This document shows, in pieces, positions 1-64,000 of a stretch of 64,000 nucleotides of DNA. This stretch comes from Pseudoalteromonas undina. Lineage in GTDB: Bacteria; Pseudomonadota; Gammaproteobacteria; Enterobacterales; Alteromonadaceae. Made by a program: the position numbers and the translations under genes. Position 1 is the first letter of the stretch. Each line of letters begins with the position of its first letter. The DNA lies in assembly GCF_000238275.3 (NCBI RefSeq), contig NZ_AHCF03000003.1, positions 1,054,001-1,118,000 on the forward strand. Reading direction: 5' to 3'. The notes beneath the pieces were generated by a model that was not told the DNA's origin, did not search any database, and saw only the letters and a program-made list of their open reading frames with translations.

Positions 1-1
1 T

Positions 2-487
2 GTCCCAGCACAAACCTCTGCCGCTGACGTACTAGCCTTAAACCCAGATGGTATTTTCTTATCAAACGGCCCTGGCGATCCTGAGCCATGTACTTATGCC
101 ATTGATGCAATTAAAACCTTTTTAGAAACCGACACGCCAATTTTTGGTATTTGTTTAGGGCATCAACTACTAGCACTTGCCTCAGGTGCTAAAACAGTAA
201 AAATGAAGTTTGGCCACCATGGTGGTAACCACCCAGTTAAAGATCTTGACCGCGATGTTGTAATGATCACTGCACAAAACCACGGTTTTGCTGCAGATGA
301 AGCCACATTACCAGATAATTTACGTGCTACGCACAAATCGTTATTTGACGGTACATTACAAGGTATTCACCGTACAGATAAACCAGCGTTTAGCTTCCAA
401 GGTCATCCTGAAGCAAGTCCTGGTCCGCACGATGCAGCCCCATTATTTGACCACTTCATCGACTTGATGCAAGCGCGTAACCACTAA
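2..487 (+). CDS. carA: Carbamoyl-phosphate synthase small subunit, C-terminal part
   Basis: This is the glutaminase subunit of carbamoyl-phosphate synthase, which hydrolyses glutamine and passes ammonia to CarB for arginine and pyrimidine synthesis. Only the last 161 codons are in the window; the reading frame is open from base 2. The class I glutamine amidotransferase signature is clear: the nucleophile elbow GICLGHQ has its Cys codon at 152-154, and the catalytic His-Glu pair sits in FQGHPEAS near 400-415. The stop TAA at 485-487 is 16 bases before carB, so the two are an operon. The N-terminal half lies outside the window. Identity is secure. Confidence 0.97.
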
Positions 488-503
488 TTTAACCGGAGTA
501 ATA

Positions 504-3500
504 ATGCCAAAACGTACCGATATAAAAAGCATTCTTATCTTAGGCGCAGGCCCAATTGTAATTGGTCAAGCTTGTGAATTTGACTACTCTGGTGCTCAAG
601 CGTGTAAAGCACTAAGAGAAGAAGGCTATAGAGTTATATTAGTTAACTCAAACCCAGCCACTATCATGACTGATCCAGAAATGGCCGATGCAACATACAT
701 CGAACCAATTCACTGGGAAGTGGCAGAAAAAATTATTGAAAAAGAAAAGCCAGATGCTGTACTGCCTACAATGGGTGGTCAAACGGCATTAAACTGTGCG
801 CTTGATTTAGATAAGCACGGTGTATTGGCAAAGCATGGTGTTGAGCTTATTGGCGCAACAGCCGATGCAATCGATAAAGCAGAAAACCGTGAGCGTTTTG
901 ATGTTGCTATGCGTAACATCGGCCTTGAATGTCCACGTGCTGAAATTGCCCATTCAATGGATGAAGCTCGCGATACCATGACCCGTATCGGCTTACCGTG
1001 TATTATTCGTCCTTCTTTCACAATGGGCGGCACCGGTGGCGGTGTGGCTTACAACATGGAAGAGTTTGAAGAAATCTGTGAGCGCGGTTTAGACCTTTCA
1101 CCAACCAGCGAGTTATTAATTGATGAATCGTTAATTGGTTGGAAAGAATACGAAATGGAAGTTGTTCGTGACAAAAAAGACAACTGTATTATCGTCTGTT
1201 CTATTGAAAACTTTGACCCAATGGGTGTGCACACAGGTGACTCAATCACGGTTGCACCAGCACAAACATTAACCGACAAAGAATACCAAATTATGCGTAA
1301 TGCCTCTATGGCCGTATTGCGTGAAATTGGTGTTGAAACCGGCGGTTCAAACGTACAATTTGGTGTAAATCCAGTTGATGGCCGTATGGTTATCATCGAG
1401 ATGAACCCGCGTGTATCACGTTCATCAGCGCTTGCATCTAAAGCAACAGGCTTCCCGATTGCTAAAATCGCAGCTAAGCTTGCTGTAGGTTACACGTTAG
1501 ACGAGTTACAGAATGATATTACTGGCGGTAAAACACCAGCATCGTTTGAGCCTTCAATCGATTACGTGGTAACAAAAATTCCTCGCTTTAACTTTGAAAA
1601 ATTTGCCGGTGCAAACGACCGTTTAACAACGCAAATGAAATCAGTGGGCGAAGTAATGGCGATTGGTCGTAACCAACAAGAGTCATTGCAAAAAGCATTA
1701 CGTGGTTTAGAAGTAGGCGCAACGGGCTTTAACCCAATTGTGGCGCTTGACGACCCGAAAGCAAAAGAAAAAATCATTCGTGAATTACGTGAGCCTGGTG
1801 CAGAGCGTATTTGGTACATTGCCGATGCGATGCGCCATGGTATGAGCGTTGAAGATGTGTTCGAACTGACTAAGATTGACCCTTGGTACTTAGTACAAAT
1901 TGAAGACATCCTAAAAGATGAAGCTAAAATTTCAGAAGTCGGTATGGCCGGCTTAAATGCAGACTTCTTGCGTAAACTTAAACGCAAAGGGTTTGCAGAT
2001 CCGCGTATTGCAGAAATTGCTGGTGTGTCAGAAGCTGAAATTCGTAAAAAGCGCCATCAACTCAATATTGTACCTGTTTACAAACGCGTTGATACGTGCG
2101 CCGCAGAATTTAGCTCAGACACTGCTTACATGTACTCATCTTACGATGAAGAATGTGAAGCTAACGCATCTGACCGTGATAAAATCATGGTAATTGGTGG
2201 CGGTCCTAACCGTATCGGCCAAGGTATTGAATTTGATTACTGTTGTGTACACGCAGCTCTTGCGCTTCGCGAAGACGGCTACGAAACCATCATGGTTAAC
2301 TGTAACCCTGAAACGGTTTCTACCGATTACGACACATCTGATCGTTTATACTTTGAGCCAATTACGCTTGAAGACGTACTAGAAATTGTACGTGTTGAAA
2401 AGCCAAAAGGCGTTATCGTTCAGTACGGTGGTCAAACACCACTTAAACTAGCGCGTGAGCTTGAAGCTAACGGCGTGCCTGTAATTGGTACTTCACCTGA
2501 TGCCATTGACCGTGCAGAAGACCGTGAGCGTTTCCAACAACTTGTTGAGCGTTTAGACTTACTGCAACCAGAAAATGCGACGGTTACCTCTACCGAAGAA
2601 GCACTACTTAAATCAGTTGAAATTGGTTTCCCACTGGTAGTACGTCCTTCGTACGTATTAGGTGGTCGTGCGATGGAAATTGTATACGATGAGCAAGACT
2701 TACGTCGTTACATGACCGAAGCCGTATCTGCATCAAATGAAGCGCCAGTATTACTAGACCGTTTCTTAGATAACGCGATAGAAGTTGACGTTGACGCAAT
2801 TTGCGACGGCGAGCAAGTGATTATTGGCGGTATCATGGAGCATATTGAACAAGCAGGCGTTCACTCTGGTGACTCAGCATGTTCATTACCAGCTCACTCG
2901 CTAACGCAAGAAGTGCAAGATGTGATGCGTAAGCAAGTAACTGATATGGCACTTGAACTTGGCGTAGTTGGTTTGATGAATACGCAGTTTGCGGTTAAAG
3001 ATGGCAAAGTGTATCTAATCGAAGTAAACCCACGTGCAGCACGTACAGTTCCATTTGTATCTAAAGCAACGGGTGTAGCACTTGCAAAAGTAGCGGCGCG
3101 TTGTATGGCGGGTCAATCTTTAGCAAGCCAAGGCATTACTAAAGAAGTGATTCCACCTTACTACAGCGTAAAAGAAGTGGTATTGCCATTTGCTAAGTTC
3201 CAAGGTGTGGATCCTATCCGTGGACCTGAAATGCGCTCAACGGGTGAAGTAATGGGTGTTGGTGATACTTTCGCCGAAGCGTTTGCAAAAGCACAATTAG
3301 GTGCAAGCAACACTTTACCACGTGGTGGTCGCGCGTTACTATCTGTACGTAATAGCGATAAGCCACGTATTGTAGAACTAGCAAAAACTATGACAGACCT
3401 TGGTTTTGAGCTAGACGCAACAGGTGGAACAGCTGCTGCACTTGAAGATGCTGGAATTACGGTTCGCCGTGTAAATAAAGTATACGAAGGTCGTCCGCAC

Positions 3501-3722
3501 ATTCTTGATAGAATCAAAAATGGCGAGTATAGCTATATCGTTAATACCACCGAAGGTCGCCAAGCGATTGAAGATTCGAAGGTGTTGCGTCGTGGTGCAT
3601 TGCAGCACAAAACCAATTATACTACGACATTGAATGCGGCATTTGCTAACTGTACTGCTAACCAAGCAGATGACCGCAGTAAAGTGACGTCTGTTCAAGA
3701 ACTACACCTGCGATTGAACTAA
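504..3722 (+). CDS. carB: Carbamoyl-phosphate synthase large subunit
   Basis: CarB makes carbamoyl phosphate from bicarbonate, ammonia and two ATP. At 1072 residues it matches the usual length (1073 in E. coli). It opens with [17 protein letters not shown] and contains two homologous ATP-grasp halves; the second half starts near residue 555 with another glycine-rich [14 protein letters not shown] segment. A C-terminal MGS-like allosteric domain (roughly residue 940 on, including [16 protein letters not shown]) is where UMP and ornithine act in the family. The start is supported by GGAG seven bases upstream (CCGGAGTAATAATG). The gene appears intact, and no terminator separates it from greA 50 bases downstream. 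Confidence 0.98.
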
Positions 3723-3772
3723 GGAAATGTGCCAAGGCCATAACCATGGCCTTGGGATTAAGTGAGAAAAGT

Positions 3773-4249
3773 ATGCAATCAATTCCAATGACAGTTCGTG
3801 GCGCAAAATTATTGCGCGATGAGCTTAACGAATTAAAAACTGTTACCCGTCCAAAAATTGTATCTGATATTGCTGATGCACGTGAACACGGTGACTTAAA
3901 AGAAAATGCTGAGTATCACGCTGCGCGTGAGCAACAGGGTTTTTGTGAAGGCCGTATTCAAGAAATTGAAGCAAAGCTTTCAAACATGCAGATGATTGAC
4001 GTAACAAAGATGCCTAATACAGGTAAAGTGATTTTTGGGACTACAGTAACCATCGTTAATGTTGAAACCGACGCTGAAGTTAAATATCAGATTGTTGGCG
4101 ATGATGAAGCAGATATTAAAAGTAATTTAATTTCTGTTAATTCACCAATTGCTCGCGGCTTAATTGGTAAACAAGCGGATGACGCTGTGATTATCAAAAC
4201 GCCAAAAGGTGATGTAGAGTACGAAATCATTGAGGTTGAGTATATTTAA
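3773..4249 (+). CDS. greA: Transcription elongation factor GreA
   Basis: GreA inserts into the RNA polymerase secondary channel and stimulates cleavage of backtracked transcripts. The frame is open further upstream (an ATG at 3746), but the conserved GreA N-terminus, [11 protein letters not shown], starts at 3773 and gives the canonical 158 residues. The N-terminal coiled-coil hairpin carries the acidic tip ([15 protein letters not shown]), followed by an FKBP-like C-terminal domain ([18 protein letters not shown]). It lies just downstream of carAB, as in other gammaproteobacteria, and a strong intrinsic terminator follows. The alternative start at 3746 would add nine unconserved residues. 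Confidence 0.97.
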
Positions 4250-4280
4250 TTAGTTAACTCACTTTAACGTTTTATAAAAA

Positions 4281-4310
4281 CCAGTGCTTAGTAATAAGCA
4301 CTGGTTTTTT
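4281..4310 (+). terminator. Rho-independent terminator after greA
   Basis: A perfect 10-bp stem (CCAGTGCTTA at 4281-4290 pairing with TAAGCACTGG at 4295-4304) with a 4-base loop is followed by a run of T. It closes the carA-carB-greA unit. Confidence 0.92.
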
Positions 4311-4418
4311 TATGCTTGGTTTTTATATTTGGTTTAGAATCGGTTGAATATTATTCATTGTTTGTAAATGTAGGCTATGTTGTTATGGTAGTAACCTATT
4401 CTTCAATAAGGAAATAAT

Positions 4419-5477
4419 ATGGCAAATATACTGTATCCGGCACCTTTAACAGTGGGATCTAAAATCGCCGTGTGTTCTTTATCAGCGGGGATCAAATCAA
4501 AATACCATCCACGGTTAGATATTGTCATTAATGGCTTAAAACATCGAGGTTATGAGGTTGTTGAGGGGGAGTTTTTACGTCAAAACGAGCCGCGAACTCA
4601 ACTTACAGCTAAGCAGCATGCCAAGCAATTAATGGGCTTTTTATTAGATGATGAAATAGATGCGATCATGCCGCCAATGGGCGGAGAGCTGGCAATGGAA
4701 ATATTGCCTCTGCTTGATTTTAGCGCAATTAAAAACGCTAAACCTAAATGGTTAGTGGGCTATTCAGATGTCAGTACGATTGCTTGTGCACTGACAGCAA
4801 AATGTAATTGGGCAACACTGCATAGCGCTAATTTAATTCAATTACACCCTGATGAAAAAGACCCGTATTGTTTACAAATTTTTGAAAGCCTAAGCTATGA
4901 GGCTAGCAGTGAGTTTGAGCAAGCCCCCTCGACTTACCATCAACATAGCAAGCCTGATTACGCACAAAACCCGAATGCATTATTTGATCACAGCATTCCC
5001 ACACAATGGCAATGTTTAAATTACACCGATAAGCGCAGTATTGAAATGTCAGGGCGGTTGTTTGGTGGGTGTCTTGATACGGTTGGGCTGTTACTTGATT
5101 CGCCTTTTTTAGCTCTGCATGAGTTTAAAAAGCACAATGCCTCGCAAGGTATTGTACTTTATTTAGAAAGCGCAGAGCTCACGCCAGCGACCGTTGCAAG
5201 GTTTTTATTGTCACTTAAATTAGCGGGCATGTTTGATGATATAAATGGGGTGATTATTGGTCGTCATGTGACCTTACAAGGGCAAGACCCAGGGTTTGAT
5301 TATCGCCAAGGCTTAAATGCCGCTTTTGGTGGGTGTTTATTTCCGGTGATCATAGATGCCGATATTGGCCACATTCCTCCTAATTTAAACTTAGTTAATG
5401 GTGCATTATGCACTGTTACCGCAGATGTTGAACAAGGCAAAGTGCTCAGTGCATCTGTGGTCACAAAACTAGCCTAG
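4419..5477 (+). CDS. S66 family peptidase (LD-carboxypeptidase / MccF-like)
   Basis: This is a member of serine peptidase family S66, which contains LD-carboxypeptidase A (murein tetrapeptide recycling) and MccF (cleavage of microcin C-type conjugates). It has 352 residues. The N-terminal half has the conserved substrate-binding stretch MPPMGGELAMEILP and the nucleophile region LVGYSDVS. The C-terminal half has GRLFGGCLDT, the acidic YLESAELTP and a late IIGRH segment, fitting a Ser-Glu-His triad. No signal peptide is seen, so it is probably cytoplasmic. Length and the GGCLDT-type segment favour the MccF-like branch over classical LdcA, but this is inference. AAGGAAATAATATG gives a good ribosome binding site. 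Confidence 0.88.
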   Translation: MANILYPAPLTVGSKIAVCSLSAGIKSKYHPRLDIVINGLKHRGYEVVEGEFLRQNEPRTQLTAKQHAKQLMGFLLDDEIDAIMPPMGGELAMEILPLLDFSAIKNAKPKWLVGYSDVSTIACALTAKCNWATLHSANLIQLHPDEKDPYCLQIFESLSYEASSEFEQAPSTYHQHSKPDYAQNPNALFDHSIPTQWQCLNYTDKRSIEMSGRLFGGCLDTVGLLLDSPFLALHEFKKHNASQGIVLYLESAELTPATVARFLLSLKLAGMFDDINGVIIGRHVTLQGQDPGFDYRQGLNAAFGGCLFPVIIDADIGHIPPNLNLVNGALCTVTADVEQGKVLSASVVTKLA

Positions 5478-5485
5478 TAATAATA

Positions 5486-5517
5486 AACTGCTCACTTACT
5501 ATTTAAAGTGAGCAGTT
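5486..5517. terminator. Convergent hairpin between the S66 peptidase and nitroreductase genes
   Basis: A 12-bp perfect stem (AACTGCTCACTT at 5486-5497 with AAGTGAGCAGTT at 5506-5517) lies between two convergent genes. The T tracts on both sides are short and interrupted, so it is a plausible but not textbook bidirectional terminator. Confidence 0.6.
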
Positions 5518-5522
5518 ATGAC

Positions 5523-6179
5523 TTATAAAACCTGAATAATTTGTTCTTTGCTTAAACGTGATTTTGGCAGCTTAGCATTGTAGTCTTCTTCAGCGTCATG
5601 GTAGCCCAGCGCAAGTGCGACATCACAGATGTAGCCGTCTAATTCGCTTGCGAACTCCTCACCAATCAGTTGTGCATCAACGCCTTCCATCGGGGTGGTA
5701 TCAATCCCTAAGCGTGCTGCTGCATGCATAGTATTGCCTAAAGCAATGTAGGTTTGTGCTTTAGTCCAGGCGGCATTATTACCCTGCTCATCGGTATTTA
5801 AATCCACAAACGCAAAGGCGCCAAAAGCTTGCTCGCGGTTTTCTGTTTGAGTTCGGCCATTTTTTATATCAGCATCAATTACTTGGCCATAGTTTTCACG
5901 GGTATATTGCGGATTATGAGCGAATAAAATAATGTGTGATGCCGCTTTAATGTGTGGCTGATTAAATTGAAACTTATTAGCAAAGGTACTGTGCATACGC
6001 TCTTTTGCGGCATCAGATTCAATCACAATAAATTTCCAAGGCTGTGAATTAATTGACGAAGGAGAAAGACGCATAGCACTATACAATACCGCTAAATCGT
6101 CTTGAGAAATGCGCTTTGTAGCATCATAACGTTTAGCGGTGTGGCGGCTTTCAAGATCGCGAATAATAGGGTGAGTCAT
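5523..6179 (-). CDS. NAD(P)H nitroreductase, NfsB-like
   Basis: This is an FMN-dependent nitroreductase family protein of 218 residues, the same size as E. coli NfsB (217). The N-terminal ESRHTAKRYD, SPSSINSQPWKFIV (FMN phosphate-binding region) and the C-terminal NAKLPKSRL all align with NfsB by eye. Such enzymes reduce nitroaromatics, quinones and flavins with NAD(P)H in the cytoplasm. The frame is open to 6245, but the start MTHPIIRDLE at 6179 is preceded by GGAGA and matches the family N-terminus. It is transcribed divergently from a LysR regulator 127 bases away, which probably controls it. Confidence 0.9.
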   Translation of the reverse strand: MTHPIIRDLESRHTAKRYDATKRISQDDLAVLYSAMRLSPSSINSQPWKFIVIESDAAKERMHSTFANKFQFNQPHIKAASHIILFAHNPQYTRENYGQVIDADIKNGRTQTENREQAFGAFAFVDLNTDEQGNNAAWTKAQTYIALGNTMHAAARLGIDTTPMEGVDAQLIGEEFASELDGYICDVALALGYHDAEEDYNAKLPKSRLSKEQIIQVL

Positions 6180-6306
6180 AGTCTCTCCATAATAAAAAAG
6201 GGCTGATAAATAGTGTTCATTGAGTGTATGAACAGCATAATACAATTTGCTTTATTTAAAATAAACAGCATAATTATTGAATCATTATCAAATAAATTTA
6301 GATAAT

Positions 6307-7242
6307 ATGCAGATTGATGATTTAAAGCTGATATTAAAAGTCGCTGAATTTAAAAGTATTACTTTAGCTGCTGCCAAGCTTGATATGCGTACAGCAACGG
6401 CAAGTGCTGCTATCAAACGTGTTGAAGCCGCCTTAGGCGTTGACCTATTTGTACGTACAACACGCCACCTAAGGCTTTCAGTTGCTGGAGAGCGATATAT
6501 ACCACAATGCGAGCAAGCTTTAGCTGTGCTTGAAAACGCTCGGCAAAACTTAAAAGGGGAGCATGATGAAATCGAAGGTGAACTGAGAGTCGCGTTATCG
6601 TCTGACTTAGGTCGCAACTTAGTGATCCCTTGGATTGATGAAATCATGGATAAGTACCCAAGTGTGAGCTTGCGTACGCACATTAGCGATAGCAATATCG
6701 ATTTTTTTCGTGACTCGGTTGATATAGCACTACGTTATGGCTCACCGAGTGACGCTAATGTGTATGGGTTTAAAATTTGTAATGTGCCTCGTTTACTGTG
6801 CGCTACAAAAGACTATGTACAACAATTTGGCAGCCCACAGCACCCAGATGATTTAGCGCAGCATCACGGATTATTTTATCAGCTGCAAGATATTATAAAT
6901 AATGTGTGGGAGTTTACCGATGGCCAAAAAAAATACAAAGTAAAAATGCAGGGCAGACGTGCCTCAAATGATGGCGATTTAGTCAGGCGTTGGTGTGTTG
7001 CAGGTAAAGGTTTAGCGGTTAAATCAGCGTTAGATATTGCAGATGATTTGCTAAATGATCGCGTGATCACGCTGATGCCTGGTTATCAACACACCTGTGG
7101 CGAACTTTGGTTAATATGCCCAAGCCGCCAATCCATTACGCCAGCAGTGAGATTGCTAAGAGATGTGTGCAGAGAAAAAGCTACTCGTTTGTTACAACAG
7201 TTGGTTGATAAAGGTGTTTTAGCAAAAAGTGCACTTGAATGA
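6307..7242 (+). CDS. LysR-family transcriptional regulator next to the nitroreductase
   Basis: This LysR-type regulator has 311 residues from the ATG at 6307 (MQIDDLKLILKV). The N-terminal winged helix-turn-helix is clear (ITLAAAKLDMRTATASAAIKRVEAALG), and a LysR substrate-binding domain follows from about residue 90. An upstream TTG at 6277 would add ten residues that are unlike the family. No strong ribosome binding site precedes either start. The divergent arrangement with the nitroreductase gene suggests local regulation, with a redox or aromatic co-inducer as a guess only. Confidence 0.87.
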   Translation: MQIDDLKLILKVAEFKSITLAAAKLDMRTATASAAIKRVEAALGVDLFVRTTRHLRLSVAGERYIPQCEQALAVLENARQNLKGEHDEIEGELRVALSSDLGRNLVIPWIDEIMDKYPSVSLRTHISDSNIDFFRDSVDIALRYGSPSDANVYGFKICNVPRLLCATKDYVQQFGSPQHPDDLAQHHGLFYQLQDIINNVWEFTDGQKKYKVKMQGRRASNDGDLVRRWCVAGKGLAVKSALDIADDLLNDRVITLMPGYQHTCGELWLICPSRQSITPAVRLLRDVCREKATRLLQQLVDKGVLAKSALE

Positions 7243-7269
7243 TGTTTTTCCAGCCAAGTGCATGTTGAT

Positions 7270-8723
7270 TTAAAGTTTGCTGCTGAGTGTTTTAATTGCC
7301 TGGGATGCATTTTCACTCGTAGGGTCGAGCTCTAAAGTTTGTTGATAAAACTCAAGTGACTTTGCAATGTTACCATCAGCTAAATATGCTTCCGCTAAAC
7401 TGTCGTGGGCATTCGCAGAGTCTGGATTTGTTTGCACATTGAGTTTAAATAAAGCAATGGCTTCTTTTATCATCTTCATTTCGAGTAGTTCATAGCCAAA
7501 ATAATTAATTGAGCGCTCGCGAGGAGTATCGCCACTAGAGACCAATTCTGCGTATTTCTTATTTAACTCACTAATGCCACCACTTTTTATTGCCTGAAAC
7601 AACATGCTATCAACATTTTCGGTTGCTACCTCGTAAGATTTACCATAAACAATATTGGTTAAGCCTTTCGTCATAGGTGTGAGCGGAGCTCCGCCAGTGT
7701 TATTTAAAATCACGATAAGTAGCTGATCTTCCAATATACGACTAATAAATGCATTAAATCCATCTATACCTCCACCATGTTGTACTTGTGTTAGTGGTTT
7801 GCCATATTTATAAGCACTTAATTGATTAACTTCCCAGCCAAATGCGTAATTACGCTGCTGCGTTACGGTATACATTTGCTTTTTTAGCTCTTCATTTATT
7901 AGCTTATTTGTATAAAGTGCTTGGTCCCATTTTACGAGATCGCGGGCGGTTGAATAGAGAGACCCCGCGGCATAGGGAATAGACATATCTAGATAATCGG
8001 CATTAGTGTAACCGTCTAAGTTATTGTTATAACCAGATGCACGTTGCTTGAGCAGCTTTTCATGAGAGTCATAACCGCTGTTGTGCATATTCAGCGGGGT
8101 AAAAATGTTCTGCTGCAGTACGTCTTGGTATGTTTGTTGAGTGACCTTTTCAATCACGGCACCTAAAATAAAGTAGCCTGAATTGCTGTAGCGAAATTGT
8201 GTACCGGGCTCAAATAATAAATCATCACTACATAACAGCGTTATAAACTCATCAACGCTGTAAGGGTTGCGGCTGTAATCATCTCTAAATGCTTTTGCAT
8301 GAGTATAATTACTTAGGCCTGAAGTATGGTTAAGGATTTGGCGAATGGTAATTTTATCGCCAATATCTTTACGATAGCCGGGTAGGTAAGTGCTTAAAGG
8401 GGCATCGAGCTGTATTTTGTTTTGTTGAACCAATTGTAGAATGAGTAGGGCTGTAAATTGCTTTGTAATAGAGCCTATTCGAAACTTGGTCTGTGATGTG
8501 TTTTTAATATCCCATTCAAAGTTTGCGTAACCATAGCTTTTTTCAAAATAACTTCGCCGTGTTTGGCAACTAACACGTTACCATTAAATTGTTTTAACTC
8601 ATGAAAGCCTTGTATGAAAGAGTCAATTTCTGTGGCTTTATTAGCGGCTAAGCTTATTGTAGATATAAAAAGTACACTCATAGCTAATAATTGAGTTAGC
8701 CAAACTCTAGTCTTGTGACTCAT
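7270..8723 (-). pseudogene. Serine hydrolase (beta-lactamase family, TPR C-terminus), split by a -1 frameshift
   Basis: The two reading frames (8723-8475 and 8541-7270) together make a class C beta-lactamase / serine hydrolase family protein. Residues 1-26 are a signal peptide (FISTISLAANK). The catalytic SxxK (GSITKQF) lies in the stretch read only after the shift. YSNSGYF supplies the YxN motif and QHGGGIDG replaces KTG. The last 80 residues look like two TPR units (SANAHDSLAEAYLADGN). The break is at a six-base T run on the plus strand (8538-8543): one extra base restores KKSYGYANFEW. This may be a true pseudogene, a sequencing undercall or recoding. Neither fragment alone has the complete active site. 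Confidence 0.82.
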
Positions 8724-8848
8724 AATTTTCCTTAATTATTATTGTTTGTTTTAAAATCAATTTTTAGCGTGGTTAGTATGAAAAGTAAACTTATTTCGTG
8801 TTGCACTTTTGTGTTCAGCTTGTTTATTTTTTTATTTTTTGCAATAAA

Positions 8849-8876
8849 AAGCCCGAGTTGTAAATAGCTCGGGCTT
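8849..8876 (-). terminator. Terminator of the RND efflux operon
   Basis: An 8-bp stem AGCCCGAG (8850-8857) / CTCGGGCT (8868-8875) is followed on the minus strand by TTTTTA. It sits 23 bases past the RND permease stop codon. Confidence 0.88.
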
Positions 8877-8898
8877 GTTGGTTGGGATAACAAATTTA

Positions 8899-11800
8899 TT
8901 AGTGAGAAGGGGTGGTTTTATCTTCCATTATGGTATTACTCAGTTTCGTATCCGAAGTCGACTCTTTACCTCGGAATTTACGTATCACTCGTTTCAAATC
9001 TTCAAGCGCAACGTACTGACACGGTATAAGAATAAGCGTAATTACTGTGGCAAACAGCACACCAAAGGCGAGTGATACGGCCATAGGTATTACAATTTTT
9101 GCTTGTAAACTGGTTTCCATAATAATGGGCATTACGCCAATAAAAGTAGTGACTGAGGTTAGTAATATCGCTCTAAAGCGACGCGCTCCGGCTTGCATTA
9201 CCGCTTCTTTTATTGCCACACCTTCTGCACGGGCTTTGTTTACAAAATCCACCATAACAAGTGAATCATTAACTACTATACCGGCTACAGCTATAATGCC
9301 GAACATTGATAGCCCGCTCATGGTCATACCTAAAGCCATATGACCGAACATAGCACCCACAACACCAAATGGGATCACCGACATAATAATCAGTGGCTGA
9401 GAATATGAGCGAAGTGGAATGGCAAGTAGCGCAAAAATAATCATTAATGAGATTGCAAAATCACGTAGTTGTTCATTAGCACTTTCCATCTCTTCTTGAA
9501 TACGCCCTGCAACATTACTTTTTACTCCAGGGTAGTTTTTAAGCAGTGCTGGTAAGTAAACATCACGAATTTCTTGTGCAATAGCAAATGGCTCTACTTC
9601 GTCGCTATTGACCGCAGCCCATACATTAACAGTACGGTTTGAGTTTTCACGTCTGATACTGCTTACGCCGTCAACTAGCTTGACTATAGCTATTTCACTC
9701 AAAGAAACTTCAGCGCCCGCAGGGGTGATAATACGCGTATCTTGAATGTTGCTAATAGAGTTGCGCTCGCTTTGCGGGTAGCGAATCATTACTTTGATTT
9801 CTTCACCTTCACGTAAAATACGCTGTGCTTCAAGGCCGTAATAACTAAAACTAACTTGAGAGGCCACATCAGCTAGGGTTAAGCCCATACTGTAAGCAAG
9901 TGGTTTTAAATCAAGTTGCACTTCGTCGGTGGCACTTTGCAGTGAGTCATTTACATCACCCACACCTTCCATACTTTGTAACTTAGCTTTTAGTTTGCTA
10001 GATACTTCTTTTAACTCGTCGGCATTTTTTCCTTCGAGTCTAAAGCTAACGTCGCCATCATCACGACCACCACCAAAAATACTATCTTGAATAGTGAGTG
10101 TTTTAAGCCCCGGTAGCGGCGGCATTTTTTCACGCCACATAGTGCTTAGCTCAAAGGTATCGATTGGGCGTAAGTGAGGCTCTACTAAAATGGCCATAAT
10201 ACTCGCATTAGTACGACCACGCAGACTAACAGACAAATCACGGATCATAGATTGGCCATACTGCTGCTCTAGTTCTTTGTCGACGCTCAGTAATACATTT
10301 TCTATTTTACGCGCTGTTTCAAGCGTTGCTTGCTCAGAAGAGGCAAGGTTCATTTCTAGCGATATACGCGGAAAATCATGCGGAATTTTAGGGTTTGGTA
10401 CAAATTTAACCATTCCACCGGCAAAGAGTCCTGCACTGACAATTAAAATACATAAAAAGCCAATAATCACGGTATAGCGATAATGGATACAACGACCGAT
10501 AAATGGAGTGTAATAATGTTCAACAAAATGCTTTAAGCCACTATCAACTGCATTACGTAATTTATGTAATGGGTTTTTAGGATTAGGCTTACGCGGGTTC
10601 ATTGCTGCAATGTGTGCAGGTAAAATTAGTTTTGATTCAATCAGTGAAAAAATTAAGCATAAAATAATTACTACACCAATTGCTTTCGAAAACGCAGCGC
10701 TCGGCCCTGAAGCCATTGCTTGAGGTAAAAATGCAGCAATAGTGGTTAGTACACCAAAGGTTGCTGGCATGGCTACACGTTTTACACCACGAATAACGTT
10801 GTTAAGTGAGTGCCCATGTTTTTCAATTTCAGCACTGGCCGACTCACCTACAACAATGGCATCATCAACCACAATCCCCAAAACAATAATAAAGGCAAAC
10901 AAAGACACCATATTAATAGTAATGTCTAAAAAGCCGATAGGCATAAATAAGAATGCCCCTAAGAAAGACACTGGTAGGCCCATCATTACCCAAAACGCTA
11001 ATCTAAGAGGTAAAAACAGCGCTAATACCAGCATAACTAAAATACCGCCCCACACCATGTTATCGACCATCATGTCGAGGCGACCTTCAAGGTAGTAGGT
11101 TAAATCAACGATGGGTGATAACTTAACGCCTGCAGGAAGTTGATCGGCTTTGTCAGCTAGGTACTTTTTAAGGACTTTAGCAACAACGGTAATGTCTTGA
11201 TCTTTTGAGGCATCAATTTCAAACGACAGTGAATTTTTGCCATTGTATTTAGAGTAAAGTAGGCCTTCTTCAAAGCCATCATTAATGCTGGCTACATCGC
11301 CTAATTTAATTTGAGCACCGTCTGGTAATGTAATTAGCGGTAACTTTTCAAATTCACCGCCACGATAGGCTTGCTTTTCGACACGCATCGAAATGTAGCC
11401 AGTATCAGAGCGAATTTGACCAGCCGACATATTAGTAGAAAAGCTTTGCACCGCATTAGATACATCTCTAAATGTGAGTCCATATTCGCGAAGTTTATCA
11501 GGGCTAATTTCAATACCAATTTCGTAGTCTAAGCCACTGTAAAAATCAACTAGGTTTACATGAGGAAGGTTTTGCAATTCATCCTTAATATCATTGCCAA
11601 GTTCTTTTAACTGGTAATAACTCATATCACCATAAAGCGCGAGTATCATTACTTCTTGTTGAAATTTTTCACGCTGAACAACAGGGCGTTCCATACCTGC
11701 AGGAAACGTATTAATTGAATCTACTTGCGCTTTTATTTCATCTAGCGCTTCTTTGGCGTCATATTTTTCTTCAATCTCAACCCAGGCTTGTGCATAGCCT

Positions 11801-12075
11801 CGATTAGAGTAAGTGATTAGACGTTTAATACCTTCGGTACCTTCAAGGTTTTCTTCAATTTTTATAGTAATGCCTTCTTCCACTTCTTGTGGTGCGGCAC
11901 CAGGGTAAATAGCTTGTATACTTACCCAGTTACTTTCAAATTGAGGGAATGCTTGCTTACGAATTGTCAGCGCGGTTAATAACCCACCAATCAAGATAAA
12001 AATCATGATTAGGTTAGCTGCAACGGGGTTACGCGCAAACCACGCAATTAACCCTTTTTCATCAGTTGTGGTCAT
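8899..12075 (-). CDS. RND efflux transporter permease
   Basis: This is an inner-membrane proton-driven RND pump subunit of 1058 residues, close to the AcrB size. It opens with a transmembrane helix (ARNPVAANLIMIFILIGG), followed by a large periplasmic porter domain and the first cluster of helices carrying the proton-relay motif GIVVDDAIVVGE. A second porter domain comes next, then a second helix cluster with GIVVNDSLVMVDFV. It works with the membrane fusion protein gene four bases upstream; no outer-membrane channel gene is nearby, so a shared TolC is likely. The specific AcrB/MexB drug-binding motifs are not evident, so the substrate is unassigned (drug or small-molecule efflux, HAE-like). 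Confidence 0.93.
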   Translation of the reverse strand: MTTTDEKGLIAWFARNPVAANLIMIFILIGGLLTALTIRKQAFPQFESNWVSIQAIYPGAAPQEVEEGITIKIEENLEGTEGIKRLITYSNRGYAQAWVEIEEKYDAKEALDEIKAQVDSINTFPAGMERPVVQREKFQQEVMILALYGDMSYYQLKELGNDIKDELQNLPHVNLVDFYSGLDYEIGIEISPDKLREYGLTFRDVSNAVQSFSTNMSAGQIRSDTGYISMRVEKQAYRGGEFEKLPLITLPDGAQIKLGDVASINDGFEEGLLYSKYNGKNSLSFEIDASKDQDITVVAKVLKKYLADKADQLPAGVKLSPIVDLTYYLEGRLDMMVDNMVWGGILVMLVLALFLPLRLAFWVMMGLPVSFLGAFLFMPIGFLDITINMVSLFAFIIVLGIVVDDAIVVGESASAEIEKHGHSLNNVIRGVKRVAMPATFGVLTTIAAFLPQAMASGPSAAFSKAIGVVIILCLIFSLIESKLILPAHIAAMNPRKPNPKNPLHKLRNAVDSGLKHFVEHYYTPFIGRCIHYRYTVIIGFLCILIVSAGLFAGGMVKFVPNPKIPHDFPRISLEMNLASSEQATLETARKIENVLLSVDKELEQQYGQSMIRDLSVSLRGRTNASIMAILVEPHLRPIDTFELSTMWREKMPPLPGLKTLTIQDSIFGGGRDDGDVSFRLEGKNADELKEVSSKLKAKLQSMEGVGDVNDSLQSATDEVQLDLKPLAYSMGLTLADVASQVSFSYYGLEAQRILREGEEIKVMIRYPQSERNSISNIQDTRIITPAGAEVSLSEIAIVKLVDGVSSIRRENSNRTVNVWAAVNSDEVEPFAIAQEIRDVYLPALLKNYPGVKSNVAGRIQEEMESANEQLRDFAISLMIIFALLAIPLRSYSQPLIIMSVIPFGVVGAMFGHMALGMTMSGLSMFGIIAVAGIVVNDSLVMVDFVNKARAEGVAIKEAVMQAGARRFRAILLTSVTTFIGVMPIIMETSLQAKIVIPMAVSLAFGVLFATVITLILIPCQYVALEDLKRVIRKFRGKESTSDTKLSNTIMEDKTTPSH

Positions 12076-12078
12076 TGC

Positions 12079-13250
12079 TTACTCTCCTTTTAATGCAAGT
12101 TGAGTAACGTCTGGTTTGGTCACAGTGTCTTCAATTTTTACTGCCATTCCTTCGCTAGGGTATTCAAGAGCAGAAGTTATCAGTTGTTCTCCCTCTGCTA
12201 AGCCTTGATTAGCGATGACCATGCCATCTTGTTCGCGAATAATATTGAGTGTTTTAAATGACAAAGTTAAATCATCGTTTAACACTGCAATTTTATTATT
12301 TTTAACCAGATGATGAGGAACAACAATAGCGCCATTAACGGCGCGGCCTTCAATTGTAGCGTTTATGTATGAGCCAAAACGAAGTGGCTGAACCCCTTCA
12401 TATGGGGTTTGAAGTTGGGCAACTAAATAGCTCATTCGACTTTTTTGATCAATCACACCTTCGCTACGTACCACTTTAGCCTGCCATGTGGTTTCTTTAC
12501 CTGCATATTGCGCATTAAATTCAACTGTTGCACCTATGCCACCATTATTAAGGTATTGCAGCTCTTTATCGGCAACAGGTAAACGCACCTCGGCGACCTC
12601 AGTTGAACTAAGTGAACCAAAGCTATTACCAGGATTAACTACCGAACCTAAACTAATGCTGCGCTCGTTTATAATTGCATCGTAGGGGGCTTTAATATAT
12701 GTGCGTTCTAAATTACGCTTAGCACGTTTTACACTTGCTTGTGCTGAGCGATATCGCGCCATTTTTTCAGCTAATTGCGGTTTACGTAAATACAGTGCAG
12801 AGGCGGTGATATCACTTGAGTCTGCTTTAATGCGTTCCCATTCGGCTTTAGCAACATGCGCTTGTGCGCGTTCAATTTCGAGTGCTGAGCTTGCTTGGGC
12901 AAGGCCTGCTTCTGCTTCAATTAAATCAGCTTCGTAATCATTTGGATCAATTCGTGCTAAAATGTCGCCTTGCTTTACAAAGGCACCTTCAACAAATTGT
13001 CCTGCAACTGAAATAACTTGGCCACTCACCTGAGCAATCAATTCAGTGCGGTCTTTTGGTTGTACAATACCGTACGACTTTACATCGAGGGTAATTGCAT
13101 CAAGGTGAACTGGTTGTGCTGCAACCAAAGGACGCATGTCTTGGGGGGCTTTTCTTCAGGTGGCTTTTTCATTGCAGAAAAGCCTGCTGCGAGGCCAATG
13201 CCACCAACAAGGACCACGATCGGAAGTATTATTTGTTTTTTAGTCGCCAC
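12079..13250 (-). pseudogene. RND membrane fusion protein, frameshifted near the N-terminus
   Basis: This is the periplasmic adaptor of the RND pump. The main frame (13137-12079, 352 residues) contains the lipoyl/barrel-sandwich halves (IAQVSGQVISVAGQFVEGAFVKQGDILARID and YDAIINERSISLGSVV), an alpha-hairpin and a C-terminal beta-barrel. The membrane anchor (QIILPIVVLVGGIGLAAGF) is in a different frame just upstream. The frames join at a six-base G run on the plus strand (13143-13148); one more base would read KPPQDMRPLV. The likely start is GTG at 13250, with AAGGA seven bases upstream; an ATG at 13265 lacks such a site. The gene is either a pseudogene or a homopolymer undercall. The intact pump gene downstream favours the latter. 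Confidence 0.8.
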
Positions 13251-13421
13251 AGGGCATTCCTTCATAAATTGTGCTGATGGACTAATGATACGCAATAAAG
13301 TGTTTACAGTGTATTTGAAGATGTAACAAGTCATTGCACAAGGCGGTTACAAATAGAACGAAACACGCTATTTATGTACAAAGCAGCAACAAAACAATTG
13401 AAATTTATTACTGAGGTTAGA

Positions 13422-13685
13422 ATGAAAACACAATCAATGGCGTGCCGTTTAGGCTGTGGAGCATGTTGTATTGCGCCGAGTATTAGCTCGCCAATTCCAG
13501 GTATGCCAAACGGTAAAAAGGCCGGAGAACGTTGTATTCAGCTGGATGAACGAAATTTATGCAAGCTATTTGGTGATGAGTCGCGCCCAAAAGTGTGCAG
13601 TGACTTTAGTGCCACATTAGATGTATGCGGGACGACTAATGAACAAGCATTAACATTAATTACTGAATTAGAGCAATTAACCTAA
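13422..13685 (+). CDS. YkgJ-like cysteine cluster protein
   Basis: This small protein (87 residues) has the CxxxCxACC-type zinc/iron cluster motif of the YkgJ/UPF0153 family: CRLGCGACCIAPSIS near the N-terminus and later Cys residues in GERCIQL, NLCKLF and PKVCSDF. The biochemical function of the family is unknown; metal binding is inferred from the cysteines. The frame is open upstream to 13374, but the ATG at 13422 has GAGG six bases before it and begins just ahead of the conserved motif. It is divergent from the RND operon. Confidence 0.82.
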   Translation: MKTQSMACRLGCGACCIAPSISSPIPGMPNGKKAGERCIQLDERNLCKLFGDESRPKVCSDFSATLDVCGTTNEQALTLITELEQLT

Positions 13686-13739
13686 TTTATTGTATTAAAT
13701 ACACATATATTTACAATTAATACGCTTGAAAAGTGTTGA

Positions 13740-13936
13740 TAACCTGAACTCCGGGTAATAAATCCATCTCAAGCAGCTATTTGCAGCGCTAACTGCGTTG
13801 AATTTACTTGCAATAGGCTAGCTATTGACGCGTAATTTCGCCTTGTTTTCACTAAAAATATCTAGCTTGAGAAAATAAACATAAATATCATTTTGATTCG
13901 ATATGTTAGTAAATCTCTTAACCAGAGTTCAGGTTA
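13740..13936. mobile_element. MITE-like inverted-repeat element, about 197 bp
   Basis: The ends form imperfect 19-bp terminal inverted repeats: TAACCTGAACTC (13740-13751) and GAGTTCAGGTTA (13925-13936), extended inward by YGGKTAA. Flanking AAGTGT/ACACTT bases also pair once two bases are skipped. Inside are a second inverted pair, TCTCAAGC (13767-13774) with GCTTGAGA (13865-13872), and a hairpin CAATAG/CTATTG (13811-13827). No open reading frame is present. A non-autonomous transposable or REP-type element fits. No clear target duplication is seen. Confidence 0.55.
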
Positions 13937-14004
13937 GACACTTACTTTGTGTTTCTAAAATCCATACTCAGAGAAGACAATTACGTATCTACTTTACATT
14001 GTCG

Positions 14005-14217
14005 CTAGTGTTACCTCATTTACTTCTCATTCAATTCTTTCAGTTCATAATTTTTTAATTATCAATGCACAAAGAGGGCGAAGAGAAACTGCGCTTTTAG
14101 AGTGTGTGAGTTAGACACAAAGTTATTTGGCTTAGTTACTAGTGATTTCTCATTTTCTTCTCATTTTTTTTAATGATAAATGCATTAAGACGGCGAAGAG
14201 ATTCTGCGCTTTTAGAA
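14005..14217. repeat. Two copies of a REP-like repeat (CTGCGCTTTTAGA family)
   Basis: Two related units lie at 14005-14102 and 14139-14217. Each has CTAGTG, a CTCATT..CTTCTCAT segment, then AATGCA..AAGA.GGCGAAGAG...CTGCGCTTTTAGA. A third copy is at 31164-31255. The CTCATTTACYTCTC part is roughly the reverse complement of the AAGAGGYTAAGAG part, so a transcript could fold. No gene is encoded here; a reading frame at 14142-14435 overlaps the TonB receptor gene on the other strand and is probably spurious. Confidence 0.6.
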
Positions 14218-14285
14218 TACTTAGGGAGGGCTGCGAAATGAAGTTTCTAATTATGCTTTCTACTGGTCTGTTTCTTATTTTAATT

Positions 14286-14324
14286 AAAAAAACAAGCTCA
14301 GCGTGGAGTAAGCCCTCGCTGAGC
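14286..14324 (-). terminator. Terminator of the TonB receptor gene
   Basis: Stem GCTCAGCG (14296-14303) / CGCTGAGC (14317-14324); on the minus strand it is followed by TTGTTTTTTT. It lies immediately after the stop codon at 14332. Confidence 0.85.
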
Positions 14325-14331
14325 GATAAAG

Positions 14332-16185
14332 TTACCAGCTATACGTGGCACTTAGTGTATATTGTTCGCCGCGCCCTGGCGTGCCTGGAATTTCCTCAAA
14401 CGACTCATCCCACAAGTTATCAGCCGCAAGACTAATAAAGAAGTTAGGCAGGGCTGGCGGAGTTATTTTTACCGTCAGCTGAGTAAATAGCGCTTCGTCG
14501 CCTGAACGGCGCAGCGCATTGTTATGCTGTTTACGCCACTCATTATCTACACGAAACTCTAATATATCCATTGGGTTCCAAATCGCACCGAGTGTTACAC
14601 GATGATCAGGAAAATTTAAGGCATAAAAGCTAGCGTCAATATTTTCAGCGCCGTAGGTTTCTGTTTTATGTAAGTACGCATAGCTGGCAATAATTTCTGC
14701 GTTATCAAATTGTTTAGTGGCTAAAAACTCAAGGCCTGTAGTATCAATATCAACAGGCTGTGCAAATCGCGCTGAGCTTGAATCAAAGTTAAATGTCCAA
14801 TCGGTTAGGTTGTTATCTTTACGATAAAAAAGCGCGGAATTAAGCTGCCAGCTTTGTTGCTCAAGTAATAAGCCCAGCTCTAAGCTTTTGGTGGTTTCAC
14901 GCTCAAGGTTAGCGTTACTTCTAAACAAACCACCTGACTCACTGCCACCAATGGCGGTGTAGCCTGCTACTTGGCTTGCCTCGGCATACGACAAGTACAG
15001 CGTACGCTCAGTGCCATCGTTATTTTGGGTATTGAAACTAACATCACCAATCAGTGATAGCTCAGAATCATCACGACTGGTGTTATCAAATGCAGCCCCT
15101 AAACGCACCCTTAGTTGCTGATCACTTGCAAGTGATGCTGTGTACTCTGGTAATACACTAAGCTTAAAGTAGTTACGTGAAGTGAAATTATTTTCAAGGG
15201 TGGTGGAGTCAATACTGTCTTCTATATATTGCGCCGAGTAATTAACCGCAACTGACTTTGTTTGCGCATGACGACCTGAAATAGCCAATGATTTTACTTG
15301 TGTTTCATGAAATGCTTGGAACGCGCTTGGGTTTTCTCTTGAATAAACATAATGGTCGTTATGCTTGCGGTAATAAGCCGATACTTCAAATTCACTGTTG
15401 GTAGCATAGGCTTGTTTATGGTTGAGCATCCATAATTGAGTTTCTAAGTCTTCAGTTTCATTTACACCAAATGGGGTATAAAGGTTTGGCCAACCAAAAA
15501 ACTTTTCTTGCAAGCCGTAAAATAAATCAGTTTGTGAATCGCTCCCAGTTAACTGCACTCTGCCAGAAGTACGGGTAAAATCATGATCGCCAAAATCAAT
15601 TGAACCATCACTTTGTGAGTGCGAATATTCACCTTCAAAACCAATATGCCAATTAGCGTTTGCTTCAAGTGGAGTACTCACACCTGCATGAATTGTTTGT
15701 AGGTTAAAGTCATTTGAGCCAGCGCCCAAAGAGACACTGCCACCAGTTGTTATTGGTTTCCAAGCAAACGACACAGTACCCACAGAGCTATTCATGCCAT
15801 AAAGTGCGTTATCGGCTCCGGTTAATACACTAGCACCTGTTAGCATTTGTGGTGCAATAGGAATTTCTGCAAAATAGTGACCAGATTGCGGGTCGAGTAG
15901 AGTTGCACTGCCGACTCTAAAGCCGGTATTTTCAAAAATCCCCCCGCGTATCGTTACATCAGCTTGTGCTTCAGCCATATTGCGTGATTGCAAGTCAACA
16001 CGCGGGTCGTACTCTAAATTTGAAATAGGCGAATCAAATGTACCAACGGGTAAGGTATTGGCAGTGGGTGACGCTTCAATTGTTATTTGTTCTATGGTTG
16101 CTGTTTCTTTACTCTGCTCTGCATAAGCAACAGTTGAAATACTGGCTAGCACAGCCGGTATAATAAGGTGCGGGGCACGATTCAT
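14332..16185 (-). CDS. TonB-dependent outer-membrane receptor
   Basis: This is an outer-membrane active-transport receptor of 617 residues. It has a signal peptide ending near ASISTVAYAEQ, a possible TonB-box-like TIEQITIEAS, and a plug domain with DVTIRGG and a conserved DPQSGHYFAEIPIAP stretch. A beta-barrel follows, ending with an aromatic residue (TLSATYSW). The length and plug resemble the BtuB/vitamin B12 group more than siderophore receptors, but no cobalamin riboswitch precedes it and the substrate is unknown. It is monocistronic. A short palindrome upstream may be an operator. Confidence 0.88.
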   Translation of the reverse strand: MNRAPHLIIPAVLASISTVAYAEQSKETATIEQITIEASPTANTLPVGTFDSPISNLEYDPRVDLQSRNMAEAQADVTIRGGIFENTGFRVGSATLLDPQSGHYFAEIPIAPQMLTGASVLTGADNALYGMNSSVGTVSFAWKPITTGGSVSLGAGSNDFNLQTIHAGVSTPLEANANWHIGFEGEYSHSQSDGSIDFGDHDFTRTSGRVQLTGSDSQTDLFYGLQEKFFGWPNLYTPFGVNETEDLETQLWMLNHKQAYATNSEFEVSAYYRKHNDHYVYSRENPSAFQAFHETQVKSLAISGRHAQTKSVAVNYSAQYIEDSIDSTTLENNFTSRNYFKLSVLPEYTASLASDQQLRVRLGAAFDNTSRDDSELSLIGDVSFNTQNNDGTERTLYLSYAEASQVAGYTAIGGSESGGLFRSNANLERETTKSLELGLLLEQQSWQLNSALFYRKDNNLTDWTFNFDSSSARFAQPVDIDTTGLEFLATKQFDNAEIIASYAYLHKTETYGAENIDASFYALNFPDHRVTLGAIWNPMDILEFRVDNEWRKQHNNALRRSGDEALFTQLTVKITPPALPNFFISLAADNLWDESFEEIPGTPGRGEQYTLSATYSW

Positions 16186-16238
16186 ATCATTATTCTCATT
16201 TTATGCAGTGGCGCTAACAATTAAATACCTATCACTTT

Positions 16239-16252
16239 TTATCACATGATAA
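16239..16252. promoter_or_regulatory. Palindrome upstream of the TonB receptor gene, candidate operator
   Basis: TTATCA-CA-TGATAA, with two perfect 6-base arms, lies 54 bases upstream of the TonB receptor start. It does not match Fur or Zur consensus sequences that I know. A regulator-binding role is a guess from position and symmetry. Confidence 0.3.
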
Positions 16253-16387
16253 GGTAAGCTCACTAAGCTAGGGTGATTTTGGGCGCTATTGTACATTAAT
16301 GATAAAAAACTGCATTTGATAATCAAACCTAGCGTTACAAAATAGTAACTCTGCATCCTATAAATTATTTACATTGGTCACTTTATT

Positions 16388-16891
16388 ATGCAAATACAAC
16401 AATCGAGTCATTCATTAAATCAGCACACACTTTATTTTGCTGGTGGTTGCTTATGGGGCGTGCAAGAATTTATGAAGTATTTACCTGGAGTAGTGACTAC
16501 TGAGGCGGGGCGTGCCAATGGCACTAGTAACACAACACAAGGTGAATACGATGGCTATGCCGAATGCGTGAAAGTAACCTTTGATATTCAAGAAGTGACC
16601 TTAAATGAATTAATCGGCTATTTTTTTGAGATTATTGATCCATACAGTATCAATAAACAAGGTAACGATGTAGGCGAAAAATACCGCACCGCCATTTTTA
16701 GCCAAGACAGCAATCATTTAAACATCACCAGAGACTATATTAGCCAGCGTGATGATGCTGAAAAAATAGCGGTACAAGTAGCGCCACTGACTAATTATGT
16801 CCCTAGCGATCCCGACCATCAAGACCGTTTAACCAATCACCCTAATGATTATTGCCATATCCCAATTGATTTATTGCACAAGTATAAATAA
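16388..16891 (+). CDS. msrA: Peptide-methionine (S)-S-oxide reductase MsrA
   Basis: MsrA reduces methionine-S-sulfoxide in oxidised proteins using thioredoxin. The protein has 167 residues, a short form of the family. The catalytic motif is FAGGCLWGVQE (GCFWG with Phe replaced by Leu), followed by the conserved EYDGYAECVKVTFD and the IIDPYSINKQGNDVGEKYRTAIF block, equivalent to DPT..NRQGNDxGxQYRSxI. A second cysteine (DYCHIPIDL) near the C-terminus could resolve the sulfenic acid. It has no signal peptide. The position beside the TonB receptor gene seems incidental; the two genes are divergent. Confidence 0.92.
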   Translation: MQIQQSSHSLNQHTLYFAGGCLWGVQEFMKYLPGVVTTEAGRANGTSNTTQGEYDGYAECVKVTFDIQEVTLNELIGYFFEIIDPYSINKQGNDVGEKYRTAIFSQDSNHLNITRDYISQRDDAEKIAVQVAPLTNYVPSDPDHQDRLTNHPNDYCHIPIDLLHKYK

Positions 16892-16940
16892 CAACTTCAT
16901 TGGGGCGTATTTAAATAAAAAGTGCTGGTAACTAATGAAA

Positions 16941-17309
16941 CTAATTTTTGCCTCGTTTGTACTTTTTTTTATTTTTATCAGGCTTTTTCTTTTTTCGCGG
17001 GAACATATCTCTAAAAAGATAGGGCACAGCTAAAAAGTAGATCCCAGTTCCTAAGTAAAGAAAAAGGTAAAATAGATAAGTAAACGGCGACGCTGAAAAG
17101 AAATAAACGTCAGATTCGACCCGGTAATCTGTTGGGGTCAGAATATAGCCATCATGTATAAATTTTATCGCAAATAAAATAGATAAAAGGCCTAAAGCCC
17201 AAAAGACTAAAGAGAATGCGATTTGGTTCAATAGCATTCTAGTATTACTAATATTAGCGTGTTTTATTTTTTGCTTCTTTTTTGTTTTTTGATTATTTGA
17301 CCGTTTCAT
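16941..17309 (-). CDS. Small basic membrane protein, unknown function
   Basis: Not recognised. About 122 residues: a strongly basic N-terminus (SNNQKTKKKQKIKH), two or three hydrophobic segments (IAFSLVFWALGLLSILFAI and a second near FTYLFYLFLYLGTGIYFLAV), and a very lysine-rich tail (RKKKKPDKNKKK). The start at 17309 (MKRSNN) is preferred over a TTG nine bases upstream. Its start overlaps the end of the zinc-ribbon membrane protein gene by 17 bases, which suggests translational coupling. The low-complexity basic ends suggest contact with nucleic acid or membrane lipids, but nothing more can be said. Confidence 0.6.
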   Translation of the reverse strand: MKRSNNQKTKKKQKIKHANISNTRMLLNQIAFSLVFWALGLLSILFAIKFIHDGYILTPTDYRVESDVYFFSASPFTYLFYLFLYLGTGIYFLAVPYLFRDMFPRKKKKPDKNKKKYKRGKN

Positions 17310-17589
17310 GCTTACCAAAAAAAGTAATAATGATTGCTACCAGTATTCCTACCAAGCCAATGCTTGAAAACATTAGACTGTATTGGCTTTTAATATTGAA
17401 GATATTTAATAGGCTGGTTATTAACAATAAAAAAATACCAATAATTTTTATAATCGTGAGTGTTTTATTCAAACAAAACCATGTTTGACAAGAAGGGCAT
17501 TGTTTTTCAATAAAAATACTATTTTTGTTAATATTTTTTATATCTTTAGCTGCAAAATTACTTTTACAATTTGGGCACATTTCTTTCAT
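17293..17589 (-). CDS. Zinc-ribbon membrane protein, unknown function
   Basis: 98 residues. The N-terminus has two CxxC knuckles (MCPNCKS and QCPSCQTWFC), typical of a zinc ribbon, followed by two transmembrane segments (IIKIIGIFLLLITSLL and LMFSSIGLVGILVAIIITFF). AAAGGA precedes the ATG by five bases, so translation is credible. It lies first in a two-gene unit, overlapping the basic membrane protein gene. Function unknown; the layout resembles many short zinc-ribbon membrane proteins of unassigned role. Confidence 0.65.
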   Translation of the reverse strand: MKEMCPNCKSNFAAKDIKNINKNSIFIEKQCPSCQTWFCLNKTLTIIKIIGIFLLLITSLLNIFNIKSQYSLMFSSIGLVGILVAIIITFFGKHETVK

Positions 17590-17746
17590 TTTAATCCTTT
17601 AATTTATCTCACAATTCTAAACACTAGACTTACTAAACGTCTTATTGATTAAGCTTTATCCTTGTAACATGATTACTATAGCATTGAGCTATCACCTTGT
17701 TAATGTGTAACTTATTACTTTATAGGTAAACAGTTTTTAAGCCACA

Positions 17747-17774
17747 AAAAAGCCCGCAAACATGCGGGCTTTTA
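17747..17774. terminator. Bidirectional terminator after the DUF4136 lipoprotein gene
   Basis: Stem AGCCCGCA (17751-17758) / TGCGGGCT (17763-17770), with A-rich and T-rich flanks. On the minus strand it is followed by TTTTTTG, ending the lipoprotein transcript. Confidence 0.88.
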
Positions 17775-17789
17775 AATATTAATTAAAGT

Positions 17790-18341
17790 TTATTGCTGCG
17801 CTTTAGGCGGGAAGTTGCTTAAAATATTGGCAACCGTTTCCTTAATAGCGGCTTCACGTTGTGATGGGGTTTGTTTTTTCTTTAAACGACCATCTTTAGC
17901 ACCACGCCAAATTAGTTGGTTTGACTCACGGTCAATAATATCGATAACTAATGTGCCTACTTCGTACTCACGCGCGCTTACATCGTGGTTAAAGCCTGTG
18001 CCCCAGTAACCCCAACGTGCACCGTAGCCTACGTTAAAGCTGTCAACTTCAAGCTCTTTATCTACACTTGCGTGGTAGTTAACAAGTACATCAGCTTGCG
18101 CTACATCAACCAATTGCATACCTAATTGTTGGCTTAGTTGGTTGTTTACCGCATTGCGAACGCGTTTTTCCATAAGCCCACTGATTTGGTAGTTATTCGT
18201 GTCTTTGGTTAGACTCGCGTTTTCTACCCAAGCAAACGTTTTGTAGTTACTAAAGTTTGCTGATTTATCGTAATCCCAATCGGGTGTTTGTGTACAGGCG
18301 GTTAGTAATGCCAGTGCTGCGACAATAAATATGTGTTTCAT
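17790..18341 (-). CDS. DUF4136 lipoprotein
   Basis: 183 residues with a lipoprotein signal peptide (MKHIFIVAALALLTAC, lipobox LTAC). The body matches the DUF4136 pattern: PDWDYDKSANFSNYKTFAW near the start, a middle ADVLVNYHASVDKE, and the late VGTLVIDIIDRESNQLIWRGAKDG. The family consists of small periplasm-facing lipoproteins of unknown function in many Proteobacteria. It is the last gene before a terminator and follows mksB by 105 bases. It is unlikely to belong to the condensin system. Confidence 0.87.
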   Translation of the reverse strand: MKHIFIVAALALLTACTQTPDWDYDKSANFSNYKTFAWVENASLTKDTNNYQISGLMEKRVRNAVNNQLSQQLGMQLVDVAQADVLVNYHASVDKELEVDSFNVGYGARWGYWGTGFNHDVSAREYEVGTLVIDIIDRESNQLIWRGAKDGRLKKKQTPSQREAAIKETVANILSNFPPKAQQ

Positions 18342-18446
18342 TCCGTTTGCTCCAATAAAGTGCGTTTGTTTAAACTACCATGGGCGAGGGTAATTTAAAA
18401 TTTATAAAATAAGTGTAACTGGCTAAGATGAATAGCCAATTAATTA

Positions 18447-21239
18447 TTAGTCTAGCTGAGGAGCTTTATGTTCAACCTCAATCCAATCTTTTTCATCTAC
18501 CCAGTTTTGTGCACCGTCTTTTACTGAACGAATTGGCACAATATAATCACAACTTATTTGCGGTTTAACCGAGGCAAATATTGGCACAAAGCCAAAGCTC
18601 AGGGCAGTTTCTATAATTGCCTTTTGGTTTTGCGGGTCGATATCAGCCGCTTCATCTATATAAATAGGTATACGGTATAAGTTTTGTTCCTGATCGCTTA
18701 ATAAATAACGAATAAACAACATGCCACATAATAGCTTAATGGTGATACGCGTACCATTTGAGCCAGCCGAGTCTATCTTTTCAAAGTGCTCGGTTTCACC
18801 TGCACGGTTAACCACTTCAAAACGAATATCAAATAAATCAGTTAATGTAAGGCCTGCTTTGTCTGAGGCGAGTTTAATTAAATGATCTTTTGCCTCGTTT
18901 ACCGCGCTCTCGCTGTAAGGTTCTTGGCTGAGTAAATCTAGGGTATCACCTTGTTCAAATTGGTTAGAGGTACTGATAATAGTATCAATACTATCTACCA
19001 ACATTTTGCGCGGGATAATATTAATTTTAAACGCTTGCAGGTTTGAGATGCGGTGCTGGCTAATGCCTTTATTAAAGCTATTCATTTCACGGCGTAAGCG
19101 GTCTAAATCTTCGCGCAGGCCTTTAATTGTAGCGGCCACTTCAGTGAGGGCAACGCGACCTTGGCGCTCAACTGCATCGCGCTCGTTATCAATGTTATGA
19201 AACGCGCTAATAAGCTTTTGATATTTACTAAACTCATCGTTTTCGTTATCAAACTTAGTGATACCGGCATTATAAATATGCATATAGGTATTACGTACAT
19301 TTATATCGAAATTACGTAGCTCTTGGCAGTCCTTATTAAAGTGATGAATTAAATCGCTTAAATTATCAAAATCGATTTTTATATCAATCATATAAGGCGT
19401 TACTTTACCACTGTATAAATCTAAAGTGTGGTCAATACGCTCGGTTTTAACTTGGCGTAAGCGCTCTGTTTGACGATTAATTTGTGCCTGCTTAGATTTA
19501 ATTAGTGAGCGTCTATCAGCAATTGAACCACTGTTTTTTTGAATATCTTGTAGGTAATCGTCAACTTGTTCGCGCTCGGCTAAAAGCTGTTCTTTTAGCA
19601 TTGCTTGGGCGTCAACCGACTGTTGCATCACTTCAAATTGCTCTAAGCGTTTAAGTGCGCTTTCTGCACTCATAAGCTCATCGTATAGCGCGTCTTTTTC
19701 TTTTTGTTTATCAGCAACATTGGCGGCCACTTCGCGTTGTTGTTTAAACTCTTTTAATGATTGCTCAAGCGCGGTTAACTGAGCGCTCAGTTGCTCTTTG
19801 TTTTCGCCGCTTTGCATTTGTACTGGTGAGAGCTTTTTAAGTTTAATACTGGCACCGGGTAGGGTGAGTACACCGCCTTTAACATTTTCGCTCAGCTGCG
19901 CTAAAAATTCACCAAAGGCGTCTTCGTCATCAATGGTTATATCGCCATTACTGGTGGTGGCAAAGGAGAGAAGATCGGGGTTTAATAGCCGCGATATTTC
20001 TTCTACTTCTTTCAGCGATAAGTCTTCACGCATACGAGTGAATAAATTAAATTCTAAGTTTTTAAGTTGTAACTTTAAGCTCTTAATTTGTTTTTGTGTT
20101 TCACCAATACGGAAATCAAGGGTGTGCAGGCTTTGCCCTTGTGCACTCGTAATAGAGTGTGACAACGACTCGTAGTCATTTTTTAACTGCGTTAGGTTGG
20201 TTTTGAGAGTGGCTTTATTAACCAGCTCAAATTCACTTTTAAGGGCGTTGAAATCTAAAAACCATTGTTCAATTTGAGTTTGCTTGCGCTCTATATCGCG
20301 CGATTGTTGCACGTATAGCCCTTGCTTTTGTTCAAACTCGTGCTTTTCGTGCTCAATGTCTTCAAGGGCGATGTTGAGCTCGCTTAGTTGCTCTTCTTGG
20401 TAAGCATCAAAGTCAATCAGTGCTTGGTCAATCTTTGGCGCATATGCTGCTAGTTTACCTTTAAGCACGGTTTGGTTTTCAAGCATAGATTCAAGAGCGG
20501 CTATGGGCTCTTGCATTGATTCTAGCGCTTTTAATTCACGCTTTGCGCGGTTTACTTTATCAAACGAACGGCGCCAAACCTCGTAAAAGTCGACCTTAGA
20601 ATTTGACATATGGCGTTCAAACACACGGAGCATAAAGCGCTTAACGTCGTTTGCGCCTAACTTATGTAAATTAAGAATACGACGAAATATTTCTTTGTAT
20701 ATTGCAGAGTCTTGAACGTTGTTGAGGGGGATCATTTTTAAATTGATCTCACCGTCAAATTGCGTTGCTCCGCCTGTCAGAAGGGCGTTTAATTCTTGTG
20801 CCTTAAGCTCTATTGGGTTGTAACCTTGCTGCTTTAAGTGGTTAAACAGCTTGGTAAACTTAATAATGGTATTGCCTTGGGTGTACTGGGCTAAATCAAG
20901 CTTTCCTTGATAGCAAAAGTATTGGTGCGCATAACCGGCAATTTTACCTAAGCCAGCAACGCCAATGACGACTGAGCCATGGGGCAAATCGGCTTGCAAT
21001 AAAATGTACGATTGATCTGATGAAAAATAAAACTTACGGGTTTCATCTAAATCGTGGCCATCCCACTCGGTTAGGCGTAAATCGTTAATTAGCGGAAACT
21101 GCAGTGCATTAATTACTGAGCTTTTACCTGTGTTGTTAGGGGCACAAATCGAGCTACTTTTATCCAGTGGGATCACACATTTGGCATAGCCTGCGGTATT
21201 TAGTAGGGCGAGTTTACTCAGTCCGTATAAATTTTTCAT
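18447..21239 (-). CDS. mksB: MksB-like SMC-type condensin ATPase
   Basis: 930 residues with the layout of an SMC/MukB-like ATPase. Walker A (APNNTGKSS) is at residues 33-41, and two long coiled-coil arms run through the middle, with a hinge-like break around residue 400-480. The C-terminal head has SAGSNGTRITIK as a degenerate signature and IYIDEAADID as Walker B. Size and the order F-E-B match MksBEF of Pseudomonas. The start codon overlaps the MksE stop by four bases (ATGA). Condensins of this type fold the chromosome, or defend against plasmids when paired with the MksG/JetD nuclease; no such gene is present here. Confidence 0.82.
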   Translation of the reverse strand: MKNLYGLSKLALLNTAGYAKCVIPLDKSSSICAPNNTGKSSVINALQFPLINDLRLTEWDGHDLDETRKFYFSSDQSYILLQADLPHGSVVIGVAGLGKIAGYAHQYFCYQGKLDLAQYTQGNTIIKFTKLFNHLKQQGYNPIELKAQELNALLTGGATQFDGEINLKMIPLNNVQDSAIYKEIFRRILNLHKLGANDVKRFMLRVFERHMSNSKVDFYEVWRRSFDKVNRAKRELKALESMQEPIAALESMLENQTVLKGKLAAYAPKIDQALIDFDAYQEEQLSELNIALEDIEHEKHEFEQKQGLYVQQSRDIERKQTQIEQWFLDFNALKSEFELVNKATLKTNLTQLKNDYESLSHSITSAQGQSLHTLDFRIGETQKQIKSLKLQLKNLEFNLFTRMREDLSLKEVEEISRLLNPDLLSFATTSNGDITIDDEDAFGEFLAQLSENVKGGVLTLPGASIKLKKLSPVQMQSGENKEQLSAQLTALEQSLKEFKQQREVAANVADKQKEKDALYDELMSAESALKRLEQFEVMQQSVDAQAMLKEQLLAEREQVDDYLQDIQKNSGSIADRRSLIKSKQAQINRQTERLRQVKTERIDHTLDLYSGKVTPYMIDIKIDFDNLSDLIHHFNKDCQELRNFDINVRNTYMHIYNAGITKFDNENDEFSKYQKLISAFHNIDNERDAVERQGRVALTEVAATIKGLREDLDRLRREMNSFNKGISQHRISNLQAFKINIIPRKMLVDSIDTIISTSNQFEQGDTLDLLSQEPYSESAVNEAKDHLIKLASDKAGLTLTDLFDIRFEVVNRAGETEHFEKIDSAGSNGTRITIKLLCGMLFIRYLLSDQEQNLYRIPIYIDEAADIDPQNQKAIIETALSFGFVPIFASVKPQISCDYIVPIRSVKDGAQNWVDEKDWIEVEHKAPQLD

Positions 21240-21784
21240 TGCTCGTCCTCACTAATAAAGGTCTCTTCGTTTACTTCCATTAAGGCATCAATATAGCGGT
21301 GAATAGGGGCTTGCAACATAAAGCCACCTTCTACCTCGCGGGCAAGACCTAAACGTACCATGCGTAAATACACATCTTTTCGTAAGTCAGAACCCGAGAA
21401 TATCTCAAGCTGATCGAACAAATGTTTATTAAGCTGTACCAAGGTTTGCATTAGCTCTAAATCGTTTGGCTCGTCAAATAATGCGCGCATTGGGTCTTTA
21501 CCTGTATTGGCAAAATGCTCTATTAAAATGTAAATAGTGAGCGCTACAGCGCGTGAAATCTTACCCATGTTTGGGGTGCTTTCATCGCTGGCAAAATAAT
21601 AAAAACCACGGCTATCGTGTTTTAACTCGTGGCCTAGTGCTGTAAATAAGGCAGTATAAGCGTCTATTTGTTGGTCAAGCTCTTGCCACATTACGGTGTC
21701 TTGTTCGCAAATGTGGTAACCGGCGACTAATTTTTTATTAATGGCTTGTAAGTGAGAAAGCTCATCTAAGTTTATATGGGTCAT
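21236..21784 (-). CDS. mksE: MksE-like condensin subunit
   Basis: 182 residues. It is recognised mainly by position between the kleisin-like and SMC-like genes and by its size. The middle segment HELKHDSRGFYYFASDE resembles the conserved R-x-x-YYF region of MksE/MukE-type tandem winged-helix proteins. In the family, E subunits bind the kleisin and the DNA. It overlaps mksB by four bases and starts five bases after the mksF stop, so the three are co-translated. Confidence 0.78.
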   Translation of the reverse strand: MTHINLDELSHLQAINKKLVAGYHICEQDTVMWQELDQQIDAYTALFTALGHELKHDSRGFYYFASDESTPNMGKISRAVALTIYILIEHFANTGKDPMRALFDEPNDLELMQTLVQLNKHLFDQLEIFSGSDLRKDVYLRMVRLGLAREVEGGFMLQAPIHRYIDALMEVNEETFISEDEQ

Positions 21785-21789
21785 GGTGA

Positions 21790-23061
21790 TTACTCGTGCT
21801 CGGCTTTATCAGCCTGAGGCTCTGAATTAAAGGGATATAAATTAAAGTGCTGGCCTGCAATGTTAACGCGGGCTTTCTTATCGCTTTGGCTAATTTCTAG
21901 GGTGCTATCGCTTACCAACTTTTGATACAAAAACAGCATTTCATCGGCTTCAAGCTCAGGGTAGCTTTCATCTAAAAATTGCAGCAAAGGCTGTGGTTTT
22001 TTACGCTGCTTTTTAAAGCGTTTGGTAAATTGCGCTTTTACATCGTGATAGTCAGGAATGTTTGGCGTGACAAACGCGGGCACATCATTTTGTTCTGGTA
22101 GCTGATATTCGTGGTGTTCAAACTCAGCTAAGCTTGCCATATAGGCAACAATATGACGCTGTTGACCCAATGAATACTTTTGCGCATCGCTTACAAAATG
22201 GGGTTGCACGGCGCTGAGCATATTATCCACCCCGTTTTTACGAATTAGCCCTAATACTTTTGCCGCTTGGCGGGTAATAAGGTTATTACGGCGCAACTCT
22301 TCACGCAGTGGCATTAGCATATCGGCACTTTTACGTAAGCTTGTCCGACCAACTAGGTGCATTTCGAGAATACGGGTACGTAATTGCTCAAGCATACGTT
22401 TATCACTGTACGCTTTGCCTGAGCGCTCAATATGTTCTATTTGGGTACTAATTTGTTGCTCAATTAGAGTAAAACAGGCATGAAAGTCGCCTCTAATATC
22501 GACCATTTCTAGCATGGGTTCTATATATTCATCAAATGCTTCTATCACGGCTTTATAGCGCTTTTGCAGCGATTGCACCGCGTTATTTGATTTGGCTTGC
22601 TCAACAATATTTAAAATGGCGTTTTCGTTATGTAAAAACAGCTTAATTATTTTACGAACCCGATCATCCATAATGCGGCTAAAGCGACGTAAATCATCAA
22701 AATCTTCCATTTCACCGGCATTAGATAGCCGGTTACCTAAGCGAGCTAAATCATCAACCAATACACTAATTTCTTGTGCTAAGCCTAAATGTTCTTCTTG
22801 AAGTAAAAAGGTAGCAAAGTCCGCAATGGCACGGTTAATTTCTAGTTGTGACGATTTAGCCAAGGGAATAATAATTTCTTGATTTAATAACCGATTGGTT
22901 TCTTTATAAATACGCTCATTATTCCACGTCGGTTGCTTTTGTTTTATGGCATTTTGTAAATCTTTAATACTAAAGTCGGCCATTTTAAAGCGTTTAAATA
23001 ATAGCTCTAATACACCCCAATGCTCAGTGAGGGTATTAAGTAGCTTTTTAGCTGGGATCAT
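21790..23061 (-). CDS. mksF: MksF-like kleisin subunit
   Basis: 423 residues, first gene of the condensin operon. The N-terminal region (ADFSIKDLQNAIKQKQPTWNNERIYKETNRLL) looks like a winged-helix domain. It is followed by a long helical section with charged heptads, and an acidic C-terminal part containing LDESYPELEADEMLFLYQKLVSDS. The gene order mksF-mksE-mksB and the size support the kleisin assignment; sequence similarity to MukF is low, as expected. The promoter must lie in the 180-base gap shared with the divergent nhaD gene. Confidence 0.78.
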   Translation of the reverse strand: MIPAKKLLNTLTEHWGVLELLFKRFKMADFSIKDLQNAIKQKQPTWNNERIYKETNRLLNQEIIIPLAKSSQLEINRAIADFATFLLQEEHLGLAQEISVLVDDLARLGNRLSNAGEMEDFDDLRRFSRIMDDRVRKIIKLFLHNENAILNIVEQAKSNNAVQSLQKRYKAVIEAFDEYIEPMLEMVDIRGDFHACFTLIEQQISTQIEHIERSGKAYSDKRMLEQLRTRILEMHLVGRTSLRKSADMLMPLREELRRNNLITRQAAKVLGLIRKNGVDNMLSAVQPHFVSDAQKYSLGQQRHIVAYMASLAEFEHHEYQLPEQNDVPAFVTPNIPDYHDVKAQFTKRFKKQRKKPQPLLQFLDESYPELEADEMLFLYQKLVSDSTLEISQSDKKARVNIAGQHFNLYPFNSEPQADKAEHE

Positions 23062-23257
23062 AAGGCGTTACAACATCCTAGTATTCGTTATTTTATATTT
23101 CTTGAACTTATATGGTATTCGTTTTTGCGACGATTTAATAATAGTTTTTACACTCGCTTAGTGATAGTATCCGCGCCGAATATAGGCACATAGAGTGTGT
23201 ACCTCTATTTTTTACATGGTTTCAATTTTTACTTAAACCCGAAGGTTGTTTAATATC

Positions 23258-24505
23258 ATGGTTTCCTCGATTATCCTGACGCTGATAGCGATTGCATTCT
23301 TGCTTATCGTTATTGAGGATGTGATTCACGTAAACAAAGCCAAAACGACATTATTTTTTGGTACACTTTGTTGGATTATCTCCTTTATTTTTCCTCTTAA
23401 TGGGCAAAGCCCTGAAACGATTCAAACCCTCCTTGACCACAATATTTTAGAAATTGCTTCCTTATGGTTGTTTTTAATGGCCGCAATGACCTTTGTTGCC
23501 TATTTAAACTCCAAAGGACTCATCGAAAATGTTGTGAACCGGATTATGCCAACCAGCATTAGTGAGCGAAAGCTGATGTTTTTGGTGGGGAGTTTTGCGT
23601 TTCTATTTTCATCTATTTCCGACAACGTAACAGCTACACTGATCTCCTTGGCAGTGATTATGTCATTAAAGCTTGAAGCCAAAAAACTAGTTAAGTACGC
23701 CACCTTAATTGTATTTGCAGTGAACTCCGGCGGTGTTTCACTTATAACGGGTGATGTAACCACGTTAATGATTTTCCTTGATGGTAAAGTCACCATTAGT
23801 CACTTATTATTGTTAATTGTGCCTGCATTATTAAGCGTATTATTACTGGCTACCTTGTTATCAATTGGTATGAACAAGCAGTTAGAGTTTAAAAAGACTA
23901 AATTTAAACGCATAGAAAAAACCGACATTACTATTGCCGTTATTTTCTTCACTACCGTTATTTCTACCCTCACTTTAAGTGTTTTATATAGTGTGCCGCC
24001 ATTACTTACCTTTTTACTCGGCCTGTCTATTATGTTTTTAGTCGCGCAATTTTTAATGCGCAAAAAAGACATCAACAAAGATATGATCGATTTTATACGT
24101 GACATAGAGTACGACACCTTATTGTTTTTCGTGGGTGTGTTACTACTTGTTGGTGCATTAAAAGAAGTTGGGGTACTGAGCCAATTTACAAATCTGTATA
24201 CAGTGATGGCGCCAGAGTACGCTAACTACTTAATGGGTATTTTATCCGCCGGTGTTGATAACGTGCCACTAACGGCTGCGTTACTAAAAGCCGATATTGT
24301 AATGAGTCAACAGCATTGGTTGTCGTTTACGTATGCAACCGGTGTGGGTGGTTCAATGCTGATCATTGGTTCGGCGGCTGGTATTATTGCTATGAGTAAG
24401 GTTAAAGAACTTACTTTTGCAAGTTACCTTCGTTTGTCGTTGTATTTGTTAGTGTGCTACACCTTTGGTTATGCTGGCTCTTACTTTATGGGTAGTTTTA
24501 TTTGA
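23258..24505 (+). CDS. nhaD: Na+/H+ antiporter NhaD
   Basis: NhaD-type sodium/proton antiporter (ion transporter superfamily), 415 residues from the ATG at 23258. About 12 hydrophobic segments are visible. Conserved family stretches include FSSISDNVTATLISLA, NSGGVSLITGDVTTLMI and the late SAGVDNVPLTAALL, whose Asp/Asn residues belong to the ion path. It expels Na+ at alkaline pH and suits a marine cell. A TTG at 23246 would give four extra residues but leaves no room for the GAAGG site at 23241, so the ATG is preferred. Confidence 0.92.
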   Translation: MVSSIILTLIAIAFLLIVIEDVIHVNKAKTTLFFGTLCWIISFIFPLNGQSPETIQTLLDHNILEIASLWLFLMAAMTFVAYLNSKGLIENVVNRIMPTSISERKLMFLVGSFAFLFSSISDNVTATLISLAVIMSLKLEAKKLVKYATLIVFAVNSGGVSLITGDVTTLMIFLDGKVTISHLLLLIVPALLSVLLLATLLSIGMNKQLEFKKTKFKRIEKTDITIAVIFFTTVISTLTLSVLYSVPPLLTFLLGLSIMFLVAQFLMRKKDINKDMIDFIRDIEYDTLLFFVGVLLLVGALKEVGVLSQFTNLYTVMAPEYANYLMGILSAGVDNVPLTAALLKADIVMSQQHWLSFTYATGVGGSMLIIGSAAGIIAMSKVKELTFASYLRLSLYLLVCYTFGYAGSYFMGSFI

Positions 24506-24553
24506 TTTTATAATAAAACGACTTGACAGCTAGACGTCTAAACGATAACTTTC

Positions 24554-24582
24554 AAAGCCGCACTCTTAGTGCGGTTTTGTTT
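24554..24582 (+). terminator. Terminator after nhaD
   Basis: AGCCGCACT (24555-24563) pairs with AGTGCGGTT (24568-24576), including one G-T pair, followed by TTTGTTTTATT. The T tract overlaps the presumed -35 region of the lysC promoter. Confidence 0.8.
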
Positions 24583-24603
24583 TATTAGCCATTGGTTAAT
24601 AAT
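24577..24603 (+). promoter_or_regulatory. Candidate promoter of the lysine riboswitch / lysC
   Basis: AATAAT at 24598-24603 matches the -10 consensus in five of six bases and sits about seven bases before the riboswitch P1 stem. A poor TTGTTT lies 15 bases upstream. The position is right, but the -35 match is weak. Confidence 0.3.
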
Positions 24604-24606
24604 ACA

Positions 24607-24776
24607 TTCAGAAGAGGTGCGATACTTAGGTACTTAATGCGAGGCAACGACAGCCTACGACCATTAAGGAGGGAAGTACTCGCCGAGGAAAATAATGGGT
24701 CGTTACCATTGTTTTTCGGTTTATGGGGCTGAATCCTCAAAACTGTCACCAATTTAGGTGGAGAGCTTCTGGCAGT
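24607..24776 (+). ncRNA. Lysine riboswitch (L box)
   Basis: The conserved L-box elements are present in order: AGAGGTGCG after the P1 5' strand, GGGAAGTACTCGCCGAGG in the middle, GGCTGAATCC, CTGTCACC, and GGTGGAGAGCTTCTGG at the 3' side. P1 is formed by CAGAAG (24609-24614) and CTTCTG (24766-24771). This class binds L-lysine. Downstream, GGCAG at 24771-24775 could pair with CTGCC near 24799-24803, ahead of a U-rich stretch, as an alternative terminator-like fold when P1 opens or closes; that part is inference. It precedes lysC, the usual target. Confidence 0.94.
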
Positions 24777-24851
24777 AGATTTTTCTTATCTTTATTTCCT
24801 GCCAAGTTCTTCTTGTTTTATTGCGGTTTGGATGCCGCGAAAGGAGACGAA

Positions 24852-26243
24852 ATGACTACCCAATCAGTGCCACAAGGTTTACAGAGCAAAAAATCAGATT
24901 ACATTGTTGCCAAATTTGGTGGCACCAGCGTGGCTAATTTTGAGGCCATGAGCCGTTGTAGCGAAATCATTGTAAACGATAACAGCGTTCGAATTGTTGC
25001 AGTGAGCGCCAGTGCCGGTGTAACTAATCACTTGGTGGCACTTTGCAAAGCCGATATTGATGCCGCAGAGCGTCAACAGCATATTGATGGTGTACTTGCG
25101 ATTCAGCAGGCAATTTTAACTGATCTGACCCTAGATAATGATTTAGCGCTTGGTTTTAATAACACCTTTGATGAGTTTCAAACTCTGGCACATCAAATAC
25201 TAACAACAGAGCAGCAACACGATGAGCTACTTAGCTTTGGCGAGCGTTTATCGTCGTATTTATTTACTCAAGTATTACGCTTAAAAGGCTTAAATTCGCA
25301 GCGTTTTGATGTTCGCCAGGTGCTTAAAACCGATAGCCAATTTGGTAAAGCTACGCCTAATGTAGCCGCCACAGCGCTTGCAGCTAAAGAGCATTTAATT
25401 CCTTTATTAGAGAGCACGGTTATTGTTACTCAGGGCTTTATTGGCAGCGATGAAAACAATGTAACCACCACACTGGGTCGCGGTGGCTCTGATTACAGTG
25501 CCGCCTTGTTAGCTGAAGCAATTAACGCTAAGAGTGTGCATATTTGGACCGACGTAGTTGGTATTTTTAGCACCGATCCGCGTTTGTGTGTAAAAGCCAC
25601 ACCTATTGCGCGTTTAAGCTTTGATGAAGCGGCAGAAATGGCCACTTTTGGCGCTAAAGTGCTGCATCCGGCTACAATTTTGCCAGCCAGTCGTAGCCAT
25701 ATAAATGTGTTTGTTGGCTCAAGCACAGAGCCAGAGCGTGGTGGCACCTGGATTGAACGTGAAAAATCGCAGCTACCTGGTATTCGTGCGGTCACGCAAC
25801 GTAAAAACCAAATATTATTAACCCTTAAAAGCCCAGAAATGCTGTTAGCGAGTGGTTTTTTAGCGCGTATTTTTACTATTTTAAGTGAATGTAATATTTC
25901 GGTAGATTTGGTTACCACCTCTGAAATTAGTGTAGCTATTACCCTTGATAATGCGCCTAATGCATCACGCCCAGAGCTAGATCAAGAGTGCTTAGATAAA
26001 CTTGCTGAGTTTTGCCATGTATCGGTTGAGAACAATTTAACCCTAGTAGCACTTATTGGGTCTGAAATTGTATTGCGTCAACACGAAATGAATTTAATGC
26101 AGGTGTTGAGCGAATTTAACATTCGTCTTATTTGCCATGGTGCGAGTAAACATAACCTGTGCTTTTTAGTTGAGCAAAGTGAATCTGATGCTGTGGTTCA
26201 AGCTATTCATAGCCGACTACTTGAAGGCGAGCTTGCTGCTTAA
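24852..26243 (+). CDS. lysC: Lysine-sensitive aspartokinase III
   Basis: Aspartate kinase, the first step from aspartate to lysine, threonine and methionine. It has 463 residues (449 in E. coli LysC). The N-terminal kinase motif is VAKFGGTSVANFEAM; TTLGRGGSDYSAALLA and WTDVVGIFSTDPR follow, and two ACT domains occupy the last 150 residues. The reading frame is open back into the riboswitch, but the ATG at 24852 follows AAGGAG at 24841-24846, and the upstream codons are riboswitch RNA. Lysine should control it twice, through the riboswitch and through the ACT domains. Its 3' end overlaps the convergent PPTase gene by 27 bases. Confidence 0.95.
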   Translation: MTTQSVPQGLQSKKSDYIVAKFGGTSVANFEAMSRCSEIIVNDNSVRIVAVSASAGVTNHLVALCKADIDAAERQQHIDGVLAIQQAILTDLTLDNDLALGFNNTFDEFQTLAHQILTTEQQHDELLSFGERLSSYLFTQVLRLKGLNSQRFDVRQVLKTDSQFGKATPNVAATALAAKEHLIPLLESTVIVTQGFIGSDENNVTTTLGRGGSDYSAALLAEAINAKSVHIWTDVVGIFSTDPRLCVKATPIARLSFDEAAEMATFGAKVLHPATILPASRSHINVFVGSSTEPERGGTWIEREKSQLPGIRAVTQRKNQILLTLKSPEMLLASGFLARIFTILSECNISVDLVTTSEISVAITLDNAPNASRPELDQECLDKLAEFCHVSVENNLTLVALIGSEIVLRQHEMNLMQVLSEFNIRLICHGASKHNLCFLVEQSESDAVVQAIHSRLLEGELAA

Positions 26244-26975
26244 CGCTGCAAATGAGATAAATGAGCACTGCCAGTCGGTGCTTTTTTTTGCCACAACGCT
26301 TATATCAAACTGCTCGTTTACATCATTTGTTAATGTGGTGCTGGTTGCACTTAGTTGCCTGTTGCCAAGCTCACAAAATACATTAGGGCTTAATAGCTGG
26401 GCAATAGGGCGGCTGGTTGCTTTTGCTAATGCCTCTTTTAATGTCCAAAGTCTGAAAAATGTCGCCGCTTTAGCAGCTGTGCACGGTTGCTTAGTTATAA
26501 GAGCCACTTCTGCAGCATCATAAAAGTGCTTTGCGAGTTTTTCAAATGGTCGTTTTAAACTGATTTTTTCAATATCAAAACCAAATAGCGAATTATCAAT
26601 ATTTAGGGCCACGCCTACCAAACCATGAGAGTGTGACACACAGCAACTATACACCTGATTGTTATTTATATTTAGCTCAAGCTTACAGGTTTGTTGATTA
26701 AATTCAGAGCTGATTTTATCAAGCGTTATATTACTGCTGCTAGGTAATACACTTTTGACTAAATATTTTAGTAACAGCCGCGTTGCTACATATTCTTGCT
26801 TTGCTTGAGGCGTTTTACGACGCGCGATGACACTTAATTCAAACGGGCTTAAAAACTGTGTAAGTGTTAGCTCATCAACCTGCAATTGGCTGGCATCAAA
26901 TAATAAAATGGTGTGGTTATTATTCTCAGCAAGCGGGGTGTGTAATAACTGATTGTCGAAGTAAGCTGAACTCAT
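26217..26975 (-). CDS. 4'-phosphopantetheinyl transferase, Sfp/EntD type
   Basis: 252 residues. This enzyme transfers phosphopantetheine from CoA to carrier-protein serines. The signature motifs are present: VSHSHGLVGVAL, then FGFDIEKI (Mg-binding Asp/Glu), then FFRLWTLKEALAKA (the W-KEA--K motif). No NRPS or PKS gene is in the window, so the target may be elsewhere (polyunsaturated lipid, siderophore or aryl polyene synthesis, or a general carrier). It ends inside the lysC coding region on the opposite strand. Confidence 0.88.
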   Translation of the reverse strand: MSSAYFDNQLLHTPLAENNNHTILLFDASQLQVDELTLTQFLSPFELSVIARRKTPQAKQEYVATRLLLKYLVKSVLPSSSNITLDKISSEFNQQTCKLELNINNNQVYSCCVSHSHGLVGVALNIDNSLFGFDIEKISLKRPFEKLAKHFYDAAEVALITKQPCTAAKAATFFRLWTLKEALAKATSRPIAQLLSPNVFCELGNRQLSATSTTLTNDVNEQFDISVVAKKSTDWQCSFISFAALSSKLAFK

Positions 26976-27141
26976 TATTGCTCGTTAAAAGTGAATACCG
27001 ATTACATAGTTATCGTTATAAGCTGGATAGTTTGTGAGCGGTTGTTTGCTGTTATGCGCGCTAAGTACATTTTTATTACTCAGTCGCCCTTAAATATGGT
27101 TTAATTCACATTCGATAAAATAATAACAGATTTGTAGGTGT

Positions 27142-28464
27142 ATGACACAAGTGCGTGATGGTTTTCAAAGTCGACTTGGTTTTGTATTGGCAGCAGCCGG
27201 TGCTGCGGTAGGTTTAGGCAATATATGGGGTTTTCCTACACAGGCTGCTAACCATGGTGGCGGCGCATTTTTATTGGTGTACTTTATTGTTATTTTTTTG
27301 CTAGCGCTTCCCGCGTTATACACCGAGCTGTATTTAGGCTACAAAGCCCAAGCTAATCCGGTTAAAGCCTTAGGCCAAGCATGGCAAGACCATGCGCCTA
27401 AAGTTGGCGCTGCTGCAGGTTATATAGGCTTAGCTGGCGCAATTGTCATGTTAAGCTTTTATTCAATAGTGGCAGGTTGGATGCTTTCTTACGCCATAGA
27501 GCCTATAACCACCTTTCTAGGCTTACAGAGCTTAAGTGAGTTTTTACATAGCGACTCTATGCTACGTAATTTTATATTTACGCCACTGATGCTTATTTTA
27601 ACCGCCAGCATTATTTTAAAAGGTGTTAAATCAGGAATTGAAACCTGGTCGCGCCGTTTAATGCCATTATTACTTGTTTTACTCGTTGGCCTAATTGCTT
27701 ACATTGCTACCTTAGAGGGTGCCAGCGAAGGGTTTGCGGCCTATTTAGTGCCTGACTTTAGTAAAATACTCGACCCCGATTTAATTATTGCCGCAATGGG
27801 GCAAGCGTTTTTCTCATTATCACTGGGTGTGGGCTGTATGATGATTTATGGCTCTTATTTAAAGCCCGGTGCTAACTTACCAAAATTGACTGCAAGTGTT
27901 GCGTTACTCGACACCAGCGTGGCATTTTTAGCTGGACTATTAATTATACCGGCTATATATGTGGCGCAGTTCAATGGCGTTGAAGTATTTAGCAACGGCA
28001 AGCTAATTGGTGAAGGGCAGCTTATTTTTGCCATATTACCTGAGTTATTTGGCACCATGGGTGAAATTGGTTTATTGGTTGGCTTACTATTTTTTGTATT
28101 GATGTCGATTGCTTCAGTTACATCAACCATTTCATCGACTGAAATTCCTGTGGCTTTTTTAGTAGAAAACCACAGTGTTGATAGAACCAAAGCTACATGG
28201 GCCGTTAGCGCCATTGTATTTGTTTGTGCCAGTACTATTATTGTTAATTTTGATTGGCTATTTGGTTTGGTTATTATGGTATTTACCCAATACCAACTCC
28301 CGTTGATGGGACTGTTTTATTTTATTACAGTGGGCTGGTTATGGCAGCGTGGTAATAAGCTTCATCAAGCAAGTTCTGGTGCACATTATTGGTTTGCTCA
28401 GTACATTCGTTTTGTCTGCCCAGTGCTAATGACCTTAGTATTTGCAAACGTTGCGTTTGGCTAG
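27142..28464 (+). CDS. Sodium-dependent transporter, NSS (SNF) family
   Basis: A neurotransmitter:sodium symporter family protein of 440 residues with 11 or 12 hydrophobic segments. Helix 1 carries the hallmark AVGLGNIWGFP...GGGAF, which lines the Na+ and substrate sites. In LeuT the residue at position 30 is the gate Arg; here the equivalent residue 30 is Gly (NIWGFP, not NIWRFP). Bacterial members import amino acids or amines; the substrate is unknown here. It is a single gene, closed by a bidirectional terminator shared with ldhA. Confidence 0.9.
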   Translation: MTQVRDGFQSRLGFVLAAAGAAVGLGNIWGFPTQAANHGGGAFLLVYFIVIFLLALPALYTELYLGYKAQANPVKALGQAWQDHAPKVGAAAGYIGLAGAIVMLSFYSIVAGWMLSYAIEPITTFLGLQSLSEFLHSDSMLRNFIFTPLMLILTASIILKGVKSGIETWSRRLMPLLLVLLVGLIAYIATLEGASEGFAAYLVPDFSKILDPDLIIAAMGQAFFSLSLGVGCMMIYGSYLKPGANLPKLTASVALLDTSVAFLAGLLIIPAIYVAQFNGVEVFSNGKLIGEGQLIFAILPELFGTMGEIGLLVGLLFFVLMSIASVTSTISSTEIPVAFLVENHSVDRTKATWAVSAIVFVCASTIIVNFDWLFGLVIMVFTQYQLPLMGLFYFITVGWLWQRGNKLHQASSGAHYWFAQYIRFVCPVLMTLVFANVAFG

Positions 28465-28496
28465 AATACAACAACAACTCATGTGTTTTTGATAAC

Positions 28497-28532
28497 AAAA
28501 AAAGCGAACACTATATTTTGCTCGCTTTTTTG
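28497..28532. terminator. Bidirectional terminator between the NSS transporter gene and ldhA
   Basis: AAAAAAAGCGA (ending 28507) pairs with TCGCTTTTTT (from 28522). The A and T arms serve both convergent genes. Confidence 0.85.
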
Positions 28533-28557
28533 CTTTTTTGTTTTTTGATTTGGAGCG

Positions 28558-29538
28558 CTATAGCACTTCGTTTGTTAAGCTATTTCCTTGAGTAACCTCA
28601 AATGCATTTTGTAAGGTGATATTGGCAATTTCTGTAAGCGCTTCTTGAGTAAAAAAGCCTTGATGGCCGGTGATCAATACATTTTTAAAGCTCACCAAGC
28701 GAGAGAAAATATCGTCTTGGTTTATATCGTCACTGTGGTTTTTAAAAAACAGCTCTGATTCTTGCTCGTACACATCAAGCCCTAAATAACCTAGTTTTTG
28801 TGATTTAAGTGCCTTAATACAAGCTTTACTATTAACCAATGCACCGCGCGAGGTGTTTATTAGCATAACTCCTGTTTTCATCGCTGCAAATGCGTCATCG
28901 TCTATTAAATGATGGGTGTGCTCGTTTAACGGGCAATGCAAAGAAATGATATCGCTTTGTGTAAGCAGGGTGTTTAAATCAGTAATTGTGTAATTACCAG
29001 CTTGTGCATTAGGATCGCATACTAAAATGTGAGCGCCAAAACCGGTTAATATATTACACAATGCTTGGCCAATTTTACCGCAGCCAATAATACCCACCGT
29101 TTTATTATGCAAGTTAAAGCCAAGTAAGCCGTTTAAGTCAAAATTGTCTTCACGTACGCGGTTATAAGCTTTATGGGTTTTACGGCTAAGCGTAAGCATA
29201 AGTGCAATACAATGCTCTGCGACTGCCTCAGGGCTGTAAGCCGGAACGCGCAGAACACGCATGCCATGCTGTTTAGCAGCGGCTAAATCTACATTATTAA
29301 AACCCGCACAGCGCAGTAAAATGGTGTTAACCCCAAATATAGCCAGTTGATCAATAACCGCTTTATCTACCGAATCGTTTACAAATACGCATACAGTATC
29401 AAATTCTTTAGCTAAAACCGCAGTGTGCATCGATAAACTTTGCTCAAAATAGGTAATAGCGATGTTAGAAAAGCCAGTTAAGCTTTGTTCGAAAAAAGGC
29501 CGCTCGTATTTTTGAGCACTAAAAAAAGCAATCTTCAT
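28558..29538 (-). CDS. ldhA: D-lactate dehydrogenase (fermentative)
   Basis: NAD-dependent D-2-hydroxyacid dehydrogenase of 326 residues, very similar by eye to E. coli LdhA (329). Shared blocks include LRCAGFNNVDL, RVPAYSPEAVAEH, the Rossmann GIIGCGKIGQAL, DIISLHCPL, INTSRGALVNS (catalytic Arg), and LITGHQGFFTQEAL (catalytic His). It reduces pyruvate to D-lactate in the cytoplasm. It is monocistronic, with the glutathione peroxidase gene upstream on the same strand. Confidence 0.95.
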   Translation of the reverse strand: MKIAFFSAQKYERPFFEQSLTGFSNIAITYFEQSLSMHTAVLAKEFDTVCVFVNDSVDKAVIDQLAIFGVNTILLRCAGFNNVDLAAAKQHGMRVLRVPAYSPEAVAEHCIALMLTLSRKTHKAYNRVREDNFDLNGLLGFNLHNKTVGIIGCGKIGQALCNILTGFGAHILVCDPNAQAGNYTITDLNTLLTQSDIISLHCPLNEHTHHLIDDDAFAAMKTGVMLINTSRGALVNSKACIKALKSQKLGYLGLDVYEQESELFFKNHSDDINQDDIFSRLVSFKNVLITGHQGFFTQEALTEIANITLQNAFEVTQGNSLTNEVL

Positions 29539-29600
29539 TTATTACTATCCAACTAATCTAGTTACATCAACCATAAACCATTTTTATTATACATGCCTTA

Positions 29601-30140
29601 TCACTTTAATATTGCTGTGGTATTAAAGCGACTATTTGCTGTTTTTATAATCGGTGTTGCCTCTAAACTACTTCTAATTACACTATGAAGTGACTCCGGT
29701 TTAGTGCGCGGCGCATAACGTGCAATTAGTTGTCCTTGGGCATTAACTAAAAACTTAGTAAAGTTCCACTTTATTGCACGGTTTTGTGCAATTCCACGCG
29801 TATGTGATTTTAAATAACTAAACAAGGGGTGCGTATCGGGGCCATTCACCATAACCTTATCAAATACTTCAAAATTAATTGCAAAGTGTTTTTGATAGTA
29901 GTCTTTTATTGCCATACCCTCTAATGGTTCGTTTTTATCAAACTGATTACATGGAAAAGCCAGAATAGTAAACCCATCGCTTTTGTATTGTTGGTATAGC
30001 CTTTCAAGCGCACATAATTGCGCCGAAAAATGACATTTGCTTGCTGTATTTACAATAAGAACCGTTTTTCCTTTTAACTGGCTCAAAGGAAAATCACTGT
30101 TATTACAAAGTGGTGCGTTAAATTGATAAATGCTATCCAT
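29601..30140 (-). CDS. Glutathione peroxidase family protein
   Basis: 179 residues, thioredoxin-fold peroxidase. Catalytic motifs: VNTASKCHFSAQ (peroxidatic Cys; usual form NVASKCGFT), LAFPCNQF (Gln, and the Cys typical of thioredoxin-dependent members) and IKWNFTKFLV (Trp/Asn). No signal peptide. It reduces hydroperoxides, probably with thioredoxin. The CHFS variant in place of CGFT is slightly unusual. It is encoded upstream of ldhA on the same strand with a 62-base gap and may be co-transcribed. Confidence 0.9.
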   Translation of the reverse strand: MDSIYQFNAPLCNNSDFPLSQLKGKTVLIVNTASKCHFSAQLCALERLYQQYKSDGFTILAFPCNQFDKNEPLEGMAIKDYYQKHFAINFEVFDKVMVNGPDTHPLFSYLKSHTRGIAQNRAIKWNFTKFLVNAQGQLIARYAPRTKPESLHSVIRSSLEATPIIKTANSRFNTTAILK

Positions 30141-30260
30141 AGATTACCTACCTAATTTCCTTATGCGGGAAATTTTAAAAGACTTTCATTCGCTTTTTTA
30201 GCGGCCGATTGACATAATCGAGCTTATGTTTCTAAGTTATCAGTTAAATAGGTCATTTTT

Positions 30261-31142
30261 ATGTCAGTTAAAATTGCATTTATAGGTTTAGGCGTAATGG
30301 GTTACCCAATGGCAGGGCATCTAGCAAAAGCGGGGCACAGCGTATGTGTTTATAACCGCACAGCAGCTAAAGCACAAAAATGGGTTGAAGATTTTAACGG
30401 CAGCTTTGCACCTACTCCGCGTGAGGCAGCAAGCGGTGCCGATATGGTATTTATGTGTGTAGGTAATGACGACGATTTACGTTCAGTAGTATACGGCAAT
30501 GACGGTGTGCTAGCAGGCATGCACGAAAACACAATTTTAATCGACCACACAACTACCTCAGCAGAAGTGGCACGTGAAGTTGCGGCAAAAGCGGCTTTAC
30601 AGCATATCGACTTTATTGATGCGCCGGTATCGGGCGGTCAAGCTGGCGCTGAAAATGGGGTGTTAACCGTAATGGCGGGTGGTAACGAAGCGGTATTTGC
30701 TAAAGCACAACCTATCATGGCGGCATTTAGCCGTTTTAGTCAGCTTTTAGGCGAAGCGGGCTCAGGGCAATTATGTAAAATGGTTAACCAAATTTGTATT
30801 GCTGGTGTAGTGCAAGGGTTAGCTGAGGGCTTACATTTTGCTAAACAAGCAGGGCTTGATGGCGAAAAAGTAATAGAAACCATTTCTAAAGGCGCAGCTG
30901 GTTCGTGGCAAATGGAAAACCGCTACAAAACAATGTGGGCAGGCGAGTACGAGTTTGGTTTTGCTGTAGATTGGATGCGTAAAGATTTAGGCATTGCCCT
31001 TGATGAAGCTAAAAATAATGGTGCAACGCTGCCAATGACTGCAACGGTTGATCAATATTACGCTGATGTGCAGGCTCTTGGTGGCGGCAGGTACGATACC
31101 TCAAGCTTATTAGCGCGTATTGAAGCACTACATAAAAAGTAA
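30261..31142 (+). CDS. NAD(P)-dependent beta-hydroxyacid dehydrogenase
   Basis: 293 residues, 3-hydroxyisobutyrate / tartronate semialdehyde reductase-like family. Rossmann motif GLGVMGYPMAGHL at the N-terminus, then IDAPVSGGQAGAENG (substrate-binding DAPVSGG) and the catalytic Lys in GQLCKMVNQI. The family includes GarR, MmsB and GLYR-type succinic semialdehyde reductases; which one applies cannot be told from the motifs. Single gene, divergent from the glutathione peroxidase gene, followed by a REP-like repeat and a terminator. Confidence 0.9.
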   Translation: MSVKIAFIGLGVMGYPMAGHLAKAGHSVCVYNRTAAKAQKWVEDFNGSFAPTPREAASGADMVFMCVGNDDDLRSVVYGNDGVLAGMHENTILIDHTTTSAEVAREVAAKAALQHIDFIDAPVSGGQAGAENGVLTVMAGGNEAVFAKAQPIMAAFSRFSQLLGEAGSGQLCKMVNQICIAGVVQGLAEGLHFAKQAGLDGEKVIETISKGAAGSWQMENRYKTMWAGEYEFGFAVDWMRKDLGIALDEAKNNGATLPMTATVDQYYADVQALGGGRYDTSSLLARIEALHKK

Positions 31143-31163
31143 TGTAATTGGTAAAAGTAAACT

Positions 31164-31255
31164 GTTCACAAAGAGGCTAAGAGGCGCTGCGCTTTTAGAG
31201 AAAGTGATACACATAAAAAATGAATGTTGGTTTTATGTTTTCTCATTTACCTCTC
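31164..31255. repeat. Third copy of the CTGCGCTTTTAGA REP-like repeat
   Basis: The head segment CACAAAGAGGCTAAGAGG...CTGCGCTTTTAGAG (31164-31200) is followed by the tail TCTCATTTACCTCTC near 31241-31255. The head and tail are roughly inverted copies. It is related to the two copies at 14005-14217. Confidence 0.6.
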
Positions 31256-31291
31256 TTGTTGGGATAGTTTTTTGGTTTTTTACCTAGTAAC

Positions 31292-31329
31292 AAAAAACGC
31301 GACCCTTTTTGCTAAAGGGTCGCGTTTTT
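31292..31329. terminator. Strong bidirectional terminator between the dehydrogenase gene and sbcB
   Basis: A 16-bp stem (AAAAACGCGACCCTTT / AAAGGGTCGCGTTTTT), with A-rich and T-rich ends, serves both convergent genes. Confidence 0.92.
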
Positions 31330-31354
31330 CATGGGTTATATACACTAAAGCAAA

Positions 31355-32806
31355 TTACATGCTTTGCGCGTAATTGTATAAGGCTTTTAAAATTGTAAGA
31401 TTTTTTTCGCTGTCATCATGCTCGTGCGCTAGGTTTTCAAGGGTGATCATAAAATCTTGTGCGCTGATTGATGGCTGATCTTCGCCATGCATTAACTTGC
31501 TTTGACAATATTGACGCCATTGATCAAGCTCTTGTTGGTTTAGCGTTTGTGGCCAGTTACGGGCGCGGTATCTAAACAACAAAGTATTAAATTTAGGATC
31601 TTCAAATTCAAGCTTTAAACTTGCCAAGTCTTCAGGTTTTGCATCACGAATAATCGCAAATTTAGCTTTATCAGCATGGCTAGTAAAGCCATCATATAAT
31701 AAGTAATCCACGTTCGTGGTCGCGCTGTAATCGCCTTGCTCATTAAATACCTCAGTGACTTTATCACGTAGCTCGGTATTGGCTTTTAAAATGGCTAAAT
31801 TAGTCAAGCATTGCTCTCGGTCAATACCCAAGCGAGCAGCGTTTTCAGGCAGTAGCGTTTTAGCTGGCGCTAAAATAGGGCACTTATTTAAATGCACTAA
31901 TTTTAAACCTACGGGTAAATCACCTTCCGCTAAATCTATACGTTTGGTGTATAAGCGTTTACGTAATTCTTCCACATTTAAATCAAGTAATACCTGCGGG
32001 TTTTGGGTTAAATCAAAACAAATAACTGCGTTTTTATTTACCGGGTGAAAACTCATTGGTGCCACCCAGGTAGTACAGCCTTGGGTAGCTGTAATACGAG
32101 ACGAGGTGTGCACTAATGGGGTCATATTAAACACATCAACCATTTCAGCGAGTGCTTTTTTACCACGCAAGCTAAAAAAGAATTGGTATAGCTTAGGTTG
32201 CTTCTCTTTAATTAGTTTTGCCAAGGCAATGGTGGCCGTTACATCACTTAATGCGTCGTGCGCAGCGGCATGTTCAATACCATTAGCAACAGTTAAATGC
32301 TCAAGCTTAAAGCTAGGGCTGCCATCTTCTTTTAATGGCCACTCAATGCCCTCAGGGCGCAGTGCATAGCAGGCACGCACTAAATCTATAATATCCCAAC
32401 GGCTGTTATTGTTTTTATATTCACGCTCGTACGGGTCGTAAAAGTTACGATAAAAGCTATATCGGCTTACTTCATCATCAAAGCGAATACTGTTATAACC
32501 AGCCACACAGGTATTGGGTACGCTAAATTCTGCATGAATTTTAGCAATAAATTCAGCCTCTACTAAGCCTTTTTGCATCGCCACTTGTGGGGTAATACCG
32601 GTAATTAAACACGCTTCAGGATGAGGTAAGTAATCAGCCTGTGGTTTACAGTACTCAATAAGCGGCTCGCCAATAATATTTAAATCAAGATCGGTGCGCA
32701 CACCGGCAAACTGACTCGGCTTATCCTTTTGCGGGCTTGCTCCCCAAGTTTCGTAGTCGTGCCAATAGATTGTAGCTTGGTTTTCGTAGTATGTTGGTTC
32801 GCTCAT
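31355..32806 (-). CDS. sbcB: Exodeoxyribonuclease I
   Basis: 483 residues (475 in E. coli). SbcB degrades single-stranded DNA 3' to 5' in recombination and repair. The DnaQ-like exonuclease core starts with IYWHDYETWG (catalytic Asp/Glu of Exo I). PSQFAGVRTD, EACLITGITPQ, GYNSIRFDDE and EHAAAHDALSDVTAT (Exo III, catalytic His/Asp) follow, and the SH3-like and C-terminal ExoI domains fill the rest. The gene is intact. The remains of an integrated element begin about 90 bases upstream of its start codon. Confidence 0.95.
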   Translation of the reverse strand: MSEPTYYENQATIYWHDYETWGASPQKDKPSQFAGVRTDLDLNIIGEPLIEYCKPQADYLPHPEACLITGITPQVAMQKGLVEAEFIAKIHAEFSVPNTCVAGYNSIRFDDEVSRYSFYRNFYDPYEREYKNNNSRWDIIDLVRACYALRPEGIEWPLKEDGSPSFKLEHLTVANGIEHAAAHDALSDVTATIALAKLIKEKQPKLYQFFFSLRGKKALAEMVDVFNMTPLVHTSSRITATQGCTTWVAPMSFHPVNKNAVICFDLTQNPQVLLDLNVEELRKRLYTKRIDLAEGDLPVGLKLVHLNKCPILAPAKTLLPENAARLGIDREQCLTNLAILKANTELRDKVTEVFNEQGDYSATTNVDYLLYDGFTSHADKAKFAIIRDAKPEDLASLKLEFEDPKFNTLLFRYRARNWPQTLNQQELDQWRQYCQSKLMHGEDQPSISAQDFMITLENLAHEHDDSEKNLTILKALYNYAQSM

Positions 32807-32894
32807 TCTTTCTTTAAGCCCTATATATTCGTGGGTTTTATTTGCTTTTGTTATTTATTGTCTATTTTAGAAAGCACTTTAATATTTGCATGGT

Positions 32895-32937
32895 GTGTAT
32901 AAATTCGCGTATAAATTTTTTGCTAACTGTGTATAAA
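32895..32937 (+). repeat. Three GYGTATAAA direct repeats before the integrase remnant
   Basis: GTGTATAAA at 32895-32903, GCGTATAAA at 32907-32915 and GTGTATAAA at 32929-32937 lie just upstream of the integrase start. Short direct repeats in this position resemble integrase arm-binding sites. No tRNA or att core duplication was found. Confidence 0.4.
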
Positions 32938-32944
32938 AAATTAA

Positions 32945-34146
32945 ATGGCAATTAGTTAAACGAAAATAAGAAAGCTGCTAGGCAAAAATCAAACACCGTG
33001 TGTATTATCGCATAGAGATAGTTTAAGTGTAAGGGTATCTGCTAAGGGGACTATCACTTAGCACTACCGTTGTCGTGTAGATGGTAAACAGGTAATTATT
33101 ACGCTAGGGCGTTATCCGAGGCTTAGCATTAAAGAAGTGCAAGACTATATCCCATTATTTCAAAATTGGTTAAGCCAAGATAAAGACCCACGCCTAGAAC
33201 TTAAACTCATGCGAAACAATGCCAAGGGCTTACCCACAATAGCAGATATTGCAGCAAAGTGGTTAGATAAAAAGTACCCGACCTAAAAGAAAAAACTCAA
33301 ACACTATACACAAACCAAGTTAGCAAATGGATTGCACCAATCCTTAATGATAAAAATATGCCCCTTGATTTAATGACAATTAAAGATTGGATCACTTACT
33401 TTGATGATGTAAAAAAATTAGGCAGTGCTAAAACAGCCGGTACAATATTAGTACGCATAAAATCAATAATAGGCTGGGCTGAAAAACGTGGTGAAGTAAA
33501 ACCATTTAACCTTGTGCTAACTTTAAATATAAATGATGTTGGCGAACAAGCATCGGTAGGCCAGCGAGTAATGCGTTTTGATGAAATTGCAAAATTATGG
33601 ATTCAAATTGAAAGCTCAAAAGCCACACCAGCAACCAAAGCATGTTTGCAGCTAATATACATAACAGGCGCAAGGCAATCAGAGGTTCGTTTAGCTTAGC
33701 GGGAATATTTTAATTTTGAAAATAACATGTGGACGGTACCGCCCGAAAACTCTAAAACAATCCGCCGGCCAATATCAATCAAGATGAAAAGCATTTTAGA
33801 CACTCTTTTTATGGTGTATGGCCGCAGCGGCTATTTAATTCCTGATAGTAATCCACACAAACCAATGACCACTCACAGTATTAATCGCTATTGCTGTCGA
33901 ATGTGGGATCACTTGTTTGAAAAATACAAAATACCCAAGTTCCTACCACATGACGCCCGCCGCCCTTTATCTACATTACTGAGTGAAAACGGTGTAGCGC
34001 CGTATGTAACCGAAAAAATGTTAGGACACACAATGCGTGGAGTAATGGCTGTATATAACAAACACGATTGGATAAAAGAGCAAGCAGAAGGATACGAGCT
34101 TTATTGCCAGTTAATAGATAAAGCAATAGAAAGTGAGCTTTTTTAA
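32945..34146 (+). pseudogene. Tyrosine recombinase (P4-type integrase), decayed
   Basis: The fragments read together as one P4/CP4-type integrase of about 400 codons. It starts MAIS at 32945. In-frame stops are TAA at 32957, TAG at 33059 and TAG at 33697, and the frame shifts by one base near 33280 (KKYP then LKEKTQTLYT). The N-terminal DUF4102-like arm domain is recognisable (DSLSVRVSAKGTIT, ITLGRYPRLSIKEVQ). The catalytic residues persist: Arg in TGARQSE, HDARR, LGHT and the Tyr in MAVYNKHD. With four lesions it cannot make a full protein. It marks the left side of a degraded genomic island beside sbcB. Confidence 0.9.
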
Positions 34147-34364
34147 AATTAGTATGACCGTAAAGAGCGTTGCATTCACCAGTTGAACTCACAGCGATAA
34201 CCGGACATTGAGATTGGCTAAATATAGTAGTTAAGTGATTAGTGAAACTGCTTTTGGCGTTACCACCGCTTGCTCATGGCATTTTTCTGACTTTATAATT
34301 ATCAAATCTTTCTAATGTACTAAGCTCTAAACACTATAAATTATATTAATTAGAGCTTTGCCCC

Positions 34365-34817
34365 ATGAAAATAGTTTTCTCTATAATATTTATAGCGTTA
34401 ACAATCTATTCTTATGTTTATGATTTTCAGCAAAAGATACTTTATATAGGTGTCGATTCATTTAACTTTTTAGCTGGCTCTGATGAATCTGTAGTTATTT
34501 CGTTTGGTAAAAATGAATCCGACTATCATGCAGTTGTAATAAAAAAGAAAGATATAAAGCAAGGTGTTGAGCTTGTATCAAAATCAAAAAACAACCCTAA
34601 TTTTTCTGTATTTACAGACTTAGAAGGTGAAGCGCTTGTTCGATCAGAAAAGGCAAAGACATTAGCTAAAGTTAAGGTTTTGAGTATTGATATGCAAAAC
34701 CAAAGAGCGGTATTTATAGTTGGAGCTAATTTATTAAACACAAATACGAATGAGATTAACAAATTAGATAGAACAAAAGTGATTGTAAAAGGAGAGCCTT
34801 TTTTAAAGCTTGTGTAG
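34365..34817 (+). CDS. Small exported or membrane-anchored protein, unknown
   Basis: Not recognised. 150 residues with an N-terminal hydrophobic segment (IVFSIIFIALTIYSYVY) that may be a signal anchor. The rest is soluble and lysine-rich and looks beta-rich (VVISFGKNESDYHAVVIKKKD, KVKVLSIDMQNQRAVFIVG). The ribosome binding site is poor. It lies within the degraded island between the integrase remnant and the acyltransferase gene and is AT-rich, so it is probably cargo. It could be non-functional. Confidence 0.5.
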   Translation: MKIVFSIIFIALTIYSYVYDFQQKILYIGVDSFNFLAGSDESVVISFGKNESDYHAVVIKKKDIKQGVELVSKSKNNPNFSVFTDLEGEALVRSEKAKTLAKVKVLSIDMQNQRAVFIVGANLLNTNTNEINKLDRTKVIVKGEPFLKLV

Positions 34818-34926
34818 CAGCATACCCCTTTTTATTTATATTTGAATGAAATAGCCGTACATTTCCTTTTAGCGGTTAATTTACCACTATAAAAGCTTTA
34901 TCTTAGCTAAATTGTTATAGTAGCTT

Positions 34927-34989
34927 ATTAAAATTATTAAAATTATTAAAATTATTAAAATTATTAAAATTATTAAAATTATTAAAATT
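34927..34989. repeat. 9-bp minisatellite, seven exact copies
   Basis: The unit ATTAAAATT is repeated seven times without error in an intergenic stretch. Exact tandem copies suggest recent slippage and probable copy-number variation. The surrounding 34818-35160 region encodes nothing that I can see. Confidence 0.95.
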
Positions 34990-35164
34990 ATAGAAATATT
35001 TAGAATAGATATTTTAAGCTAAAAGTAATGTCGTTAAAGATCTTCATACATTAAAGTTAAATACTTTATCATAAAGTTTTGTAAGAACTATACCGCCCAA
35101 TATAAAAGCAAGTCTAAACTGACAGCCGCCGATAAATAAAGGTAGCTGCCAGAGCAGAACTAGT

Positions 35165-35192
35165 AAAAACAACTAGGTTAGATATAACCTAG
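35165..35192 (-). terminator. Terminator of the acyltransferase gene
   Basis: CTAGGTTA (35173-35180) pairs with TAACCTAG (35185-35192). On the minus strand the stem is followed by TTGTTTTTA. Confidence 0.75.
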
Positions 35193-35210
35193 AAATCTAT
35201 TTATACTAAA

Positions 35211-37052
35211 TTACTCAAAAATAATGTTGAGATATTGTAACGACTTTTTAGCATACCAAGGACGAAAGTGGGTTGAGTCTTTATAATAAAATGTATACTT
35301 GGAATCCATAACTTTACAAATATCAGTACATAAAAAATCAATGGGATCTATGATTCTAATATCTGTAATATTTTTAAGTTTTTTTATAGCTTCATTATGA
35401 AGGTTGTACTGTTTTCTAACAGTTTGCACATTAATATAGTTAGGTAAGTTAAATCGGGCAGACATTTTAGGATCAAACTCAATTCCTTTGGGTTCGCCAA
35501 GAATTAAATAAGTTTTTTTACTATTTTCTTTTATAAATAGTAAAAATTTATCGTACTCATTAATTCGATTTTTTAACTGCTCTTCTTTTGTTTCTTTATG
35601 CTCAGAGAGCATTTCATCTAATAAATAAAAAGAAGTTACAATTTTTTCAAAGTGGATATTTTTAATTATGCCTTTATAGTTTTGGATATTATTACAGCTC
35701 CATTTTGGATGAACATAAGATGGTGTAACAAAACACCCCTCTTTAGTTAAGTAATAAATATTATATGTAGAGTTTAATGATTGTACGTATGGATAAGTTT
35801 GTTCGATGTGACTAGCTCCAATAAATAATATGTTTTTATCAGAGGACCCTTTTAAAAACCTTATTTTAGAAGAGCCAACCCTAAGATTAGGTTGGGGGTA
35901 GTCCCAGTCGCTTATTGCATTTAACGCATTTGTATTTTTTAATTGAATATCATCAGAGTATCTGTAATAAACGCCTGAGGTTGAAAATATAACCGCACTA
36001 GATGAAAATATAACTAGGCTGATTAATAAAGGTTTGCATTTTAAATAATTTAAAACGTGACTAAATTCATTTTTAAATCTAATTTTTTCTATATATGTAT
36101 GACTTAAAAAGCCTAAGAAAATAGATAAAGTAATGCCTAAATAAATAAAAAGATCATTTAATGAGAAATAAAAAATAGCAACAACTAAAGGCCAGTGCCA
36201 TAGATAAATGGAGTAAGACCATGCGCCTAGTTTTTGGAATACTTTATTGTGAGTAATAAAACCGTTAGATTTCGCTTGTATTATCATAAATGAACCCAAA
36301 ACAGGGAATATTGCTAAATAGCCAGGCCAAGGCGAGCTTTTTGAAATAAAAATATAAGAACTAAAAATTAGTATAATTCCTACCCATTCAGTGATTTTTT
36401 TTTGCTTGCCTCTAAGATTAAAAGGATATAAATAAGCAACACCGCCAATCATCATTTCCCAGGCTCGGGTGGGCAGTAAGAAATAAGCAGCGTTTGGCCA
36501 ATTATATGTAATTATAATGCATAATATAAAGCCTATAATGGTACCTATTAAAATAGCTTTTTTCATAGCACTTATAGACATAAATCGTTTCATGGCAACA
36601 AGTATCAATGGGTAAATTATATAAAATTGCCACTCAATAGATAACGACCAAGTGTGCAAAAGCCACTTTTCTTGAGATGATGAATCAAAATACCCTGATT
36701 CACGCCAATATATTATATTTGATAAAAAGCTTATACTACTGCCAGCATGCTTACCTAATGTCTTATAATCCATGGGGATAAGATAAAGCCAACCAAATAC
36801 CAATAATGCTAAACATAGAAGTGATAATGCAGGTATTATTCTATTCGCTCTCGCAACATAAAATTTTAAAATGGAGAAACTTTCTTTTTCTATTCCTCTG
36901 AATATTATTCCAGTCATTAAAAAACCTGAAATAACAAAAAATACATCTACTCCAGCAAAGCCACCTGGCATCCAAGTTGGCCTGAAGTGAAATAATACGA
37001 CAGCTATTACAGCTATAGCCCTTAGTCCATTTATATCTTCTCTAAATTTCAC
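35211..37052 (-). CDS. OafA-type acyltransferase with C-terminal SGNH domain
   Basis: 613 residues, acyltransferase-3 family. The N-terminal REDINGLRAIAVIAVVLFHF carries the catalytic His region, followed by GFAGVDVFFVISGFLMTG and about ten transmembrane helices. SIEWQFYIIYP and the PTRAWEMMIGG block are typical of OafA-like O-acetyltransferases. The last 230 residues are an SGNH-hydrolase-like periplasmic domain with FIGASHIEQ (usually GDSH; the Ser is kept) and a late DSTHFRPWYA (D-x-x-H). Such proteins acetylate O-antigen, capsule or peptidoglycan sugars. The gene is markedly more AT-rich than the core and sits alone in the decayed island, so it was probably acquired. Confidence 0.88.
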   Translation of the reverse strand: MKFREDINGLRAIAVIAVVLFHFRPTWMPGGFAGVDVFFVISGFLMTGIIFRGIEKESFSILKFYVARANRIIPALSLLCLALLVFGWLYLIPMDYKTLGKHAGSSISFLSNIIYWRESGYFDSSSQEKWLLHTWSLSIEWQFYIIYPLILVAMKRFMSISAMKKAILIGTIIGFILCIIITYNWPNAAYFLLPTRAWEMMIGGVAYLYPFNLRGKQKKITEWVGIILIFSSYIFISKSSPWPGYLAIFPVLGSFMIIQAKSNGFITHNKVFQKLGAWSYSIYLWHWPLVVAIFYFSLNDLFIYLGITLSIFLGFLSHTYIEKIRFKNEFSHVLNYLKCKPLLISLVIFSSSAVIFSTSGVYYRYSDDIQLKNTNALNAISDWDYPQPNLRVGSSKIRFLKGSSDKNILFIGASHIEQTYPYVQSLNSTYNIYYLTKEGCFVTPSYVHPKWSCNNIQNYKGIIKNIHFEKIVTSFYLLDEMLSEHKETKEEQLKNRINEYDKFLLFIKENSKKTYLILGEPKGIEFDPKMSARFNLPNYINVQTVRKQYNLHNEAIKKLKNITDIRIIDPIDFLCTDICKVMDSKYTFYYKDSTHFRPWYAKKSLQYLNIIFE

Positions 37053-37121
37053 GTGATGTTCCTGCGCTTTATAGCCTAAAATTGGTTATTAAAAAGTTTA
37101 AAGTTCTTTAAGAAAAGTATT

Positions 37122-37397
37122 TTAAAGTGATTTACCCGTAAAAATAACTTTTCCTACCAACGTACAATTACCATTAATCGGGATTAATTGCTCTAGCTAG
37201 TTGGGGTTGGCGGCTTTTAGGAATTTGTGGCCACCTTCGATTATTAGCTGCTTGAATTTAGCTTGGTTGTCGTCATCTAGGCGTGCTACAAAATACTAAT
37301 AGTGAATGCATTCGGCTTCAAGGTCTACAAAAACCAAATCACTTTCATTAAACTTTGGTTCCATTCCCACACCTTGCACCCTTAAAAAATTTAAGTA
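37122..37397 (-). pseudogene. S24/CI-like phage repressor, C-terminal remnant
   Basis: This stretch is not covered by any complete gene. On the minus strand, ending at TAA 37124-37122, it reads as the catalytic half of a LexA/CI-type S24 repressor: FLRVQGVGMEPKFNESDLVFVD, then FVARLDDDNQAKFKQL (Lys of the catalytic pair), GGHKFLKAANPN and NGNCTLVGKVIFTG. The nucleophile motif, normally GDSMEP, is GVGMEP, so the Ser is lost. Two in-frame TAG codons (minus strand, at 37298-37296 and 37199-37197) break it. The DNA-binding half is not recognisable. It marks the right side of the decayed element. Confidence 0.82.
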
Positions 37398-37685
37398 ACA
37401 GCAATCAACAGGATACATAAAGCGTTATGCATCATAAGCTTTAATTTATCAAATAATATCCTGGTAGAAAAAGCTGTAAGCATACCGCCAAGTTACTAAA
37501 TTTATGAATTATTTAGATTATGGCATAGGGTCACAGAGGTTTATAGTTTTGAATAGGGAAATCTATTAGTCAAAACATGATTTAAGGGTGATTATTTATT
37601 TTTAAGATTATGTGATAGAGAAGTTATTTATAAACATAGTGCTTAATGTTATAACTTAAGCCAACACTCCATTTCTTTCAACAAT

Positions 37686-38498
37686 ATGAAACTAATAATA
37701 AAAACGATTCTATTTTGGGTATTAATCACCTCTACCGCTGTGTTTGCTGAGCTTGCTAAAGTTAAAGTAAATGGCTTTGATATTGAATATGAAATGGTGG
37801 GTAGTGGCAAACACACTGTTTTACTTGAGGCGGGTGGCTCTGCAAGGCTTAGTGATTGGGATCCCATTTATAACTCGCTTATCAAGCATGCAAAAGTAAT
37901 TCGCTATTCTCGAATTGGCAATGGCGGCTCTTCGCAAATAAAGAAAAACTATAGCTCAGAGCAGTATGCTACTGAGGCTTTACTATTACTTAAAGCGCTA
38001 AAAATTGATGAACCAGTAGTTTATGTGGCGCATTCTTATGGTGCTTCTATCGCAAGGGTATTTGCAGCAACCTACCCCGATAAAATTAAAGCGTTAATGT
38101 TAATTGAACCTGCCTCAGAGCATGATGTTGATATTATGCGTAAGATTGATTTACCGCGCGCTGAAAAAGAAATTGCCGCTATAAAACGTGATGATATGAA
38201 AAATGGCATGTCGAATCAGTATTTAGACTTTTGGTCGAAGCGACCTTTGCCCGATTACCCACAAATAGCAGATATTCCCGTGACGGTTATTGCCTCAGTT
38301 AAAAAATATGCAAATCCATCGGTATTATTTTTTACTGAAAAAGGGCGTGAAATGTGGGGAGAACTGCATTCAAACTGGGCTAATGCTTTTCCTCAAGGTG
38401 AGATAGTGCTAACGCGTAAAAGTTACCACTATCCACAAAATGATGAGCCAGAAATGGTAGTTAAACAAGTTTTGAAGCTATTATCACGCACTCAATAG
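37686..38498 (+). CDS. Secreted alpha/beta hydrolase
   Basis: 270 residues with a signal peptide (ILFWVLITSTAVFAEL). Alpha/beta-hydrolase fold: oxyanion region LLEAGGSARLSDW, nucleophile elbow VAHSYGAS (Ser), ALMLIEPAS, and a late His in KSYHYPQNDEPE. The substrate is unknown; lipase/esterase or peptidase-like activity in the periplasm is the general expectation. It is a single gene just outside the decayed island. Confidence 0.82.
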   Translation: MKLIIKTILFWVLITSTAVFAELAKVKVNGFDIEYEMVGSGKHTVLLEAGGSARLSDWDPIYNSLIKHAKVIRYSRIGNGGSSQIKKNYSSEQYATEALLLLKALKIDEPVVYVAHSYGASIARVFAATYPDKIKALMLIEPASEHDVDIMRKIDLPRAEKEIAAIKRDDMKNGMSNQYLDFWSKRPLPDYPQIADIPVTVIASVKKYANPSVLFFTEKGREMWGELHSNWANAFPQGEIVLTRKSYHYPQNDEPEMVVKQVLKLLSRTQ

Positions 38499-38617
38499 TG
38501 AGATCGGATTATGTTTTTTAATTACGACTAACTATGAGTTCTTTCTGTAATAGGTGGTATTTTTTATTTATTGTGATGTTTATTACGCCTGCATTAAAAG
38601 AGTAAATTAAACCCAAA

Positions 38618-38653
38618 TAAAAAGCACTGCAAGTTCACTGCAGTGCTTTTTTT
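38618..38653. terminator. Bidirectional terminator between the hydrolase and protease genes
   Basis: An 11-bp stem AAAGCACTGCA (38621-38631) / TGCAGTGCTTT (38639-38649), with A- and T-rich flanks, serves convergent genes. Confidence 0.9.
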
Positions 38654-38669
38654 AGGGGAATGATATTAA

Positions 38670-40802
38670 TTATTTAGCAGTTGCAACAAGCTTAACCCAA
38701 TCGTAATTAGTAATACCTAACAAGCCGATTTGTAATGTTTGGCCTGAACTCACCTCTAAGATACAACTTTCATTGCTGTCTTTGTTGTTCGATAAGCAAT
38801 CGTATTGTGTTTTTGTTACTGCTGCATCCGCTCGAACATAGAGGTTAGTATTTCCCTCGCCACCCAATGTTTTTATGTTTACAGTGGTTGCGCCTGTAGG
38901 TACTACATAACTATAGCGCTGCCAAAAATCTGGAAATCCATAAGCACGAGACGTTAATACGCGAGTATCACTATCTGTAGGTGGTGCGCTATTTTCATAA
39001 TTAGCCAGGATTGTTACGTTTTGATAGCTGTTATACGCTTTAAGCATAATGTAAAAACGACCTTCTCCTTGACTTATATTACAGCTTTCAGTGTTACCAT
39101 TTCTAAATGGGCGGCAGTCGTAATTATTTGTGCTCGGCACTGTACTCTTTTTAACATAGAGGTCTGCATCACCTGAACCACCCGTTATGTCGATTGAGAT
39201 GTTAGTGCTATTTGCAGGTACATCAATATAGTAAATAGTCTCTTGATTTAATGCTGCACTTTGGCCTGTTAATGCTTGCCCTTTAGTTAATTCAACTTCT
39301 GTTGGTGAGCCATTTGAAACACTAATCGTTTGGGTTAGCGTGTTTGTATTATTGTTACTATCTTGCACCGTAACAGAGACGTCGTAATCACCCTCAGATA
39401 CAAAATTATGCACTACAGTTGCACCTGTATCGGTTTGATTATCGCCAAAGTTCCAACTATAGCTATTGATAGTACCTGCTGAGCTGGAGCTTGTTGCATC
39501 AAAATTACACTGTAATTGCTCACAGCTGTATTCAAAACGTGCGGTAGGTGGCAGTGGTGTAGTACCGTCGTTATCGCCAACAGGCACTGTGTTATTAAAG
39601 TAAGTTGCGACTTGGGGCCAAATCTTACTTATTTTGGCGCCTTTATTGTAGCATCCGCCTAAATGATGAAGTGCAATAACACGATTACTTGATGCCGCAA
39701 CAACAGGAGAACCGGAAGAGCCGCCTATAGTGTCACAATAGTATCCAATATCAGTATTACTTCCACGCCCATTCGTTGAGGGGGCATTAACTTGGCACAA
39801 ACCATTGGTGTCTTGATCCGATTCAATCGACAACTCCTTAGGATTACCTGAACCATGTTGCGGAATATAAATACGTTCACTTTGCTGTGCGTTTCGCACA
39901 TCAAGCCCTAAGTAGCCAAACTGTTCAATATTGGCAAAGTCATTAACACTAAATAGGGTGTAATCTAACGTGTAGTCAGTTTTAAAAAACTCTTTACCTG
40001 TTACTTTTACAATAGTTTCTCTGGTTGTCCCATTACAACTTTTATTTTGGTAGTTAAACCACACTTCTGTAGAGGCAAGCTCAGATGCAGTCTCTATACA
40101 GTGGTTATTGGTAAATAACTTATTATCGCTGCCAACGCGCCAACCGGTACATAAGCTGCGGCCACCAATTACTAAGCGTGCTACCGGGCGGCTGCGGTCA
40201 AACTCTGTTGGGTTGGAATTAGCCCAACACTGCACGTCTTTGCGCTCATTAATACCGCAGGTAGACAAAGGGGCAGGTTTATTTTGTTCATTGATATTTA
40301 TATTGGCACTTTCAGTGCCGTAATAATAGCTATCAATAACACCAAACTGGTGTTGCTGCTTACTGTTTTTTGGATCAGGATAATACTCAATGACAACGCT
40401 GTCATTTGAAACCGACATAGAAGAAAATGAATGCACACCATCATCCCCGTTTAAGCTATCGATTGTTGCAGCGTCCATATTATTACTACTATATTCATAT
40501 CGCTCTGAGTTATCTTCGCTTCTAACGACTAACTTTGCGTCACCATTTAGATCTACTTGGCTAAAATGTAGCTTTATGTAATCAGCATTAGGGTGCGATA
40601 CAGTTTGAGTAATTACAGGGCCTTGAGTCGTTTCGATTGTAAATTGCCTAGAAAGATTTACATGGGTATTGGCTTGTTTGGCGATTGTGGTTTTTTTCGC
40701 GTCTTGAGTGTGTTGTAAAATAGTGAGCTCATCGATTGCAGCAAAACTGTATTGTGCATATATAGCTGTAGCGAGCAATGCTGCGTATTTACATTTTTTC
40801 AT
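38670..40802 (-). CDS. Secreted trypsin-like serine protease with PKD and two PPC domains
   Basis: 710 residues from the ATG at 40802, which has AAGGA eight bases upstream; the longer frame to 40865 lacks this. A signal peptide (CKYAALLATAIYAQYSFAA) is followed by a propeptide-like region. An S1-type protease domain has the catalytic His in LFTNNHCIE, Asp in YTLDYTLFS and Ser in GGSSGSPVV, then LHHLGGC, like lysyl endopeptidases. A PKD domain follows (YSWNFGDNQTD), then two PPC domains (DADLYVKKS and NTNLYVRAD repeats) typical of exported marine proteases. It probably degrades external protein. Confidence 0.9.
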   Translation of the reverse strand: MKKCKYAALLATAIYAQYSFAAIDELTILQHTQDAKKTTIAKQANTHVNLSRQFTIETTQGPVITQTVSHPNADYIKLHFSQVDLNGDAKLVVRSEDNSERYEYSSNNMDAATIDSLNGDDGVHSFSSMSVSNDSVVIEYYPDPKNSKQQHQFGVIDSYYYGTESANININEQNKPAPLSTCGINERKDVQCWANSNPTEFDRSRPVARLVIGGRSLCTGWRVGSDNKLFTNNHCIETASELASTEVWFNYQNKSCNGTTRETIVKVTGKEFFKTDYTLDYTLFSVNDFANIEQFGYLGLDVRNAQQSERIYIPQHGSGNPKELSIESDQDTNGLCQVNAPSTNGRGSNTDIGYYCDTIGGSSGSPVVAASSNRVIALHHLGGCYNKGAKISKIWPQVATYFNNTVPVGDNDGTTPLPPTARFEYSCEQLQCNFDATSSSSAGTINSYSWNFGDNQTDTGATVVHNFVSEGDYDVSVTVQDSNNNTNTLTQTISVSNGSPTEVELTKGQALTGQSAALNQETIYYIDVPANSTNISIDITGGSGDADLYVKKSTVPSTNNYDCRPFRNGNTESCNISQGEGRFYIMLKAYNSYQNVTILANYENSAPPTDSDTRVLTSRAYGFPDFWQRYSYVVPTGATTVNIKTLGGEGNTNLYVRADAAVTKTQYDCLSNNKDSNESCILEVSSGQTLQIGLLGITNYDWVKLVATAK

Positions 40803-41290
40803 CTTTATATCCTTTTTCACTAATAAGTGGTTTGATGTAACGTAAATGATCAACTGCATGCCCATATGATTTAATTTTGAGCAAATAATCAGTACCTAAT
40901 TTACATACTAAGGGTAGGCCGCATTTTGATCTTCGCCAGAAAAAATTTAAATATTTTTAACTTTACTCGGAAACTATTGCATTTTTTACTTTGAAATCAG
41001 CTTATTTCAAAAAGGATAAATGGCTTAATATTCAATATAAAAGTTTGAGCAGAATATGTTTACCGTTGACTCTAAGCGGCTGTCACCCACACTCACTAAA
41101 AGTAACATTGTTGATGTTGAGACTTCAGATATTAAACTTTTCTATTTTAATTTTTACAAAAATATACAAGAGCCAAGTATTAATTCTGTTATTTGGGTCG
41201 TTATTCTGTAAAATTATCGGCTTAACATTTGTGATTTAACCGTTACATTTGTTGTTAGGGTTAATTATTCAATTAATATAAGCAGACGTT

Positions 41291-41629
41291 ATGATTTTTT
41301 ATATTATTGGGTTAAGTACGCTTGTTATTATTTTGTGTGTGGCGCTTTATGTGATTTACAGCAATGTACGTAAGAGCCGAGTAAGAAAGTCAAAAGAATA
41401 TAATGTGTTATTTGATAAAGACACCATCATTGATGATCTTATTGCTCAACTTAGCGAGAAAAACCAAACCCAAGAAAACCAGGAAAAAACAATTAAAGGC
41501 AAACAAGAGATCCTTGCAACATTTATAGATTTGCATCGATCGGGTAGTTTTTGTGCGCATTTAAGCGAACAAGAAATTACGTATTTTGTTAAAAAGAAAC
41601 TAAACATGGAGAGTACTAAAAATGGATAG
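41291..41629 (+). CDS. Small membrane-anchored protein upstream of the band-7 gene
   Basis: Not recognised. 112 residues: one N-terminal transmembrane helix (IIGLSTLVIILCVALYVIY), then a basic, helical, Gln/Glu/Lys-rich cytoplasmic part (AQLSEKNQTQENQEKTIKGKQE). Its end overlaps the start of the band-7 gene by eight bases, so the two are translationally coupled and probably act together. The 425 bases upstream hold no other gene that I can support. Confidence 0.65.
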   Translation: MIFYIIGLSTLVIILCVALYVIYSNVRKSRVRKSKEYNVLFDKDTIIDDLIAQLSEKNQTQENQEKTIKGKQEILATFIDLHRSGSFCAHLSEQEITYFVKKKLNMESTKNG

Positions 41630-42965
41630 CGAGCAACAAACAGTCGCTGAGGCAAAAAACACTTCATTTATGGCGCGTTTTGGTCGTCGTAATGTGATTT
41701 TACTAACATCCGTTGTTGTGGTGTTAGCAGTTATTGCAACATTAACTTCGCAGGTTATTTCATGGAATGAAGCCGATGAACGGTTAGTTCATCAGTCAGC
41801 TTTTACTGGTAATTTAACGGTAATAAATCAAGCGGGCCCTTACTTAAAAGCATTTGGTACCACATCGGCCTATAAAAAAGTTATTTCAATTAACTTTACC
41901 GGCGATAGCAGTGCAACAGCGAGTGCCATTGTACCACTCATTCCTATTCGATTCTTAGATACCACGACAGGTGGCGCCAGAGGAGTATCACGTTTTAGAT
42001 TACCAGGTAATGTACCGGCAAGTGAGTCGGGCGCTTTACGTGGATTATTAAAAATTCATGAAGAATTTGGCTCCCAAGAAACCCTGATATCTAATCTTTT
42101 AATGCGTGCCACTACAGAAAATGTAAAAGCGTCGGCACGTATGATGTCGGTTGAGCAACATTACTCAGGTGGTAATGGTCAATTAAGCCAAGATTTTTCT
42201 GATCAACTGACTAATGGCATTTTTGTTACTGAGCAAATTATTAGTACTGGCGAGCGTGACAAGTCTGACGATTTAAGTAATTTAAGTAAGCAACAACGCG
42301 TTACCATTAATATAAAGAAAGATGCTGAAGGTAAGCCGCTGCGTAATGCACCTATTTTAGGCTCTTACGGCATCACGGTGGTTGATGCGAGTATTATTGA
42401 TATTGATTACGAAAATAAGGTAAATGCGCGCTTAGAGGCGCAAAAGCAAGCTGCAGCAGATGAAGCGCTTGCAAGACAAAACCTTAAAAAGGCAGAGCAA
42501 CAAGCACGTACAGAAGTTGCATTAGGCGAACAAGCGATTGCAAAGCAAAGAGCTGAGTCTGAAAAGCTAAAAATTAAAGAGCAAATTGATGCAGAGCGAA
42601 TAAAAGCCAATGCGATTATTTCTGCACAACAGCGTGTTGCAGTGAAGGCTGAGCTTGCAAAAGAGCAAGAAGAAATTTTAAAACAGCAACGCTTAGAAGC
42701 TTTAGGCATGGATGTATTAGCTGAAGCACGTTTACGCGCAAAGTCAGCAGCACTTGATCCTAAATATGTGTTTGATGAAACACTTAAAGCAGAAGTTAAA
42801 ATTCAAACGGCTTTATTTAATAGCTTAGGTAACAGCCGCTTAGTGCCTGAAATTGTTATAGGTGCGGGTCAAGGCGAACAAAACAATGGCTCTGAATTTA
42901 TGCGTTTGTTGGCTGCAGATGCGGCTTTGAGTCTTAAAAAGCGTTTAGAAAAAGAGAAAAAGTAA
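41622..42965 (+). CDS. SPFH/band-7 (prohibitin-like) membrane protein
   Basis: 447 residues. A transmembrane helix (VILLTSVVVVLAVIATLTSQV) is followed by a divergent SPFH-like domain. A long Ala/Glu/Lys/Gln coiled coil comes next (roughly residues 265-365; EAQKQAAADEALARQNLKKAEQQA), then a C-terminal RLVPEIVIGAG and a charged tail. The arrangement is typical of prohibitin/stomatin/HflK-like scaffolds that assemble rings in the inner membrane. The usual NfeD-like partner is absent; instead the small membrane protein upstream overlaps it. A specific role cannot be given. Confidence 0.78.
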   Translation: MDSEQQTVAEAKNTSFMARFGRRNVILLTSVVVVLAVIATLTSQVISWNEADERLVHQSAFTGNLTVINQAGPYLKAFGTTSAYKKVISINFTGDSSATASAIVPLIPIRFLDTTTGGARGVSRFRLPGNVPASESGALRGLLKIHEEFGSQETLISNLLMRATTENVKASARMMSVEQHYSGGNGQLSQDFSDQLTNGIFVTEQIISTGERDKSDDLSNLSKQQRVTINIKKDAEGKPLRNAPILGSYGITVVDASIIDIDYENKVNARLEAQKQAAADEALARQNLKKAEQQARTEVALGEQAIAKQRAESEKLKIKEQIDAERIKANAIISAQQRVAVKAELAKEQEEILKQQRLEALGMDVLAEARLRAKSAALDPKYVFDETLKAEVKIQTALFNSLGNSRLVPEIVIGAGQGEQNNGSEFMRLLAADAALSLKKRLEKEKK

Positions 42966-42981
42966 ACGTTAAAAATCATTA

Positions 42982-43015
42982 AAAAGCCCTAGCTTTAATT
43001 GCTAGGGCTTTTTTT
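42982..43015. terminator. Bidirectional terminator after the band-7 gene
   Basis: A 12-bp stem AAAAGCCCTAGC (42982-42993) / GCTAGGGCTTTT (43001-43012), with further T residues. Confidence 0.92.
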
Positions 43016-43041
43016 GTGGTATCGCTTTTTAAACGGTGAGA

Positions 43042-43287
43042 TTAAAATTTAGGGCACAAAGCGTGGCTAAAGCCTTTTTCGGTTAGCAAAAAAGCGGCGC
43101 TTGGCGTCGAAAATATATATTCTTCATGAAGAAGAAAGGCGATTGTTCCTTTTATTTGCTCACCTTGATGATCTGAGGCATCGCTAATTAATTGTTCAGG
43201 ATCTAACTGACTTGGAGTTGGAAAGTTATTATAAAGGTGTTTAAAAATTAACATAGCAATCGTGTTAAAGGTATCGTTATTTTTCAT
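43042..43287 (-). CDS. Small hypothetical protein
   Basis: 81 residues, not recognised. GAGGA lies nine bases before the start on the minus strand, so translation is likely. The sequence is compact and looks helical (FNTIAMLIFKHLYNNFP, DHQGEQIKGTIAFLLHEEYIF, AAFLLTEKGFSHAL). The last part resembles the wing of a winged-helix fold (EEYIFSTPSAAFLLTEKG), a weak hint only. Convergent with the band-7 gene. The 348 bases between it and the porin gene hold no other gene. Confidence 0.6.
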   Translation of the reverse strand: MKNNDTFNTIAMLIFKHLYNNFPTPSQLDPEQLISDASDHQGEQIKGTIAFLLHEEYIFSTPSAAFLLTEKGFSHALCPKF

Positions 43288-43635
43288 TTTTTGAGCGTCC
43301 TCAATTTATATATGTAGCAGCAAACTGGCTGTTTTAAATATGATTTCTCAAATAATAACACATTAAAAATAGGTACATGATCATCCTGCTACTTTTTAAG
43401 CTTTAATTTTGCAAGCTACTGCTTTTATTTATTAAAATGATGATTAATTGTCATGCTTACCCTGCTAAAAAGTAGTTTGTGTGTTGCTGGTGTGTTGCGC
43501 AAAATCACAAAGTGTAATTGAAGAGTTGTAAAAATACGTTATCATTGTAAAACAACATGTAAAATCAAGCAGGTACTTAGCTCACGCTGACCAAGTTCGA
43601 GTTAATAATATCAACAAGGCAAGCAAGGACAAATT

Positions 43636-44934
43636 ATGACACCTATGAAACCTTTAGCACTAGCAGTGGCTATGGTTGTTTTTTCACATCAGGCACATGC
43701 AGATACAGATCTTGATAAAGTAAAGCAGCAATTAAGCAGCTTACAAAAACAAGTGGAAATGCTGCAAAAGCAACTTGCGAAAGCAGAGCAAAAAAGTGAA
43801 AAATCAATCGAACGCACCATTGAAGTGAAAGAAGATACAGCTGAAGTTAAAGTAGCTAAACATGAACACAAGCCTCAGGGAATTAAAGTTGGTGGTGCTG
43901 TTCGAACCAACTACAGCCATACTTCGTATGATGACGATAATAAAAATCGCGGCGGCGATTTTGACTTTGATATTTTTCGCTTAAATTTCTCAGGCGACGT
44001 TGGTGATGTAAAATTAAACGCTGAAATTCGCTTTTTTGATTATATGACCGCTGTTAAATACGCTTATGCAGCTTACGATTTTGCTGATGATTGGCAAGTT
44101 CAAGCAGGTATTACCAAGGTTCCTTTTGGTAACTGGCCATACAATTCACATAACTACTTTTTCAGCACTAACTATTATGTTGGCCTTGAAGACGACCACG
44201 ATTTAGGGGTGTTATTTAAGCGTAAGATTGCTGATAACTGGCAGCTTGATTTGGGCTTTTTCAAAAATGATGAATTAGGTGGTGTTGATGGTTATGTAGA
44301 TAACCGCAGCGATCGCTATTCTTACGATATTGTTGGCTTTAGAGAAGCTGGGGATGGTGTTTATGCCGAGCCAACTAATGCTATAGGCGAGTACAATACG
44401 TTCTCAGGTCGTTACGGCTACCACCTAGAACATGAAGGTGGTAAAACTGAAATAGGTGTGTCGGCACTCGCTGGTGGCTTGCATGATGGTGTTGACCGCG
44501 CAGGAGACTACAACGCGTGGGCATTACATTTAAACAGTAATATGGGCCCTTGGAACTTACAACTTCAACACGGTGAATACAACTACGACATTGATAACGT
44601 AAACCGTATTGCTGTGGGCGCTTACTCGTTTTACGACAGCATGGCGGCAGAGGCAACAATGTCGAGTGCAAACGTAGCATACAGCGTACCGGTACAATGG
44701 GGCGCGGTAACAAACTTACAGTTTTATAACGACTATAGTGCTATTTACGACAAATCAGACAACAGCAGAGATACCTGGATGAACGTAACCGGTTTCTCGG
44801 TAGCTGCTGGTGGTTTATTTACTTACTTTGACTTAGTTCATGGTAAAAATATGCCATTTGTTGGTGGTTCATTAGCGGGCGATAGCAGCGAAACTGAGCG
44901 TCGCTTTAACATTAATATTGGCTATTACTTCTAA
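43636..44934 (+). CDS. Outer-membrane porin with N-terminal coiled coil
   Basis: 432 residues. A signal peptide ends near HQAHADTD. A Lys/Gln/Glu coiled coil follows (residues about 25-65; QQLSSLQKQVEMLQKQLAKAEQK), then a beta-barrel rich in aromatic and acidic residues, ending in the outer-membrane Phe (NINIGYYF). The layout is like OprO/OprP-type or Shewanella-type porins with trimeric coiled-coil stalks. AAGGA precedes the ATG. It stands directly before the LysR-BCCT-Rieske cluster and may admit its substrate, but it has its own transcript and the link is by position only. Confidence 0.85.
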   Translation: MTPMKPLALAVAMVVFSHQAHADTDLDKVKQQLSSLQKQVEMLQKQLAKAEQKSEKSIERTIEVKEDTAEVKVAKHEHKPQGIKVGGAVRTNYSHTSYDDDNKNRGGDFDFDIFRLNFSGDVGDVKLNAEIRFFDYMTAVKYAYAAYDFADDWQVQAGITKVPFGNWPYNSHNYFFSTNYYVGLEDDHDLGVLFKRKIADNWQLDLGFFKNDELGGVDGYVDNRSDRYSYDIVGFREAGDGVYAEPTNAIGEYNTFSGRYGYHLEHEGGKTEIGVSALAGGLHDGVDRAGDYNAWALHLNSNMGPWNLQLQHGEYNYDIDNVNRIAVGAYSFYDSMAAEATMSSANVAYSVPVQWGAVTNLQFYNDYSAIYDKSDNSRDTWMNVTGFSVAAGGLFTYFDLVHGKNMPFVGGSLAGDSSETERRFNINIGYYF

Positions 44935-44946
44935 ACCAATATTCAA

Positions 44947-44975
44947 AGCACACGTCTACATATTGGGCGTGTGCT
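44947..44975 (+). terminator. Possible terminator after the porin gene
   Basis: An 8-bp stem AGCACACG (44947-44954) / CGTGTGCT (44968-44975). The following TATATGTCTT is a poor T tract. Confidence 0.45.
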
Positions 44976-45129
44976 TATATGTCTTCACAAACTAATTAAT
45001 TACCCACACTAAAACCCTTACCAAATTTGTAATTGATTAACTCAATGTTTAAAAATATATTCAGTACTTACTTTTACCTTCAATGGATTGGTTATTAGTT
45101 TCTTTGATAGAAACGCAGTAGGAAATTAT

Positions 45130-46056
45130 ATGAAAATTAGTCCATTGCCACCGCTAAACAGTCTAGTCGCATTTGAAGCATCCGCTCGACACCTAAGTTT
45201 TACTCTTGCAGCAAATGAGCTTAACGTTACTCAAGGTGCGATAAGTCGTCAAATACGACAGTTAGAAGAGTATTTAGGTAAAGCCTTATTTACTCGTGCA
45301 AGCCGCAGTATTCATTTAACCTCAGCTGGTCTGCAGTATTATCAGTCTATAAGTCGCTCCTTATTGGATATTGCTGATATAACAGGAGAGGTAAAAAAAT
45401 GGCAAGGGGATAAAAAAGTAACCGTAGCGACAACTAATGCAATGGCATCCTTGTGGTTATTGCCAAAAGTTGCTGAGTTTCAAAATCAATATGATGACAT
45501 TGATTTAAGAATATTAGCATCTGATAATGTAGTTGATTTAAACCGTTTAGAATGCGATTTAGCATTGTTTTTTTGTCGCACGCCTCCAGCTAATATGAAG
45601 GTGACCACTTTGTTTTGCGAAGAAGTGTTTCCAGTTTGTAGTCCTGGCTATCTTGAAAAAATTGGTAATCCGAACGATCCGAAAGATATTTTTAATAAAA
45701 CAATTTTATTTTTAGATGAAACACAAATGGGATGGGTTAATTGGGATGAGTGGTTTGCAGGAGTAGGACTTGAGCAGATAGCTCCTAAAAGCCGCATTAA
45801 CATAAATAATTACCCCATGTTGTTGCAAGCCTCAATTAATGGTCAAGGCATTGCATTAGCGTGGGGGTCTCTGGCTGATGAATACTTACAAAGTGGTGCA
45901 TTAGTGCGTCCAACCGAGCATGTATTAGCCACTGAATCTAAGTTTTCTTTACTAGAGCCAGATAACGGTGGCCGCATACCTGCGAGTGTAAAGTATTTTA
46001 GAGAGTGGCTTTTAACACAACTTCCTGAAGAAGTAGGCGATACCGGTTTAGTATAA
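45130..46056 (+). CDS. LysR regulator, GcvA-like, of the Rieske oxygenase cluster
   Basis: 308 residues from the ATG at 45130, which follows AGGAA; the frame is open 14 codons further upstream without a matching site. The helix-turn-helix (FTLAANELNVTQGAISRQIRQLEEYLG) and PLPPLNSLVAFEASARHLSFT start are of the GcvA/choline-sulfate regulator type. A substrate-binding domain follows. It lies convergent with the BCCT gene and between the porin and the catabolic operon, so it is the likely local activator. The effector is probably the imported substrate. Confidence 0.88.
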   Translation: MKISPLPPLNSLVAFEASARHLSFTLAANELNVTQGAISRQIRQLEEYLGKALFTRASRSIHLTSAGLQYYQSISRSLLDIADITGEVKKWQGDKKVTVATTNAMASLWLLPKVAEFQNQYDDIDLRILASDNVVDLNRLECDLALFFCRTPPANMKVTTLFCEEVFPVCSPGYLEKIGNPNDPKDIFNKTILFLDETQMGWVNWDEWFAGVGLEQIAPKSRININNYPMLLQASINGQGIALAWGSLADEYLQSGALVRPTEHVLATESKFSLLEPDNGGRIPASVKYFREWLLTQLPEEVGDTGLV

Positions 46057-46071
46057 ATTACATCGCAATAA

Positions 46072-46099
46072 AAAAACCCTGCTAAATAGCAGGGTTTTT
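46072..46099. terminator. Bidirectional terminator between the LysR and BCCT genes
   Basis: A 12-bp stem AAAAACCCTGCT (46072-46083) / AGCAGGGTTTTT (46088-46099) with a 4-base loop. Confidence 0.92.
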
Positions 46100-46123
46100 G
46101 TTTATTAGTCTTATTATATTGAT

Positions 46124-47788
46124 TTAGTGCTCCACAGGGCCATCGAGTTTTTCTTTACACGGATGTACGTGTTGCGGCAACATTGCCCATGGCTTTGGTT
46201 CACGGCGAATGCTATAAAACAAGGTAACACCCATCATTAAAATAAATATAGAAATAGGGAAGCCAATGATGATTGACGCATACTTTATTGCTTGCAGGCC
46301 TCCTGCATAAATAAGTACCCATGCAATAAGTGCAATAACTATACCCCATAAAATACGAATAGAGGTTGGTGGTTCAGTATCACCTGCAGCATCTAAAATA
46401 CACAATATTAAGGTGCCCGAGTCGGCTGAGGTTATAAAGTAAGTAGCAAGTAAGATACAGGCTAATACACTCAGTAATTTACCTAATAAGTTACTGTCTA
46501 AATTATCAAATAAGGTAAAGAGGGCACGTGTACTATCTGCTTTGGTTGCTTGTAATACAACACCACCACTAAAGGGTTCTGCGTTTGTTTCTGTAACTTG
46601 GTTTTGTGTTACAACGGTTTGTTGTTGTGCAGCAATACGTTCGTTTTGCTCCATTTTTAAGGCGCTACCACCAAATACGGAAAGCCAAATAAAGGCAATA
46701 ACAGTTGGGGCTACCAAAGCACCACCAATAAGTTCGCGAATGGTACGTCCCTTTGAAATTCGCGCAATAAACATACCTACAAACGGTGCCCAAGTTAACC
46801 ACCATGGCCAATAAAAAGCGGTCCAAGAGCTTTGCCATCCTGAGTCATTTTGCGAATCAGTCCACAGCCCCATCGAAATTAAATTTTGTACATAATTCCC
46901 TGATGTTTCCATAAATACATTTAAAATATAACGGGTCGGACCCACTGCAAGTACTATCAATACTAATAGTAACGACAGCAACATATTCCATTGTGAGAGT
47001 AGCCGTATTCCTCTACCAACGCCCGATAAAACCGAGCCTACAGCAATAGTACATAGCACAATAATAAGCACAGTTTGAGTAACAAGGCTAACCTCTATCC
47101 CAAACGTTTGTTGTAATCCAGAGTTAATTTGAATAACCCCAAGGCTCAGGGTTTGCGCGATGCCGAAGGCTGTAACGGCTACCGTGATAATATCGGCAAC
47201 ATGTCCTATAGGGCCATAAATTCTATCGCCCACTAGTGGGTGTAAAATAGAGCGAAAGGTAAAAGGAAGGCCTTTACGGTAAGAAAAATAAGACAAGGCT
47301 AAGGCAACAATTACAAAAAGCGACCACGGATGGAGTCCCCAATGGTAAAAAGTAAGCTGCATTGACATTGACGCTGCTTCATTGGTTAACCCCTCGGTGA
47401 ATGGGTTTGCAGCATAGTGCCACATGGGTTCTGCTACAGACCAAAAAACCAGTCCAATACCCATCCCCCCAGAAAATAACATGGCTATCCATGCCCAAAA
47501 ACTAAATTCAGGCTGATCGTCGTCATTTTCGCTCAGTCGAATATGGCCGTATCGACTTACCATCAAATAAAGTAAAAAACCAACGACTAAAGTTACTAAG
47601 CCAATAGAAAACCATTTCATATTGTAGAGTAAAAAAGTCGAAAGGCTTTCAAAATACTGCCCTGCTTTATTTGCAAGTATGACTATGAATAAAATAAAGG
47701 CGATTAGAATTACCTTCGATGCGATGGTCACCGTCGGATTTAATCCCTTTAAAAAACCAGACTTAGCCAAAATTACGGATTTTTTCAT
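46124..47788 (-). CDS. BCCT-family betaine/carnitine/choline-type transporter
   Basis: 554 residues and 12 hydrophobic segments. Family motifs: SGGMGIGLVFWSVAEPMWH (glycine-rich helix 3) and the Trp-rich helix 8 segment TAFYWPWWLTWAPFVGMFIARISKGRTIRE. ATYFITSADSGT follows in helix 10. These transporters take up zwitterionic quaternary amines (betaine, carnitine, DMSP, ectoine). The substrate residues are not decisive. It diverges from the Rieske operon across a 363-base gap, which argues for a catabolic rather than osmotic role. The loop EQNERIAAQQQTVVTQNQVTE is an unusual hydrophilic insertion between helices 8 and 10. Confidence 0.93.
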   Translation of the reverse strand: MKKSVILAKSGFLKGLNPTVTIASKVILIAFILFIVILANKAGQYFESLSTFLLYNMKWFSIGLVTLVVGFLLYLMVSRYGHIRLSENDDDQPEFSFWAWIAMLFSGGMGIGLVFWSVAEPMWHYAANPFTEGLTNEAASMSMQLTFYHWGLHPWSLFVIVALALSYFSYRKGLPFTFRSILHPLVGDRIYGPIGHVADIITVAVTAFGIAQTLSLGVIQINSGLQQTFGIEVSLVTQTVLIIVLCTIAVGSVLSGVGRGIRLLSQWNMLLSLLLVLIVLAVGPTRYILNVFMETSGNYVQNLISMGLWTDSQNDSGWQSSWTAFYWPWWLTWAPFVGMFIARISKGRTIRELIGGALVAPTVIAFIWLSVFGGSALKMEQNERIAAQQQTVVTQNQVTETNAEPFSGGVVLQATKADSTRALFTLFDNLDSNLLGKLLSVLACILLATYFITSADSGTLILCILDAAGDTEPPTSIRILWGIVIALIAWVLIYAGGLQAIKYASIIIGFPISIFILMMGVTLFYSIRREPKPWAMLPQHVHPCKEKLDGPVEH

Positions 47789-48151
47789 GTGTGTGCTCCG
47801 TTGTCTTTTTTGTTGTTGTTAAATAAGTGGTAAGAAATTAAAAAATTAACCGGCAATTTACAAATGATTAATCCTCATCAATCCATGAGCTTTGCTTATG
47901 CGATGTTACCGCTTATTTATAACCAGTAAGCAATATTTATATTATTGCACTCTTAATCATTACAAAAACTCATGAGTGAGATGCTAAATTATCGTTTGTT
48001 TAGTGCTTTGTTGTTAATCAAAATCAACGCATCTGATAACAGAATGTTGTTACGGGTTTGGGGCGTGAGGTTAATGTTAAAACTATGGGTTTTAATTATT
48101 GAACTTTGCTCTTTAAATTTTTTTAAAACACACACCGTTCGGAGAATGAGC

Positions 48152-49339
48152 ATGGGCACTGTAAAACAAACAATAATTCCTATTAAGCAAATTGATCGTG
48201 TACTAAACCCGATACATGAAGCGACAGGTATGCCTAACGAGGCGTATACCAATCCTGAGTACTTTAATTTTGAACGTGATCATGTTTTTAGTAACACATG
48301 GGTGTGCGTTGGTTTTGCATCAGATTTAATCAAAAACGGTTATGTTATGCCAATTGATTTTATGGACTTACCTTTATTAATGATGAAGAGTCGCCAAGGC
48401 GAAGTGCAGGTATTTCATAATGTGTGTAGCCATCGAGGGATGAAGTTAGTACATGAAGCAGGAGAAGTGCAAGGCATGATCCGCTGCCCTTATCATTCAT
48501 GGACCTATGATTTAAATGGAAGCTTAAAAGGCACTCCACATTTAGGTGGCATCGGTAAGCATAACGATGAACGTTTTGCATGTGAAAAGCATGGGCTAAA
48601 AGCAATCCGCTCAGCTATTTGGATGGATATGGTATTCATTAATCTATCTGGCGAGGCGAGTTCTTTCGATGAACATATAGCTCCTTTAACACAGCGTTGG
48701 CAAGAGTTTTTAGGTGACGATGGTTTGAGTTTATTACGTCGTGCAAATATGGGCGGACACTTAGAAATTGAAGTAAAAAGTAACTGGAAGTTAACCATAG
48801 AAAACTTCTGTGAAGCCTATCATTTACCTTGGGTACATCCAGCGTTAAATACTTATTCTAAATTAGAAGATCACTACAATATCATGTTCGATGAGCGTTT
48901 TTCTGGTCAAGGTAGCTATAAATATAACCTTTCTGATACTGCTGGTACACATTTACCAAAATTCCCAAGCTGGCCTGAGGAAAAGCTACGCCATGCTGAA
49001 TATGTTGCTTTATTTCCAAATGTACTTATTGGTATTCAAGCTGATCACGCTTTTGCAATGATGATCGACCCAATTAGTACAGATAAAACTATCGAACGTT
49101 TACGTATTTTCTATATTAGTGATGAGGCAACTAAAGATGAGTATGCGGCGTGTCGTACTGCAACACTTGAATCATGGCGTGTCGTGTTTGGTGAAGATAT
49201 TGGCGCAGTTGAAGGAATGCAGCAAGGACGGTACTCACCTGGTTTTGGTGGTGGGGCTTTTTCACCTGAAATGGATACACCAACACACTTCTTCCAAATT
49301 TGGCTTGCCAAACAAGTGAAATCTGTGACGGAGGCTTAA
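48152..49339 (+). CDS. Rieske non-heme iron oxygenase, alpha subunit, quaternary-amine type
   Basis: 395 residues from MGTVKQ at 48152, seven bases after GGAG; the longer frame from 47972 is mostly leader. The Rieske [2Fe-2S] ligands are Cys92-x-His94 (VCSHRG) and Cys112-x2-His115 (RCPYHSW). The mononuclear iron site is ENFCEAYHLPWVH (His224, His229). The residue that bridges to the neighbouring Rieske centre is Glu221, not Asp, as known for carnitine and betaine/choline-type monooxygenases. It is the first gene of a five-gene operon with no beta subunit, so probably a homotrimeric alpha-only enzyme. The exact substrate is unknown. Confidence 0.9.
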   Translation: MGTVKQTIIPIKQIDRVLNPIHEATGMPNEAYTNPEYFNFERDHVFSNTWVCVGFASDLIKNGYVMPIDFMDLPLLMMKSRQGEVQVFHNVCSHRGMKLVHEAGEVQGMIRCPYHSWTYDLNGSLKGTPHLGGIGKHNDERFACEKHGLKAIRSAIWMDMVFINLSGEASSFDEHIAPLTQRWQEFLGDDGLSLLRRANMGGHLEIEVKSNWKLTIENFCEAYHLPWVHPALNTYSKLEDHYNIMFDERFSGQGSYKYNLSDTAGTHLPKFPSWPEEKLRHAEYVALFPNVLIGIQADHAFAMMIDPISTDKTIERLRIFYISDEATKDEYAACRTATLESWRVVFGEDIGAVEGMQQGRYSPGFGGGAFSPEMDTPTHFFQIWLAKQVKSVTEA

Positions 49340-49341
49340 TT

Positions 49342-50760
49342 ATGACTCATTATCTTAACTTCATTAATGGCCAGTGGTGTGATTCTCACACTCATATTTC
49401 GGTAATAAACCCTGCGACAGCTCAGGAATATAGCACGATTGCAAGTGCCAGTGTTGATGATGCAAACAATGCGATGCTAGCCGCCAGACAATGTATAAGC
49501 CGTGGACTATTGAGCGATGTACGCCCAGCTGTGCGCACAACGTGGATGCTTGATGCAGCAAAAGCTATCAAAGAGATAGCTGATGAAGGTGCTTTAGCTC
49601 TGTGCAGAGAAAACGGTAAAACCTTAGCGGATGCAAAAGATGAATTCTTAGAGGCTGCTCGTTATTTTGAATACTATGGCGGCATGGCTGACAAACTCGA
49701 AGGTACGTCGATTCCTTTAGGTAAAAACTATATTGATTTTACGCAATATATCCCTATGGGTGTATCAGTACAAATTGTACCTTGGAATTTCCCAGTTTCA
49801 ATCTGTGCTCGCTCTTTAGCTCCAGCGCTGGCGGCGGGTAATGCAGTAGTCATTAAGTCACCCGAAATTTCGCCTGTTGGTATGGTGTATTTAGTCAGAG
49901 CACTCGAAAGTGTTGGCTTTCCAAGAGGCGCTATTAACCTGTTGTGTGGTAAGGGTTCAGTAGTGGGGAGCCACCTAGTTGAGCATAATGATGTTAATCA
50001 AATTGTTTTTACCGGTTCAGTGCCCACTGGGCAACGTATTCTAAAAGGTGCAGCTGAGCGTGCAACACCTTCTGTAATGGAATTGGGTGGTAAATCTGCA
50101 GCTATTGTTCTTAAAGATGCGGCTACTGAGAAAGTTATCAGCAGTGTGCAAACAGGTATTTTCTTTAATGCTGGACAAGTGTGCTCTGCAATGTCGCGTT
50201 TACTGGTAGATAAAGCTCGTTACGAAGAGATTAAATCGGCAGTGGTTACTATGGCTGAAAATTTAGTGATCGGCTCAGGTGAAGAGCAGGCTGATTTAAC
50301 GCCCGTGGTTTCTCAAGCGCAACAAATCAGTGTATTGGCAATGATTGAACAAGCTAAAAAAGAGGGGGCAACTATTTTATGTGGTGGCTATGCTCCTGAT
50401 TTGGCAGGTTACTATGTTGCTCCAACTGTGATCGAAGCAACCCCTGATATGTCCATATCTCAACAAGAAGTATTTGGTCCTGTATTGGTTATTATGCCAT
50501 TTGAAGATGAGCAACAGGCTGTAAAAATAGCTAATGGCACTGAATTTGGTTTAGTAGCAGGCGTATTTGGTGAAGCACTTAACCAAACATTACAAGTGGC
50601 TCAGCAACTTCGTGGTGGACAAGTTTTTATAAATGAATGGTTTGCCGGTGGCATAGAAACGCCATTTGGCGGAGTTGGATTGTCTGGCTTTGGCCGAGAA
50701 AAAGGTCAAGAAGCCATCTACAGCTACATGCAAACACGCAATATTGCTATACGTTTATAA
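49342..50760 (+). CDS. NAD(P)-dependent aldehyde dehydrogenase
   Basis: 472 residues from the ATG at 49342, preceded by GGAGG. Aldehyde dehydrogenase superfamily: IVPWNFPVSI, the NAD-binding FTGSVPTGQRIL, catalytic Glu in MELGGKSAAIV and catalytic Cys in FFNAGQVCSAMSR. EVFGPVL and late PFGGVGLSGFGREKG complete the pattern. It resembles betaine-aldehyde/semialdehyde dehydrogenases. In this operon it would oxidise the aldehyde released by the oxygenase or by ring opening. Confidence 0.93.
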   Translation: MTHYLNFINGQWCDSHTHISVINPATAQEYSTIASASVDDANNAMLAARQCISRGLLSDVRPAVRTTWMLDAAKAIKEIADEGALALCRENGKTLADAKDEFLEAARYFEYYGGMADKLEGTSIPLGKNYIDFTQYIPMGVSVQIVPWNFPVSICARSLAPALAAGNAVVIKSPEISPVGMVYLVRALESVGFPRGAINLLCGKGSVVGSHLVEHNDVNQIVFTGSVPTGQRILKGAAERATPSVMELGGKSAAIVLKDAATEKVISSVQTGIFFNAGQVCSAMSRLLVDKARYEEIKSAVVTMAENLVIGSGEEQADLTPVVSQAQQISVLAMIEQAKKEGATILCGGYAPDLAGYYVAPTVIEATPDMSISQQEVFGPVLVIMPFEDEQQAVKIANGTEFGLVAGVFGEALNQTLQVAQQLRGGQVFINEWFAGGIETPFGGVGLSGFGREKGQEAIYSYMQTRNIAIRL

Positions 50761-50861
50761 CGAGTGGCAACGACTCAGTTTATAAAACTTACGGTTTATC
50801 TATTTGTACTTTCTGCAGTAGATAACCCACAGGGTTAAATCCAAAGTATTAGGATAGAGAA

Positions 50862-52268
50862 ATGAAAAAATGGCTCTGTATTATTTGTGGCCTCATTTAC
50901 GATGAGGCCCAAGGTTGGCCTGCTGATGGTATTCCTCCAGGCACCCTTTGGGAGGATGTACCACAGGATTGGGTATGTCCAGATTGTTTAGTGGGCAAAG
51001 CCGATTTTGAAATGATCGAAATAAGTGAAGGTGAAGTAACTGAAGATGAAGTAACTGAACCAGCTGCTGTTCAACACACTCGTGTTTCTGAGACCATTGT
51101 TGATGAACCGCAAGGCCCAATTGTTATCATTGGTAGTGGCCACAGTGGTTATCAAGTAGCGGCTGCATTACGTAAACAATCATCAACCGTAGCTATTACC
51201 GTATTCACCGCTGATGACGGCGCACTTTACAGCAAACCTGCTCTTTCGAATGCTTTTGCAATGGGGAAAAGCGCAGCTGATTTACAAAACGAAGCCGCAC
51301 TTGAGTGGGAGCAGCGTCTTAATATTCGTGTTTATCCGCATACACGTGTTGAACGAATAGATGCAGATAATCACTCTCTCATCACTAGCATAGGGCGTTA
51401 TAAGTATGGGCGTTTAGTACTAGCGACAGGTGCGTCAGCAATTAAGATTCCAATTGCTGGAGACGCCTCAGAAGTACTAAGTGTGAATGATTTGCACGAT
51501 TATGCACAATTGAGAGCAAAACTTGATAGTAAAAAGCGAGTTGCTATTTTAGGCGATGGGTTAATTGGCTGTGAATTTGCAAATGACTTGAGCGCCAAAG
51601 GCTATGAAGTGAGTGTCATCGGTTTAGGGCAGTGGCCAATGTATCGACTGATCCCACAAGTAGTCGGCGAAGCCTTACAGCAAAAGTTAGCAGACTTGGG
51701 GGTATCATGGTATTTAGAAGATAGTATCAACCGTATTGAAGTCAACGACTCTGTTTCATTATTACACTTAAATAGTGGTCAAGTGATTGAAGTTGACGTG
51801 GTGCTATCTGCGGTAGGATTAGTGCCAAATGTAACGCTTGCTGAGCAAGCTGGATTAGAAGTTGAGCGTGGTATTAAAGTAAATGACGATGGCCAAACCA
51901 GTCGTCCTGCTATATTTGCATTAGGTGACTGTGCGCAAACATCACAAGGATGGCAGCCATATATTGCACCCATAAATCAAATTCTACCTGCTTTAGTCAA
52001 TAGCCTGTTGGGCAATGTAACTAACGCCAAATTTTTGCCGAGCCCCGTTATTGTTAAAACCCCTATTATGCCGTTAACTATTTTTCCTGTACCACCTATG
52101 GCGCAAGGTCAGTGGCATATAAAACAACAAGGTGAAGAGTTAGTGGCTGTATTTAATGATGCTAATGAGCAAATACTTGGTTTTGCTCTGTTAGGTAAAC
52201 AAGTACAGGCTAACCGCAGTTATTGGTTAGAGCAAATAAGTTTAAATAACCTAGCAGCAACGGAGTAA
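50862..52268 (+). CDS. Rubredoxin fused to NAD(P)H-dependent rubredoxin reductase
   Basis: 468 residues in two parts. Residues 1-55 are a rubredoxin with iron ligands Cys6, Cys9, Cys39 and Cys42 (CIICG, CPDC). An acidic linker (SEGEVTEDEVTE) follows. Residues from about 88 are an FAD/NAD reductase of the AlkT/NorW type: IVIIGSGHSGYQVA (FAD), VAILGDGLIGCEFA (NAD) and FALGDCA. The natural reading is a one-polypeptide electron chain from NAD(P)H through FAD and rubredoxin to the Rieske oxygenase, replacing the usual ferredoxin reductase. Single-chain Rd-reductases exist, but this pairing is uncommon. Confidence 0.9.
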   Translation: MKKWLCIICGLIYDEAQGWPADGIPPGTLWEDVPQDWVCPDCLVGKADFEMIEISEGEVTEDEVTEPAAVQHTRVSETIVDEPQGPIVIIGSGHSGYQVAAALRKQSSTVAITVFTADDGALYSKPALSNAFAMGKSAADLQNEAALEWEQRLNIRVYPHTRVERIDADNHSLITSIGRYKYGRLVLATGASAIKIPIAGDASEVLSVNDLHDYAQLRAKLDSKKRVAILGDGLIGCEFANDLSAKGYEVSVIGLGQWPMYRLIPQVVGEALQQKLADLGVSWYLEDSINRIEVNDSVSLLHLNSGQVIEVDVVLSAVGLVPNVTLAEQAGLEVERGIKVNDDGQTSRPAIFALGDCAQTSQGWQPYIAPINQILPALVNSLLGNVTNAKFLPSPVIVKTPIMPLTIFPVPPMAQGQWHIKQQGEELVAVFNDANEQILGFALLGKQVQANRSYWLEQISLNNLAATE

Positions 52269-52271
52269 AAT

Positions 52272-53588
52272 ATGATTCATTTACCGCATGATGATAATAC
52301 CTGTGGCTGGTATAACGCTTTACCAAAGCAGCCTAAACAAGCACTTTTAACGGGGGCACAAAAGGCTGACTACGTGGTTTTAGGCGCTGGTTTTGCTGGT
52401 TTAGCTATGGCACGCCGTTTAGCTGAGCACGCGCCAAATGCACGAATTGCCCTAATTGATGCACAGCGAATAGGCCAAGGTGCATCAGGGCGTAATTCAG
52501 GGTTTGTGATTGACTTACCGCATAAATTCTCTCTTGAGCACCCAGATCCTGCACATAAGCAAAGATTATTGTCACTTAACCGTTTCGCGATTGATCAGCT
52601 TGCTTCTTTAGTTGCTAAATACAACATTGATTGCCAGTGGTCGGCTGCGGGTAAATACCAAGGTGCAGTAGGCGCTAGGGGTGAAGCTTACCTTGATCAC
52701 TTCGAACATCTTATGACCGATTTAGGCGAACCATTTGAGCATGTTACTGGCACTGATTTGGCAAAAGTATTAGGCACTAATTACTACAGCCGTGCTATTT
52801 ACACCCCGGGGGGGTACTTGGTTCAACCCGCAGCACTAGCCTGTGGTTTAGGTGCTAACTTACCAAAAAACATTGAGGTATTTGAGCATTCGCCTATTGT
52901 GCGCTTGGAGAAAGAGCAAGGAGGGTGGCTGTTGCAAGGAGAGCACGGCAGCATTAAAACACCTCAGTTATTACTGGGTACAAGTATTTTTACTCGTGAG
53001 TTTGGTTTTTTAAAAAATCGATTACTTCCTGTAATGACTTTTGCTAGTTGGACCCGACCGCTAAACGATAAAGAAATGCAGCAGTATACAGGTTTACTTG
53101 ATTGGGGACTTACACCCGCTGATCACGCTGGCACAACGCTTAGGATGACCGCTGATCGTCGTATTATTATTCGTAATACCTACCAACATGTAGCTAAATA
53201 TGGCAACAGCATTAGTGATAAGTTGCGTCAGGAAATTCAAAACGATCATCGCAAAGTATTTTTAGCTCGCTATCCACAACTAGTCGATGTGCCTTTTACA
53301 CATTCGTGGGGAGGCACCTATGCTATTTCGCGAAATTTCACTAATTTCTTTGGTCAACTCGATGATGGAGTGTTTGCCAGCGCCTGTGATAACGGTGTGG
53401 GGGTTGCTTGGGGAACTGTGTCGGGTACTTTGCTTGCTGATTATGTTATGGGGGCAACATCGCAGTCGCTTGATGATATTCAGCAGGTAACGGGTATGCC
53501 AAGTTTAAATCCACCAGAGCCATTGCTTGGTTTAGGAGTAAAAAGCCGAATTAAACTTGCCAAATGGCAAAGTAGGAGTGAAATATGA
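52272..53588 (+). CDS. DadA/DAO-family FAD-dependent oxidoreductase
   Basis: 438 residues, D-amino-acid oxidase fold. FAD-binding DYVVLGAGFAGLAMARRL begins near residue 34, IGQGASGRNSGFVID follows, and the C-terminal part has ACDNGVGVAWGTVSG. The family oxidises amines and N-methyl amino acids (sarcosine, N-methylproline, N-methylglutamate, glutamylputrescine). Here it could demethylate or deaminate a product of the oxygenase. Starts three bases after the rubredoxin-reductase stop, with GGAG upstream, and overlaps the cupin gene by four bases. Confidence 0.9.
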   Translation: MIHLPHDDNTCGWYNALPKQPKQALLTGAQKADYVVLGAGFAGLAMARRLAEHAPNARIALIDAQRIGQGASGRNSGFVIDLPHKFSLEHPDPAHKQRLLSLNRFAIDQLASLVAKYNIDCQWSAAGKYQGAVGARGEAYLDHFEHLMTDLGEPFEHVTGTDLAKVLGTNYYSRAIYTPGGYLVQPAALACGLGANLPKNIEVFEHSPIVRLEKEQGGWLLQGEHGSIKTPQLLLGTSIFTREFGFLKNRLLPVMTFASWTRPLNDKEMQQYTGLLDWGLTPADHAGTTLRMTADRRIIIRNTYQHVAKYGNSISDKLRQEIQNDHRKVFLARYPQLVDVPFTHSWGGTYAISRNFTNFFGQLDDGVFASACDNGVGVAWGTVSGTLLADYVMGATSQSLDDIQQVTGMPSLNPPEPLLGLGVKSRIKLAKWQSRSEI

Positions 53589-53935
53589 AACAGGTTAAAT
53601 TAGTAGACAGTAAATTACTCGACTTTAATGTACGTGGAGATACGCCTGGCATGGCCTACGTGGCTCGTGCACTTAGCCCTGAAATATCACCAAATATTGG
53701 TGTTGGTTTTGCGAAATGGGAAGGTGCAAAAGTAGCATGGACAGTACTTTATGATGAAGTTGTATTTGTTATAGAAGGCTGCTTCGAGTTAACCGCAAAT
53801 GGCGAAACTCATCATGTTAAGCCAGGGCAAATGCTCTGGATACCAGAAGGAACAGAGCTGGTATATGGCGGACATGCATTGTTTGGTTATGTTGTTCATC
53901 CAGGTAATTGGAAAGAGATACATGGTATAGCCTAA
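53585..53935 (+). CDS. Small cupin-domain protein (EutQ-like)
   Basis: 116 residues. Cupin beta-barrel with VVFVIEGCFELTANGETHHVKPGQMLWIPEGTEL; the usual HxH of motif 1 is replaced (YDEVVFVIEG), so metal binding may be reduced. The EutQ/ethanolamine-utilisation cupin family is the closest I recognise. Last gene of the operon, start overlapping the DAO gene stop (ATGA). It may act as a small dioxygenase, isomerase or binding protein for a pathway intermediate. Confidence 0.78.
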   Translation: MKQVKLVDSKLLDFNVRGDTPGMAYVARALSPEISPNIGVGFAKWEGAKVAWTVLYDEVVFVIEGCFELTANGETHHVKPGQMLWIPEGTELVYGGHALFGYVVHPGNWKEIHGIA

Positions 53936-53965
53936 CTGCCATTTTAAGTGTTCAAATTAGTTCCT

Positions 53966-54000
53966 AAGCCCTCTAACCAACCATTTGAGGGCTTTTTTAT
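53966..54000 (+). terminator. Terminator of the Rieske operon
   Basis: AGCCCTC (53967-53973) pairs with GAGGGCT (53987-53993), followed by TTTTTT. Confidence 0.88.
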
Positions 54001-54168
54001 TGGCCGTTTTTTAGGTTGCATTAGTAATGAAAAATAAAAGCTTAAGCCACAAATAGTTAATTTTAAAAACAGGTAAAATATTGAATATTGAGTAATCAAC
54101 TTCTAGTATAAAAGTTCAAATGGAATAAAATAAATAATCCATATAGCTTAGCTGGAGGCTAGACATCG

Positions 54169-55011
54169 ATGATTGTAGTTAATGAGCAGGTATTATCAGA
54201 TGTAAATAAAAACTTTATTATTCCACCAAGACCGCAAATCTTAAATGATCTTGAATTATTAGCATCTGCACAAGAGCCCTCGCTTTCAGACGCCGCAGAA
54301 ATCATCGCTAAAGATGTTGCTATTGCATCCGCTATTTTAAAGATAGTTAATTCACCCGCTTATGGCTTAGTTCGTAGTGTGTCAAATATTAAACAAGCCA
54401 TTATGTTTTTAGGTTGGAATGGCATTGAAGCTTTAGTTCCTAGCCTAAAGCTAAAGCAAATGTTCGCCCAAAATGAGTGCTGTATTAGCCTTGAACGTTT
54501 TTGGGATACCGCCTCAGAAATTGCTGATGTAAACATGATTATTGGACAACGTCTAAATAATGTCCCCGTTGAGTACTTGTATACGCTTGGTTTGTTTCAT
54601 GATTGTGGCATTGTGCCAATGGCAATCAAATTTGATAATTACGTGAGTGCTTTGCATACTTCAAATAATACCCATAAAGAAAGCTTGATAGATATAGAAG
54701 AGCGTTTATATGGAACTAATCATGCCACTGTGGGTTATTACTTAGCGACCAGCTGGCATTTACCCGTAGATATTTGTCAGCTTATTTTACGTCATCACGA
54801 TTTGAGCATGCTAAGTAACATAACTGGAAGTAACCAACAATTGTGTTACAGCGTTTTAAAAATGTCTGAGAATCTGGTTAATTGTGTTTTACGCGGCGAC
54901 ACCACTAAAGATTGGGATGATATAGAAAAACACGTTTTAGCAACATTAAATATGTCAGAAGACGATTATATTGATCTACAAGAAGAGGTGATTGACTTTT
55001 TGAACTGCTAA
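54169..55011 (+). CDS. HDOD-domain signalling protein
   Basis: 280 residues, almost entirely an HDOD domain: PPRPQILNDLELL, ILKIVNSPAYGL, ISNIKQAI-type SVSNIKQAIMFLGWNGI and YTLGLFHDCGIVPMA. Active HD phosphohydrolase residues are partly present (FHDCG), but HDOD proteins are usually regulatory rather than catalytic. Found in motility, stress and competence control. No partner domain or adjacent signalling gene is seen. GGAGG lies ten bases before the ATG. Confidence 0.88.
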   Translation: MIVVNEQVLSDVNKNFIIPPRPQILNDLELLASAQEPSLSDAAEIIAKDVAIASAILKIVNSPAYGLVRSVSNIKQAIMFLGWNGIEALVPSLKLKQMFAQNECCISLERFWDTASEIADVNMIIGQRLNNVPVEYLYTLGLFHDCGIVPMAIKFDNYVSALHTSNNTHKESLIDIEERLYGTNHATVGYYLATSWHLPVDICQLILRHHDLSMLSNITGSNQQLCYSVLKMSENLVNCVLRGDTTKDWDDIEKHVLATLNMSEDDYIDLQEEVIDFLNC

Positions 55012-55150
55012 TCGCTTTTTAACAGCTTAAAATCTATAGGTTAGTTTTTTTCACTTATTGGTTTGTTTTTAATCGTTTGTCGAGATTAAGTAAACACTCT
55101 AAAGTTTAGTTGTCGGCAACAAGCACGACTAACCAAATAGGAAATTAATC

Positions 55151-55561
55151 ATGAAACGCTCACTTATCAAAACCATCGCTCTTGGCTCTTTATTAACTTG
55201 CTCAGCTGCTGTAATGGCTGATCAAAGTGATTACAAGTTAATGGTTATTGAAGAGGCTAAAACAGCCCCTCAAGAATTCGAAGTTGCATTTAACGATTGT
55301 GCATTAAATGTAAAATCAAAAAATTATAGCCAAGCTGAAGAAATTTGCTCAAAAGCAATTACTTTATTACAACAAAGCACTGGCCCACGTTTTAAAGTAC
55401 GTGAGCTGACTTCATTTGCTTTAAGTAACCGTGGTGTAGGACGTTTAATGGCTAAAAACGAAACAGCTGCATTATCAGACTTTTACGAAGCACAACAAAT
55501 GTCAGGTAACGAGTTAGTGTCGCACAATTTAACGCGCGCTAAGCAAGATCTCGCGCTGTAA
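55151..55561 (+). CDS. Small secreted TPR-like protein
   Basis: 136 residues with a signal peptide (LIKTIALGSLLTCSAAVMAD). The mature part has two helix-turn-helix units resembling TPR repeats (CALNVKSKNYSQAEEICSKAITLLQ and ALSNRGVGRLMAKNETAALSDFYEAQQM). It is probably periplasmic. Pseudoalteromonas-type genomes carry several such small exported proteins; its function is unknown. Closed by a strong terminator. Confidence 0.75.
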   Translation: MKRSLIKTIALGSLLTCSAAVMADQSDYKLMVIEEAKTAPQEFEVAFNDCALNVKSKNYSQAEEICSKAITLLQQSTGPRFKVRELTSFALSNRGVGRLMAKNETAALSDFYEAQQMSGNELVSHNLTRAKQDLAL

Positions 55562-55577
55562 TATTTATTACCGATTC

Positions 55578-55610
55578 AAAAAGCCCATGCTGTTTTAGCA
55601 TGGGCTTTTT
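55578..55610. terminator. Bidirectional terminator between the TPR-like and LysR genes
   Basis: A 13-bp stem AAAAGCCCATGCT / AGCATGGGCTTTT around 55579-55609, with A and T flanks; convergent genes share it. Confidence 0.92.
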
Positions 55611-55623
55611 GCGTTTATTAGAC

Positions 55624-56514
55624 TTAAACACTATTTAGAATAATTTGGGTCAGCTGTTTCAGCCCTTTACCTTTGTTAGTTATTTTCCATGCAAGGTATA
55701 AGTCTTGAGTTGGGCGTGGTTCGGTAAGTTCCACAACATGCAGTTTGTTAGCTTTTATATGCTCAGCAATAAGGTTTACAGGTAAATAACCAATGCCAAT
55801 AGCGGATAAAATAGCGGTTATTTTTTGGCTTACAGAACTTACATAAAAACGTTGATTACCTTCGATTAAGTTAGCTGACCACGGAATACCTTGCTTTGCT
55901 GAGTCATGCACTATAACCGTGGTGTATTGACCGAGTTCGCTGGGCTCAATGGGGGTTTTTAGTAGCGCTAACGGGTGGCTAGGGTGAACCACCAGAACAT
56001 TTTGAATATCAGCTATTTTTACCGCTCTGATCCCCTTTTGATTAGGTACAGGGGCCGGTGCGCCAATCACTAAGTCAACGTCATCCTCAATTAAAGCCTC
56101 CCAAGTGCCATTAAGTACTTCCTCTTTAATGTCTATCTCGATATTTTTATGCTCATTTAAAAATAGCTGTAGATTTTTGAATACGTCACTTATGTCAAAA
56201 ATAGAGTCATAGGCAATACGTATCCGTGGCTCCCAGCCATTAGCTATGGTTTGTGTTTGCTCCGATAAATTATTTATAGCATTGAGTACTTTACGCCCCT
56301 CGGTCAGTAAATGTTTACCTGCAGGGGTTAAAACGGCACGTCGACCTTGGCGCTGAAACAAGGTTACATTTAATTGCTCTTCAAGTTTATTAACAATATA
56401 CGATAAGGCTGAGGGTACTTTATTAAGTTGCTCTGCAGCGGCTGCGTAACTGCCACGATGCTCAATGGCGTCCAGTACCAGTAAAGCTTCTATGCTTATA
56501 GGGGGTGTATTCAT
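55624..56514 (-). CDS. LysR regulator, YhaJ-like
   Basis: 296 residues from the ATG at 56514 (MNTPPISIEALLVLDAI); the frame is open to 56562. Helix-turn-helix GSYAAAAEQLNKVPSALSYIVNKLEEQL, with the substrate-binding domain following. It resembles E. coli YhaJ, whose genomic neighbours are also yqjF, yqjG and yhaK. In E. coli YhaJ activates yqjF in response to quinone-like compounds. The divergent position here, 124 bases from yqjF, argues for the same role. Confidence 0.85.
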   Translation of the reverse strand: MNTPPISIEALLVLDAIEHRGSYAAAAEQLNKVPSALSYIVNKLEEQLNVTLFQRQGRRAVLTPAGKHLLTEGRKVLNAINNLSEQTQTIANGWEPRIRIAYDSIFDISDVFKNLQLFLNEHKNIEIDIKEEVLNGTWEALIEDDVDLVIGAPAPVPNQKGIRAVKIADIQNVLVVHPSHPLALLKTPIEPSELGQYTTVIVHDSAKQGIPWSANLIEGNQRFYVSSVSQKITAILSAIGIGYLPVNLIAEHIKANKLHVVELTEPRPTQDLYLAWKITNKGKGLKQLTQIILNSV

Positions 56515-56638
56515 AATGATACCCAATATTAACTGTTCAAAATATTTGAACATATAGAGCAAATAATAGGAGTTATTTAATTTTAATTCAACTTATACAA
56601 TAGCTGCATACTCAATTGGAACTATACAGGTTAAAACT

Positions 56639-57091
56639 ATGACGATTAAAAATATTACAGCCGCCATCACAAAAACTGAACAGTCTTTTGCAACACTACC
56701 ATTAAGGCTTATTGCAGGATTAGTGTTTAGCGCTCATGGGGCACAAAAACTGTTTGCGTGGTTTGGTGGCTATGGCTTGGAAGGCACAGGGCAATGGATG
56801 GAGTCGATTGGTTTAGCACCGGGCTATTTAATGGCATTAATGGCCGGTGGCGCTGAATTTTTTGGTGGGTTACTACTCATCGTTGGTTTACTGGTGCGTC
56901 CTGCGAGTTTTGTACTGGCTATCACTATGGTAGTTGCTATTTTTACCACACACATAGATAACGGTTTATTTATGAGCAATAACGGTTATGAATTTGCGTT
57001 ATCGCTGTTAGCCATTACCCTAGCTTTACTGATCCAAGGAGCTGGAAAGCTATCCCTTGATGGAAAAATTCATAACAAATTAAATCAATAA
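56639..57091 (+). CDS. DoxX-family membrane protein (YqjF-like)
   Basis: 150 residues with four hydrophobic helices. DoxX family: PLRLIAGLVFSAHGAQKLFAWFGGYG at the start, then AGGAEFFGGLLLIVGLLVRPAS. Members include YqjF, inferred to take part in detoxifying quinones or aromatic electrophiles. First gene of the yqjF-yqjG-yhaK unit, divergent from the YhaJ-like regulator. Confidence 0.85.
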   Translation: MTIKNITAAITKTEQSFATLPLRLIAGLVFSAHGAQKLFAWFGGYGLEGTGQWMESIGLAPGYLMALMAGGAEFFGGLLLIVGLLVRPASFVLAITMVVAIFTTHIDNGLFMSNNGYEFALSLLAITLALLIQGAGKLSLDGKIHNKLNQ

Positions 57092-57121
57092 GCTGATCAC
57101 ATAAGTGATTGAACTTTAAGC

Positions 57122-57144
57122 TGCCAACCTGCGTAAGGTTGGCA
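57122..57144 (+). other. Intercistronic hairpin between yqjF and yqjG
   Basis: A perfect 9-bp stem TGCCAACCT (57122-57130) / AGGTTGGCA (57136-57144) with a 5-base loop. No T tract follows, so it is more likely an RNA processing or stability element than a terminator. Confidence 0.6.
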
Positions 57145-57169
57145 CACTCTATAAACTAAGGAGACGGAC

Positions 57170-58120
57170 ATGGGATTACTTGTTAACGGTGAATGGGTCG
57201 ATAAATGGTATGACACTGAAAAAAGCGACGGTAAATTTGTACGCCAAGATAGCCGCTTTAGAGATACGATTTCATCAGCGCAAAACAGTAAATTTAAACC
57301 AGAAGCGGGTCGCTATCATTTATATGTATCCTTGGCTTGCCCTTGGGCGCACCGCACCATTATATTTCGTAAATTAAAGCAGCTCGAAGACATTATTTCT
57401 ATGAGTATTGTTGAAGCACCCATGATGGAAAACGGCTGGGAATTTGGCGAGCAGGGCGATCCACTTTATAACTTAGATTACGCTTACCAATTGTATTTAA
57501 AAGCCGACCCTAGCTATGAAGGGCGTGTTACCGTGCCTATTTTATGGGATAAAAAAACGCAGACTATTGTAAACAACGAATCAATAGAAATAATTCGCAT
57601 GTTTAATAGTGCGTTTAATGAGCTGACTGGTAACACCGACGATTATTATCCAGATGCGCTACGTGAAGAAATAGAAACGGTGAATAACCGTGTTTATAAC
57701 ACCATTAATAATGGGGTGTATAAAGCCGGTTTTGCTACAACTCAAGAAGCTTACAACGAAGCTTACACCGCCTTGTTTGATAGCTTAGATTGGTTAGAAG
57801 CACGATTAGCAAAACAGCGTTACTTAGTGGGCGATACACTCACTGAAGCCGATTGGCGATTATTTACCACACTTATCCGCTTTGATGCTGTGTATCACGG
57901 GCACTTTAAGTGTAATCGAGAAAAGTTAACTGAGTTTCATCATCTTAGTAACTACATTAATGAGCTTTACCAAGTACCTGGGGTAAAGGAAACGGTCGAT
58001 TTAGAATACACAAAGGTGCATTACTACGTCAGTCACGTAACCATTAACCCAACGCAAATTGTGCCTTTAGGTGCTAAACACACGTTTGATGCTGCCCATG
58101 ATCGAGACCGTCAATACTAA
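57170..58120 (+). CDS. yqjG: Glutathionyl-hydroquinone reductase
   Basis: 316 residues (328 in E. coli YqjG). It reduces glutathionyl-hydroquinones to hydroquinones with glutathione. The catalytic Cys is in SLACPWAHRT; ENGWEF, YQLYLKADP, GRVTVPILWDKK, NNGVYKAGFATTQEAY and TEADWRLFTTLIRFD are all strongly conserved with YqjG. AAGGAG precedes the start. Acts with the DoxX and pirin genes in quinone stress. Confidence 0.95.
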   Translation: MGLLVNGEWVDKWYDTEKSDGKFVRQDSRFRDTISSAQNSKFKPEAGRYHLYVSLACPWAHRTIIFRKLKQLEDIISMSIVEAPMMENGWEFGEQGDPLYNLDYAYQLYLKADPSYEGRVTVPILWDKKTQTIVNNESIEIIRMFNSAFNELTGNTDDYYPDALREEIETVNNRVYNTINNGVYKAGFATTQEAYNEAYTALFDSLDWLEARLAKQRYLVGDTLTEADWRLFTTLIRFDAVYHGHFKCNREKLTEFHHLSNYINELYQVPGVKETVDLEYTKVHYYVSHVTINPTQIVPLGAKHTFDAAHDRDRQY

Positions 58121-58150
58121 ATGACGCAGAGATAACGTATAGGAAAAAAT

Positions 58151-58858
58151 ATGCTTACTCATTACCCAAAAAATAGCTTAGGCAATGCTGATCATGGTTG
58201 GCTTAAGTCAAAGCACCATTTTAGTTTTGCGAATTACTATAATCCTGCGCGTATGGGATTTGGCACTTTGCGTGTAGTTAATGATGACTGGGTAGCCCCA
58301 GGTATGGGGTTTGGTGCGCACCCACATAGAAATATGGAAATTATTAGTTTTATCCGTAGTGGTGCCATTACTCATCAAGATAGTATGGGCAACAAAGGGA
58401 TCACTGAGCAAGGTGAGGTGCAGGTGATGAGTGCAGGCACCGGCATTACCCACTCAGAATATAACCTAACAGATGAACCACTAACGTTTTATCAAATTTG
58501 GATTCAGAGTAATCAACACAATGTTGAGCCGCGTTGGGAAAGTAAAAAGTTTCCTACGCAAGCTGCAAGCAGCCTTAGCTTACTGGTTTCAGGTTATCCA
58601 AAAGATGCCGATAGTGCACTGTTTATTAATCAGCAGGCGCGTATTTATGGTGGTAAGCTGGCAAAAGGCACGTTAATAACACAGCCGATTGATCATCAAG
58701 CCTATGTATTAGCATCGGCAGGAGAGTTTATTATTAGCGATGAGTCAGCCTCAGTTAACATGAATAAAGGTGATGGCGCAGAAGTTACACAGACTAAAAC
58801 CATCACTTTAACGGCAACCACTGAGTGTGAATTGATTATTATCGATAGCAAAATTTAA
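58151..58858 (+). CDS. Pirin-family protein (YhaK-like)
   Basis: 235 residues, bicupin pirin. Metal ligands in FGAHPHRNMEIISF and the GEVQVMSAGTGITHSEYN motif give the His3-Glu set of YhaK/YhhW. YhhW has quercetinase activity; YhaK is redox-linked. Third gene downstream of yqjF/yqjG, 30 bases after yqjG, so likely the same transcript. The stop codon is part of a terminator-like hairpin. Confidence 0.92.
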   Translation: MLTHYPKNSLGNADHGWLKSKHHFSFANYYNPARMGFGTLRVVNDDWVAPGMGFGAHPHRNMEIISFIRSGAITHQDSMGNKGITEQGEVQVMSAGTGITHSEYNLTDEPLTFYQIWIQSNQHNVEPRWESKKFPTQAASSLSLLVSGYPKDADSALFINQQARIYGGKLAKGTLITQPIDHQAYVLASAGEFIISDESASVNMNKGDGAEVTQTKTITLTATTECELIIIDSKI

Positions 58859-58885
58859 GCGCAATTTACGTGCGCTTAACTTTGT
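58856..58885. terminator. Terminator-like hairpin after the pirin gene
   Basis: TAAGCGCA (58856-58863, starting in the pirin stop codon) pairs with TGCGCTTA (58871-58878), followed by an interrupted T stretch. It lies between convergent genes. Confidence 0.55.
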
Positions 58886-58898
58886 AATTGTTACTCGC

Positions 58899-60941
58899 TC
58901 ATACTTTAAAGCTTTCCACTTGCGATTTCATTTGCTTATATAAAGCCGATACATTTTTAGATTGTTGCGTAGTTTGCGATGAAATTTGTTTCATTTGTGC
59001 AGATTGCTCTTTTAATGACACTAAATTTCGATTTATTTCGTTAGCCACATGTGACTGCTCTTGTGTAGCTTGTGCGGTTTCAGCCGACATTTGCTGCACT
59101 TTTTCAAAAGCGTGAGTCAGGCTATTAAAAATGGTAATTACTGAGTCAAAGTTGGTTAAGGTGGTATTGGCATTATTTTGGCTATTTTTGATTGAATCAG
59201 ACGACGCTTTAACATTGTCATTTAAGCGTTGGATCATGGTATCAATTTCGTCTGTGCTTTGTTGAGTTCGTGTGGCAAGCGTTCTTACCTCATCAGCTAC
59301 CACTGCAAATCCACGGCCTTGCTCGCCGGCTCTAGCGGCTTCAATCGCTGCATTTAAAGCTAATAAGTTTGTTTGCTCTGCAATATTACGTATTACCTCA
59401 AGAACGGAGGTTATATCGGTAGAGCTACTTTCTAGTTCAACCGAATTCGCTAATGCAGACTTAATATCGTTAGCTAAATCTTCAATCGCTTTGCTAGACA
59501 CATCAATAGCTTGAACACCTTGCTTTACCTGCTCGCTAGATATATCGGCTTCCTGTGCGGTATTTTTTGCAAGCTCTGCCATTTGTTGATTGGCCATGTC
59601 CATTTCATGACCCGCACTGACTATTGACTCAGAGGCATTAGCAAGTTTTTGGGTTACTTCCATCGCGGTATCAGATACATCATTTAAATCACCCGTTACT
59701 GCACCAAGTTGGCTTGATTGCTGCTGAATATTTTTTATTATTGTTTGTAAATGGCTCAAGAAGTTATCAAATTCATTACTTAAATCAGCTAATTCGTCGT
59801 GTGATGTAGTGTTAATACGTTGGGTTAAATCGCCATCGCCAGCGGCTATTTCTTTAATACGAAGGGTAATATTATTGATATTATCGGTTAGCTTTTTCGG
59901 AATGTAATAGCCCACACCTAAAGCGACAATAAAGGCAATAATAATCACAATAAAAACAATTTTTTCAAAAAGTTGAATGCTTTGTTGTACGTCTTGTTTT
60001 ACAGTTCTGGCATGCGTGCGTGCTTCTTCTCCTGCAATATCAAGTATATTTCTTAATTCGTTAAAGCTTTTATCAGCTTTTGCTAAATTATTATCAATTA
60101 AAGCGACTTGCTTTGCAGGAGTTGAGTAAATCAAGGCTTTGCTTTGCTCATACCATTGCTGGTAAAGCTGATCGAAGTTGGTATATTTTTGTGTTAGCTG
60201 CGGCTCGTCAATTAAATAACTACGATAACTATGAAAACGACGAATAACTTGGGCTGCGTTTTCTTCAAATATTTTTTGATTTTGTGCTAAATCACCGTGT
60301 TGGTTTACTATTTTTTGTTTTGCAAGCCGAGCTTGGTATATATCTCTATCGGCATTTAGTATCTCTGAAATGGCTTCTACATAACGCCCTAAACGCTCAG
60401 CCCCCACTTTATCTTGCTGTTGTTTATTAGTATAAGCGCGAAGCTCTTCACCTGCCTGATCCATCATTTCGCGTATTTTTATAAATTCAGGTTCAGATTT
60501 ATTTAAATCACTTTGCATTTTACCTTGCGAGTGGTTGGTATCAATGAGTGTTTTACTATGATTTACCCATTCATTATACAAAGGCATAAAGTTGGAAAAT
60601 GAATCATGCTTTGCTAGTAATGCCTCTTCATCTTTTAAATAAATTAAGTATTTTTTAAAGCGATCCTTTACTTGCTCTGCGTTTTCTAAAAATTCTGCTT
60701 TATTCGTCTCACTATCACCCGCGGCGCTGAGTAAATTTTCAAGTGCAATACGTGCTTGATATATGTCTCTGTCGGCATTGAGAATAACAGTAACAGCTTC
60801 AAAAAAGGTTTCAGTTTGCCTTTTCATAGCGTTGTCTTGTATGTAAGTAATTGAAGCTATGGCTACTAGCAAGCCTGCAAGGATCAGTGCTAAAAAAGCG
60901 ATTGGCAAAATGACTTTAGTTCTAATTGAATTTATTCGCAT
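58899..60941 (-). CDS. Methyl-accepting chemotaxis protein with duplicated sensor half
   Basis: 680 residues. TM1 is at residues 8-32. The ligand-binding region contains two copies of a helical unit: [12 protein letters not shown] at residues 53-64 and again at 194-205, each followed by a similar stretch of about 90 residues. TM2 is near 325-348, followed by a HAMP domain and the signalling hairpin with [35 protein letters not shown]. The C-terminus (QVESFKV) lacks the NWETF-type CheR/CheB tether. The ligand is unknown. Confidence 0.93.
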
Positions 60942-61158
60942 GTTTCAATCCTTGTTATCTTACTGTATGTAGAGTAAATATTAGTCACATAGTGGTGTTT
61001 ATGCCAAGCTGGTGGGTAAATTAATTGGGTGTTTTTTATACGCTATAAAATTCGTGTAAACATTACGGCTAATTTTTATTGGTTTTATTATCCTTGCAAG
61101 GCGTATTCCCTTAAAATACAGCTAATTGGTTTATTTTTATAAAGGAATTCTGCTGTTA

Positions 61159-63291
61159 ATGAATTCTATTCAGGCTAGTGTATTTGGCCGTATCTTTACC
61201 CCGCATCGCTTTGTCGACATAAACCCACAAGGTTTAGTATTCAGCAATAAAACACAAACAACCACATTGAGTTGGTGTAATTTAACGTCGCCCATTCGCT
61301 ATGAGTATGGTGTGCTTGGGCAAACACTGCGCTTTAATACCGACTCTAAGCAGTATCGTATTTGGATGAGGGCATATGGCAGCAATAGGGCATTTAAAGC
61401 GCATACTGATATGTTATGGGTTAAAAGCAATATTGCTGTGCTTAATGAGGTGTTGAGTGAAATAAACCAATTTGCTCACACTCAGTTTTTGCGCCAATCA
61501 TATGTGGCTGATATAAAAAAACGAGTAGATGAGCAATATAAACGCTGGCTACCTTGGATAAAAAGTAGCGATGTTTTAGCACCAGTCAGCACACAAATAA
61601 AATTGCTTGAACAATACAGGCAGTGGAGCGATCCACTCACGCGTTTTTTTCAACATAAATACACTCAATCACAATTAAAGCGCTATACCGATTTTTTTAA
61701 TTGTGTTGAAACAAACCCACTCACTGAGCAACAACGCCGAGCTTGCATCATAGATGACGATAATAACTTAGTGCTAGCAGGGGCTGGTACAGGGAAAACC
61801 AGTGTATTGGTGGCCAGAGCGGGCTACTTGGTTAATAGTGAACAGGCTAATTACAGCGATATTTTATTACTCGCCTATGGTAAGCAAGCTGCTTGCGAAA
61901 TGGATGAACGAATTAAACAAAAGCTGGGCACAGAGTCCATTAAAGCGGCCACATTTCACAGCGTCGGCTTAACCATTATTAGCGAGGTTGAGGGCAAGCC
62001 ACCTAAAATATCTAAACTCGCTGAAAACGAAAAAGCTAAAATAAAATGGGTTGAAGGATGTTTTGAATCGCTTGCCAATGCTAAACCACAATATGCTAAA
62101 GCACTGGTAAATTATATAAATAACACTCTTAATGACGTTAAAGGCGAGTTTAAATTTAGTCCTGCAAAGCCTAATCATATAGCGCTTTTAAAAGAGATAA
62201 AATCTGGCGGTCATTTAACCAAGTTAGCTACCTTATTTAGCCAATTAATCAGCGTGTATAAAACCGCAAATATAACACTTGAGAGCGATTCAAAGCAGAT
62301 ACAGCAAGCCTGGAAATTATTAAAGCCGTTGTTAGCCAACTATAACCATTATTTACGCACGCAGGGCGAAATAGACTTCGACGATATGATTATTAAAGCC
62401 CTCGATTATGTAAACACTAAAAAGTTTACATCGCCTTGGCGTTATATCATGGTGGATGAATTTCAAGATATATCACCGCTGCGAGCTACACTTGTAAAAG
62501 CACTGCGCGATAGTAAATCTAAAAGTTCACTGTTTGCAGTAGGAGACGATTGGCAAGCTATTTACCGTTTTAGTGGTGCAGATATGCGACTTACTACCGA
62601 GTTTGCCGCACATTTTGGTTTTACAACACAAACTCTATTAGATAGGACCTTTCGCTTTAATAATAAAATTGGCGAGGTTGCCGCAGGTTTTATTATGAAA
62701 AACCCAGCGCAGTTAGCTAAAGACATTCACTCAGTTGTAAAGGTAACTAAGCCCGCCGTTAGCATGCTAAAAACAGTGAAAAGTGGCTCAGCTAAAAACA
62801 CCAAAATAGCGGAGCTAAACAATGGTGCAATTAAGCATTTACTACAGGGGATTAAGGGTCATTCAGGCAAGCCTGTTACTGTGTATTTACTTGCACGGTT
62901 TCGATTTCAGTTACCTTCACCGGCCGATATAAATGCTTTACAGCAAGAGTTTTCAGCATTGCATTTTGAGTGTGATACGTTTCATGGCTCAAAAGGCAAA
63001 GAAGCCGAATATGTCATCATATTAGCAATGAATGGCGGAGCGTTTGGATTTCCAAGCACTAAGCCAACACCTCAGATTTTAGAAGCGTTATTACCCGCAA
63101 AAGATAATTACGCACACAGTGAAGAGCGTCGCTTATTTTATGTAGCGCTCACTCGCGCTAAACATAAAGTGTACATAATAGCTGATGATAACAACCGCAG
63201 CTGCTTTGTTGATGAACTTATAAACGAGCATAAAATTGAAGTATTTGAGTTAAAAAATAAAGCGGTTGCTAAAGAGGTTACTCAAGCGTAA
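61159..63291 (+). CDS. helD: DNA helicase IV (HelD), UvrD/Rep family
   Basis: 710 residues (684 in E. coli HelD), superfamily 1 3'-5' helicase. N-terminal HelD-specific region (FVDINPQGLVFSN), then Walker A LAGAGTGKTSVLVARAGYLV. Further motifs are LLLAYGKQAACEMDERI, IMVDEFQDISPLRA (motif II), GDDWQAIYRFSGADMRL (motif III), FRFN, FHGSKGKEAEYVIIL (motif V) and RRLFYVALTRAKHKV (motif VI). Start ATG at 61159 with AAAGGA twelve bases upstream; a TTG further upstream is less likely. The protein functions in recombination and repair. Confidence 0.93.
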   Translation: MNSIQASVFGRIFTPHRFVDINPQGLVFSNKTQTTTLSWCNLTSPIRYEYGVLGQTLRFNTDSKQYRIWMRAYGSNRAFKAHTDMLWVKSNIAVLNEVLSEINQFAHTQFLRQSYVADIKKRVDEQYKRWLPWIKSSDVLAPVSTQIKLLEQYRQWSDPLTRFFQHKYTQSQLKRYTDFFNCVETNPLTEQQRRACIIDDDNNLVLAGAGTGKTSVLVARAGYLVNSEQANYSDILLLAYGKQAACEMDERIKQKLGTESIKAATFHSVGLTIISEVEGKPPKISKLAENEKAKIKWVEGCFESLANAKPQYAKALVNYINNTLNDVKGEFKFSPAKPNHIALLKEIKSGGHLTKLATLFSQLISVYKTANITLESDSKQIQQAWKLLKPLLANYNHYLRTQGEIDFDDMIIKALDYVNTKKFTSPWRYIMVDEFQDISPLRATLVKALRDSKSKSSLFAVGDDWQAIYRFSGADMRLTTEFAAHFGFTTQTLLDRTFRFNNKIGEVAAGFIMKNPAQLAKDIHSVVKVTKPAVSMLKTVKSGSAKNTKIAELNNGAIKHLLQGIKGHSGKPVTVYLLARFRFQLPSPADINALQQEFSALHFECDTFHGSKGKEAEYVIILAMNGGAFGFPSTKPTPQILEALLPAKDNYAHSEERRLFYVALTRAKHKVYIIADDNNRSCFVDELINEHKIEVFELKNKAVAKEVTQA

Positions 63292-63292
63292 A

Positions 63293-63326
63293 CCGCTTAA
63301 TACCGTAACCTGCATTAAGCGGCTTT
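63293..63326. terminator. Bidirectional terminator between helD and the MFS gene
   Basis: CCGCTTAAT (63293-63301) pairs with ATTAAGCGG (63314-63322), followed by CTTTT. Convergent genes share it; the T tract is short. Confidence 0.7.
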
Positions 63327-63335
63327 TAGCATTCG

Positions 63336-64000
63336 CTAGCCTGCAACGGGGGTGTTACCAGTTGGTATTTTTTTCATACTTTTTATAAGCATGTAAATAC
63401 AGGTAGTAATTAAGCAGCCACCTAAGTAAATAAGCACACCATGGCTTTTATCTGAAAAATAGGTAGCCATTAGCGGCCCAAAAACCGAGCCCACACTGTA
63501 ACTTAATAGCATTATTTCGGTAGCTGAGACTATTTTTGCCATGGGCAATGAGTCACACGCCAGAGTAATGGCAATCGGGTAAAGCGCAAAACTGCATGCA
63601 CCTAATATAAAATAACTACTTACTAGGGCCGCAAAGCTATTAGCATGTAAAATACCCACCACACTGGCGGTACCAATAAAGCAAAAAATAGCCATTAATA
63701 AGCTTTTAATAATGCGGGTTGATAAATAGCTCACTAAAGGCTGAACTAACATGCCACCTAAAATAATCACCGCCATAAGTAAGCCGGTATATTGAGCTTG
63801 TTCAGTTTGTGCGGCTATGTAGACCGGTAATAATCCATAAATAGGGCCTAGTAATAACCCCGATACTAAACAGCCTAAAATAGCAGGGCGGTTGAGAGTT
63901 TTTAGCTCTTTAAATGGTAGCTTTTGTAAGTTTTGCGTATCAGGTTGTCCTCGGGTAATTAAGAGCGGCGCTAAAATCGCAACAGCTAACAAAGTAATAA
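63336..64000 (-). CDS. MFS transporter, C-terminal part (5' end outside window)
   Basis: The frame is open to the window edge; about 220 C-terminal residues are visible with six hydrophobic segments (ILGCLVSGLLLGPIYGLLPVYIA, GLLMAVIILGGMLVQPLVSYLS and others). PIAITLACDSLP and GSVFGPLMA resemble YcaD-type MFS permeases. The N-terminal half and the substrate cannot be seen. Confidence 0.8.
   Translation of the reverse strand, partial: ITLLAVAILAPLLITRGQPDTQNLQKLPFKELKTLNRPAILGCLVSGLLLGPIYGLLPVYIAAQTEQAQYTGLLMAVIILGGMLVQPLVSYLSTRIIKSLLMAIFCFIGTASVVGILHANSFAALVSSYFILGACSFALYPIAITLACDSLPMAKIVSATEIMLLSYSVGSVFGPLMATYFSDKSHGVLIYLGGCLITTCIYMLIKSMKKIPTGNTPVAG

Follow-up and report, generated by a model that had tools for sequence, protein, structure and literature searches.

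A predicted LysR-controlled operon for an N-methylated zwitterion, with homarine as candidate substrate, in Pseudoalteromonas undina

A five-gene Rieske oxygenase operon in Pseudoalteromonas undina, together with neighbouring genes for a LysR-family regulator, a BCCT transporter and a porin, very likely constitutes a LysR-controlled catabolic unit for a zwitterion with a quaternary nitrogen. The locus lies in a 64,000 bp stretch (positions 1,054,001 to 1,118,000 of contig NZ_AHCF03000003.1, RefSeq assembly GCF_000238275.3), referred to here as the window, and the evidence was computed from gene content, conservation, a shared operator, a block of DNA present or absent among relatives, fold and key residues. 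The substrate is not fixed by any feature of the sequence. The single most likely compound is homarine (N-methylpicolinate), a tentative choice rated a little below an even chance. We slightly favour the statement as a whole, namely that this is a unit for a quaternary-nitrogen zwitterion, that homarine is its likeliest substrate and that it would then be a gammaproteobacterial hom operon.

All eight genes named in the original prediction were found in place, and family-model scores bore out the families it had given them (Table 1). The Rieske oxygenase, aldehyde dehydrogenase, rubredoxin/rubredoxin reductase fusion, DAO-type and cupin genes form the tight, single-strand operon that had been described, with the LysR, BCCT and porin genes adjoining. 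Taking ATG 49342 as the start of the aldehyde dehydrogenase gene, the successive gaps are 2, 101 and 3 bp, and the DAO-type and cupin genes overlap by 4 bp. The start of the Rieske gene is best placed at ATG 48152 (395 aa) rather than at the start of the open reading frame at 47972, because a GGAG is found at 48141–48144 and homologues are about 395 aa long. The most likely start of the LysR protein is ATG 45130. The protein had been called GcvA-like; the family stood, but its GcvA score (274.7 bits) is just below the curated cut-off of 288. Scans for terminator-like and promoter-like sequences gave no excess over shuffled sequence (10 found against a mean of 9.5, and 20 against 28.6, respectively), and we therefore propose no sigma-70 promoter and base the terminators on place and stem length. 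The probable operon terminator is missing from the scan list, as its 13-base loop exceeds the limit of the scan.

Table 1. Features of the locus in window coordinates
Feature	Position	Strand	Basis or remark
Operator-like palindrome for LysR, ATGATTAATTGTCAT, 196 bp upstream of porin	43440..43454	.	Motif match and relatives
Porin, 432 aa, PF07396 (Porin_O_P) 26.1 bits	43636..44934	+	Operator upstream; kept in relatives without operon
Terminator-like stem-loop, 13 pairs, 3' of porin	44946..44976	+	Stem length, place
Present/absent block, 9.1 kb: LysR, BCCT, five-gene operon	44979..54092	.	Comparison with relatives
LysR-family regulator, GcvA-like, 308 aa from ATG 45130 (ORF opens 45088)	45130..46056	+	Family models
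Terminator-like stem-loop, 12 pairs, between convergent LysR and BCCT genes	46072..46099	.	Stem length, place
BCCT-family transporter, 554 aa; motifs HWGLHPWSLF and WPWWLTW	46124..47788	-	Family models
Operator-like site ATGATTAATCCTCAT, divergent promoter	47864..47878	.	Motif match
Operator-like site ATTACAAAAACTCAT, in register with ATGATAAAAACTCAT of L007 and others	47959..47973	+	Motif match, conservation
Rieske non-haem iron oxygenase, 395 aa, quaternary-ammonium (group V-like) type	48152..49339	+	Models, key residues, similarity
Aldehyde dehydrogenase, 472 aa; best model betaine-aldehyde dehydrogenase, below its cut-off	49342..50760	+	Family models
Rubredoxin/rubredoxin reductase fusion, 468 aa	50862..52268	+	Family models
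DAO-type FAD amine/amino-acid oxidase, 438 aa; glycine oxidase/sarcosine oxidase fold	52272..53588	+	Family models
EutQ-like cupin, 116 aa	53585..53935	+	Family models
Probable operon terminator, stem AGCCCTC/GAGGGCT then T-run	53967..53998	+	Read by eye

The five enzyme genes were found together in 49 of 80 related loci. In 46 of the 80 they share the same order and strand, which puts the grouping beyond chance, and the LysR gene is present in 44 of these 46 complete ordered loci. Within the genus, the Rieske gene was found in eight of 108 genomes, including that of the window, and the family as a whole occurs in both marine and soil bacteria. The loci of Phaeobacter and related bacteria have only the LysR, Rieske and aldehyde dehydrogenase genes and one BCCT gene in common with the window locus, at low identity. 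The hom genes are reportedly distributed in SAR11 or Rhodobacterales as well, but a link to them was rejected as support, since the Rieske relatives found in 56 of 385 alphaproteobacterial genomes mostly have other neighbours. Four of these 56 carriers have near-complete genomes of only 1.2–1.4 Mb, with relatives that are 41–43% identical and stand among other neighbours. Like the thin overlap with Phaeobacter, this counts against the explanation favoured here.

Two relatives lack the block (L114 in genome G096 and L115 in G101) and a third has it (L116 in G068). In the two block-less relatives, collinearity with the window runs to 44978 or 45005 and resumes at 54093, with 58 and 34 bp between, and the porin gene is retained in both. 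The term island, as originally applied, thus holds for the genes from LysR to cupin, while the porin gene lies outside the block but carries an operator. The ends of the block showed no clear direct or inverted repeat and no open reading frame listed within 40000–58000 was read as a transposase, and an island formed by a mobile element was therefore rejected. We lean towards deletion rather than insertion, because the porin gene and its operator persist in G096, which has no operon, and because the porin is also paired with the operon in L007 and G005.

The sequence ATKA-N7-TCAT was found in 24 of 25 divergent BCCT/Rieske promoters, from which the pattern was itself partly derived. Among 12 held-out divergent promoters, a set that includes related genomes, it was found on the plus strand in nine, and all 12 contained at least one match on either strand. 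No match with up to two mismatches was found before the Rieske gene of L036. Words identical to the ATTACAAAAACTCAT site recur in Marinobacterium promoters. The operator upstream of the porin gene is in the same place in G096 and G068, at -327 in G005 and, as ATTA-N7-TCAT, at -178 in L007; it was not found in G101. In L118 and five Acinetobacter loci, the search for porin sites used gene starts that had been extrapolated on the basis of partial matches. A loose scan of the whole window gave nine matches against 6.28 expected, and for this reason only placed and conserved sites were used. A 16-base version of the operator is weak in the window (12 of 16 positions, equalled in four of 200 shuffles). 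The LysR protein would bind the ATGA-N7-TCAT sites before the porin, BCCT and Rieske genes, making the porin the probable outer-membrane channel of the regulon.

The Rieske protein contains the CxH...CxxH motif and a 2-His-1-Asp iron site, with roles assigned by alignment to CntA, and C93-H95, C113-H116, H225, H230 and D350 (numbering from 48149) are invariant in 35 sequences. The predicted bridging Glu was confirmed as Glu221 of the 395-aa protein, and 119 of 120 homologues have Glu and one has Asp at this place; the residue count by locus was 54 of 55, taken over 55 loci because the ORF caller missed the Rieske reading frame in 25 of 80. At the place of CntA Y203, 112 of the 120 homologues have Tyr and eight have Phe, as does the window protein. 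According to the available part of PMC7948474, clade Va enzymes have an aromatic residue here for a pi-cation contact and clade Vb demethylases have Asn, so the window family shows the clade Va feature. The Cys206-x-x-Cys209 pair of CntA is absent, replaced by Ala/Ser/Gly and Leu in 120 of 120 homologues. Mutation of the pair is described, in the part of PMC10952381 available, as lowering CntA activity, and the pair is said there to occur in some group V enzymes.

When a Rieske profile was searched against the PDB, only three proteins (five sequences) were found at E ≤ 1e-30, namely CntA (147.5 bits), Stc2 and the putative dioxygenase 3n0q. A single-sequence search gave CntA at 111.6 and Stc2 at 97.1 bits, with the next two proteins, both of aromatic type, at 91.7 and 89.2 bits. 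The profile search and fold ranking point to CntA and Stc2 as the closest to the Rieske protein. A tree recovered the window family as a single group with strong support (30 rows, 99/99), set off from CntA and Stc2 by a long branch and with long branches to all references; this tree, which was built without a characterised aromatic-ring enzyme and may contain false joins, was used only for the unity of the family. Group V membership is thus assigned from residues and similarity, as aromatic-type enzymes score close behind CntA and the branch is long and separate. Neither the Rieske nor the DAO-type protein reaches any curated NCBIfam cut-off, and the score with the GbcA model (NF058607) was 123.5 bits against a cut-off of 670.

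The transporter exceeds the cut-offs for PF02028 (555.3 bits; cut-off 27) and TIGR00842 (455.1; 407.55) and keeps the aromatic cage motif. It is below those of the named substrate classes glycine betaine (538.8; 650), choline BetT (413.7; 695) and carnitine CaiT (227.3; 541). The DAO-type enzyme, from the family of AmaA, glycine oxidase and sarcosine oxidase, scored 134.5 bits with the L-pipecolate oxidase AmaA model (NF050086; cut-off 600) and a sequence search of the PDB gave no relative at E ≤ 0.001. SoxA/MgdC-family proteins were found in all 25 carriers without the DAO gene and in 17 of 25 carriers with it, and no SoxA/MgdC-type large subunit was found in the genome of the window (best 147.8 bits; cut-off 1164). 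The operon DAO enzyme may replace a MgdC/SoxA-type enzyme there. This contrast is weak, as 15 of the 25 carriers with a DAO-less locus have a DAO relative elsewhere (E ≤ 1e-60, 33–53% identical), three of these loci (L068, L069 and L079) end soon after, and descent was uncontrolled.

The import and oxidation of a quaternary-nitrogen zwitterion, as originally proposed, is supported by the PDB profile, the bridging Glu, the pi-cation aromatic residue, the BCCT cage and the porin operator. In the pathway that we infer, the porin would pass the substrate across the outer membrane and the BCCT protein would import it. NADH would supply electrons, by way of the flavin and rubredoxin domains of the fusion protein (the probable electron donor), to the Rieske oxygenase, which would hydroxylate a carbon adjacent to the positive nitrogen, so that a C-N bond opens and an aldehyde forms. 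The aldehyde dehydrogenase would convert this to an acid, and the DAO-type flavoenzyme, with the cupin as a putative partner, would oxidise the remaining N-methyl amino acid; heterotetrameric enzymes of the SoxA/MgdC family may perform this step in carriers without the DAO gene. The ring-oxidation chemistry originally suggested is not contradicted. Conversion of homarine to N-methylglutamate costs one carbon, and the absence of an obvious decarboxylase or deformylase among the operon genes counts against homarine. The carriers also include soil Pseudomonas, for which homarine is not an obvious food, and this likewise counts against it.

Carnitine and glycine betaine, both listed originally as possible substrates, have become less likely. 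For carnitine or gamma-butyrobetaine, a CntA-like cleavage would give trimethylamine and a semialdehyde for the aldehyde dehydrogenase, whose gene is directly 3' of the Rieske gene, and CntA is the best PDB match and shares the iron-site motifs, bridging Glu and aromatic place. This is nonetheless improbable: identity to CntA is 21–22%, the Cys pair needed for full CntA activity is replaced throughout, the CaiT score is low and it is not obvious what the DAO enzyme would do with trimethylamine. The reductase is also of rubredoxin type, whereas CntB has a ferredoxin cluster (PMC7948474, part available). GbcA-like demethylation of glycine betaine is very improbable, even though GbcA is the best named Rieske model, relatives of the Rieske family adjoin Sox genes in some genomes and corrinoid methyltransferase genes occur in L080; the score is far below the cut-off, SoxA/MgdC was not found in the genome and an aldehyde dehydrogenase would be superfluous.

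Also unlikely is a route of the stachydrine type, acting on a cyclic betaine such as proline betaine or pipecolate betaine. Here the Rieske enzyme would N-demethylate the substrate, the DAO enzyme would oxidise the cyclic amino acid in its N-methyl or free form, and the semialdehyde would be oxidised by the aldehyde dehydrogenase. Stc2 (24–25% identical) has the Asn of clade Vb demethylases at the aromatic place and the Cys pair, and all 120 homologues of the window family carry Tyr or Phe there and lack the pair. There is also a small probability that the same general chemistry serves a different zwitterion or pyridinium (trigonelline-like, trimethyllysine or another marine betaine), given a family that spans marine and soil bacteria, a sequence that names no substrate and DAO and Rieske proteins below all curated cut-offs. 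Against this, a 2026 study in Nat Microbiol, going by its title, reportedly describes a conserved homarine pathway in environmental bacteria, and five genes plus a regulator fit the name homABCDER, which we take to be that of the homarine operon of marine and other environmental bacteria. Neither a description of a bacterial homarine operon nor this name was found among literature listings and the opening parts of abstracts. The match to homABCDER, drawn from the number of genes that the name implies, is tentative.

Mgd is linked to the homarine pathway in the available part of PMC13390433, and the window genome differs in having no SoxA/MgdC-family protein. The naphthalene and o-xylene ring-hydroxylating oxygenases of Rhodococcus provide a precedent for electron transfer from rubredoxin to a Rieske oxygenase, with aromatic hydrocarbons as substrates; the part of PMC5209329 available does not mention a reductase fusion. 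A broader proposal, which we regard as possible but rather doubtful, is that rubredoxin-fed quaternary-nitrogen Rieske oxygenases with N[YF]CE[AS]YHL and without the Cys pair form a subfamily that opens a pyridinium ring or other zwitterion next to the nitrogen. It would have spread as a first-stage set of three genes (for the Rieske protein, the aldehyde dehydrogenase and the rubredoxin fusion), with a DAO-cupin second stage added notably in lineages without Sox/Mgd, and with one conserved LysR operator throughout.

The operon seems to be another instance of a pathway described recently. Marine bacteria rapidly draw down homarine and other N-methylated zwitterions, which are osmolytes of algae. 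In the available part of PMC12817926, homarine is among ten diatom metabolites cut to 2% or less of the starting amount within 10 h by Ruegeria pomeroyi. Because the regulon includes an operator, an importer and an outer-membrane channel, and because relatives that have and that lack the block occur naturally, the question of the substrate is directly testable. The operon is very probably a compact, optional gene set for consuming homarine or a similar small N-methylated compound from seawater, and it gives marker genes for tracing the flow of carbon and nitrogen from N-methylated zwitterions.

All genes named in the original prediction, which described a cluster for catabolism of an N-methylated zwitterion, were present (table below), and the cluster could be delineated more sharply. 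The five genes from the Rieske oxygenase to the cupin are successively spaced by 2, 101 and 3 bp and then overlap by 4 bp. Over the whole scan, terminator-like stems showed no excess relative to shuffled sequences. The window's Rieske gene was the only match to PF00848 (the Rieske oxygenase catalytic family) in the Pseudoalteromonas undina genome (4.03 Mb, four contigs). Outside the cluster, bases 56639–57091 encode an HvfX-like protein (73.7 bits against a cut-off of 80); HvfX is a maturation protein family for copper-binding RiPPs.

Features of the catabolic locus (positions within the window)
Feature	Position	Strand or location	Source
Porin	43636–44934	+	ORF list, family scans
Terminator-like stem, 13 pairs	44946–44976	downstream of porin	terminator scan
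LysR	45130–46056	+	ORF list, family scans
Terminator-like stem, 12 pairs	46072–46099	between convergent LysR/BCCT genes	terminator scan
BCCT	46124–47788	-	ORF list, family scans
Rieske oxygenase	48152–49339	+	ORF list, family scans
Aldehyde dehydrogenase	49342–50760	+	ORF list, family scans
Rubredoxin/rubredoxin-reductase fusion	50862–52268	+	ORF list, family scans
DAO-type FAD enzyme	52272–53588	+	ORF list, family scans
EutQ-like cupin	53585–53935	+	ORF list, family scans
Stem with T-run	53967–53998		found by eye in sequence

Two related genomes, G096 and G101, were collinear with the window up to 44978 (at 97%) and 45005 (at 94%), respectively, and collinearity resumed in both at 54093 (at 96% and 77–89%). 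Because both are collinear on the two flanks without it, the LysR-to-cupin segment is an all-or-none unit of approximately 9.1 kb. No repeats were seen at its ends. Both genomes retained the porin and, in G096, an operator-like site was also kept with regulator and operon gone, leaving an orphan regulon member. In another relative (G016), sequence matching 55028–55551, with a 136-aa ORF at 55151, was present in three copies within 7 kb.

Counting its own genome, the Rieske gene was found in 8 of 108 genomes of the genus and 13 of 369 of the class. Genome contigs were scanned with a 35-sequence Rieske alignment, and neighbours in the best 80 of 590 loci were identified by tblastn with the window proteins under preset identity limits. 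Among these 80, the aldehyde dehydrogenase was found in 67, a LysR relative in 61, the fusion in 60, the DAO enzyme in 50 and the cupin in 49. All five enzymes occurred together in 49, with the window's order and strand in 46; LysR was also present in 44 of these 46, and 33 had a BCCT gene sharing 45% identity or more. Gene loss across the best 80 was nearly nested (cupin/DAO, then fusion, then dehydrogenase), the exception being L063, with the fusion present and the dehydrogenase absent; contig ends account for some absences, e.g. in L013. Going by record titles, many of the carriers belong to marine genera, and soil Pseudomonas, Thauera and Cupriavidus also occur.

Other genes recurred near Rieske genes. 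An M24-family peptidase-like gene was found in 14 of the best 80 loci (e.g. L011:5344–6690); L097, which is annotated, assigns it to the Xaa-Pro peptidase family. A DUF3726 gene paired with a 540–600 aa hypothetical protein was seen in both gamma- and alphaproteobacteria (L095:15554–17892, L155, L097, L083 and L201), and L064 has the large gene alone. Distant Rieske relatives in L064 and L080 lie near Sox genes, and L080 also has trimethylamine methyltransferase-like, corrinoid activator-like and methylenetetrahydrofolate reductase-like genes, a betaine-demethylation type neighbourhood. Streamlined alphaproteobacterial genomes (L200 and L201, 1.3 and 1.2 Mb in one contig each, L202 and L203) carry Rieske relatives of 41–43% identity; DMGDH-like genes lie nearby in L200 and L201, while L203 has genes resembling ALDH and DAO. 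Two Acinetobacter baumannii records in the plasmid collection (3.7 and 4.0 Mb) look like misfiled chromosomes.

The motif ATKA-N7-TCAT, a candidate operator for a single regulon, was found in the divergent BCCT/Rieske promoter in 24 of 25 sequences (the window and 24 loci; mean 0.56, maximum 3 in 300 mononucleotide shuffles). At 36 loci a BCCT gene diverges at a distance of no more than 2 kb, and the 12 remaining promoters served as a check set, in which the core was on the + strand in 9 (shuffle mean 0.19, maximum 2) and on at least one strand in all 12. In Marinobacterium the second site of the window occurs again, letter for letter. LysR boxes follow the rule T-N11-A, which the motif fits. 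Near matches were upstream of the BCCT gene in 4/4 Pseudomonas loci examined where that gene lies elsewhere, and upstream of the LysR gene in 5/5 Acinetobacter loci examined. A palindromic copy lies 196 bp upstream of the window's porin. G096 and G068 have it in register, in G005 it sits at -327 and in L007 it is degenerate; it was sought upstream of the porin but not found in G101, L118, L021, L022 and five Acinetobacter loci.

The fusion protein scored highest against rubredoxin reductase 2v3a, and its first domain against the rubredoxin of 2v3b. Its constant neighbourhood suggests that it feeds the Rieske protein. Phaeobacter and Ruegeria relatives (43–45% identity) have a VanB-type reductase gene near the Rieske gene instead. 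Rubredoxin as electron carrier to Rieske oxygenases has precedent (PMC5209329). The BCCT protein (PF02028, 555 bits) is closest among solved proteins to a trimethylamine transporter, another BCCT protein, a choline transport protein and BetP. Mapped by motif, it retains the aromatic cage (W150, W155, W329, W330 and W333) and has Phe158 where glycine betaine carriers, according to PMC12093977, have Tyr.

The predicted general class of substrate is well supported, while homarine (N-methylpicolinate), the compound named, was a good guess and is still a guess; we tentatively favour it, at somewhat less than an even chance. A 2026 study in Nature Microbiology reportedly described an operon homABCDER that is carried by Rhodobacterales, SAR11 and SAR116 and yields N-methylglutamate and glutamate, and the five enzymes plus LysR here match the gene count of that name. 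PMC13390433 cites this study for a conserved homarine pathway and states that N-methylglutamate dehydrogenase participates in it. If homarine were oxidised beside its ring nitrogen in a CntA-like reaction, ring opening would yield an aldehyde for the dehydrogenase, and the DAO enzyme could finish the pathway by taking off the N-methyl group. One ring carbon is lost between homarine and N-methylglutamate, and no gene of the locus accounts for it. A stachydrine- or pipecolate-betaine-type route is unlikely, and we rate other zwitterions, and likewise something outside the general class altogether, at the same level. A carnitine-type route is less probable again, and glycine betaine is a very improbable substrate.

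If homarine is indeed the substrate, the locus would be a new carrier of an already published pathway. The modular build, the operator and a Rieske subfamily that lacks the Cys pair and is probably rubredoxin-fed may be new even to specialists.
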